In this document: positions 1 to 30,622 of the stretch, piece after piece
Numbering within the stretch: position 1 is the first letter of the stretch
Layout of the letters: the number at the start of each line of letters is the position of its first letter
IMG/VR virus record: IMGVR_UViG_3300046836_000342
Span: 1-30,622 of that record
Length of the DNA: 30,622 nucleotides
From: a virus
Direction: 5' to 3' (one strand)
The notes under the pieces: model-generated
The model's database searches: none
Seen by the model: only the letters and a program-made list of their open reading frames with translations
What the model was told of the DNA's origin: nothing
Translations under genes and position numbers: made by a program

Positions 1-226
1 TCTTGATCCCATTCCGCATCGCGTGCCGCTGGCGCTCGAATCTCTCGGGCGAGCCGACGTTGGGAGCGTAACTGTACACGCCGTCCGCCTCGACATGCGG
101 GGCCGAAATGAGCCGGCGTAAGGGTTTCCGGCAGGTCGAGCAGAACCGTTGACGGTCACGCTCCTCGATCTTGACCAACCGTTCGACCCGGTGGCCGTCT
201 GGGCATTCGAACTCAAGCAAAGGCAT
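1..226 (-). CDS. FmdB-like zinc-ribbon protein (partial, runs off left edge)
   Basis: An ATG start at 226 opens a frame that reads to the left edge without a stop, so only the first 75 residues are visible. The N-terminus MPLLEFECPDGHRVE followed by FCSTCRKPL matches the FmdB-type zinc ribbon, in which two cysteine knuckles bind one Zn. Such small proteins are common beside phage head genes, but their role is unknown. The start overlaps the end of the DUF115 gene by 14 nt, so it probably belongs to the same late operon. The family call rests on the N-terminal pattern only. Confidence 0.7.
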   Translation of the reverse strand, partial: MPLLEFECPDGHRVERLVKIEERDRQRFCSTCRKPLRRLISAPHVEADGVYSYAPNVGSPERFERQRHAMRNGIK

Positions 227-1454
227 CGACTTCCTCTGGAGTATCGGCTTCCGGGCCGAGGTTGATCGGAATGGCCTTCCCGTTGCTGTCCGATAACTGC
301 GGCAACCGCTCGAGGAAGGCTCTGTTTTTCGGCCGGATGGCTTTCACGTACGTATCGCCGACGATGTTGATCTGCGGGTACGTCCGCTCCATGACGAGCA
401 GCCAGCGGGCGCTAATCAAGAGGTCGATCTTGGATTCCCACCACCGGCCATGACCAGGGCGAATCGTGTCGTCCTCTGTCCCAGAATCGATCAACGCGCC
501 AAAGGTCAGTGCGGTCGAATTGGACGCCAGCGCGTGCCCGCCATCGGCATGCATGACCGTGTTCTCGCGCAGCCATTTATGGTGTGCCGCAGAGCCAAAA
601 ACGAGGCTGGACGGCATGGGCCCTTTGCTCCGCATCGCGCAGTCCGCACCCAGAACCGTGATCTTGTCGAAGCCCATGCACAAGGCGACGTCGATGGCTC
701 GGGTGACAGTATTTAAGCCTGACCCAGCTCTGACGGTCCCTGGGTAGAGGGTCATGTACATCCAGTCCTCGTACGGGAACTGTTGCACGACGCCGTTCGC
801 ATCGGGCCACGCCACTGGATTGCGTTTGATGCCGACAAAGTTGTGGAACCAGCGAATCCGGCGCTTGTTTGTGGTCAGGTACTGCGTGAGGTGGGGATGG
901 ACGGTTGTGGCGAGCATGTACTCGACGTCGGCCACGTCTTGCCACTCGACGAGCATGTCCGTGGTCTGATCGACCGTGAACCCGTGGGTCGGTTTGTATC
1001 CGTTGTCCACGAGCCACGGCAGGGCCGAATTGCACCCCCAGACTTCATCGCCTTGTGGCACCCATTCGGTCGCTTCTTCGGCCAGCGACGGGCCGGCACC
1101 GCAGATGACGACGTGCTTGCCCTTCCCACTGTCCACCTTGACGACAAACCGCTCATCGAGTTCGTCGATCGCCCGCCGGAACCGTTGCCAGGAGTCGAAC
1201 GCCGCTTGGTCGGTAAAGCTGGATTCGACGAGTGCCGCGAGTCCCCAGTACGGCTCTAACTCTTCGGCCACGGCGCGGTTCATATGCTGAAGGTGGTCGT
1301 GGGCCATTGCTTCCCAGGCAAAGGCATTGCCGATAATGAAGGCAGGGAAGTGGTCCGAGACCGGATTGGCGAGTGTGACCGTGGGTGACGGCGGCTTGCC
1401 GTTCTTGGCCGCCACGCGCTGAGCCTCACGACGGTCGCGACGGGCTTGGCTCAT
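213..1454 (-). CDS. DUF115/MptE-like (Maf-related) protein
   Basis: 413 aa. A central Rossmann-like segment contains HVVICGAGPSL (residues 114-124), a following WGCNSALPWL stretch, and TVLGADCA (266-273). This pattern is typical of the DUF115 / 6-hydroxymethylpterin diphosphokinase MptE-like domain. The same domain forms the core of Maf proteins, which attach pseudaminic or legionaminic acid to flagellin. Phage members of the superfamily also exist without a known role. The start overlaps the end of the head-morphogenesis gene by 4 nt (ATGA), so it should be expressed with the late structural genes. A glycosyltransferase role is inference, encouraged by the nonulosonate operon in the same phage at 6474-11257. 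A pterin or unrelated nucleotide-binding role cannot be excluded. Confidence 0.72.
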   Translation of the reverse strand: MSQARRDRREAQRVAAKNGKPPSPTVTLANPVSDHFPAFIIGNAFAWEAMAHDHLQHMNRAVAEELEPYWGLAALVESSFTDQAAFDSWQRFRRAIDELDERFVVKVDSGKGKHVVICGAGPSLAEEATEWVPQGDEVWGCNSALPWLVDNGYKPTHGFTVDQTTDMLVEWQDVADVEYMLATTVHPHLTQYLTTNKRRIRWFHNFVGIKRNPVAWPDANGVVQQFPYEDWMYMTLYPGTVRAGSGLNTVTRAIDVALCMGFDKITVLGADCAMRSKGPMPSSLVFGSAAHHKWLRENTVMHADGGHALASNSTALTFGALIDSGTEDDTIRPGHGRWWESKIDLLISARWLLVMERTYPQINIVGDTYVKAIRPKNRAFLERLPQLSDSNGKAIPINLGPEADTPEEVDAFA

Positions 1455-2341
1455 GCGACTGAGACGAGGCTAATGCAGCGGCAATTGTACGTGTCATCGC
1501 CGGGGATATAGTTGCCGTTCGAGTAGAGCGCATCATACGGCACGGTCTCGCCTTCCATCATCACATGCTCGTCCCGCTCGCGGTCATCCATGACGCCTTT
1601 CCACGTCTTGGTCAGTGAACCCTGTTCGACAATGCCCTGATTGATCGCGTCACGCCAGGCTAAATCCTGCCCAAGTTTCATGGCGTCAAGACTCGCCGTT
1701 CGGCTGATGGTCTCGGCATTCAGTGCCACGGCGCGGCGCGTGTATGCAGCAACGGATTTCTCGATGGCCGCGTCCCCAAAATCGGTTTCCGCCGCCAGCT
1801 TGGCTTCGTACTTGGCGACATTCGCCACTTGCGTTGGCGACAGGCCAACTATCTGCCGGATCTCTCGCGCAATCGTGGCCGCCGAGTCGCCATTGCGGAT
1901 CCCGTTCTCGATAAACGCCTTGACGGCTTCCCGGGTATCGTCGGCCAGTGATTGGACGACCTTGGTATCGAGCTCGCGGACGCCTTCGACGACATGGGGC
2001 GAGAGGTAGTTGAATGCGACACCAACCACGCCATTCACCTGACCCGCGTCCGGCAGGTCAAGAATGGCCGAGTCAAACGCCGCCGCGACGGCCTGTCTGA
2101 TGCGGACACTCAGCACCAGAAGGGCGCGGTCCACCAGCACCGCAAACGAGCCACCGACCGCGACATCAGCCACGAGTCGGTCGAGCGCATGGGACCGGAT
2201 GATGTCTTCGAGGTCCGTATCACTCAGGTTCTTCCGGATGGTATCAAAGGCGCGCAGCACGGCCGCACTCAACGCCGGCTGCAATCGTGCGGCTCGGCGT
2301 CGGGCGCGTTGCCATGCCTCGAGTTCAACCGCTGAGAGCAT
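1451..2341 (-). CDS. Phage head morphogenesis protein (SPP1 gp7 / Mu gpF type)
   Basis: 296 aa from ATG 2341. An in-frame TTG at 2374 would add 11 residues but overlap the upstream gene by 50 nt instead of 17. The C-terminus carries the minor-head-protein signature: KTWKGVMDDRERDEHVMMEGE, with the first residues forming the usual W-x-D-x-R-x-x-H pattern, then PGDDTYNCRC near the end. These proteins associate with the portal and are ejected or act in head assembly. The N-terminal half is mostly helical. The gene lies downstream of the portal as expected and is coupled by ATGA to the DUF115 gene. Confidence 0.85.
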   Translation of the reverse strand: MLSAVELEAWQRARRRAARLQPALSAAVLRAFDTIRKNLSDTDLEDIIRSHALDRLVADVAVGGSFAVLVDRALLVLSVRIRQAVAAAFDSAILDLPDAGQVNGVVGVAFNYLSPHVVEGVRELDTKVVQSLADDTREAVKAFIENGIRNGDSAATIAREIRQIVGLSPTQVANVAKYEAKLAAETDFGDAAIEKSVAAYTRRAVALNAETISRTASLDAMKLGQDLAWRDAINQGIVEQGSLTKTWKGVMDDRERDEHVMMEGETVPYDALYSNGNYIPGDDTYNCRCISLVSVA

Positions 2342-2555
2342 CGCCGTTCGTCGGGGAGACAAACTTCCGCTCAACTACCGTCGCATCGAGAGACCAATCG
2401 ACGTACTGCTCGATGGTCGCCTCGACCAGACTGTCGTTGCTGATCTTGACCGCGATGCTGATAACGCCCTTCATTGGCGCGCCATCCAGCAGCACCTTCG
2501 TATTGCCCGGATCTCCGTCGGGGCAACTAACCTGAAGCCGATGGAGGTCTGGCAT
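2325..2555 (-). CDS. Small conserved-type phage protein of the head module
   Basis: 76 aa, not assigned to a named family. It begins MPDLHRLQVSCPDGDPG and continues VLLDGAPMKGVISIAVKI, a beta-rich pattern seen in small proteins near phage portal and head genes. There is no membrane segment. The ATG at 2555 shares its A with the stop of the upstream 63-aa frame (TGATG), and the end overlaps the head-morphogenesis gene. A structural accessory role is a guess from position. Confidence 0.65.
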   Translation of the reverse strand: MPDLHRLQVSCPDGDPGNTKVLLDGAPMKGVISIAVKISNDSLVEATIEQYVDWSLDATVVERKFVSPTNGDALSG

Positions 2556-2746
2556 CAGCCCTTAGATGCCGGGACGGTCTGCGTGCTGCTCGAGTTAGCC
2601 GCGTTCTCGCCAGGGTTCTGATGATGCTGCGCGTCATGGCTCGCATGGTTCGCGGCGATTGTCGAATGGGCTTGGCTCGCCTTGCTCGGCGTGTCGCCAT
2701 CGGACGGCATGCCTGCACAGCCCGGACTAGTCGGTTGCATCGCCAT
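2555..2746 (-). CDS. Small His/Ser/Ala-rich protein
   Basis: 63 aa. The ATG at 2746 is preceded by a good ribosome site, AAGGAG, about 7 nt upstream. The same frame runs further upstream, but only out of register with the neighbouring gene, so this start is chosen. The sequence is low-complexity and hydrophilic with several His residues (HSTIAANHASHDAQHH) and looks disordered. No family is recognised. It overlaps its upstream neighbour by 20 nt and abuts the next gene as TGATG. Confidence 0.5.
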   Translation of the reverse strand: MAMQPTSPGCAGMPSDGDTPSKASQAHSTIAANHASHDAQHHQNPGENAANSSSTQTVPASKG

Positions 2747-2960
2747 TCTCGTCTCCTTGGTCAAACGTGGTGTCCGATTCCTTTCGTACACGCGTGCCGA
2801 TGTAGTGATAGTCCCCGTTGTCCCACGAACTGACATAGCGGGCAATGCCGTTCCCGAACTGGACATCCAGCGCATCGTATCCTTTGCTCATTTTGGGGGC
2901 GCGGTTCCCGTCCATCGGCCCGCCAACGAACTCCGGATACTCATGCGGGACGTGTGTCAT
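2727..2960 (-). CDS. Small phage protein with FVGGPMDG motif
   Basis: 77 aa. It starts MTHVPHEYPEFVGGPMDGNRAPKM and contains an aromatic-rich tail (WDNGDYHYIGTRVRK). The FVGGPxDG opening recurs in small uncharacterised proteins of many actinophage and proteobacterial phage genomes. Its function is unknown. It overlaps the portal gene stop by 4 nt (ATGA), so it is translationally coupled to the packaging genes. Confidence 0.7.
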   Translation of the reverse strand: MTHVPHEYPEFVGGPMDGNRAPKMSKGYDALDVQFGNGIARYVSSWDNGDYHYIGTRVRKESDTTFDQGDENGDATD

Positions 2961-4546
2961 GCGACAGTTGGCTGCGGCGCCGGCGTGGGTGGTCGCTGCC
3001 GGAGTGCCAACTGTGCCGCCATCTCGTCCGCTTTCTGTGCCGCATCCGCCGCCTTCGCCGCGTCCATCTCTTGGACCAGTTCGTCGATATTCTCGTCCGG
3101 ACTCAACCGTTGCCCATCCTGTAACGCTTCAAGTACCACACGAGCCGGGAGGTTCAACGCGGTCGCCAGTGTTCCCCACGCCGTCATCATGTCAGCCTGC
3201 ATCGACATGTCGTCAAACTCGCGGTTGATCTCGATAGACCCGCCATCGGGCAATCGGAGATAGTTCGCATGAAACTGCATGGCCTTCTCAACGGCGTCCT
3301 GTAGTCCGCGAGCCGTGACCGCCAGCTTCGAGTCCGATGCGCTTTTGTCGATCCGCTTGGCTTGAGCTGTCTCGGCCGTTCGCTTCTGCGGGGCGAGCAT
3401 CGAGAGGCCAAGGACGCCCATGTCTGACTTCATGTCGTCCAGCGAGACCTTCACCTCGTTGAGTGCTTGGCCGGTATGTGACACGTACTTGGCGTCCGCG
3501 CCTAACGGGAGCCAGAGTACGGTGTCAGGTCCTACCACGACCGGTTCCTTGCCACCCGCCGAATTGGATGCGCCGATAATGGCAAGGACCGGGACACACG
3601 TTTTGTGGATCGAGGTCGCCTGGTCACTGGACCGCTGATAGAACGCGATGTTGAGATAGGCCAGGTCGATGAGCGGCGGGTCGGAATCGAACAACGCCCG
3701 ACGCCCGGAGCTCTGCACTTCCGCCAACGGGATCTCGGTCTGGTTTACATACCGGCCTTCGTCGACCAGGACAACTGTCTGCGTGTCGGTAACCTCAAGC
3801 AGCGTAAAGCCAACCATCCCGTTCTCGTTCCACAACACCCGGTAGCGCGTCTGCGTCTTTTCACCAAAGGCGCCATCGGGAACCGAGGTCGTCTCCTTGA
3901 GCACGATCTGGGTGAGAATGAGCCGTCCCCCAACCGTCTGCGTTCGCCAACTGACGATGTTGTCCTTTTTGATGAGCACCCAGTACGGCCGCATCGCCGC
4001 TGGGCCTGTTTCATCAGCAAGCGTCAGGATGCGGCCACCCGTATTCGGATAGTCCACGAGAATCGCACAGTGGCCCGTCTCGATGGCTTCCTGTAGCGCC
4101 TCGTGAATGAACACGTCGCCATGCGTGCCGGCGTTGTCGATATTCTCCCACTGGTCACGGATGGGTTGCGGGACATCGTCACCGAACTCCGGGTCTCGGC
4201 GAAAGACGTAGCCGGTCAGCCCTTCGACAGCACTCCGGAAGGCGTTGAAGAAAACGGTTGAGCGGAGGCGAGCCTGGTAGTTCTGCGGCTCCTCACCTGG
4301 CGCTTGCGGGAGGTACGTGTTCTGCCGAGCTCGTACGCTTTCAGTCCCGCCCCACACGTCGCGACAGATGGTTAACGCGTTCTGCTGCTTCTCAGCGGCC
4401 GGTGAGAGCGTACTGGGGAGGTTTCGCTTCTCGCCAGGAAAACCGGCAATCTGGACACCACCCGGGCGTAACGGACCGTCACCGGGTCGGTTGCCGACAT
4501 TGGCGGGGTCCGTATCAGGGACGTAGGGCAGTTGATAGGTCGCCAT
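2957..4546 (-). CDS. Portal protein (DUF4055 family)
   Basis: 529 aa, usual for the family. Portal proteins form the dodecameric ring at the head vertex through which DNA is packaged and ejected. DUF4055-like features are CRDVWGGTESVRARQNTYLP near residue 60, then LTGYVFRRDPEF and a central beta-rich region. The C-terminal end is helical and coiled-coil-like with an Ala/Gln/Pro-rich tail. The ATG at 4546 is preceded by GAGG about 7 nt upstream. It follows the large terminase gene directly, the canonical terS-terL-portal-head order. Confidence 0.88.
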   Translation of the reverse strand: MATYQLPYVPDTDPANVGNRPGDGPLRPGGVQIAGFPGEKRNLPSTLSPAAEKQQNALTICRDVWGGTESVRARQNTYLPQAPGEEPQNYQARLRSTVFFNAFRSAVEGLTGYVFRRDPEFGDDVPQPIRDQWENIDNAGTHGDVFIHEALQEAIETGHCAILVDYPNTGGRILTLADETGPAAMRPYWVLIKKDNIVSWRTQTVGGRLILTQIVLKETTSVPDGAFGEKTQTRYRVLWNENGMVGFTLLEVTDTQTVVLVDEGRYVNQTEIPLAEVQSSGRRALFDSDPPLIDLAYLNIAFYQRSSDQATSIHKTCVPVLAIIGASNSAGGKEPVVVGPDTVLWLPLGADAKYVSHTGQALNEVKVSLDDMKSDMGVLGLSMLAPQKRTAETAQAKRIDKSASDSKLAVTARGLQDAVEKAMQFHANYLRLPDGGSIEINREFDDMSMQADMMTAWGTLATALNLPARVVLEALQDGQRLSPDENIDELVQEMDAAKAADAAQKADEMAAQLALRQRPPTPAPQPTVA

Positions 4547-4547
4547 G

Positions 4548-5801
4548 CTACATCCTCAGTGTGGAGAAAGTGGCGGCCCTCGTGTGCAGGAGGTTAAACC
4601 GTTGCCAGATGAGATACCCCAACGCATCAGTGATGTGGTCGAGCCCTAAACTCTTGTCCGGCAGGCTCGTTCCGTCCTTGTACGTCATGCCATCCAACCC
4701 ACGAATAAGCGCCTTGGCGTTCGGGTGAACGTGCAGCCGACGCTTGCCGTTCGCGTCCTTCAACATCGTCTGAACAGCATTGATCCGGTCAGGAATCGGG
4801 ATTGCGGACGGATGGACATCCACAATCAATCCATGACTCTGCAAGATTGTGATGTCCGTTGTCCCAGCCACCGCACTCGTCCGCCGCTGGTTCGCTGATG
4901 GGTCAGGGCAGACAATGATCGGACGACCCTTGTAGCGTCTCACGATTTCGGCGGCCACCTCTTCCGTGTTCGAGGTGTGGAGCTCAAGGGCTTCAAGGAC
5001 GTGGCATTCGTCGCCAACCTTTATGGCAACGACGGTCGCCATCGGATTGATGTTGAAATCCTGGCCGACCAGAATCTCACCACCAACGTCCTTGATGTCC
5101 TTGGAGACGTTGAGCAGACGGTCGAAGTTGTCATAGACCCGCCCCGCTAGTGTCTCAAAACTCGCCTCGAACTCCTGGCGAAAGACGCGCGAATCCATGC
5201 TTGATCGTGCCGCCTCAATCTCGTCAGGCGGGACGTTCCCACCTTTCAGCGTCGTGAAACTCCACGACTTCCACTCTTTGTCATCAACCACGCCCTTCAA
5301 GTACAGGTCGTAGGCGTAGTTGTAGCCCATCGGCGTCCCGACAAAGAGAGCTCGCCCCTGCCGATCGGCCAACGCTGGCCTGAGCACTTCCTGCCAGAGC
5401 GTCGGGTCGATCATCGCGAACTCGTCACAGACGACAAAATTGAGGCCGAGGCCGCGGAGGCTGTCCGGGTTATCGGCACCCTTCAATGCGATGCGCGAGC
5501 CATTGCGGAGTTCGAGGCTGAGTTCTGTCTCGTTCGGCGCTTTGGCTAGTTGGCTTCGAGGTACCACCTGCTTCACGGCACGCCACGCGATTTCCTTGGC
5601 CATGCGGTAGGTCGGGGCGACATACCAACAGACCGCGTTCCTCTTCTCGCCGGCCGCTGCTGCGAGTTCTGCCGCGGCGAGGTACGTCTTGCCGAACCGC
5701 CTTCCAGCAACGAGGACGCGAAACCGGTGGTCCGACTCAAAGACATCGGCCTGGGGATCGGTGAACTCGATCCATTTGACGGGCCGAGTCGCAGCAGTCA
5801 T
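4548..5801 (-). CDS. terL: Terminase large subunit
   Basis: 417 aa; ATPase and nuclease that pumps phage DNA into the prohead. The Walker A-type loop is GRRFGKT (residues 33-39) and Walker B is VVCDE (123-127) with the catalytic Glu at 127. The coupling-motif region FVGTPMG is at 153-159. The C-terminal RNase H-like nuclease shows VGQDFNI with D248 and a late acidic pair in LDHITDAL (D388, D392). The length and order fit the Terminase_6-type family. It lies 2 nt after the small-subunit gene. Confidence 0.95.
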   Translation of the reverse strand: MTAATRPVKWIEFTDPQADVFESDHRFRVLVAGRRFGKTYLAAAELAAAAGEKRNAVCWYVAPTYRMAKEIAWRAVKQVVPRSQLAKAPNETELSLELRNGSRIALKGADNPDSLRGLGLNFVVCDEFAMIDPTLWQEVLRPALADRQGRALFVGTPMGYNYAYDLYLKGVVDDKEWKSWSFTTLKGGNVPPDEIEAARSSMDSRVFRQEFEASFETLAGRVYDNFDRLLNVSKDIKDVGGEILVGQDFNINPMATVVAIKVGDECHVLEALELHTSNTEEVAAEIVRRYKGRPIIVCPDPSANQRRTSAVAGTTDITILQSHGLIVDVHPSAIPIPDRINAVQTMLKDANGKRRLHVHPNAKALIRGLDGMTYKDGTSLPDKSLGLDHITDALGYLIWQRFNLLHTRAATFSTLRM

Positions 5802-5803
5802 GG

Positions 5804-6172
5804 CTAGTTGGCTGACCGACGACGGAAGGCTAGCATGTCGATCTCGCCAGAGTGCTCGACGCGTTCGGTATAGAGACCAGCCGCCTTGCCGCGGGAGATG
5901 GCGGCCGTAACGGCTGGTCCGTACTGGCCGGCTTCAATGGCTCCGTCGCGCAGGTCGGCGAGTTCTTTCAGGTGAGTCGCGAGAGTGATTCCCGCTTCCT
6001 CGATAATCGGTGCGCGAAGGTTAGCAATTTCTGTTGCGATACTAGCATTCCCTAGCAATCGCGTTGCTTGAACGCTCGCGCCATTCGGGCTAAAGCCAGC
6101 CCTGATAGCGGCTTGCGTCGCGTTGCCGTCTTTAACGTATTCGACGACGAATCGTTGCTGGCGTTCTGTCAT
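5804..6172 (-). CDS. terS: Terminase small subunit
   Basis: 122 aa. The N-terminal helix-turn-helix has the Terminase_2 pattern: MTERQQRFVVEYVKDGNATQ followed by AAIRAGFSPNGA and a short helix ending LLGNASIATEI. It recognises the packaging site and recruits the large subunit. The ATG overlaps the stop of the 53-aa zinc-ribbon gene by 4 nt, and terL follows. Confidence 0.92.
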   Translation of the reverse strand: MTERQQRFVVEYVKDGNATQAAIRAGFSPNGASVQATRLLGNASIATEIANLRAPIIEEAGITLATHLKELADLRDGAIEAGQYGPAVTAAISRGKAAGLYTERVEHSGEIDMLAFRRRSAN

Positions 6173-6330
6173 GCCCAGGTCATCTCCACCTTGCTTTTAC
6201 AGCGAGGACAGTGGGTTGCGAGTCCCTGACCGTTCCGCTCGCCATCGGTTCGGAGGATACGGACGGTCACTTGGACCTCGCCGGGAATGGCCAAGAGCCA
6301 AGTGCGGCAAGGAAACTCAGTACGCGCCAT
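6169..6330 (-). CDS. Small zinc-knuckle protein upstream of terS
   Basis: 53 aa. It ends CPRCKSKVEMTWA and has another Cys in FPCRTW, suggesting one zinc ribbon or a half-ribbon. The frame is open further upstream to 6477, but a terminator-like hairpin at 6360-6400 lies in that extension, so the ATG at 6330 is preferred even though no clear ribosome site precedes it. It is coupled to terS by ATGA. The function is unknown; Com-like translational regulators of phages look superficially similar. Confidence 0.55.
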   Translation of the reverse strand: MARTEFPCRTWLLAIPGEVQVTVRILRTDGERNGQGLATHCPRCKSKVEMTWA

Positions 6331-6359
6331 GCGGATGCGGCCGGGGCAGCGAACATCGG

Positions 6360-6400
6360 TATAGACAAAGGCCCCCGTGACCGTGAGAGTCGCGAGGGCC
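6360..6400 (-). terminator. Rho-independent-type terminator after the sugar operon
   Basis: On the minus strand GGCCCTCG pairs with CGGGGGCC (one T-G wobble). An inner GAC/GTC pair extends the stem, and a 7-nt loop closes it. TTTGTCTAT follows. It lies between the stop of the last sugar-operon gene (6474) and the start of the packaging genes (6330), so it would separate the two transcription units. The T-run is short and no folding was computed. Confidence 0.6.
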
Positions 6401-6473
6401 GTGAAACGACCGTGAGGATGTGGGTCGGCGGGTTGGGCCGATAGGGAGAATATGGGGGCGGCACGAGGATTGG
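6401..6473. other. Short non-coding gap between sugar and packaging modules
   Basis: Together with the hairpin, the gap from 6331 to 6473 (143 nt) contains no gene I can support. A TATACC box near 6353-6358 on the minus strand, just downstream of the hairpin, could be part of a packaging promoter, but no matching -35 is visible. Confidence 0.4.
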
Positions 6474-6707
6474 TCAACGAGGGGATTCCGGTATTTGAGT
6501 CAGAACAACCTCAGACCACCGATAGCCAAAGACGAACGAGACGATGACTAGTGCAACACTCAGACTGATCCCGACGGCAGGACTGAAGCGCAGCCATATC
6601 CCGATCGCCGTATCCTTTTGCGACGGCTCTCGGTACCTGAAGTAACACCAGTGGCCCCACGGCAGGCGCGCGAAATATGCTGGCTTGCCTTCCCATGTGC
6701 CCTTCAA
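6474..6707 (-). CDS. Small single-span membrane protein, last gene of sugar operon
   Basis: 77 aa. The N-terminal half is aromatic-rich (FARLPWGHWCYFRYREP). It is followed by one predicted transmembrane helix around residues 47-65 (VGISLSVALVIVSFVFGY) and a short polar tail. No family is recognised. Its ATG overlaps the stop of the aminotransferase gene by 4 nt, so it is the eighth and last member of the operon, just before the terminator. A role in anchoring or exporting the sugar product is possible but unsupported. Confidence 0.65.
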   Translation of the reverse strand: MKGTWEGKPAYFARLPWGHWCYFRYREPSQKDTAIGIWLRFSPAVGISLSVALVIVSFVFGYRWSEVVLTQIPESPR

Positions 6708-7738
6708 CTCAGTTCCTCAATGGCGCGTTTGAGGGCTTTGGCGTTCTTCTCGGCTGAGGCGATGCTATTCGTCTGAAACTGGAGGAGTCGCGGCTGGAGC
6801 GATTCGGCAACAGGACAGAGTTTGTACTGTTTGAAGAGTGGCTGAAACGCGGGTTCGTCATACGTGAGTCGCCATGCCGGATAGGGCTGTTCGCCGCCCT
6901 GCCTCACGATCGCATCACTGAGCCGAAGCGCGACGCCCGGAGTGTCGCACACGACGGCGTAGGTCCAGTAGTCGTGGGTCCAACCGTCGGGGACGTGTTG
7001 AGGGACGAGCCAGTCGCAGCCGGCAATGGCTTCACGGTAGAGTTGCGCGGCTTCGCGACGCAGGCGCACTAATTCATCGGGCCATGATCGAGTCCAGCCC
7101 ACACCGCCGACAGCCATGTTGAATAGGTCAAGTCCAGCCGCCGCCGTAATATCGTTCATGCGGTAGTTCCAGCCGAGCGAGTGGTGACGCTCAAAGGTTG
7201 GGCTTTTGATGGCGTCGGGGTCGATGCGGGGTTGGTCAGCTCGCATCCGATACCCGAGGCTCGAGAACTCCCGCGCTTTCGTGGCTAGTTCCTCATCGTT
7301 CGTGACGAGCACGCCGCCTTCGCCGAGTGCGAGAATCTTGGAAGCTTGGAAACTGTAACTGGTGAACTCGGCAAGGATGTTATGCGGCCGCAACGTCTGG
7401 GCCGCGTCGTCTATCGCGCGTCCCGAGAATCCAGACTGGGCGTGCAGACCATAGAGCGATACAGGAATCGTCGGTATCGAATAGCCAGCGCCGCCCATCA
7501 GCCACGTCCGTTCGTCCACATCGCAGAACGCCGGAACCGCCCCAGCATGCAGAACCGCAATCGTGGTCGATGCCATCGTGAGCGGTGGGACGGCTACGCG
7601 GTCTCCCGGCTTCACACCAAGCGCCACAAGAGCCGTATGCAAAGTTGCGGTCCCATTCACTAGCGCGATTGCGTACTTTGCGCCGACATAGGCGGCGAAC
7701 TCGCGCTCGAATGCAGCGACCGCAGAGCCGTTCTTCAT
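6704..7738 (-). CDS. pseC: PLP-dependent sugar aminotransferase (DegT/DnrJ/EryC1/StrS; PseC-like)
   Basis: 344 aa from ATG 7738, which overlaps the previous stop by 4 nt; upstream in-frame codons are rejected for that reason. Fold-type I aminotransferase. NGTATLHTALVALG (28-41) is the PLP-phosphate region, DDAAQ (110-114) gives the Asp that holds the pyridine nitrogen, and SFQASKILALGEGG (129-142) carries the Schiff-base Lys at 134. In the pseudaminic pathway PseC transfers an amino group to C4 of the 4-keto UDP-sugar made by PseB. Substrate and stereochemistry are inferred from the neighbouring pseB-, neuB- and spsF-like genes. Confidence 0.88.
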   Translation of the reverse strand: MKNGSAVAAFEREFAAYVGAKYAIALVNGTATLHTALVALGVKPGDRVAVPPLTMASTTIAVLHAGAVPAFCDVDERTWLMGGAGYSIPTIPVSLYGLHAQSGFSGRAIDDAAQTLRPHNILAEFTSYSFQASKILALGEGGVLVTNDEELATKAREFSSLGYRMRADQPRIDPDAIKSPTFERHHSLGWNYRMNDITAAAGLDLFNMAVGGVGWTRSWPDELVRLRREAAQLYREAIAGCDWLVPQHVPDGWTHDYWTYAVVCDTPGVALRLSDAIVRQGGEQPYPAWRLTYDEPAFQPLFKQYKLCPVAESLQPRLLQFQTNSIASAEKNAKALKRAIEELS

Positions 7739-7932
7739 CCAAGCACCCGCACCCATTCTTCGCCGTACAACTCGACCGCGTACGCACGCGGCCATGCGAG
7801 GATTGTGAAGCAATCATGCGGCGGGACGATCTCCCTCAAAAAACCGTGACAGTGGCACCGGTCGCCGGGGATGGCGAGAAGGCTAAACAGTCGCGCCTTG
7901 AGGGGACTCATGATCTTCTTCTGCTCTGTCAA
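7735..7932 (-). CDS. Small unknown protein inside the sugar operon
   Basis: 65 aa with ATGA overlaps at both ends, strongly suggesting it is translated. The central part contains GDRCHCHGFLREIVPPHDCF, with three Cys and three His that could bind a metal. The C-terminal part is hydrophobic/aromatic (ILAWPRAYAVELYGEEW). No family is recognised. Being between the cytidylyltransferase and the aminotransferase suggests a small accessory or regulator of the pathway, but this is only positional. Confidence 0.65.
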   Translation of the reverse strand: MTEQKKIMSPLKARLFSLLAIPGDRCHCHGFLREIVPPHDCFTILAWPRAYAVELYGEEWVRVLG

Positions 7933-8510
7933 TTCCCCTCCACGAGTAGTCTCGCCGCCCGAAAATCTGCCTGATCGTCGATGGTCCAGTAGCCTTTCGG
8001 CAATCGCGGCACTTTCGGCGCGTCATGTGCACCAAAGAGTGCATACGTGATGTGCTCTCGCTTGTACTTGTCCTGGGTGACCGAGTTCGCCACATCCAAC
8101 ATCTCGAGTGTGAACGCTTCGCCGCCTTGCTCCACCGGCAAGCGTTCACCAGCGACAACGCGCAGACACATCGTCGGCTGTTTGTTCCAATCGTCTGGCG
8201 TCCAACGGACAATCACGGTGTCGGGATGCCAGCGGTACCGATGCGCGCAGAACCAGAAGCGACCGAGAACGTCATGCTCATCGCCATCCCATGCGAATAC
8301 TGTCGCCTTGACCCGCCGCAATTCAGCACCAAGCGGACCAGCATCGTCCTTTGCGGGAATCGCCACCACGACATTTGCCTGACCGAACGCTTCCACCGCC
8401 AACCGCCACGCCCGCGCAATCAACGTCTCGCCGCCAAGTTTGAGAAGCATCTTCTCCTCAAGCCGCGTGCTCTTGAGTCGTGACTGGATGATGCAGAGCG
8501 GCGGAATCAC
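7929..8510 (-). CDS. spsF: CMP-sugar cytidylyltransferase, SpsF type
   Basis: 193 aa from GTG 8510, which forms a GTGA overlap with the previous stop; the frame is open further upstream but only within the preceding gene. The nucleotide-binding signature IIQSRLKSTRLEEKMLLKL (7-25) matches the I-x-(A/S)-R-x-x-S-x-R-L-x-x-K loop of SpsF and related nucleotidyltransferases. FAWDGDEHDVLGRF and the acidic DDW region follow. The family activates 8- or 9-carbon acid sugars as CMP derivatives (PseF/SpsF role). It is shorter than the usual ~230-240 aa, so the C-terminal part is reduced. Confidence 0.82.
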   Translation of the reverse strand: MIPPLCIIQSRLKSTRLEEKMLLKLGGETLIARAWRLAVEAFGQANVVVAIPAKDDAGPLGAELRRVKATVFAWDGDEHDVLGRFWFCAHRYRWHPDTVIVRWTPDDWNKQPTMCLRVVAGERLPVEQGGEAFTLEMLDVANSVTQDKYKREHITYALFGAHDAPKVPRLPKGYWTIDDQADFRAARLLVEGN

Positions 8511-8857
8511 TGGACCGGCACCCCGAACCGCTCCGTCAGATGCAAGTACCGATGGATCTCCATCATCCCGTTCTGCTTCATCAGGTACACCCGCTGCCCG
8601 AATCGGTCCACGTCTTTGCACCACAAACAGTTGTCCCACATGGAATTTGACGGGTCTCGGACATAGGCCGCGCACCAATCGACAGCGAGATGTAAGCCCT
8701 CATCACTATCCGGTACCTGGCCCGCATGCGTGAGTAGGACAGGACTGAGTAAGTACGGCTCAATCTGTGGTGTGTACATGAACAACTCGCCGAGATACCA
8801 GATCTGCGACGTGTTGAACAGAATCGGGCGAGACGTCACGAGTTCGGCGAGCGTCAT
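8507..8857 (-). CDS. Unknown protein in sugar operon
   Basis: 116 aa, coupled by 4-nt overlaps to the DUF218 gene before it and the cytidylyltransferase gene after it. It is rich in aromatic residues (SQIWYLGELFMYTP), has a CLWCKDVDRFG segment and ends HRYLHLTERFGVPVQ. There is no membrane helix and no recognisable acetyltransferase or hydrolase motif. Its position makes it a candidate for one of the pathway steps not otherwise seen (acetyl transfer or UDP release), but nothing in the sequence proves this. Confidence 0.7.
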   Translation of the reverse strand: MTLAELVTSRPILFNTSQIWYLGELFMYTPQIEPYLLSPVLLTHAGQVPDSDEGLHLAVDWCAAYVRDPSNSMWDNCLWCKDVDRFGQRVYLMKQNGMMEIHRYLHLTERFGVPVQ

Positions 8858-9456
8858 ACGACCGGCGCCGGCTGATGTTTTGACAGATACAAAATCCCGT
8901 CCTCGTAACTCGCCACATGGCTAATGGCCTGGTAGAGCGTGATCTTGCTTCGCTCATGCGTTAAGAGTTCGCGACGCGTGGAATCCATCCCCGCTGGCTT
9001 TTCCTCCCACGATGCGGAATGGGCAGGGACAGGGATAATGCGGATTCGCTCTGCGGCCGGCTCCTCGATCAATGCTTGGACAAACGTCAGAAAGGCGCGC
9101 GGTAGGTGATAGGCCGATGCAACGAGAATCAGCTTGGACCATCCGCGATCTAGCGCGAGGTCGATCATGTTGACGGCCTGCTCACGCGTGTTCCTCGAGC
9201 CGCCCTCCATCATCATCTTGTCAGGACTGATGCCGTAGGGCGAGCCGAGTAGGGCGCGATACGAGTGCATGGCGTCGATGAATTGCGGCGGCTCGTGCAG
9301 CCCACCCGAGAGCACAACGAGTGGCGCGAGCCCCATGCGAAAGGCGTGGTAAGCCGTCCGGTATCGGGGCTCGGCATCCTCGCCACACAGGCAGACGATA
9401 GCGTCCGATTTCGCGGGCGGTGTCGTGAACAACATGGCGAGGAAATCGGGGTTCAT
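8854..9456 (-). CDS. DUF218 / YdcF-SanA-ElyC family protein
   Basis: 200 aa. DAIVCLCGEDAEPRY (18-32), LVVLSGG (46-52), GGSRNTREQA (85-94) and LILVASAYHLPRA (109-121) are the characteristic DUF218 blocks. Bacterial members (SanA, ElyC, YdcF) act at the cell envelope or in glycan metabolism, but their chemistry is poorly known. No signal peptide is seen, so it should be cytoplasmic. It sits between the NeuB-like gene and an unknown gene with 4-nt overlaps on both sides, tying it to nonulosonate synthesis. Confidence 0.85.
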   Translation of the reverse strand: MNPDFLAMLFTTPPAKSDAIVCLCGEDAEPRYRTAYHAFRMGLAPLVVLSGGLHEPPQFIDAMHSYRALLGSPYGISPDKMMMEGGSRNTREQAVNMIDLALDRGWSKLILVASAYHLPRAFLTFVQALIEEPAAERIRIIPVPAHSASWEEKPAGMDSTRRELLTHERSKITLYQAISHVASYEDGILYLSKHQPAPVV

Positions 9457-10226
9457 GCCAGCATCGCCTCAACATCACGAACGCGGCGGATCATCTCCCC
9501 AAATTGGACGTCAGTAAGACTCACATTGCTTTCAAGTTCCGATGGCTCGTCCCAGAGCATGAAATGCGCTTCAAGAACTACTGCGCCGCGCGAGGCCGCG
9601 ACAATGCAGGGCTCGATACTCGTCCCGTGGTACGAGAAGCCATCATAATTATTTTCCGTGTCGACGCGGGATAGCTCGAGCGCCGTCTGTGGGTACCCCG
9701 GAGCGCACCAGAGCCACAGACATTCACCATTCTCGTCCAGATTATACCAGCCCTGCGCCGTGCTGATGATCTTCGGCTTGCCCGCGAGCCGCGTCCGCAC
9801 GAGGTCCATGAAGGGGCTATAAGCGTCACTATCAAGCGCCGCGATTTTCCAGACCGGATTGCCGATTGATTCCAACAGATCCATTGACTCAGGGCCGAAC
9901 ACCGATGAGAAAATCGGGAGGCCAATGGACGCCGCATGAGCATAGAGCGGCGCGAACCATTCGCGGGGCGTCATTGCGCGCGTGTAGAGATCACGCATCG
10001 ACATGCCCTGATCGCCCCATCGTGCTGGCGCTGGCCCATCACCGCCGCGCAGAGCCAGCAACTCCTCGACGCCATAGCATTGTAGCTTTGCCGCAGATGC
10101 ACCTGACGCCTTTGCGGCATCAAGTAATCGGACAGCTCGGCCGTAGTCCCCATTGTGCGCGTTTCCAATCTCGGCAATGCACGCGACAGGACATCCGTGG
10201 CCAATCTCGAGAGGGCCGATGTTCAT
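9453..10226 (-). CDS. pseI: NeuB/PseI/SpsE-family nonulosonic acid synthase (short form)
   Basis: 257 aa from ATG 10226 (ATGA overlap with pseB). TIM-barrel synthase that condenses phosphoenolpyruvate with a 6-carbon amino sugar. IAEIGNAHNGD (17-27) is the signature opening; AAKLQCYG (45-52), KIISTAQG (152-159), CAPGYPQ (174-180) and LEAHFML (218-224) align with the barrel strands. Two oddities stand out. The C-terminal SAF/antifreeze-like domain of the usual ~340-aa enzymes is absent, and the usual G-(Y/L)-S-D-H-T motif reads GFSYHGT (196-202). The fold assignment is firm; product identity (pseudaminic, legionaminic or other) is not determined. Confidence 0.87.
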   Translation of the reverse strand: MNIGPLEIGHGCPVACIAEIGNAHNGDYGRAVRLLDAAKASGASAAKLQCYGVEELLALRGGDGPAPARWGDQGMSMRDLYTRAMTPREWFAPLYAHAASIGLPIFSSVFGPESMDLLESIGNPVWKIAALDSDAYSPFMDLVRTRLAGKPKIISTAQGWYNLDENGECLWLWCAPGYPQTALELSRVDTENNYDGFSYHGTSIEPCIVAASRGAVVLEAHFMLWDEPSELESNVSLTDVQFGEMIRRVRDVEAMLA

Positions 10227-11257
10227 GCGACCAGCTCGCGCAACTCGTCGACACTGAGCTGCATTGGGTTCGTATCCGAACGATATGAGAAGTCGGCCGG
10301 CACGGATGGATAACACGGCATGGACGGCGGAGATTCCCACCACGGTCTGGTGCCATTCGCGGTATTCGGCAACCGCCACGTCGCGGATTCGGGCTCGATG
10401 ATGTAGTGCGTCCCGGCGTCGTATGTCGTCCGAGATTCCTCACTCGAGATTAGCGTTTCGTGCATCCGCTCACCCGGCCCTAATCCCGTTTCGACATGGC
10501 CGGGTTCGTACAACCCAGGGCCGACGACGGCGCGGGCAAGATCGAGAACGATGGCACTGCCGACCTTGGGGATGAAGACTTCGCCGCCTTTCATCTCGCG
10601 GAAGGCCAAGAGGACGAGATCGACCGCCTGATCAATCGTCATCCAGAACCGCGTTGCATTCTCGCAACTGATGGTCAGCGGTAAGTTGCGGTCTCGCTGG
10701 CCCTTGAAGATGCCAAGCACCGACCCGCGCGAGCCGAGAACATTGCCATATCTCGTCGCGGACAACTTTGTCGCATGGCCCGCTGCGTACACGTTTGAGG
10801 CAATCCACAGCCGCTCGGCCGTGAACTTGGTCGCACCGTAAAGCGTATGGGCGGCCGGCGCTTTATCAGTCGAGAGAAAGACGGCCTTGTGGACACCGGC
10901 GAGGATTGCAGCACTCGCGACATGGTGCGTCCCAATCACATTTGTGAGGGTCGCCTCCCACGGGTCGGCCTCACAGGCTTCAACCCGCTTCATCGCCGCG
11001 GCATGAACGACCAGGTGGACGCCGTTCATGGCTTGCACGAGTCGGTCTCGGTCCCGAACATCCCCAATGAACCATCGGACGCGGGAATCCGGAAACTCGG
11101 CCTTCATCTGGGATTGCTTGAGCTCATCGCGGGAAAAGACGACGAGACGGCCGACGTCATCGGCTAAGGCTCGACGGACGAAGGCATGGCCAAAACTTCC
11201 CGTGGCCCCGGTACAGAGCACGGAACGACCAGTCAGCGGGCTATCCACGTAGGGCAA
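10223..11257 (-). CDS. pseB: UDP-GlcNAc 4,6-dehydratase, PseB/CapD type
   Basis: 344 aa, SDR-family NAD(P)-dependent dehydratase that opens the pathway by converting UDP-GlcNAc to a 4-keto-6-deoxy sugar. The dinucleotide loop is TGATGSFG (16-23). FSRDELKQ (41-48), GDVRDRDRL, HAAAMKRVEACE (85-96) and STDKA (129-133) are classic for PseB. The YxxxK pair is Y140/K144 in LYGATK. It starts at TTG 11257, supported by GGAGAG about 9-11 nt upstream; there is no better start. First gene of an eight-gene chain in which every junction overlaps by 4 nt. A candidate promoter and operator lie just upstream. Confidence 0.9.
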   Translation of the reverse strand: MPYVDSPLTGRSVLCTGATGSFGHAFVRRALADDVGRLVVFSRDELKQSQMKAEFPDSRVRWFIGDVRDRDRLVQAMNGVHLVVHAAAMKRVEACEADPWEATLTNVIGTHHVASAAILAGVHKAVFLSTDKAPAAHTLYGATKFTAERLWIASNVYAAGHATKLSATRYGNVLGSRGSVLGIFKGQRDRNLPLTISCENATRFWMTIDQAVDLVLLAFREMKGGEVFIPKVGSAIVLDLARAVVGPGLYEPGHVETGLGPGERMHETLISSEESRTTYDAGTHYIIEPESATWRLPNTANGTRPWWESPPSMPCYPSVPADFSYRSDTNPMQLSVDELRELVA

Positions 11258-11300
11258 TCAAGAGGACTCTCCGTCGTGTGCGGGGCGGCGAGACGCGGAC

Positions 11301-11306
11301 AGTATA
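11301..11306 (-). promoter_or_regulatory. Candidate -10 of the sugar-operon promoter
   Basis: TATACT on the minus strand (5 of 6 to TATAAT) in the 87-nt gap between the nuclease stop and the pseB start. The hexamer 17 nt upstream, TAGCGC, is a poor -35, so the promoter would be weak alone. Transcription would start near 11294, leaving a leader of about 37 nt before the TTG start codon. Confidence 0.45.
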
Positions 11307-11326
11307 ACGAGTTACCGAGAATCGCG

Positions 11327-11343
11327 CTAGCGAATATCGCAAG
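11327..11343. promoter_or_regulatory. Candidate operator upstream of pseB (near-copy of the lysogeny operator)
   Basis: The minus strand reads CTTGCGATATTCGCTAG, matching the lysogeny operator at 20454-20470 (CTTGCGACTTTCGCAAG) at 14 of 17 positions and 13 of 14 arm positions. It lies wholly in the intergenic gap, right after the nuclease stop. Its centre (11335) is about -41 from the start implied by the -10 box at 11301-11306, the position used by activators that touch RNA polymerase at the -35 region. Binding is inferred from sequence similarity. Confidence 0.55.
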
Positions 11344-11344
11344 C

Positions 11345-11824
11345 CTAATGTGCGAATGTGCCGCGTGAAACCTCGACGAGGAGCACTCGGAGCGCGTCCA
11401 AGGTTGCCTGTGTCGTCAGCCCATCGGGCGTCGTGCGATACAGCCGCCAGCCCAATTGATTCGCGCGATTGTACTTCTCCATGTCCGCGGCGTATCCCGA
11501 ACCGCGCGTGTGTCGACCGCGCGTCCAGATACCGCCCTCCACCTCGATTGCGATCTTTTGTTCCGGAAACGCAAAGTCGAATGCCCACTTGCGAGGACGG
11601 GCAAAGCGAAACTCGGGAATCGGGCGTGGAAGGCCCACAGCGGCCAGGACGGCCAGAAACAGCGCAGTCGTCGCGTCCTGGGGTTTAGTGAGCTTGGCGG
11701 GGCGCTTCCGGGGCGGGGACGGGGATTGTGGCGCGCCATGCTGGGCCTGAGCCTTGCTTCGTGGCACGCCGAGCCGAACGAGCGCTTCTACCGTCTCGTC
11801 CGGTGTCATGCCGAAGTCGGTCAC
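11345..11824 (-). CDS. PD-(D/E)XK endonuclease-like protein
   Basis: 159 aa. The core is KWAFDFAFPEQKIAIEVEGG (79-98): D83, then E94 and E96 in the I-E-V-E strand, with a following W/G/H-rich segment (GIWTRGRH) and DMEKYNRANQLGWRLYR (114-130). This is the pattern of small phage nucleases related to very-short-patch-repair/DUF559 enzymes and Holliday-junction-type resolvases. The canonical Lys of E-x-K is replaced, as often in this subgroup. The start is GTG 11824 (an ATG lies 5 codons in); neither has a good ribosome site. It is the last gene of the early/replication operon. Confidence 0.75.
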   Translation of the reverse strand: MTDFGMTPDETVEALVRLGVPRSKAQAQHGAPQSPSPPRKRPAKLTKPQDATTALFLAVLAAVGLPRPIPEFRFARPRKWAFDFAFPEQKIAIEVEGGIWTRGRHTRGSGYAADMEKYNRANQLGWRLYRTTPDGLTTQATLDALRVLLVEVSRGTFAH

Positions 11825-11878
11825 GGGGCGACGCGGTAGAGAAGGGAGAGGGTCACGCGGCGCCGTCAGTTTCGGCGT

Positions 11879-12001
11879 TCATGGTTTCGGTGTCTCCGGA
11901 CGCGCGATGTACGTGAGCTTTCCGTCAGTGAATCGGGCGACGAATCGCGGATAGTCAGGCGCGATGCAGCCAACGAACTCCACGTCGCCGTGATAGTTCA
12001 T
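11879..12001 (-). CDS. Small unknown protein
   Basis: 40 aa: MNYHGDVEFVGCIAPDYPRF then a short polar stretch ending RPETPKP. GGGAGG lies directly upstream of the ATG with only 2-3 nt spacing. It overlaps the end of the preceding membrane-protein gene by 47 nt. No family is recognised. The next 54 nt to the nuclease start hold nothing I can support. Confidence 0.45.
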   Translation of the reverse strand: MNYHGDVEFVGCIAPDYPRFVARFTDGKLTYIARPETPKP

Positions 12002-12308
12002 GTCCTCCCAGCCGCGATGCACGGGCGTTATCATGCCGCCCTGCGTGTCGCGAAGGTTCCTGGCTCGGCGTGCGAGCCTTCGCGAACTTTTCGAGCCGTT
12101 CGAGGCGACGCTCGACGTCGGCCGCCGTAATCTCTTTCGTGTCCGTCACGATCCACGCGATGAACGCGGCGACGAAGCAAGCGTAGAGCGTTCCCGCGAC
12201 GCCATAGAGCCATCCGGGCGCGTGGAAGTGATCCAGCGCCAGCCACCAGACGAGCGCCATGTTCAGATACAAACTCGGCCGTGGGGCGCCGCGCTGGGGT
12301 CGCGGCAT
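11955..12308 (-). CDS. Small membrane protein with two predicted spans
   Basis: 117 aa from ATG 12308, which shares one base with the helicase stop (TGATG). Two hydrophobic stretches follow a basic start: about residues 17-26 (ALVWWLALDH, short) and 32-54 (LYGVAGTLYACFVAAFIAWIV). Then comes a charged helix with VERRLERLEKFAKA. The last ~20 residues are Arg-rich and overlap the next gene, so the true C-terminus may be shorter if there is a sequence error. An Arg-rich upstream extension of the frame lies antisense/out of register with the helicase and is rejected. Confidence 0.6.
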   Translation of the reverse strand: MPRPQRGAPRPSLYLNMALVWWLALDHFHAPGWLYGVAGTLYACFVAAFIAWIVTDTKEITAADVERRLERLEKFAKARTPSQEPSRHAGRHDNARASRLGGHELSRRRGVRWLHRA

Positions 12309-13363
12309 CAGAATTCCCTCCCGACGTCGCGGCCCTGTGTTGAGTATTGGTCGACCTCGCGCAGGTCGAGGACACGCTGGTGGCGTACGAAGAGCTTGGC
12401 GACCTGACCGGCCACCGGGCCCTCGAGGCGATGCTTGAGCACCATGACGGCCATCGTGCTCGGCTCGACGACGGTGTCGCGGAGCGCGAGGCCCTGCCGG
12501 ACGAGCTTGAGCTGCTTGTCGCTGATGTTCGACTTGAGCGGCCGATAGACGCCGAGCACCGTGTCCGACTCCTCCTCCTTCGTGCCGCCGCCGCGGAGCG
12601 CGTGGAGACTCGGTGGCATGAACTGCTCGGCGGCGTCGGCGGGTCGGCCCATCTGCGACGCGACGAGCATGACGATGTGATTCTGGACTGCCAACTCTTT
12701 CGCGAGGCGCACCGTCTCGCTCATCTCGTGGAATGAGTTCTTCCCGTCGCCGTGCGCGATGCGATCGACGTGGTCGACGATCACGAACTGGCAACCGAGC
12801 GCGACACCCCAGTCGGTCCAACGCTTGAGACCCGCAGCGTTGATCCGGCGCGTAGTGGCGAAGTGCGCGCGCTCACGGACCCACGGATCCCGCTGCCAGA
12901 CGAGGTGCCGCTGTACTTTGCTCATCGCATCGTCCCAAGTCGGCGTGCCGCGCGCATCGCCAGCGGCCAAGACGACCTTCGGCGGGATGTCCATCGCCAT
13001 GCAGGCCCATTTGACGCGCAGGACGTCGGGCCCCTGCTCGAGGCCGATGTACAAGCCGCAGTGGTCTGACCGGATCAGCGAGTCGAAGAGGTTTTGGAGA
13101 AACAGCGACTTGCCGCCGCCGGTCCGCGCGGCGACGAGGATCAAATCGCCGGGGCACATCGGCCCGGCGAGTGAGGCAAGATCCCGCCAGGGGTAGCGAG
13201 GGAATGTTGACGAGTCCTCGTGAATCCGCGCCGTCGCGTCCGCGAGTTGCGAGTCGATGAGCGTATCCGGGTCGGGCATTTCGGCGACGGCGCGACGTTC
13301 GCGCTCGTCGTCGAGACTGAGCACGGGCCCGACGCGGTCGTAGCGATTCAGCGGCGCGCTCAT
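12308..13363 (-). CDS. DnaB-like replicative helicase (RecA-fold ATPase)
   Basis: 351 aa. The Walker A is AARTGGGKS (78-86), an EQG segment (GLEQG, 107-111) fits helicase motif 1a, and the Walker B is FVIVDHVDR (193-201). The conserved ASQMGRPA follows, as in DnaB/gp41-type helicases. The N-terminal DnaB domain is replaced by a short ~60-residue leader, so this is a RecA-core helicase of the phage type. It unwinds the phage fork and is coupled by ATGA to the initiator gene, the lambda O/P-like arrangement. Confidence 0.85.
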   Translation of the reverse strand: MSAPLNRYDRVGPVLSLDDERERRAVAEMPDPDTLIDSQLADATARIHEDSSTFPRYPWRDLASLAGPMCPGDLILVAARTGGGKSLFLQNLFDSLIRSDHCGLYIGLEQGPDVLRVKWACMAMDIPPKVVLAAGDARGTPTWDDAMSKVQRHLVWQRDPWVRERAHFATTRRINAAGLKRWTDWGVALGCQFVIVDHVDRIAHGDGKNSFHEMSETVRLAKELAVQNHIVMLVASQMGRPADAAEQFMPPSLHALRGGGTKEEESDTVLGVYRPLKSNISDKQLKLVRQGLALRDTVVEPSTMAVMVLKHRLEGPVAGQVAKLFVRHQRVLDLREVDQYSTQGRDVGREF

Positions 13364-14130
13364 TCGGACCTCATGGCGGCGAGGCCGCGTTCGTTGAGGA
13401 AGCCGTTCTCGTCAACGAGCGGGTGATTGACCCACTCGGCGAACGTCTGAGCGAAGCGCGTCAGCGAGACGAATCGCGGCTCGGTGCGCTCGAGGTAAAT
13501 CGCCAGGTGCTCGCCGAGCTCGGCGTCCGTGTTGCCGGCGGTGCGCAACGGCGCGAGGGCCTTAGCGGCTTGCCCGGCGACGCCGGCGAACGATCCGGCA
13601 CCGTACTTCGCTTCCCACACCCCGCACGTCGGCGTGAGCCACGTTTCCCGCGAAGCACTCTCGCCCTCGCCGCGCGGTTTGCGGCGAGAAGGTTGTTGCT
13701 CGGTGGTCGTAGGTCGTAGGTCGTAGGTCGTAGGTCCAAGATCGGAGAGTGAGGATTTCCCGAGACTCTCATGAGACTCTCGTGCGTGTCTCATTTTTGG
13801 GGCTCTAGCGGGGCCCGGGAGGACGTACTTCGAAGGGTGCTCTATCCGTTGGTGGCGCTTCCAGTTAGAGACTTGAATGAGGCGCTGGCCGGAGTCCGAG
13901 ACGTAGCGCACGATTCGGCCGATCTCCGCGAGTCTCATGAGACTCTCACGCGATGTGTCCGAAGATTCGGGAAAAACGAAGCCGTCGATGGCTTTTTCGT
14001 TGTCTAAAAGACGGCCCGCGTCGTCGGCGAAACTGAGCAATCCGAGGAAGACCAAACGGTCGATCGGCGCCATCGGCGCGAGCTTCTCGTCGCCCCAAAA
14101 TTCGGGCTTGACGGTGCGGATTCTGGGCAT
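13360..14130 (-). CDS. Phage replication initiator-like protein
   Basis: 256 aa from ATG 14130; the opening MPRIRTVKPEFWGDEKLA is the standard start of a winged-helix phage replication family (MARIRTIKPEFW-type), so upstream in-frame codons are ignored. FLGLLSFADDAGR (28-40) and SNWKRHQRIEHPSK (88-101) complete the DNA-binding domain. A polar linker (about 108-165) joins a C-terminal helical domain (WLTPTCGVWEAKYG onward) expected to load the helicase encoded next. The linker DNA contains a 7-bp tandem repeat and short palindromes, possibly the replication origin. Confidence 0.8.
   Translation of the reverse strand: MPRIRTVKPEFWGDEKLAPMAPIDRLVFLGLLSFADDAGRLLDNEKAIDGFVFPESSDTSRESLMRLAEIGRIVRYVSDSGQRLIQVSNWKRHQRIEHPSKYVLPGPARAPKMRHARESHESLGKSSLSDLGPTTYDLRPTTTEQQPSRRKPRGEGESASRETWLTPTCGVWEAKYGAGSFAGVAGQAAKALAPLRTAGNTDAELGEHLAIYLERTEPRFVSLTRFAQTFAEWVNHPLVDENGFLNERGLAAMRSE
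13706..13736. repeat. 7-bp tandem repeat inside the initiator gene
   Basis: GTCGTAG is repeated 4.4 times on the plus strand. The unit is not a multiple of three, so gain or loss of one copy would shift the frame of the initiator near residue 135. Three units equal 21 bp, which would keep the frame. Confidence 0.9.
13767..13947. repeat. Pair of 15-bp repeats with a 16-bp palindrome (possible origin elements)
   Basis: TCTCATGAGACTCTC occurs at 13767-13781 and 13933-13947, in the same orientation. The second copy lies in a perfect palindrome GAGTCTCATGAGACTC (13930-13945). Both are within the initiator gene, where lambda-type phages keep the iterons bound by their own initiator. The repeats are seen; the origin role is inferred. 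Confidence 0.4.
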
Positions 14131-14315
14131 CAGCGGCGCCTCGTTGCGCGCGCAAGAATTCGACGCCGCTTCGCTTCGTCTTCCGAGGTTGAGCGAGGCG
14201 TCGTGGGGTGGGAAATACGGGCGAGCACGCGGCCGAGGATGGTCGAGACGTGTTCGGGCTGGCGGGCGAAGTGGCCGCTTGGCGACGGGAGCTTCGGTCG
14301 CTCGTAGGCGCTCAC
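14130..14315 (-). CDS. Small basic protein
   Basis: 61 aa from GTG 14315, with GGAG 7 nt upstream. It begins MSAYERPKLPSPSGHFARQP and ends in an Arg-rich tail (EDEAKRRRILARATRRR). Its stop shares one base with the initiator start (TGATG), so it is probably translated. No family is recognised; the basic tail suggests nucleic-acid contact. Confidence 0.5.
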   Translation of the reverse strand: MSAYERPKLPSPSGHFARQPEHVSTILGRVLARISHPTTPRSTSEDEAKRRRILARATRRR

Positions 14316-14539
14316 TTCGCGACTCCGGCGCCGACATCAGCAGACCGGTGGACCGGGCTTTCGGCCTGTATCCCTGGCTGTAACGCCCGCGCGGATTTCT
14401 CACTCGAGGCGGGAAAGAGCCGGTTACTAGCCCGTGCGCTAAACGCCCATCTGTGCGCGACTTCTATAGTATGGGCGCGGGACGACGTTGGCCGTCCCTG
14501 TTCCGCCACAAAACCTAATAAGCTACGGTTTCGCGTCAT
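14312..14539 (-). CDS. Possible small protein, overlapping the candidate att region
   Basis: 75 aa. It fits the 4-nt overlap pattern at both ends (ATGA with the integrase stop, GTGA with the next gene), which favours translation. The sequence has no recognisable pattern and an unremarkable, Ser/Ala/Arg-rich composition. The same DNA carries a repeat pair and hairpins that suggest an attachment site, so the frame may be incidental. Confidence 0.35.
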   Translation of the reverse strand: MTRNRSLLGFVAEQGRPTSSRAHTIEVAHRWAFSARASNRLFPASSEKSARALQPGIQAESPVHRSADVGAGVAK

Positions 14540-14570
14540 TCGCTATTTCCTGTATCGCTGGCTGTAACGC
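14365..14570. repeat. 22-bp direct repeat pair beside integrase (candidate attP arms)
   Basis: Bases 14365-14386 and 14549-14570 match at 21 of 22 positions (core GGCTGTAACGC shared). The right copy covers the last codons of the integrase gene. Between them lie inverted repeats CGCCCAT/ATGGGCG (14444-14450 and 14471-14477) and GGGACG/CGTCCC (14479-14484 and 14493-14498). Repeats next to int are typical of attP arm or core sites; the crossover point is not identified. Confidence 0.5.
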
Positions 14571-15225
14571 TGAACGCGCTGGCGAGCTTGGCGACCGCGG
14601 CGCGCTTGTGATCAGGACTGAGGTCCGCGTACACATCCTCGACGACCTTGAGCGAGTCGCCCAATAGCTTCGCGACGGTATACAGGTCGACGCCGCGCAT
14701 GACGGCGTGCGATGCGAACGAATGCCGGAGCGTGTGGTAGACGACGCCCTGCGGATTCTCCCGCCCGTAGATCAAGCCGGCGCCTTCAACGATCTGGATG
14801 AAGTGCTTGCGGAAGGCCAGCTCCTGGAGCGGCTCGCCGTCGTAGACGGGGCTCGGAAACATCCACGTTTCAGAGGCGAAGTCGCGGACGTGCACGCGCG
14901 CGATAGCTCGCAACGGCTCGGCCATCGGAACGAGGCGAATCGCGCGCTTTGTCTTCGGCCGCCAATCCGGCTGCTTCCGGATGTTGATCACGCCGAGCTC
15001 CAGGTCGACGTCGAGCACGGGACGAAGGCGGAGCGTTTCCCCAATGCGTAACCCGGCGAGCAGCCCGCACGCGACGCCGAACAGGTACGGCGCCGGCGTG
15101 CGCGCCATCACGGCGTTCGCCTCTGAGACGGTCAGCACGCGATCTCGGCGATGGGTCTCCCGCACCGTACGATCGGCCTCCACGGGGCTGTGGAGCGGCC
15201 TGGCGGGGCGGTTCCGTTCGCTCAT
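14536..15225 (-). CDS. int: Tyrosine recombinase/integrase, catalytic domain only
   Basis: 229 aa. The catalytic residues visible are R60 (LLAGLRIGE), K91 or K93 (RPKTKR), H164 and R167 (HTLRHSF) and the nucleophile Y199 (VEDVYADLSPDH). The usual LGH/W position reads LGD (D190), so one catalytic residue is altered. Family integrases have 300-400 aa with an N-terminal arm and a core-binding SAM-like domain. Here only about 30 residues precede the catalytic fold, and the ATG at 15225 overlaps the upstream stop by ATGA, so no hidden N-terminus is available. It may work with a reduced domain set, need a partner, or be defective. Confidence 0.85.
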   Translation of the reverse strand: MSERNRPARPLHSPVEADRTVRETHRRDRVLTVSEANAVMARTPAPYLFGVACGLLAGLRIGETLRLRPVLDVDLELGVINIRKQPDWRPKTKRAIRLVPMAEPLRAIARVHVRDFASETWMFPSPVYDGEPLQELAFRKHFIQIVEGAGLIYGRENPQGVVYHTLRHSFASHAVMRGVDLYTVAKLLGDSLKVVEDVYADLSPDHKRAAVAKLASAFSVTASDTGNSE

Positions 15226-15425
15226 TTCGGCTCTCCTGGGGCGCCGGAATACACGTGATAGAATGCGTCGCGCGCTTCCTCGTTCTCGAATAGCACCAGC
15301 ACGCCGAAGCGGTCACGCCCCGGAGATGAGAACTGCGCGGCTCGCCAGTGGTCGTAGCCGAACGTCTCGTCAGTGAGATAGGCCGAGACCTTCACGGCGC
15401 AGTCGTTGAGTGATGGCGTTTTCAT
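15222..15425 (-). CDS. Small unknown early protein
   Basis: 67 aa: MKTPSLNDCAVKVSAYLTDE, then an aromatic/charged segment (FGVLVLFENEEARDAFYHVY). It has mixed alpha/beta character without membrane helix or metal motif. Coupled by ATGA to its neighbours on both sides. Function unknown. Confidence 0.65.
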   Translation of the reverse strand: MKTPSLNDCAVKVSAYLTDETFGYDHWRAAQFSSPGRDRFGVLVLFENEEARDAFYHVYSGAPGEPK

Positions 15426-15802
15426 GTCGGCTCTCGTGGGGCGGCAACGCGGGCGGCGGGGCGGTCAGCATGCTTCGATCCCGGAAGGATCTCCGCGAGT
15501 TCGCGTTCTAGTGCGTTCCTTTCTTTCTGTGCCGCGTCCAGTTGGGACCGTAGGGTCTCGGCCTCCTCAATCAACTTTTTGACGCTGCTGCCCATGTAGC
15601 GTTGCATTAGCGCCTCATTCTCGTCGCAGAGTTTGCGTAGGGTCTCGGCCTCCTCAATTCGCGCGATGGCTGCGTCGTGAGAATCACAAAGATCCTTGAT
15701 GGCGACACCGTACTCGAAGGTCGGTCCCTTCGTCATCGGATAGGCGCGGCGAAATAGCGCTATCTGTTTCGGCGAGAGCACGCGGGACTGGTTAGCGGTC
15801 AT
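15422..15802 (-). CDS. Coiled-coil protein with an internal duplication
   Basis: 126 aa from ATG 15802 (ATGA overlap). The N-terminus QSRVLSPKQIALFRRAYPM is followed by a long charged helix with RIEEAETLRKL and LIEEAETLRSQL, two copies of the same stretch spaced 29 residues apart. The second half is heptad-like (AAQKERNALERELAEIL). No family is recognised; it is likely an oligomeric accessory protein. Confidence 0.65.
   Translation of the reverse strand: MTANQSRVLSPKQIALFRRAYPMTKGPTFEYGVAIKDLCDSHDAAIARIEEAETLRKLCDENEALMQRYMGSSVKKLIEEAETLRSQLDAAQKERNALERELAEILPGSKHADRPAARVAAPREPT
15549..15658. repeat. 23-bp in-frame direct repeat
   Basis: Bases 15549-15571 and 15636-15658 are identical. They are 87 bp (29 codons) apart and encode the repeated IEEAETLR of the coiled-coil protein, suggesting a recent or selected internal duplication. 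Confidence 0.9.
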
Positions 15803-16245
15803 GCGACCTCCCAAATGGTCTTTTCGCCGAGCGTGCTTTCACGGGTCACGCGCGGGCGACTCTTGCAAGTCCACGGTCGCCCCGGCGTCTTGCCGATCTC
15901 CCGCCAGCCAGCTGCGCGAAGCGACGTGCCCGGCTCGGTCGCGAGTGTGTAGGTGACAAGGCGTCGATACCCGAGTGCTCGCGCCGCGCGCCACGACGCG
16001 CCGTAGAGCATGGAGCACGCATTCCGCGCGCCATCCGTCGCCACGCGCAACACTTTCAACGTCCAACCATCATCGACGTGGCGCGCGACAGGCCGCCCCA
16101 CGACTGCGACCCCGCGCACCTCGTTCGTCTCATCCGCCACAGCGAGCGAGAACTTGTGCCCGACGCTCGGCGGGTGGTGCCGATGAACGCGCAACACAAA
16201 CGCCGACGCCTCGGCAAAGGAGATGGGAACGACCGCGAGGCTCAT
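15799..16245 (-). CDS. XF1762-family phage protein (GNAT-like)
   Basis: 148 aa. The blocks VHRHHPPSVGHKFSLAVAD (20-38), GVAVVGRPVARHVDDG (45-60), LRVATDGARNACSMLYGA and RAARALGYRRLVTYTL match the XF1762 family found in many temperate phages and prophages. The layout resembles an acetyltransferase fold, but the substrate is unknown. It sits in the early operon, coupled to both neighbours by ATGA. Confidence 0.82.
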   Translation of the reverse strand: MSLAVVPISFAEASAFVLRVHRHHPPSVGHKFSLAVADETNEVRGVAVVGRPVARHVDDGWTLKVLRVATDGARNACSMLYGASWRAARALGYRRLVTYTLATEPGTSLRAAGWREIGKTPGRPWTCKSRPRVTRESTLGEKTIWEVA

Positions 16246-16481
16246 CGCACGAAGTCCCGCATTTGCTTGACCTGCGTGCGCGCTTCGTCTCGCTCCGCCA
16301 GGGCGGTAAGAAGGGCGATGCGAAGACGCATATACGACTCAAGCACCCTTCGGGCTTGCTCCCCGTATAGGCCATCGTTGCGGCTCGCCTCATCCATGAA
16401 CCACTCGACCTCATCCACGGTGAAGATGCGCGGGGCGGACGGGATGTCCCGAACGGGCGATGCTCGCGGGGAGTCGGTCAT
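16242..16481 (-). CDS. Small unknown helical protein
   Basis: 79 aa. A Pro/Ser-rich start is followed by FTVDEVEWFMDEASRND and a C-terminal helix with LLTALAERDEARTQVKQM. It looks like a short helical or coiled-coil protein. ATGA couplings on both sides; no function assigned. Confidence 0.6.
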   Translation of the reverse strand: MTDSPRASPVRDIPSAPRIFTVDEVEWFMDEASRNDGLYGEQARRVLESYMRLRIALLTALAERDEARTQVKQMRDFVR

Positions 16482-16876
16482 CGTGGATATTCGGGTTCTG
16501 ATTCGTCATTCTCATGGGCGTCGGCGGGCTGTTCGTCGATGTAGTCAGCGACTTTCTCCCGCGCCTTCCCGAGTAGGATCACGGCGTCAGTCAGACGCAC
16601 GTCAGCGCCTAGCGCCTCGACGAGATCGACCGCGTACTGAATCGCGCTCTCGGCGGGCCACCAGAGATCCGTGCGGACGCGACGCGGAAAGTCGGAGATG
16701 GGAGCGACGGTCTCGGCCTGCTGTGATTCGATCTTCACTCGGACCTCATCGCTCGGCGTAAAGACGTGCGGGCCGACGTGATTGAGCGGCAGCATACAGG
16801 TTCCCGCGGCGACCCCATCGACCCCGATGTCTCCCATTTCCCAACAGTGAAGCGCGACCTTCAGGGGCTCGCTCAT
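16478..16876 (-). CDS. Unknown early protein with Cys/His N-terminus
   Basis: 132 aa. The N-terminal CWEMGD and GTCMLPLNHVGPHVFTP resemble the C-x(n)-C-x-L-x-x-x-H-x-G-x-H motif of small phage zinc-like domains (CxLPxGHxGPH). A helical segment (AIQYAVDLVEALGADVRL) and an acidic tail follow. The downstream gene carries a similar Cys/His block, so they may be paralogues. Confidence 0.6.
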   Translation of the reverse strand: MSEPLKVALHCWEMGDIGVDGVAAGTCMLPLNHVGPHVFTPSDEVRVKIESQQAETVAPISDFPRRVRTDLWWPAESAIQYAVDLVEALGADVRLTDAVILLGKAREKVADYIDEQPADAHENDESEPEYPR

Positions 16877-17226
16877 GGCTGCACACGGCCGAACTGCTTC
16901 TCTAGTTCTCCGTTCCGTTCGGAGAGACGGGAGAGCTCGGCGCGGAGCGATTCGCAGGTGTCGAGTGCGAGGAGAATGTTGGAGCGAATCCCATCGTAAT
17001 AATCACCGACTGGCGTCCCCGACTTCGAGGTGAAATGCGAGACCTGCCAACGCACTTCGGCCACCTCATCAGCGGATAGCACGCGCGATGCGGTTGAGAC
17101 AGAGGACGCGGGACGCGGCGTTGCGTTTGGGATACCAAGGGCGTGCTCGCCATCGTGGCCCTCGTCGCGAATACAGCGATGGCCGGCGAGCGCATGGCCG
17201 CATTGAGATTTGATTCCGGCGCTCAC
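16873..17226 (-). CDS. Unknown early protein with Cys/His block and coiled coil
   Basis: 117 aa from GTG 17226, chosen because it makes a GTGA overlap with the zinc-finger gene. QCGHALAGHRCIRDEGHDGEHAL (about 8-30) is a likely metal-binding knuckle similar to that of the preceding gene in the operon map. The C-terminus is helical (CESLRAELSRLSERNGELEKQF). Function unknown. Confidence 0.6.
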   Translation of the reverse strand: MSAGIKSQCGHALAGHRCIRDEGHDGEHALGIPNATPRPASSVSTASRVLSADEVAEVRWQVSHFTSKSGTPVGDYYDGIRSNILLALDTCESLRAELSRLSERNGELEKQFGRVQP

Positions 17227-17375
17227 GGTTCCCCCTGGATCACGGCGCGACGGCAACGCTTACAATTGCGATACTGGTCTAGCCATCGACGCACGTTGCA
17301 ATGCTGGCACAGATCGAGAATCCGCGCCCACTTCTTTCGGCCGGGACGCCCGGCGTGCTTTCGCATTCTGCTCAT
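17223..17375 (-). CDS. Small zinc-finger protein
   Basis: 50 aa from ATG 17375 (ATGA with the HNH gene). A basic N-terminus (MSRMRKHAGRPGRKKWARIL) leads into two C-x-x-C pairs (LCQHC at 22-26 and CKRC), a compact four-Cys zinc ribbon. Probably a nucleic-acid- or protein-binding early factor. Its last codons share a 16-bp sequence with the end of the upstream HNH gene. Confidence 0.65.
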   Translation of the reverse strand: MSRMRKHAGRPGRKKWARILDLCQHCNVRRWLDQYRNCKRCRRAVIQGEP

Positions 17376-17767
17376 TGGTCCCCCTGGATCACGGAGACGG
17401 CGCCAGACTGGTAGGACAGCCATGCGGCTTCGGTCACCGCCGCCGCCTTTTCTAGATTGATGCCGACGGTAATCGAGAATGTCCGCGCGCCCATGAAATG
17501 CAATTCCTCGTGGCACTCGTGGCAGAGCGGGATGATGAATCGCGCGTCTGCCTTCCGCCCCTTGCCGCCACTCTTGATGTGCGCGTTCTCGGAATTGCCG
17601 ATGCCGTAGGCACACCCCATGCAGGGCAGTGACGCGACCCAATCACACCGCTCAGGCGAGCCGTACGCCCGCTTCCAGTTCGCTGAGTAGCGCCGTGCAT
17701 TCCGCCGTTTGACGGGCTTCCGCGGCGACTTCTCACGCTTGGCTGGTTTCGGCACGGGATGGATCAC
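17372..17767 (-). CDS. HNH-type nuclease-like protein
   Basis: 131 aa. A very basic start (about 30 residues, many Lys/Arg) is followed by LPCMGCAYG (C49, C52), ENAHIKSGGKGRKAD (H63) and IPLCHECHEELH (C82, C85, H86, H90). This matches the zinc-stabilised HNH fold of phage recombination nucleases of the DUF968/Ref-like group. It probably cuts DNA in recombination or packaging. ATGA overlaps on both sides. Confidence 0.75.
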   Translation of the reverse strand: MIHPVPKPAKREKSPRKPVKRRNARRYSANWKRAYGSPERCDWVASLPCMGCAYGIGNSENAHIKSGGKGRKADARFIIPLCHECHEELHFMGARTFSITVGINLEKAAAVTEAAWLSYQSGAVSVIQGDQ

Positions 17768-18159
17768 GCGGCACCAGGGGTCAGGCGTGCTTCGGCCGCG
17801 AGTAGCATGGCATCGCTCTGGCGCATCCGAAGCCGCCAGTCGATCTCGTTCAGCTTCTCCTCAAGCTCAACCCACTCGGCGCGATCCCGGACGTCCTTCG
17901 TGAGTGCGGCGATGTACTCAGCGTCAGCTCGCGTCTCGGCATCGACCATCGGCTCGGTCACCTTCTTGCCTTCGACCGTCAGACGGGCGCGAACGGCGAT
18001 GGCGACACGCGCCTCATCGAGCTTGAACATCCGTTCGCCCATGTAGCCGTTGCCGCCGTAGAGCGCGCGGTACGGTGCGACGCGTTCGGTGATTTCCGCG
18101 CGACGGGCGAGCAGTTCGTCGGACGATGGTAGGGCGTCGATGATCGTGAAGTCAGGCAT
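17764..18159 (-). CDS. Unknown helical early protein
   Basis: 131 aa from ATG 18159, which has GGAG 7 nt upstream; the frame extends further but into the upstream gene. After MPDFTIIDALPSSDELLARR come long helices with alternating charge (AEYIAALTKDVRDRAEWVEL). There is no membrane helix or known motif. It lies right after the possible annealing protein, so a recombination accessory role is possible. Confidence 0.65.
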   Translation of the reverse strand: MPDFTIIDALPSSDELLARRAEITERVAPYRALYGGNGYMGERMFKLDEARVAIAVRARLTVEGKKVTEPMVDAETRADAEYIAALTKDVRDRAEWVELEEKLNEIDWRLRMRQSDAMLLAAEARLTPGAA

Positions 18160-18892
18160 CTTCGGTCTCCACATTGTCCCACTCGCTGTCGTCCGACTCG
18201 CTCGGATCAAGGGCGCGATTCGCCAGCACGTTGCCGATCGCTTCCGCAAGGTCCGTCTTGCCCTTCTCGCGGCACCACTTCAGCGCCGACTCTAGGTCCT
18301 CGGTGACGATCTCGCCGAGCTTCGTGCCCTTATTCCGGCCGAATGGCATCACCTTCTCAGCATCGTTCTTCGGCGATCCGTTGCGAGACTCGCCGCCGTA
18401 GGACTTTCGGCTGCCGATTTCTTCGGCCGAGACTTCGCCCATGGCGATCAGGTTGGACACGGCGCGATTCGAGGCGCGCGTCATGGCCGTGGCGATCGCG
18501 TCGGCAATCGTGATGACTCGCCGGCCGGTCGCCTCGTCCGAGCTACACGCGGCCACGTCCGCCCACGACTGGCCCCACGGTGCGACGGCTCGCGCTCGGG
18601 CATAGGCGATGAATCCGTCAGGCGTTGACTCGATACGGCTATCGGCCAGTTCGCACTCGACGCTGATCCCGAAGTGACGGGCCAGCTTCCGCCATGCGCT
18701 TTTCTTCTTGAACTCCCGGTTTCCGTCCTTCTGCACATCGTTCGGCCCGATGAGCGCGTGGCACGCCTTGTCGTAGGCCGCGGCGAGCTGCTGTTGCTGG
18801 CTGAGCGATTCGCCGCTCGTAATGGACGCGAGATAGCTCGCCATGTCGGCGCGCACGACCGCAGTCCCTGGTTCCCGAAGATCAGTCGTCAT
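18152..18892 (-). CDS. Possible ssDNA-annealing recombination protein with ExoX-like C-terminal motif
   Basis: 246 aa. The region FKKKSAWRKLARHFGISVE (61-79), then ARAVAPWGQSWADVAAC and AIATAMTRASNRAVSNLIAMGEVSAEE (133-158) is typical of phage proteins thought to relate to Rad52/Erf-type annealing proteins. Near the C-terminus MPFGRNKGTKLGEI (182-195) matches the short ExoX-like C-terminal domain. An acidic tail (SESDDSEWDNVETEDA), as in ssDNA-binding proteins, ends it. The annealing role is likely but not proven by motif alone. Confidence 0.6.
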   Translation of the reverse strand: MTTDLREPGTAVVRADMASYLASITSGESLSQQQQLAAAYDKACHALIGPNDVQKDGNREFKKKSAWRKLARHFGISVECELADSRIESTPDGFIAYARARAVAPWGQSWADVAACSSDEATGRRVITIADAIATAMTRASNRAVSNLIAMGEVSAEEIGSRKSYGGESRNGSPKNDAEKVMPFGRNKGTKLGEIVTEDLESALKWCREKGKTDLAEAIGNVLANRALDPSESDDSEWDNVETEDA

Positions 18893-19206
18893 GCTGCCGC
18901 GTCCTGTTTCGTTTCGAGGGATGGCAAAGCACCAACTGCGAGCTCGCCGTATGACTCACGGACCCGCTGTGCTAAGGCCCGCATCGTGTCGATGTCTGCT
19001 GCTGTCACTGGACCACGCGGCTTCGACCCTTCGACGCGCGTGGCTTCCGTGCCGATCTTCGCGAATGGGTCAGTCTTTGAGTAGCTCGGCACTGTCACGA
19101 ACCGCTCGCCGTTCCAGACCGAGTGAAAACAGACGTTATTCTCTTGGCCGGCCCCGAAGCGAACGAAGCGTTCGTAGATGCCTTCGCGTGGTTCGCCGCG
19201 GGTCAT
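18889..19206 (-). CDS. Unknown early protein
   Basis: 105 aa: REGIYERFVRFGAGQENNVC near the start, a beta-rich middle (HSVWNGERFVTVPSYSKT) and a helical tail. Coupled by ATGA to the annealing-like protein gene downstream and to another small gene upstream. Family not recognised. Confidence 0.6.
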   Translation of the reverse strand: MTRGEPREGIYERFVRFGAGQENNVCFHSVWNGERFVTVPSYSKTDPFAKIGTEATRVEGSKPRGPVTAADIDTMRALAQRVRESYGELAVGALPSLETKQDAAA

Positions 19207-19469
19207 CGGAGATCCCCGGTGAGTTCCAGCCCGTAGGTATCGCCCTTCGCATCCACCACGCCCTTCAACGCGACCTGGAAGCCAAGGGTGCGATACTCCT
19301 CTGCGACCTTGACGATTTCACCCACGGTCCAGGACGGGGCGACGAAGTAGAGATGCAACTGATGCTGTTCCATCAGGACTTGCCGTTCGCCTCGGAGATG
19401 CTCGGCGAGGATACGCGCGTCGCGCTTGTTCTCGGCCTCAACCACGCCGAGCGGGAGAGTGTGATTCAT
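19203..19469 (-). CDS. Unknown early protein
   Basis: 88 aa from ATG 19469 (ATGA with the zinc-ribbon gene; Arg-rich upstream extension rejected). It opens MNHTLPLGVVEAENKRDARI and has an alternating beta/alpha pattern (LHLYFVAPSWTVGEIVKVAE), with no metal or membrane signature. Confidence 0.6.
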   Translation of the reverse strand: MNHTLPLGVVEAENKRDARILAEHLRGERQVLMEQHQLHLYFVAPSWTVGEIVKVAEEYRTLGFQVALKGVVDAKGDTYGLELTGDLR

Positions 19470-19675
19470 CTGGCCAAGTGCCCCCGGCCGCTTTCTCGCA
19501 TGGCGTCGCGGTAGGAGTCGCTGTCCTCGATCCCAGGGCCTTCCTCGGCTGCTGAATCGTCCGTCCGGTCCATGTCCTGGGCGCACTCGAGACACAGGTC
19601 CGAGCCTTTCGCTTGCGGATTGCGCGGCGTGCCGACTTGGACACCGCACCGTGGACACATCTTGTGGTATGGCAT
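19466..19675 (-). CDS. Zinc-ribbon protein
   Basis: 69 aa. MPYHKMCPRCGVQVGTPRNP and DLCLECAQDMD supply two C-x-x-C knuckles; the rest is acidic and probably disordered. GAAGGA lies about 5 nt before the ATG. A hairpin-forming inverted repeat (19696-19730) sits between this gene and the upstream membrane-protein gene. Confidence 0.68.
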   Translation of the reverse strand: MPYHKMCPRCGVQVGTPRNPQAKGSDLCLECAQDMDRTDDSAAEEGPGIEDSDSYRDAMRESGRGHLAR

Positions 19676-19695
19676 TATCCTTCCCTCGTTGGTTG

Positions 19696-19730
19696 CGAAG
19701 CGCCGCTTCCTTTGCCGGGGTGGCGCTTCG
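19696..19730. repeat. Perfect 9-bp inverted repeat
   Basis: CGAAGCGCC (19696-19704) and GGCGCTTCG (19722-19730) are separated by 17 nt in the 60-nt gap between two early genes. The transcript would form a GC-rich hairpin. There is no T-run on the minus strand, so it is more likely an RNA-processing, attenuation or protein-binding site than a simple terminator. Confidence 0.7.
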
Positions 19731-19735
19731 TGTGT

Positions 19736-19966
19736 CTAGCCTCGCTGCTTCACCCGCTGCGACATCGGCAGCACCTTGTTCACTACATCGAGGGCCCGTC
19801 GGCGACGTTCGGCCTCAAGGTCGGCTTCGTTTCGCCGCACCGCCTCATCGCTCCGATGTGCTGCCATCCACTGATCGAGATACCACAACGCGGTCAGGCC
19901 GAGCGTGATGACGATCAGGACGATGAGACCGATGCCGAGCCAATAGCCGAAGAACGGAGCATTCAT
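19736..19966 (-). CDS. Small membrane protein
   Basis: 76 aa. One strong transmembrane helix near residues 8-28 (YWLGIGLIVLIVITLGLTAL) is followed by a long charged helix (MAAHRSDEAVRRNEADLEAE). This is a type-II-like topology with a cytoplasmic or periplasmic coiled coil. It lies 2 nt after the next membrane gene. An early expressed inner-membrane protein; exclusion or host-takeover roles are possible. Confidence 0.65.
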   Translation of the reverse strand: MNAPFFGYWLGIGLIVLIVITLGLTALWYLDQWMAAHRSDEAVRRNEADLEAERRRRALDVVNKVLPMSQRVKQRG

Positions 19967-19968
19967 GG

Positions 19969-20109
19969 TCAGCGCCCTCGGTTGTATTCGTCCGAGTAGG
20001 CGCGCAGCTCGCGGGCAATCTTGTCGTCCTCACGGCGCCGGTGGCGATCACCGCACCACATCGCGGCGAAGTAGATCAATGCTGCGAATGCAATCGCGAG
20101 GAGGATCAT
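19969..20109 (-). CDS. Tiny single-span membrane protein
   Basis: 46 aa. MILLAIAFAALIYFAAMWCG forms one hydrophobic helix right at the start, followed by a basic/charged tail (DRHRRREDDKIARELRAY). It resembles the adjacent 76-aa protein in plan. GGGGG lies about 6 nt upstream as a weak ribosome site. Confidence 0.6.
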   Translation of the reverse strand: MILLAIAFAALIYFAAMWCGDRHRRREDDKIARELRAYSDEYNRGR

Positions 20110-20189
20110 GACTGCCCCCGCTTGCGAAATGCCTGAAACGCTTTGGCGCTTGCCGAGATAGGAGACGGCTGTGACTGTCGGGGGCGCAT
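20106..20189 (-). CDS. Possible 27-aa peptide
   Basis: ATG 20189 opens a 27-residue frame ending FRKRGQS, whose stop overlaps the next ATG by 4 nt as elsewhere in this operon. There is no ribosome site, and the peptide is too short to classify. It contains a half-copy of the lysogeny operator (20121-20129). Confidence 0.3.
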   Translation of the reverse strand: MRPRQSQPSPISASAKAFQAFRKRGQS

Positions 20190-20414
20190 TTATGCAACCT
20201 CGCCAGTGGGTGTGCCGAAGTACTTGCCGATCAGGGAGTCGATGGCGGCGTTTAGTTCGGGGCCACCCTGTCGCTCGCCGTTCAGGACTTCGTTGATATG
20301 CTGGTGGCTGACCGGGTACACCTCGGTTCGCCAGTACGACAGCGTCCAGCCAGCGAGGTCCAAGGCGGCGCTAAAGCGTTGCTTGCGTGATGGTTCCGTG
20401 GTGGGTAGAGTCAT
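20190..20414 (-). CDS. Cro-like HTH regulator
   Basis: 74 aa, first gene downstream of the early promoter. The segment GWTLSYWRTEVYPVSHQHIN followed by EVLNGERQGG has the spacing of a short helix-turn-helix. In the divergent-switch position it should be the Cro counterpart of the plus-strand repressor. Identification rests on position and weak HTH character. Confidence 0.6.
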   Translation of the reverse strand: MTLPTTEPSRKQRFSAALDLAGWTLSYWRTEVYPVSHQHINEVLNGERQGGPELNAAIDSLIGKYFGTPTGEVA

Positions 20415-20440
20415 CTACGGCTCACTGTGGCGGTTATCAC

Positions 20441-20476
20441 GGTGAGCAGTATGCTTGCGAAAGTCGCAAGCGTCAA
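20441..20476 (-). promoter_or_regulatory. Early leftward promoter
   Basis: On the minus strand TTGACG (-35, 20476-20471) and CATACT (-10, 20453-20448) are separated by exactly 17 nt. The -35 matches consensus at 5 of 6 and the -10 at 4 of 6. Transcription would start near 20441, 27 nt before the Cro-like start codon. The whole spacer is the operator palindrome. Confidence 0.7.
20454..20470. promoter_or_regulatory. Lysogeny operator (perfect palindrome)
   Basis: CTTGCGA-AAG-TCGCAAG on the plus strand, two perfect 7-bp arms around 3 nt. It fills the spacer of the early promoter, so a bound dimer would block RNA polymerase. The expected ligand is the HTH repressor encoded from 20511. An extra half-site TCGCAA lies at 20478-20483. 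Confidence 0.75.
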
Positions 20477-20510
20477 GTCGCAAATCGCCTTTCGGAGAAA
20501 GGTTTACAAA

Positions 20511-20834
20511 GTGTCCGCGAAAGGTGTCACTCGGGCCGACGTGCTGGTGCGGCTCGCCGAGCGAGGCGGGCGAGTCCGTCAGGTCCGTGAGGCGATGGGG
20601 CTGACGGGGGCAGCATTCGCGATCGAGTTGTCGCGGCTGCTCAAGACGCTAGGCACGCCAGGGAAATACGACGAAGCCAAGGTCTCGAAAATCGAGGGCG
20701 GTACGAGAAAGTTGACGGCGGAAGAGGCGGCCGTAATCGCCTCTATCGACCCAGAGGAACGACCCGTCGCCTGGCTGGTGTTCGGGGACGTCTCGCGAAA
20801 GATGGACGCCAGGACGTGGCGCCAGACGGCCTAG
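20511..20834 (+). CDS. HTH (XRE-type) lysogeny repressor
   Basis: 107 aa from GTG 20511, preceded by GGAGAAAGG with 8 nt spacing. Earlier in-frame starts (ATG 20451, GTG 20427) would place the operator and early promoter inside the gene, so are less likely. VLVRLAERGGRVRQVREAMG and a segment with SRLLKTLG and SKIEGG (typical of the XRE recognition-helix end) form the HTH domain. The tail is short and has no RecA-type autocleavage domain, so induction would need another mechanism. The only substantial plus-strand gene; its stop overlaps the convergent gene as CTAG. Confidence 0.75.
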   Translation: MSAKGVTRADVLVRLAERGGRVRQVREAMGLTGAAFAIELSRLLKTLGTPGKYDEAKVSKIEGGTRKLTAEEAAVIASIDPEERPVAWLVFGDVSRKMDARTWRQTA

Positions 20835-21061
20835 ACGATGCGAATGTCCGGGACGGGGTCCGCAGCGTTCAGCCGGTCGAGCAGCACGTTCGCGGCATCG
20901 ATCCGGCTAGCGCCATGCGGAACAACGATTGGCGCCTCATTGGATCGTCCATTGCGGCGCACGGCGACAAGCACGAGTTCGCCATCTGGGCCAAGATAGG
21001 GTGCCTGCCACACGCCGCGCTTTAGTAGTCCAGCGCGCCTTCGGTCGTTCCGGTTCTGCAT
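20831..21061 (-). CDS. Unknown small protein convergent with the repressor
   Basis: 76 aa: a basic start (MQNRNDRRRAGLLKRG), then a beta-strand-rich middle (YLGPDGELVLVAVRRNGRSN) and a helical end. It shares CTAG with the repressor stop. No strong ribosome site precedes the ATG. Family not recognised. Confidence 0.55.
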   Translation of the reverse strand: MQNRNDRRRAGLLKRGVWQAPYLGPDGELVLVAVRRNGRSNEAPIVVPHGASRIDAANVLLDRLNAADPVPDIRIV

Positions 21062-21289
21062 CGGTGCTGTGCTCGCTCGCCTTCGGGTGGTTTCGGTTAG
21101 TGATTGGGGTCACACGAAATAATCATCCGCAGATCAGACGTCAAGAAAGATTCACACTATGAGAACTTCTAATATTTCAATGGTCGCGTTCGCTGTTCTC
21201 GGCCCACCAAGACGCTAGGTAATGCGCCGCTTGAGGTCAGCGATTACCGGCGCCGAAGCCATCAGCGCAGACTCGCAACGGTTGTTACG
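21062..21289. other. Non-coding gap between late and immunity regions
   Basis: 228 nt with no supported gene. It is more AT-rich than its surroundings around 21110-21190. It holds a minus-strand TTGACG (21144-21139) without a good -10, and an imperfect inverted repeat GGTAAT/ATTACC (21218-21223 and 21243-21248). It probably separates the late transcript from the immunity region. Confidence 0.5.
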
Positions 21290-21517
21290 TCATCGGCCAT
21301 GAAAATTCTCGGTTAGTTGAGCCTCGCGGAATCGCCCGCGCAGATCGCCGACAATCGGCGTCACGGCATCCAACGCCGCGTCGAACGTCGCGTGGCATTC
21401 GCCGGTCCATTTCGGAAACGGCCCGCCGTCGAATCGCGCGACGTGCCAGCACGGCGTGTCGGTATGGAGCACGCGTTCGATCTGGAATCCGTGGCGGGCG
21501 CCCTTGGGATGTGGCAT
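21290..21517 (-). CDS. Unknown small protein
   Basis: 75 aa. Contains HGFQIERVLHTDTPCWHVAR and FPKWTGECHATFDAALDAV, an alpha/beta pattern with aromatic residues. It lies 2 nt after the preceding gene and is the last gene of the late transcript before the 228-nt gap. Family not recognised. Confidence 0.6.
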   Translation of the reverse strand: MPHPKGARHGFQIERVLHTDTPCWHVARFDGGPFPKWTGECHATFDAALDAVTPIVGDLRGRFREAQLTENFHGR

Positions 21518-21519
21518 CG

Positions 21520-21855
21520 CTAGATCGCAGAGAGGAGGAGCGCGCGACGGCTTGGACTACGACTCTGTTGATGGCCTCGCCGCATTGGCCCCAAGGCGCA
21601 CGCACCATGTCGGCGAGTCAACGTCGCGCGTGTGGCCACGTCGTCGGAGCACTGCATCACGGCCGACAGACGCCGCTCGACGAGCAGTTGCCACGGATCT
21701 CGGCGGGCGGCCAGCGTCTCGACGTCGAGGCGATATTGCGGCGGGAATGGGTGGAAGCGCTGCGCTAACGCCGCCCGGTCGAGAATGTCGCCGGCAAACG
21801 CACCGCGTTTCCCGAAGAGATCCATCACCGTGAGCGGCGGCGCGTTGCCGGTCAT
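21520..21855 (-). CDS. Unknown protein downstream of lysis block
   Basis: 111 aa. The start is convincing (ATGA overlap; LTVMDLFGKRGAFAGDILDR). The last ~40 residues are Arg/Ser-rich and less protein-like, so a frameshift near 21620 is possible. No family is recognised. Confidence 0.5.
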   Translation of the reverse strand: MTGNAPPLTVMDLFGKRGAFAGDILDRAALAQRFHPFPPQYRLDVETLAARRDPWQLLVERRLSAVMQCSDDVATRATLTRRHGACALGPMRRGHQQSRSPSRRALLLSAI

Positions 21856-22706
21856 CGCGTCAACCTCGAGACACTCGAGACCCCGGCGCTGTCGATCACG
21901 CGGAGCATGAGCGTCGTCGCGGCGCCCTTGACGCCCGACGCGTCAAACGGCGTGATCGTCAGGACATGCGAGCCCACAGAGAACGTGCCGGCCGGACAGG
22001 TCGCCCAATCGCCGCAGAGCGCGTACGGCGCGGTCGCTTCCGAATGCGTGAACGCGTCGAGTTGAAAATCCAGGCGGCTCGCGACGCCCATCACGGTCGC
22101 GCCGATGTTCACGTCGCGCGTCGGCAGCGTGGCCAGGTTGATCGTCGTCCCATTGGAGAGCCCGGCCAGGAACACACCGTCCGGGTTGCTATTCAGCGTA
22201 ATCGAGGCGACGGACGTCGTTGGCGGTGGCGCGTTACACTGTGCTGGCCGCGAGGCGACCGTCGAATCGTAGGCGCCGCCGGCGAGGGCAAGGGCGGTAT
22301 CGCAGGCGTTCGTGAGCGTCGCGAGTGGGACGGGGAGTGAGAGAGCCAGCGTGTCGCCGAGTGTGGCATTCGCGGGCGCAACCTTCCCGTGATACGCCCG
22401 CAGAAAGACGTGAAATCCGCGCGGGCCGCCGCACGACAAGGCGACGAGCTGGGAGTTCCCGATGGCCTTGAAGCACGCGCCCTCAGGGCCACTCCTGCTA
22501 CTCGTGGTCATGGCGATCGTATCGCCCGGCTGCACCGTGAGGAACTGCGTTCCGCCGAGCGGCATAGACACCGGAGCGGGGCGGTTCACCGATGCTGAGG
22601 GCCGCGACGGCCTCCACGCGGCCGAGCCGACGAAGACGGCGGGTTCCAGCGCGGTCCCCACTGCGACCGCGCTGAAGGCCGTAATGACTGCGAGTGCGAG
22701 CTTCAC
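21852..22706 (-). CDS. Secreted protein with Ig-like C-terminal domain
   Basis: 284 aa. MKLALAVITAFSAVAVGTAL is a typical Sec signal peptide. The mature part has six Cys (in pairs such as CGDWATC), and the last ~100 residues (RDVNIGATVMG onward, GSHVLTITPFDASG) look like an Ig/cadherin-like beta-sandwich. A signal peptide is unusual for a phage protein; the product would go to the periplasm or surface, perhaps as an adhesin, exclusion factor or virion ornament. ATGA overlaps on both sides. Confidence 0.65.
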   Translation of the reverse strand: MKLALAVITAFSAVAVGTALEPAVFVGSAAWRPSRPSASVNRPAPVSMPLGGTQFLTVQPGDTIAMTTSSRSGPEGACFKAIGNSQLVALSCGGPRGFHVFLRAYHGKVAPANATLGDTLALSLPVPLATLTNACDTALALAGGAYDSTVASRPAQCNAPPPTTSVASITLNSNPDGVFLAGLSNGTTINLATLPTRDVNIGATVMGVASRLDFQLDAFTHSEATAPYALCGDWATCPAGTFSVGSHVLTITPFDASGVKGAATTLMLRVIDSAGVSSVSRLTR

Positions 22707-23143
22707 GGAACGGGCGCTTCGCCGTCCGGCGCCGTGCTGACCGGCGTCTGCGTCCCGTCCGGCTGTGTCACCGTCACCGGCGGAGCCGTCGGCGTCAGCG
22801 CCGGGTCATCCGTCGTGGCGAGCGTCTTGAGCGCCGCCGCGGCACTCGTCATCGTCGTGAGTGCCGGCTGTACGTCGGCCAGCGTGATGGAGCTCTTGTT
22901 CCCGAAGAGATCCGTGATCGCGGTGACCGCTGCGGTGAGCGCGTCGCCGACGACGTTCGTCGCCTGGTTGACCGCATCGACGACGTCCTGCTCGTTCTTG
23001 TTCAACGCCATGAGCATATCCTCTCGAAGTTGTGTGAGCTGGTTCTTGATGTCGCTCTGACCAGCCAGCAGAGCGTCGTTCTGCGCCACAAGGACGCGGA
23101 GAAGTCCCTTGCGTGAGAGGTTCGTCGTATCGGTGGCCATCAT
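22703..23143 (-). CDS. Coiled-coil protein of the late region
   Basis: 146 aa. The N-terminal half is helical with polar heptads (LLAGQSDIKNQLTQLREDML), a middle hydrophobic helix follows, and the tail is Pro/Thr-rich (TPTAPPVTVTQPDGTQ). No membrane span. Coupled by ATGA to the membrane-protein gene upstream. Likely a structural accessory. Confidence 0.6.
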   Translation of the reverse strand: MMATDTTNLSRKGLLRVLVAQNDALLAGQSDIKNQLTQLREDMLMALNKNEQDVVDAVNQATNVVGDALTAAVTAITDLFGNKSSITLADVQPALTTMTSAAAALKTLATTDDPALTPTAPPVTVTQPDGTQTPVSTAPDGEAPVP

Positions 23144-23883
23144 TTCCCCTTAGCGAGTTCGTAGCCGCCGACCGCGCCGAGCACGAACGCGCCGATCGCG
23201 ACGACTTTGCGCGAAGGGCAGGACACAAACGGCAGGAGTCGGCAGTCCTGACCAGCGTTCGACTTGGCGATGTCCTCGGCGGTGACGCGTGAGGCGAGCG
23301 CGGTGCGAAGGTCGTGGATCGTATTCGAGTCGGCTGCCATGCTGCTCGCCGCGATCGCGAGATTCCGCTCCGCCTTCGCGGCTTCGTCTACTTTCTCCGC
23401 GAGCGCGCGCCGGAGCTCGGCGCCAAGATCGACCACGAACTGCGGCACATCGTAGGGTCGCGGGTCGCCCTGGCGTTGGATCGTCGCGTACTTGGTCGTA
23501 TCGGATTCTGGCTGCGCATCCCCGCCGAGGATCGTTTCGCCGCGCGGAGCTGCTGGCCGCGAGGAGTGGATCACCGTGATGGTCCCGAGATGCGCCAAGG
23601 CGTGCTGCGCGTCGGAATCCGCCTTCGCTTTTGCGACGCGCAGGCTCTTCATCGAATCAGCGAAGACGCCTTTCACCGAATCGCCGACGTGCTTCGAGAC
23701 CTTGGCCGCGTCCTCGCTCACCTTCGCTTGCGCGTCAGCCGCGTGCTGTTTGTCTTGGGCGCTCTGATGCCTCGCCCCGTCGCAGCGGGCGAGCCAGAGG
23801 GAGAAGAGCGCGATCGCGCCAGCCGCGACGATGCGTGCCGCCGTGTTCTTGGCGAGGGCGGGCCAGTTGATCGGAATGGCCAT
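23140..23883 (-). CDS. Membrane-anchored coiled-coil protein (spanin-like?)
   Basis: 247 aa. An N-terminal transmembrane helix (about 18-33) is followed by a long Ala/Lys/Asp-rich helical region, then a C-terminal hydrophobic segment (VVAIGAFVLGAVGGYEL). Membrane anchor plus coiled coil, next to endolysin and holin-like genes, fits an inner-membrane spanin (Rz-like) or tape-like role, but it is longer than most Rz proteins. Confidence 0.6.
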   Translation of the reverse strand: MAIPINWPALAKNTAARIVAAGAIALFSLWLARCDGARHQSAQDKQHAADAQAKVSEDAAKVSKHVGDSVKGVFADSMKSLRVAKAKADSDAQHALAHLGTITVIHSSRPAAPRGETILGGDAQPESDTTKYATIQRQGDPRPYDVPQFVVDLGAELRRALAEKVDEAAKAERNLAIAASSMAADSNTIHDLRTALASRVTAEDIAKSNAGQDCRLLPFVSCPSRKVVAIGAFVLGAVGGYELAKGK

Positions 23884-24198
23884 CTAATGCTTGTGCAAGA
23901 GGATTTCGAGCGCGGCGATCGCAAGCCCGATTAGGACCGCGACCGCGCCGCGCCATCCATCCGGCGCGACGCCCATCCAATAGGGCGCGAGCATGAAGTG
24001 GACGGTGAGCCAGCACCACAGCGGCCAGAGGATGAACCGGCCGAGCAGGTCGAAGCGAATCGCGCGCGCCTGATAACTCAGCGTCCATTCGGTGTGCCCG
24101 GTGCCGAGCGCCCAGCCCTCGAACACGAGGAGCGCGAACATGAGATACATCCACGCGAGACCGGGATTGAACTTGGGCAGAGTGCTCGCGCCGGTCAT
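23884..24198 (-). CDS. Membrane protein, holin candidate
   Basis: 104 aa with three hydrophobic stretches: around 14-30 (AWMYLMFALLVFEGWAL), 50-70 (LGRFILWPLWCWLTVHFML) and 83-101 (GAVAVLIGLAIAALEILL). The size, the three spans and the ATGA coupling directly after the endolysin gene make it a holin candidate. The family was not recognised. Confidence 0.6.
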   Translation of the reverse strand: MTGASTLPKFNPGLAWMYLMFALLVFEGWALGTGHTEWTLSYQARAIRFDLLGRFILWPLWCWLTVHFMLAPYWMGVAPDGWRGAVAVLIGLAIAALEILLHKH

Positions 24199-24893
24199 AC
24201 GATGGTCCTCTGCGGGGTAAGAGCGAACGGCAAACCGCCGAGCGCGTCGGGGACGACGAGATCGAGATCGGTATCAGGCGGAAGAGAGATTCCGGATGGA
24301 ACATCCGCAGTTGCCATGGCGTGTTGACGCATACAGAAGCCGCGAGGCTGCGGGGACTGATCACCGTCGGCGTTGTACGCCGCCCAATACCGAGTGAATG
24401 GCAGCTCGCGATAGAAGTCGGGGCCGCTCAGCACAGAGTGCCACCCGATGTAGAGACCCGGCGCATATCCGGCATTCGCGAGCTGCAGATACCACGCGCG
24501 GCAGTAGCCGACGACGATCTTCGCATCGACGCCGAGTGCGACCCCTTCGAGGTCGCACCAGACAGTCATTCCGTTGGGGAGTCCGATGGCCTTGCATGAG
24601 TCGGCCGCCGTCTTCCCGAACTGCGCACCCTTCTCCTGCGATGGCGTCCACGAATTCGCCGACTCGACATACTGGACGACGCTCAGCGCGAGGTCTCCCG
24701 CAAGAATCGTTTCGACTTCGGCCGCTGTCAGGTCGTAGATGTGTCCCTTGTCGCGCCGGATGTAGCGGACGACAAAGTCGTAGCCCCGCTTTCTGAACGC
24801 CGCAACGGTCGCCGCGTCGAGCGCGGCGGTCGTATCGAAGCCTTTGGCGCCAGCGGGAAGCGGTGCTACGGTTGCGAGGTCGAGGGCGCTCAC
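24195..24893 (-). CDS. Endolysin, DUF1906 glycoside-hydrolase-like
   Basis: 232 aa. KGFDTTAALDAATVAAFRKR (17-36), DFVVRYIRRDKG, LSVVQYVESANSW (70-82) and TVWCDLEGV (110-118) give the DUF1906 / GH25-like TIM-barrel pattern, with acidic residues D20, D114 and E116 at the expected barrel ends. Such enzymes cleave peptidoglycan glycan strands. There is no signal peptide, so it needs a holin; several neighbours are candidates. There is no extra wall-binding domain. Confidence 0.8.
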   Translation of the reverse strand: MSALDLATVAPLPAGAKGFDTTAALDAATVAAFRKRGYDFVVRYIRRDKGHIYDLTAAEVETILAGDLALSVVQYVESANSWTPSQEKGAQFGKTAADSCKAIGLPNGMTVWCDLEGVALGVDAKIVVGYCRAWYLQLANAGYAPGLYIGWHSVLSGPDFYRELPFTRYWAAYNADGDQSPQPRGFCMRQHAMATADVPSGISLPPDTDLDLVVPDALGGLPFALTPQRTIV

Positions 24894-25327
24894 GGATGCA
24901 CCTCGATGTTGTCGGCGTGTTCCACCGCCGCGACGATCGGCGCCTTATCATCATCCGGCTCGGTCGAACCGTCAGACTTCTTGCGGAGCGACAGGCCGAG
25001 CACGGTCGTTCCCGACAGCGCGCCGATCACCGTCGCGAAGATCCCCCCCATGCCCGTCGCGTCGTGGTAGACGGACGCGAAGTGGATGAACCCGACGACA
25101 AGAACCGCCGTGAGCCCCATTCCAATCCCGGCGAGAATACGCGCCATGCTCGCTTTCTTCTCGGCGACCGGATCATTGATCGCTGAGGCGACGAAGCCAA
25201 TCGCGATGTCAAGTCGGCGCTGGAGCTCATCAGCGGTGGCCACCACGCCGCGGCTGGCGTAGCGCACGATGACGAGCAGCACGCTCGCACCGATCACGAG
25301 GGCGGCGAGATAGGCGACAATTCTCAC
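24890..25327 (-). CDS. Membrane protein of lysis block
   Basis: 145 aa. A first hydrophobic helix at 4-22 (VAYLAALVIGASVLLVIVRY) is followed by an amphipathic stretch, two further helices (ILAGIGMGLTAVLVVGFIHF and GGIFATVIGALSGTTVLGLS) and an acidic tail. Three-span layout like a holin or antiholin. ATGA-coupled to the endolysin gene. Confidence 0.6.
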   Translation of the reverse strand: MRIVAYLAALVIGASVLLVIVRYASRGVVATADELQRRLDIAIGFVASAINDPVAEKKASMARILAGIGMGLTAVLVVGFIHFASVYHDATGMGGIFATVIGALSGTTVLGLSLRKKSDGSTEPDDDKAPIVAAVEHADNIEVHP

Positions 25328-25614
25328 CGTGGCTCTCCGGCTTGAAGAACGCGGCCCGGCTTCTGGTGCGCGCGCTCGATCGAGTCCACGGCCTGCCGGA
25401 CGGCCTGTTGCTGCTTATCGCGAATCACGCGACGCAATGAGTCGGCCGTCAAATGATTCTCATACACGACGCGCTTGACGTAACGGGCATCGACCACGGC
25501 CACCGCTTTCTCCGCGACCCAGGCCACGCTCTTCACGACGGGCCAGGCGGCGACCAGCACGCTCACCGCGCCGATGATCCACGGGCGACGTGAGCGGCGG
25601 CGACGGTACGTCAT
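25324..25614 (-). CDS. Small single-span membrane protein
   Basis: 96 aa. A basic start (YRRRRSRRPW) precedes one helix (about 12-30), then a charged helical tail (LRRVIRDKQQQAVRQAVDSI) reminiscent of Rz-type inner-membrane spanins. A lysis role is inferred from position. Confidence 0.6.
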   Translation of the reverse strand: MTYRRRRSRRPWIIGAVSVLVAAWPVVKSVAWVAEKAVAVVDARYVKRVVYENHLTADSLRRVIRDKQQQAVRQAVDSIERAHQKPGRVLQAGEPR

Positions 25615-25928
25615 GGGTCGTTCCGGCGCCGCCGTAGTGGCGCCTCCGTCGATACGTTCGCTTTCAGCGCGTCGACGAACGCACGCGCGAGTTCATGCGC
25701 GCCGCCGATCTTCGCGACTTCCGTCGACAAGTGATCGACCTTGCTATCAACGCGATCGAAGTTCTCGACGGCAACCTTGAGCGCGGCCAGCATCTCGCCA
25801 TGCCCGGTGACCTTTTCGTTTGTGTCGCGCCCCTGCTGCAAGATGCTTCGCCCCATCAGCCCGATCAGAGCCAGGAAGGCCGCGAACACGGCCCCGAGAA
25901 TCCAGAGGGTCAGATCGTTCGCGTTCAC
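25611..25928 (-). CDS. Membrane protein with coiled coil (XhlA-like?)
   Basis: 105 aa from GTG 25928, which makes a GTGA overlap with the upstream gene; the longer frame is rejected. A helix near the start (LTLWILGAVFAAFLALIGLM) is followed by a coiled coil (VENFDRVDSKVDHLSTEVAK) and a basic tail. XhlA-type haemolysin/lysis proteins share the parts but in the opposite order. Confidence 0.6.
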   Translation of the reverse strand: MNANDLTLWILGAVFAAFLALIGLMGRSILQQGRDTNEKVTGHGEMLAALKVAVENFDRVDSKVDHLSTEVAKIGGAHELARAFVDALKANVSTEAPLRRRRNDP

Positions 25929-26104
25929 GACGCTGCCGGCGCAGTCTTGCGCTCGATGACGAGCCGGATCGACCCACCAGTCAGGAGTCGGCCAATCAGT
26001 AACGCCAGCGCGAGAAAGAAGTACGCGAGCGGCGTCCCGCCGACACGGGCGAAGGCTTCCAGGGCGAAGTAGATCGCGAGGACGAGAAAGTCGATCGGCT
26101 GCAT
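25925..26104 (-). CDS. Small two-span membrane protein, holin candidate
   Basis: 59 aa. Two short hydrophobic segments (IDFLVLAIYFALEAFA and LAYFFLALALLIGRLL) are separated by RVGGTP, with a basic tail. GGGAG lies 6 nt before the ATG at 26104. The small size and two spans fit class II holins. First gene of the lysis block. Confidence 0.6.
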   Translation of the reverse strand: MQPIDFLVLAIYFALEAFARVGGTPLAYFFLALALLIGRLLTGGSIRLVIERKTAPAAS

Positions 26105-26116
26105 GGGATCTCCCGG

Positions 26117-27838
26117 TTAGGGTCCGTTGCCGTACGAGGCCGCACAAATCCGCGAGCTTGCGAGTACAGTCGAACCCGAGAGGGCGATGACGGCGAACCC
26201 GATGTCGACGGCGAGTTGACGAGGCGTGGGCGGTGTGTGGAACGGCTCAATATCGATGCCGACCGTGAAATCGTACGAGGCCGTGAGCGCCGGGAGGCTC
26301 GCGATGAACTCGAACCCGGAGACGCCGCGCTGCACGAAGATCTTGAACGTGGCCGCCGCATCGCCGGTCCACGTCCACGAAAACGCGATGTGGTTCGTGG
26401 TGTAGTTCGGCGTCTGCAGCAGCGAGGAGAAGCCCTTGGGGACTGGGTTCGTCCCATCGCCCTCCTGAGGAATTGTGCCGTCGATCGTCACGGGTTGCCG
26501 CGCGTACCAACGCCAATAGGCGCTCGCCGGCTTGCCGCGGAGCGTGAACTGCGACCGGCTCTTGCCGCCGGCACCGCCGTCGAGCGTGTGCCGGTAGGCC
26601 ACGACGGCATACTGCTCGTCCGTGTCCGAGTGGACGAGGTTCGCCGGGAGTTTGATGATGTCGTTCAGGTCGACCGGCCAGAGGTACGGCGTCTCCAAAA
26701 TCGCGTCGGCCTCGGGCTCTGAGATGTCCCCCAAGATGTCGAGCGCGAGGATCTGCGCACTGGTCGAGTCTTGAATCGCCGAGTCGCTCGCCTCTTGAAC
26801 GATCATTGACTTCCGGCCGTACCGCGCGACGGAATCGTCCGAGAAGACATTGACGGAGACTCGCGAGCCGTCCGGCCCATACCAGACCGTGATGTCGTTC
26901 CTGATATTCGTGCGGTCGATGCGGAATTGAGAAAAGTCGTAATAGCTCGCCGGCGGGATCGTCCAATCGGCCGTCGTCTTGTTGCGGCCGGGGTCGCGGA
27001 AGGTGAGCCGGAACGCGTTGTCGGCATCGCTCCATCGCATCCGAAGGTCCCAACCGATCGCGTCGGCGAGGCGCGTGAGGGCCGTGAGCGCGGACTCGAC
27101 GTTCCACCGAAACTTGGAGAGGAAGGTGAGCGCGATCGGCGTCGCGTCGGGAATGACGAGCGGCAGTCGCACGTCCAGGTTGGCCGCGAGGAGAAGCGCG
27201 TCGAGGACGATCGCGATCGGGAGCGGCCCGATGAGGAAGCTGGCCCCGATGACGCCGGGCTGCGTGAACCACGCGTCTGCGAGCGAGCCGGCGAGGTCGC
27301 GACAGTCGATTTGGACGATGGGCTTCGCCCAATCGATCGTCTCGATATAGCCGTCGAAGATCGTGTGATAGTCCGAGTCGCCAGGAACAACGCCGAGGTC
27401 GACCGTCGCCACATCGATCGTAATGCGCCGGCCAGCGTCCAAGCTCGGGCCGACGCCGAGCGCCAAGTCTTCGCTGACGAATGGGATGACGTTGTAGGCG
27501 CTATTCGTGCGGAACGGAGCGATGCTCCGACCGCGGACTTCGCGCCAGAGTTTGACCGTTGCCGTGGCAACATTGTTGTCGATGCCGCCCGAATACTCGA
27601 TCGAGTAGATCCAGTTGATCGAGTCCCGGTTGGAATAATCCCAAATGACTCCGGAGGGATCCTGAATGCGGACGCGAGCCGCGATGTTATAGCCAGCTCC
27701 CGTGAGAAGACGGGCAAGTTCTGCCGCGGCGATGAACCGCCCCGAACTCGGCGTGCCTGTGTGGCCGCCACCGGGGTCCGTGCCTGAGCCCCCCTCATTG
27801 ATTAAGAGGGTGTTGAGGACTGAGGCGTTGAGGAGCAC
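26117..27838 (-). CDS. Tail/baseplate hub-like protein
   Basis: 573 aa from GTG 27838; an in-frame stop lies 4 codons upstream, so this is the first possible start. The early region (SIEYSGGIDNNVATATVKLW, then DYHTIFDGYIETIDW and IVQIDCRDLAGSLADAWF) resembles phage baseplate hub / tail-associated proteins. The C-terminal ~110 residues (FSWTWTGDAAATFKIFVQRG) look fibronectin-type-III-like. It is the last visible tail gene before the lysis block. Confidence 0.72.
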   Translation of the reverse strand: MLLNASVLNTLLINEGGSGTDPGGGHTGTPSSGRFIAAAELARLLTGAGYNIAARVRIQDPSGVIWDYSNRDSINWIYSIEYSGGIDNNVATATVKLWREVRGRSIAPFRTNSAYNVIPFVSEDLALGVGPSLDAGRRITIDVATVDLGVVPGDSDYHTIFDGYIETIDWAKPIVQIDCRDLAGSLADAWFTQPGVIGASFLIGPLPIAIVLDALLLAANLDVRLPLVIPDATPIALTFLSKFRWNVESALTALTRLADAIGWDLRMRWSDADNAFRLTFRDPGRNKTTADWTIPPASYYDFSQFRIDRTNIRNDITVWYGPDGSRVSVNVFSDDSVARYGRKSMIVQEASDSAIQDSTSAQILALDILGDISEPEADAILETPYLWPVDLNDIIKLPANLVHSDTDEQYAVVAYRHTLDGGAGGKSRSQFTLRGKPASAYWRWYARQPVTIDGTIPQEGDGTNPVPKGFSSLLQTPNYTTNHIAFSWTWTGDAAATFKIFVQRGVSGFEFIASLPALTASYDFTVGIDIEPFHTPPTPRQLAVDIGFAVIALSGSTVLASSRICAASYGNGP

Positions 27839-27863
27839 GGTCGGGGCGGACTAGATTCGGGCC

Positions 27864-27965
27864 ATGCGGAAAAACGCGCTCTTTATCTGGTTCTGGCTGC
27901 TCATCGCGGCGCTAGCGGTTGTTTCGCTCGCGTCCATCTGGAACCGACAGACGGGCATGCCCTAG
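27864..27965 (+). CDS. Possible plus-strand membrane micropeptide
   Basis: 33 aa: a basic start (MRKNALFIW), one hydrophobic helix (FIWFWLLIAALAVVSLASIW), and a short polar end. It fills the 123-nt minus-strand gap between tail genes, and its stop shares CTAG with the convergent minus gene, the same arrangement as the repressor. No ribosome site is seen, so it may be chance. Confidence 0.35.
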   Translation: MRKNALFIWFWLLIAALAVVSLASIWNRQTGMP

Positions 27966-28132
27966 CGATTCCCCACCGGGAACAACTGACCCGCGGTTGG
28001 ACCGCCCGCCGCCACGTTGCCGGCCGGCGGCAAAACTGGTTTCGGCGTCCGGACCGGCTCGCAGGGCGGTGGAAAGTTGGTCGGAGGGATGGCAGCATGC
28101 GGGACGGTCGCCTGAACGATTTGGTTGGCCAT
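27962..28132 (-). CDS. Small Pro/Ala-rich protein in tail region
   Basis: 56 aa: MANQIVQATVPHAAIPPTNF, then PPPCEPVRTPKP and a Gly/Ala-rich end. It is low-complexity and probably extended. It lies 9 nt after the preceding tail gene. No ribosome site; no family recognised. Confidence 0.5.
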   Translation of the reverse strand: MANQIVQATVPHAAIPPTNFPPPCEPVRTPKPVLPPAGNVAAGGPTAGQLFPVGNR

Positions 28133-28141
28133 GATGGATGC

Positions 28142-28987
28142 CTAGTCGTAGAGCCACGCACTACGGTTGTTCGTGGTAACGCCGTTGGGATTCGTTACTA
28201 ACGCGACCAAGAACGTCCGCGACACGCTGTAAATGCTCACCGTCATCGTGGTAACCACAGTCGAATCGGCCGACCCGACGGCGATGATCGCTGGGACCGG
28301 ATTGAGACCGCCGGATTCCGTATAGAGAATCGGGCAGAAGACCATCGTATGCGAGCCAATGACGTTGGATGTGGCGTTGTTCGTCGCCATCGGAACCAGG
28401 GTAAGCGCCGCGGGCACCGTGCCGCTCGCCGGAAGCGTTTGGGAGAACCACGTCGGGCTGTTCGTGAAGCCGATCAGTTGAATGCCGGTCGTGGTATTCG
28501 CGCCTGTTGCATCCACGTCGACGTGGATCGACCACCCAGCCGCGTTCGACCCGTTGAGATCCGATGCCGGACCTCCGATGAGCATGAAGCGTCCAGTCGC
28601 GACGGCCATGTAGAGCGAGCGAGAACCCGAACTGCCGTTGGTCGCGACCTTCTGCTGCGTGCCGACTTGGCCGGTCAGCGTGCCAGACCCATTCACGCCC
28701 GAGCCGAGTTGGATCTTCCACATCGGGCCATTGTTCGACGCCGCGCGACCGAAATCAATTCGCAGATACCACGTCACGCCGCTGATCGTGGTTGTGTAAA
28801 CGCGGAAGCATGCGGTCGCGTCGGCGGACGGCGCGGTTGCCGCGGCCGGGTCACCGTCTCCGGTCTGCGCGTCATAGGTCCATCCGCCGAGCCCTTGCAA
28901 CTGTGTATCAACAGCGCCATGCAACGCTTGAAAGTTCGCGTTGACGGAGCAGTCCCATACGAGAACAAGGTTTGAATAGATGGCCAC
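28142..28987 (-). CDS. Tail/virion structural protein
   Basis: 281 aa from GTG 28987 (GGAG about 11 nt upstream). Thr/Ser/Gly-rich and beta-strand-dominated, with FQALHGAVDTQLQGLGGWTY early and a region like GPMWKIQLGSGVNGSGTLTG. It resembles phage tail or adhesin proteins in composition and position between the fibre gene and the hub-like gene. No specific family. Confidence 0.65.
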   Translation of the reverse strand: MAIYSNLVLVWDCSVNANFQALHGAVDTQLQGLGGWTYDAQTGDGDPAAATAPSADATACFRVYTTTISGVTWYLRIDFGRAASNNGPMWKIQLGSGVNGSGTLTGQVGTQQKVATNGSSGSRSLYMAVATGRFMLIGGPASDLNGSNAAGWSIHVDVDATGANTTTGIQLIGFTNSPTWFSQTLPASGTVPAALTLVPMATNNATSNVIGSHTMVFCPILYTESGGLNPVPAIIAVGSADSTVVTTMTVSIYSVSRTFLVALVTNPNGVTTNNRSAWLYD

Positions 28988-28990
28988 GGC

Positions 28991-30001
28991 TCAGGTCTCC
29001 AGCGGGAGGAAGTGGATCGTCACGGCCACGGTGCTCGTCGCCTGACTGAGATTCACGATTTCGTAATAGATCGACGACGCGGGCGAGCCATCGGCGTTGT
29101 AGAACCCGACACTCAGGCGTCTGAGGGATTGCGTATTCGCGCCCACGGTGCCGCTCTGGAACGACCATTCCGCGAGCATGCTGGTCGTGGTCGGGCAGGG
29201 CGTCCCGAGCGGCCGTGAGGCATCCGCAGTGCGATCGGCACTCGTTGCGTAGAGGCGGACCCGGCAGTCGCGGTCGACGCTGATCTCGCCCATCTCGCCC
29301 CACTTCGCCATTGTGACGGTGCCCGTCTCAGCGGCGTTGTTCGCGAGGCTCGCCGTCGTTTTCGTGACGCTCGAGCGGGCGATGCCACCACCTGTCGGCG
29401 CGGCATTTATCCAATGGCCCGAACCGTTATCGAACGTCAGGACGTCGCCGTCTGACGGTGACGGCACCACCACATCGGACAGGCCGTCCAGCGTGCTCGA
29501 CACACCCCCCACCGCCGCATCAACGTACGTCTTGACCGCTTTTTGCGTCGGGATATTCGCGTCGCTATCCGCGGCGAGCGTTCCGTCCGTGTCCTTCGTG
29601 AGCAGTGTGGCCGTCCCACTGCCCGTGAACTCCGGAATCTTGTTCGCCGCCGACGTGAGCCCCGCAAGCGCTAACAACTCGGCGTCGTAGACCATCGCCT
29701 CAATCGTTGCCAATGCGCCCGCCGTCAGCCGGCAATCGAACTTGTCGCCCGCTGCGAATGTCCCGGCCGACGTGCCTTCCTGCGCTCGCGTGACGGTCAT
29801 CGTGTCCGTCGACCGTCCCGTGACCTTTACGATCTCTCGCGTCGTGCCGTCGATGCTTTCCAGCGTCGCGATGAAGAAATCCGATCCCGAAGGCGTCGAG
29901 AACTCGGTACCCTGACCGGCCTGCACATCGAACGTCAGATCGCCGGGCGCGACCGAGGCCGCGAGTTTGGCGCTCGCGTTGTTCGTGAAGAGTTGTGTCA
30001 T
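28991..30001 (-). CDS. Tail fibre-like protein
   Basis: 336 aa. The N-terminus (LFTNNASAKLAASVAPGDLT) and the block IVKVTGRSTDTMTVTRAQEG are typical of phage fibre/needle attachment domains. A middle section with LAADSDANIPTQKAVKTYVD is a recurrent fibre-shaft motif. The C-terminal ~120 residues form a beta-rich head. It probably contributes to receptor binding. Confidence 0.78.
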   Translation of the reverse strand: MTQLFTNNASAKLAASVAPGDLTFDVQAGQGTEFSTPSGSDFFIATLESIDGTTREIVKVTGRSTDTMTVTRAQEGTSAGTFAAGDKFDCRLTAGALATIEAMVYDAELLALAGLTSAANKIPEFTGSGTATLLTKDTDGTLAADSDANIPTQKAVKTYVDAAVGGVSSTLDGLSDVVVPSPSDGDVLTFDNGSGHWINAAPTGGGIARSSVTKTTASLANNAAETGTVTMAKWGEMGEISVDRDCRVRLYATSADRTADASRPLGTPCPTTTSMLAEWSFQSGTVGANTQSLRRLSVGFYNADGSPASSIYYEIVNLSQATSTVAVTIHFLPLET

Positions 30002-30007
30002 GGGCCG

Positions 30008-30622
30008 CTAGGGAAGGGGCGGGTCGCTCGTCGCGCCGCGCATGTAGTCGTACCAGCTCCGCCGCTGCGCCGGGGTGAAAACGCCAGCGTTTAGGACGAT
30101 GTCGCGGACGACACCGACCATGTACTTGTCGCCACCGTTCGACACCTTGCCGATGCCGGGACTCCCGTTGACCCAAAACCCGTTGCCGAGAATGAGCGTC
30201 GGGTCATCATAGATTATGGAATTGTTGTAGGTGACGACGTAGCGCTCTTGGCCCGAGACACCACTGGCGCCGACGCTGTACACGATGAGGTCTGCGGACG
30301 GATCGGTCGGCGGCGTCCCCAGGTCGAGCGTGCTGCCGCCCGAGTCCAAAAAGGCGCCTTCGAGGATATGCCCGGTCGTCGTCCCGAAGAGCGTGCCGTT
30401 CGCGCCGGACTTCTCAAGATCCCAGAAGCCCGCCGTCGTATCCGATATTGCCGGGAATGTCGTGAGACGAAAGGACATCATGCATTCGGCCGCGCCAAGC
30501 GCCGCATAGCTGCCCGCAGGCGTGTCGATCTCGAACAACAGTCGCCCGCCTGGGCCATCGAGCAGCGCGGACGTCCCGAACCGCACCGTATCGCCTTCGC
30601 GCGTCGGGATCTCGTGCGGCCC
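30008..30622 (-). CDS. LamG/concanavalin-like virion protein (partial, runs off right edge)
   Basis: The frame is open to the right edge, so the N-terminus is missing; 204 residues are visible. The segment MVGVVRDIVLNAGVFTPAQR followed by RSWYDYM is the usual C-terminal end of LamG/ConA-like jelly-roll domains, with beta strands such as YVVTYNNSIIYDD before it. Probably a tail or fibre subunit binding glycans. Confidence 0.7.
   Translation of the reverse strand, partial: GPHEIPTREGDTVRFGTSALLDGPGGRLLFEIDTPAGSYAALGAAECMMSFRLTTFPAISDTTAGFWDLEKSGANGTLFGTTTGHILEGAFLDSGGSTLDLGTPPTDPSADLIVYSVGASGVSGQERYVVTYNNSIIYDDPTLILGNGFWVNGSPGIGKVSNGGDKYMVGVVRDIVLNAGVFTPAQRRSWYDYMRGATSDPPLP

Follow-up and report, generated by a model that had tools for sequence, protein, structure and literature searches.

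Maf proteins transfer nonulosonic acids (NulOs) to Ser/Thr, and pfam01973, the domain at their centre, is similar to the sialyltransferase Cst-II (PMC11339370). The same domain family contains MptE (8sd5), an archaeal 6-hydroxymethylpterin pyrophosphokinase. The sialyltransferases of GT42 (CstI/CstII) and GT29 all use CMP-sialic acid. Pse/Leg pathways, such as those encoded by Campylobacter pse and Bacillus sps, comprise PseB-, aminotransferase-, NeuB- and cytidylyltransferase-type genes. Few systems are known in which proteins of the phage particle are glycosylated, and to our knowledge none of them uses nonulosonic acids that the phage makes.

The DNA analysed here (the window) is the 30,622-base IMG/VR virus record IMGVR_UViG_3300046836_000342, which is linear and probably incomplete. 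A gene for a stand-alone PF01973 protein, a sugar cassette and head genes are all located on its minus strand (Table 1). Each of these parts is known on its own; for their combination into a conserved PF01973-cassette unit within a phage head operon, as shared by this uncultured lineage, no report was found in the literature searched, a scope outside which most subscription papers lay. The unit suggests that uncultured tailed phages with most of a sialic-acid-like pathway, and with an enzyme resembling in shape those that attach such sugars to proteins, may sugar-coat a protein of their own. This lineage-wide, syntenic pathway-plus-transferase unit shows clearly which genes to express and what to expect in mass spectrometry, its minimal single-domain Maf relative should help in learning what sets Maf acceptor choice, and its cassette is a candidate for an unusual NulO pathway that includes two uncharacterised proteins.

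Table 1. Coordinates of the PF01973 gene, the head genes and the sugar cassette in the window.
Feature	Position	Strand	Evidence and remarks
MptE-like (PF01973/DUF115) protein, proposed CMP-sugar (NulO-type) glycosyltransferase	213..1454	-	413 aa; PF01973; fold
MuF-like minor head protein	1451..2374	-	PF04233 E=8e-10; PHROG head morphogenesis
Portal protein (DUF4055)	2957..4546	-	PF13264 E=1e-35; phrog_145 portal
Terminase large subunit (TerL)	4548..5801	-	PF03237/PF17289
Terminase small subunit (TerS)	5804..6172	-	phrog_51 E=2e-24
DegT-type aminotransferase (PseC/LegC-like)	6704..7813	-	PF01041 E=6e-50; TIGR04181/PseC partial scores; homology begins near 7738
CTP_transf_3 cytidylyltransferase (KdsB/SpsF/NeuA-like)	7929..8678	-	PF02348 E=9e-9; true start probably near 8510
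Orphan protein of ~120 aa (sm116), cassette member	8507..8857	-	Conserved in every full cassette
DUF218 (YdcF-like) protein	8854..9456	-	PF02698 E=6e-17; weak YdcF match
NeuB/PseI-like synthase	9453..10379	-	PF03102 E=2e-25; probable start 10226 (ATGA overlap with PseB)
PseB-like UDP-GlcNAc 4,6-dehydratase	10223..11257	-	PF02719 E=3e-80; TIGR03589

The PF01973 Gene and Its Predicted Fold

The first-pass annotation had described an ORF at 213-1454 as a Maf-related DUF115 gene in a head module. The coordinates proved exact, the coding strand being the minus strand, with an ATG start at 1454 and a product of 413 aa. In a Pfam scan of this protein PF01973 (MptE-like/DUF115, the Maf core) was the sole family listed; it covers residues 109-275 (E=1e-13), and the score of 51.9 bits against a curated cut-off of 34.6 places the protein in the superfamily. 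The head-module placement was borne out by the MuF gene (PF04233), whose stop lies inside the start of the PF01973 gene (ATGA overlap), and by the portal (DUF4055), TerL and TerS genes upstream. The 1454..213 reading frame is not due to chance, since about 25 homologues at 41-60% identity share about 60 invariant positions. These homologues are 345-413 aa long, and their invariant motifs include GAGPxL (GxGP), DxVWGCNS (WGCN), THxFTxDQ, GAD and MHxxG (MH). By analogy with CstII, His302 is suggested as the putative general base.

A search of the PDB by sequence with the PF01973 protein gave chance matches only, and the GxGPSL...CN stretch resembles Cst-I at the motif level only (E=1.5, not significant). 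An AlphaFold2 model was obtained from 14 aligned homologues (pLDDT 78, pTM 0.80), and on it the comparison with Maf and MptE proposed in the first-pass annotation was carried out. By VIA-align the predicted fold was closest to the central domain of Maf 5mu5 (Z 15.8, rmsd 3.3 over 215 residues, Maf 244-498), followed by archaeal MptE 8sd5 (Z 12.9), the GT29 human sialyltransferases (Z 9.8-8.2) and CstII of GT42 (Z 7.7); Foldseek was concordant (Maf, E=4e-8). The phage protein shares with Maf (5mu5 of Magnetospirillum; CbMaf) the central PF01973 fold and the association with NulO genes, but it is 14% identical, is encoded among head and not flagellar genes, and in its 413 aa does not have the three-domain Maf architecture, the N-terminal degenerate Rossmann and C-terminal helical domains being absent. 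Its likeness to GT42 CstI/CstII and GT29 extends to the fold (Z 7-10) and the GxGPSL...CN motif, whereas the identity is remote (~10-16%) and the acceptors of those enzymes are glycans. Distant PF01973 proteins occur in other uncultured phages: the MptE-like proteins of uncultured Caudovirales in BFVD are phage-encoded and have the same fold, but are ~14% identical.

The Pfam family name and the MptE match, within one domain family, would also fit an MptE-type pterin or nucleotide pyrophosphokinase with a role in folate-like or DNA-modification chemistry unrelated to sugars. We consider this very improbable: Maf outscores MptE over more residues, the phage gene has a sugar-gene and not a pterin-gene context, the family matches included no pterin or deazaguanine genes, and the sugar cassette is found in every relative that spans both loci. 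It appears likely that the PF01973 protein works as a CMP-sugar transferase in association with the cassette.

The Sugar Cassette

The sugar genes occupy positions 6704-11257, and the dehydratase, aminotransferase, synthase and CMP-transferase genes of the Pse/Leg pathway are all present. The NCBIfam equivalog cut-offs were not reached by the cassette proteins, as exemplified by the PseB-like protein (337 bits with TIGR03589, cut-off 408). The catalytic cores of the PseB-, DegT- and NeuB-like proteins are conserved: invariant were the STDK/Y..K residues in the first, the PLP Lys159 in the second, and Glu17, Lys45, Lys124, His189 and His210 (L014 numbering) in the third, which we take to be the metal and substrate residues of the TIM barrel. 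The NeuB-like protein is nearest to the pseudaminic acid synthase PseI 8h2c (E=7e-43), with an alignment that ends at residue 271 of 349, and a search for a SAF domain on it found none. The closest PDB relative of the cytidylyltransferase is the cytidylyltransferase 6oew.

Every full cassette also has two further conserved proteins, the DUF218 protein and the orphan. The orphan family has invariant W, QRxY and ExHR residues; the orphan had no Pfam match, and its model no fold match in the PDB. A PseG hydrolase was sought in 11 fragmentary records and found in none (0/11), and a PF13302 acetyltransferase was absent from the records of the PF01973-carrying lineage. The cassette therefore departs from the Pse/Leg pathways in these two absences, in a NeuB-like protein devoid of SAF and in the addition of the DUF218 and orphan proteins, which may fill the pathway gaps. 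The presence of a complete NulO pathway is not supported, as neither PseG, a PF13302 acetyltransferase nor SAF was found; the earlier claim that the phage makes a nonulosonic acid is therefore an inference, and the sugar formed may differ from a standard NulO. An ORF at 11345-11824 of the window, immediately upstream of the sugar genes, resembles by eye a Vsr/PD-(D/E)XK-type endonuclease but had no Pfam match.

Relatives and Co-Occurrence of the Two Loci

Viral contigs were scanned in three ways, with the PF01973 gene, the NeuB-like gene and the portal, and cassette and head genes were located on the records of the relatives by tblastn. A scan with the single PF01973 sequence recovered only the near-identical contig L001. 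The first divergent homologue, L014, was reached through TerL, and scans with L014 added gave 24 further contigs, plus one that had been binned with a Gemmatimonadetes genome. No relatives were found in 50,697 INPHARED phage records (tblastn with three family members, nothing significant).

Eleven divergent records extend over both loci, from the DegT side to PF01973 (the window, L014, L033, L040, L041, L047, L048, L049, L059, L060 and L084). Every one of them carries the PF01973 gene, at 43-60% identity, together with the NulO-type cassette, and they share one gene order in which the two loci flank the head genes. The six-gene cassette is complete in nine of them; in L040 and L059 the contig end truncates it. 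In the independent NeuB-like scan (19 records) the PF01973 gene was present in 8/9 of those reaching past MuF; the one record without it, L081, belongs to a different phage, and its cassette has another composition. The L081 cassette, at 2760-8279 between TerL and portal, comprises genes for an acetyltransferase (PF13302), PseB, a NeuB-like protein, a GFO/IDH-like protein, an SpsF-like protein and a class III aminotransferase.

The portal scan gave 79 loci, 27 with a portal of at least 46% identity and 52 with one of 42% or less. Among the former, an MptE HMM match was obtained in 16 and cassette genes in 15. The records lacking the PF01973 gene numbered 11, of which nine stop before its site (L003, L015, L072, L078, L094, L095 and L098-L100); in L096 and L102 MuF is absent too, which contig ends do not explain. 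Phages with the more distant portals were without both PF01973 gene and cassette: the family HMM found the gene in none of the 52, and 20 whole records were without any PF01973. Since all the spanning records carry both loci and the distant-portal phages neither, the Maf/NulO link is well supported, and relatives of the gene in phages without sugar genes, which would have spoken against it, were not seen among the close relatives. The co-occurrence listed as a check in the first-pass annotation held in every spanning record, but within one lineage and not over many independent events; the strict pairing is retention, not repeated independent association. Mantel correlations between gene distances were weak, and co-evolution is not used as support.

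Restriction of both loci to one portal clade, in which all clade genes "co-occur", is also what would be expected of a structural or assembly protein that marks the lineage and has lost catalysis while retaining the fold, its linkage to sugar genes reflecting only shared ancestry. About 60 residues are nevertheless invariant, including the GxGP, WGCN, THxFTxDQ, GAD and MH motifs, the PF01973-cassette pairing is maintained across exchange of the terminase (TerL identity as low as 23%), and one phage has a PF01973 paralogue, so that we rate a purely structural role as improbable. In L072 and L079 TerL is placed differently relative to the cassette, and the pairing is kept.

Among bacterial bins a relative occurs in just one, that of Gemmatimonadetes, which is incomplete and of uncertain host, and assignment of a Gemmatimonadetes host from this single bin was rejected as too weak. 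A different, canonical NeuB operon lies beside or shortly after the portal in L009, L104, L105 and L107, related phages without PF01973; it contains NeuB, methyltransferase and NeuA-like genes, to which L105 adds aminotransferase, GmhA-like and SDR genes. NulO-type genes thus recur in head modules.

Head Module and Probable Acceptor

The order of transcription in the window is PseB-like, NeuB-like, DUF218, orphan, cytidylyltransferase, DegT, TerS, TerL, portal, MuF and PF01973 gene. In the relatives it runs portal-MuF-MptE-scaffold-P22-like coat, the coat having been assigned by eye from sequence and position. Contig L001 continues for 970 bases beyond the end of the window. There, in the window's own phage, the PF01973 gene is followed by two ORFs, one zinc-ribbon and one lipoprotein-like, and neither scaffold nor coat is seen within this stretch. 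A Com-like zinc finger suspected by eye at ORF 6169-6477 was discarded, as it had no Pfam support. In L046, APS-kinase-like and nucleotidyltransferase-like ORFs (by eye) lie at 7845-8661 between the PF01973 and scaffold genes, and a second, divergent PF01973 copy is found after the coat gene in the phage of L084 (L158:5445-6452).

The place of the gene between MuF and scaffold/P22-like coat in the relatives points to late expression alongside virion proteins. The reading that we favour by a modest leaning is that of a stand-alone Maf/MptE/GT42-like transferase closing a phage-borne sugar pathway, with a virion protein as the likeliest acceptor. The PseB-like, DegT, NeuB-like and CTP-transferase proteins would synthesise, in the cytoplasm, a NulO-type sugar activated with CMP, with the missing steps supplied by the DUF218 and ~120-aa orphan proteins or by host enzymes. 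As the last step, the PF01973 protein would move this sugar onto its acceptor, most probably Ser/Thr of a protein that this operon also encodes (coat, a head protein of the scaffold stage or another virion protein), and the outcome would be a sugar-decorated virion. A cytoplasmic protein acceptor is favoured because no flippase or polymerase was seen in the cassette, and for a virion protein in particular we put the chances at even or marginally better. The fuller proposal, that the phage decorates its own virion proteins with an unusual sialic-acid-like sugar by means of its own NulO-type pathway and a head-operon single-domain Maf-like transferase, is tentative and falls somewhat short of an even chance.

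The main rival acceptor is a surface glycan. The cassette-sugar transferase could act on LPS, capsule or S-layer glycan intermediates of the host, a late change that would keep new progeny from adsorbing to lysed debris or shut out rival phages. Its fold relatives CstI/CstII and GT29 act on glycans and not on proteins, phages often alter surface glycans, and in bacteria the ElyC/SanA type of DUF218 protein is linked to the envelope. Against a surface role stand the cassette devoid of flippase and polymerase, the location of the PF01973 gene between MuF and scaffold/coat, when surface-conversion genes are usually found elsewhere than among head genes, and the nearest structure, Maf, which modifies protein. 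We regard this alternative as rather unlikely. Host flagellin, the acceptor of true Mafs, is suggested by Maf being the closest structure, and its glycosylation would alter motility or a flagellar receptor; only Maf 244-498 was aligned, however, the Maf N- and C-terminal domains being missing, late expression before lysis would presumably bring little gain, and no flagellin match was obtained in the sole bin with a relative, weak evidence given its incompleteness and uncertain host. Flagellin is accordingly a most unlikely acceptor. A virion protein is thus favoured over a surface glycan, with flagellin and pterin chemistry ranked as unlikely.

Other Genes of the Window

A DnaB-like helicase gene at 12308-13363 of the window is 89% identical to L021:3696-4748, from a phage that lacks both the cassette and the PF01973 gene, which indicates strong mosaicism. 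An integrase (PF00589) is encoded at 14536-15225, so the phage may be temperate. At 24195-24893 a Rv2525c-like glycoside-hydrolase-like domain was found, which is a possible endolysin.

Follow-up and report, generated by a model that had tools for sequence, protein, structure and literature searches.

An operator-like palindrome of a putative phage switch recurs before a nonulosonate cassette and packaging genes

The window, that is the whole 30,622-nucleotide stretch of IMG/VR virus record IMGVR_UViG_3300046836_000342, carries two nearly identical palindromes: O1, between two divergent genes of switch type, and O2, ahead of a leftward run of sugar, packaging and head genes. Judged by its sequence and placement, O2 is probably an operator of the phage's own switch, whether it represses or activates. 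Our preferred reading, held tentatively, is that O2 acts as a second switch operator that would silence the cassette, packaging and head genes in the prophage. If real, the link joins the lysogeny switch, through one operator sequence, to genes that start with synthesis of a sialic-acid-like sugar, and makes it testable when the phage makes this sugar, and whether the virion or the host of the prophage receives it.

20453-20471, no strand assigned: O1, a perfect 8-3-8 palindrome, GCTTGCGA-AAG-TCGCAAGC, in the divergent switch region
11326-11344, minus strand: O2, the second operator-like site, GCTTGCGA-TAT-TCGCTAGC on the minus strand and GCTAGCGA-ATA-TCGCAAGC on the shown strand

We scored the likeness of the two sites with both 7-bp and 8-bp arms. 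For the 17-bp version (11327-11343 against 20454-20470), the initial annotation had reported 14 of 17 matching positions, 13 of 14 in the 7-bp arms. Both counts hold, and with 8-bp arms the agreement is even somewhat stronger, at 15 of 16 arm bases. Its estimate of about 0.01 chance matches was also right: across Markov orders 0-4, the window is expected to hold 0.005-0.016 matches at 13/14 or better and 0.0006-0.0019 at 15/16 or better, each figure being for one motif that was chosen after reading. Because the window contains seven perfect palindromes with arms of at least 8 and a spacer of at most 10, a correction of up to about sevenfold applies, giving an expectation of 0.004-0.013. O2 is the one further near-identical operator-like site outside the switch region (15/16 arms); the next best place in the window matches only 12 of 16 arm bases, and other arm spacings give nothing at 13/14 or better. 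The half-site GCTTGCGA occurs six times in the window against 2.4 expected, which is no excess, since three of the six are parts of the two sites themselves.

An empirical control drew on 120 other viral loci of at least 9 kb (1.68 Mb, 483 such palindromes). In two cases, one of them AT-rich low complexity, a palindrome had a further copy with no more than one mismatch. Scaled by the square of the length, this amounts to about 0.08 palindrome pairs of any such kind in 30 kb, a weak control in that its loci average 14 kb, were in many cases fetched with the O1/O2 motif and are neither length-matched nor random. A second palindrome pair in the window lies inside a replication gene and is probably unrelated to O1 and O2; such pairs are thus not always operators. 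We rejected the idea of a widespread viral site: in a collection that may lack near-identical records, no other viral contig has the exact sequence of O2, and only IMGVR_UViG_3300047089_000124 (G001) has that of O1. A degenerate motif fared no better, returning at least 118 scattered stretches, and among the matches listed only that of G001 was recognised as related. No Rfam family matched. In the gene after the helicase, we noticed a GGTCGTA tandem repeat (4.6 copies, 13705-13736) and two near-identical palindromes, GAGTCTCATGAGACTC and GACTCTCATGAGACTC, 166 bp apart (13764-13779 and 13930-13945). Repeat and palindromes may mark a replication origin; L024, a viral contig that carries a related gene, lacks the palindrome core.

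At O1, the following features define the putative switch:

20190-20414, minus strand: Cro-like protein of 74 amino acids, heading the leftward early gene string
20511-20834, plus strand: presumed repressor of 107 amino acids, HTH_31-like, below the Pfam cut-off
20448-20476, minus strand: leftward promoter-like match TTGACG-17-CATACT, 9 of 12 positions

O1 sits in the 96-bp gap between the leftward 74-amino-acid gene and the rightward HTH gene. The spacer of the promoter-like match (20454-20470) is exactly the 17-bp core of O1, so that the site appears well placed for repression of an early promoter. This is the sole minus-strand promoter match within 10.9-21.0 kb; both strands of that region hold two matches against 1.4 in shuffles, a count that by itself is not significant, and the match gains credibility from its place between divergent genes. 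Divergent HTH genes with a candidate operator over the early promoter have, as far as sequence can tell, the makeup of a temperate-phage switch, and a predicted PF00589 integrase is encoded at 14536-15225. The HTH assignments of both switch genes are weak. The Cro-like protein has no Pfam hit; its model (pLDDT 81) is most similar in fold to the 434 repressor DNA-binding domain, ClgR and 434 Cro, at E about 1. For the presumed repressor the model is unreliable (pLDDT 56) and gives no meaningful matches, and searches of viral, phage and genome collections found no relative except G001's own copy. We regard the two proteins as equal candidates for binding the sites. The leader of the Cro-like gene also contains a second inverted repeat, GCTCACTGTG...CACGGTGAGC (20419-20448), predicted to form a strong hairpin.

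The second site is found in an 87-bp gap, one of six gaps longer than 20 bp on the leftward strand in our gene list. It directly follows the TAG that closes the 11345-11824 gene and leaves 68 bp to the start of pseB.

11301-11306, minus strand: TATACT, a -10-like box with an implied start near 11294 and no usable -35

Relative to this inferred start, the centre of O2 (11335) falls at -41, and the best -35 hexamer at 15-19 bp spacing from TATACT matches only two of six bases. The geometry described in the initial annotation, with a centre near -41, a TATACT box and a poor -35, is therefore confirmed for the inferred start and corresponds to that of a class II activator site (near -41, poor -35, good -10). 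Geometry alone does not decide the sign of the effect. A site at -41 also covers the -35 region, and repression could equally result. A weaker alternative promoter, with GATATT inside O2 and GGCACA upstream, would place O2 on a -10, implying repression.

Behind O2, the minus strand encodes a nonulosonate cassette that runs into packaging and head genes:

10223-11257, minus strand: PseB-like UDP-sugar 4,6-dehydratase, the first gene after O2
9453-10379, minus strand: NeuB/PseI-like nonulosonate synthase domain, by family match
8854-9456, minus strand: DUF218 protein, a cassette member
8507-8857, minus strand: cassette gene with no Pfam hit, conserved in relatives
7929-8678, minus strand: CMP-sugar (CTP_transf_3) cytidylyltransferase
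6704-7813, minus strand: PseC/LegC-like aminotransferase
6477-6449, minus strand: promoter-like match TTGACC-17-CATATT, between cassette and terS
6389-6372, minus strand: weak terminator-like hairpin, between cassette and terS
2957-6172, minus strand: terS, terL and portal, in overlapping or near-contiguous genes after the cassette
213-1454, minus strand: MptE-like (PF01973) gene, among the head genes

Families and gene order fit the pseudaminic-acid pathway, with all matches below the NCBIfam equivalog cut-offs and PseF recognised only as CTP_transf_3; the product could instead be another nonulosonate. Among the cassette genes scanned, none matched the PseG hydrolase or the PseH acetyltransferase. 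The NeuB-like proteins of the cassette are short, about one NeuB domain in length. After the cassette, the same strand continues with two small genes, terS, terL, portal, minor head and the MptE-like gene, whose starts and stops mostly overlap. The MptE-like gene has homologues at 52-53% in three related contigs (L017/L038, L031 and L036), and a domain related to PF01973 occurs in Maf-type nonulosonate transferases. The conserved cassette beside terminase and portal suggests, together with the Maf-like gene that several contigs have among their head genes, that these phages encode a system for nonulosonate glycosylation.

The target of O2 had been described as a sugar operon. The sugar genes do come first after O2, but terS, terL, portal and head genes follow at short distance on the same strand. 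Because the cassette adjoins packaging, portal or head genes in most of the relatives too, this description is probably too narrow, and O2 may control late genes as well. The cassette and the packaging and head genes may share one transcript. The matches at 6477-6449 and 6389-6372 leave separate cassette and terS transcripts possible. A scan of positions 1-11500 gave one promoter-like match against 3.5 in shuffles and three terminator-like matches against 8.2, the hairpin at 6389-6372 being the single terminator-like match on the minus strand. Since both classes are rarer than in shuffles, the function of either element is doubtful. In the same region, a contig from another sample (L006) is 99% identical over terS-terL-portal and cleanly lacks the small 6474-6707 gene (window positions 6480-6707).

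Aligning two PseB proteins led to ten related viral contigs (L030-L039, some from shared samples, L038 being the same contig as L017) that carry all or most of the cassette, with its gene order kept. Next to it, seven of the ten (L030, L031, L033, L034, L036, L038 and L039) have packaging, portal or head genes, which went undetected within the fetched stretch of L032, L035 and L037. O2 was not found before the cassette in any of the ten, several of which are short. Neither does any palindrome before the cassette recur elsewhere in its contig, again among contigs of which several are short and may lack the switch region. Upstream of pseB the relatives vary. L031 and L036 have no gap there at all, and L017 has TTGCGA-18-TATAAT (by eye). 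L039 carries TTGACA-18-TATTCT, so the cassette as such does not lack a -35. L032-L035 share a palindrome, GCCAAAAT-N4-ATTTTGGC, with 0-2 arm mismatches about 100 bp before pseB, its centre at a fixed 47.5 bp from a TATAGA box. This hints that palindrome-controlled promoters, with differing sequences, may recur before the cassette.

Positions 16858-30622 of the window (13,765 bp), switch included, are 100% identical to part of G001. Elsewhere the two records have little in common beyond one 230-bp patch (98.7%) and a handful of 24-36-base matches. Such identity points to a very recent exchange between phages with different terminases. We rejected a chimeric contig: L188, an independent contig, matches 16692-16880 and 16915-17216 in the window's order and spans both sides of 16858, so the junction looks natural. 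The whole 36.5-kb record of G001 contains no second site at 12/14 or better. An identical switch thus occurs without a second site and does not need one, which weakens the functional claim: either recombination produced G001 and cost it the link, or it produced the window. In the latter case, the exchange being recent, the likeness of O2 to O1 could hardly have arisen by co-evolution with the present switch.

How would one sequence act at both places? In the mechanism we propose, the HTH protein or proteins that bind O1 would also recognise O2. Bound to O1, inside the -35/-10 spacer of the leftward early promoter, they would block early transcription; bound to O2, over the -35 region before the cassette, they would keep the cassette, packaging and head genes silent in the prophage. 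O2 would then be a dispersed second point of repression. Silence of these genes in the prophage would meet an economical need, because they are near-contiguous here and neighbours in most relatives. The near-complete agreement of the arms, the O1 core that fills a promoter spacer and the rare gap that holds O2 all favour O2 as a switch operator. Repression seems unnecessary, on the other hand, because the promoter is already weak without a -35.

The likelihoods that we attach to this and the following readings are judgements, not computed values. The initial annotation had held that the CI-like 20511-20834 protein activates from -41 in lysogens, with sugar made and early genes off. We consider this unlikely, even though the -41 centre, the TATACT box and the 2/6 best -35 suit it and the L039 promoter argues that the missing -35 is no trait of the cassette. 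On a single transcript, terS, terL and portal would also be expressed in lysogens; the terminator-like and promoter-like matches before terS would allow expression of the cassette alone, but their rarity relative to shuffles makes them weak. It is likewise doubtful that one switch protein represses the early promoter and, through an almost identical operator at -41, directly activates the nonulosonate operon along with the packaging and head genes, which, if true, would tie a sugar coat of the virion or host surface to the lysogeny decision. Activation in lysogens is no more likely than repression, or than lytic-phase activation by the Cro-like protein. Cro-type proteins usually repress only, and the resemblance in fold between the 20190-20414 protein and the 434 repressor and Cro is weak (E about 1); it is therefore rather unlikely that this protein, made early in the lytic cycle, activates the cassette and late genes at O2 while limiting its own promoter at O1. 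This reading shares the -41 geometry, would have the packaging genes expressed in the right phase, and has a precedent in GIL01 gp6, a late-promoter timer acting from a palindrome at -43.5 (PMC6182141).

Other explanations take O2 out of the switch. That it is an unrelated imperfect palindrome would agree with its lack of conservation in relatives, its absence from G001, the choice of the motif after reading and the other, probably unrelated, palindrome pair of the window; the corrected expectation of 0.004-0.013 and the position in a rare intergenic gap make such a coincidence improbable. A different regulator, from the host or encoded elsewhere in the phage, might bind both sites, an idea favoured by the scarcity of relatives of the presumed repressor in the collections. 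The location of O1 between two divergent switch-type genes speaks against it, and we think it quite improbable. Most improbable of all is an RNA hairpin that would serve the 11345-11824 gene as a weak terminator or as a site of processing. O2 begins right after that gene's stop and folds at -8.6 kcal/mol, but there is no U tract, the z-score is -1.3, and the likeness to O1 would be left unexplained. We rejected an intrinsic terminator at O2 for the missing U tract.

Precedents exist both for dispersed operators and for late-promoter activators that belong to repressor families. A search of the open-access literature, preprints excluded, found no paper on a phage nonulosonate cassette of this kind, nor on one ahead of packaging genes with an operator link, which is weak evidence of novelty. 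In lambda, a repressor site near -42 lets CI activate PRM; the distance resembles that at O2, but the lambda site is part of the switch region and acts on the repressor gene, whereas O2 lies outside. Phage P1 C1 and phiC31 each use one repressor at several operators across the genome, also outside early promoters, with more sites than in the window and with different protein families. Cluster A mycobacteriophage stoperators likewise spread immunity repressor sites beyond the switch region, but these are numerous, asymmetric and stop elongation within transcribed regions, whereas the window has two palindromic sites only, the one extra copy being at a promoter (PMC6550527, PMC9283540). The promoter layout is like that of GIL01, in which gp6, a truncated LexA homologue of the small repressor-family type, activates the late promoter P3 by way of a palindrome that overlaps the -35 and has its centre at -43.5 (PMC6182141). 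At P3, gp6 and the lysogeny repressor LexA-gp7 each have a site with a sequence of its own (PMC6182141), whereas in the window nearly the same operator-like palindrome stands at both the putative early switch and a second, predicted promoter.
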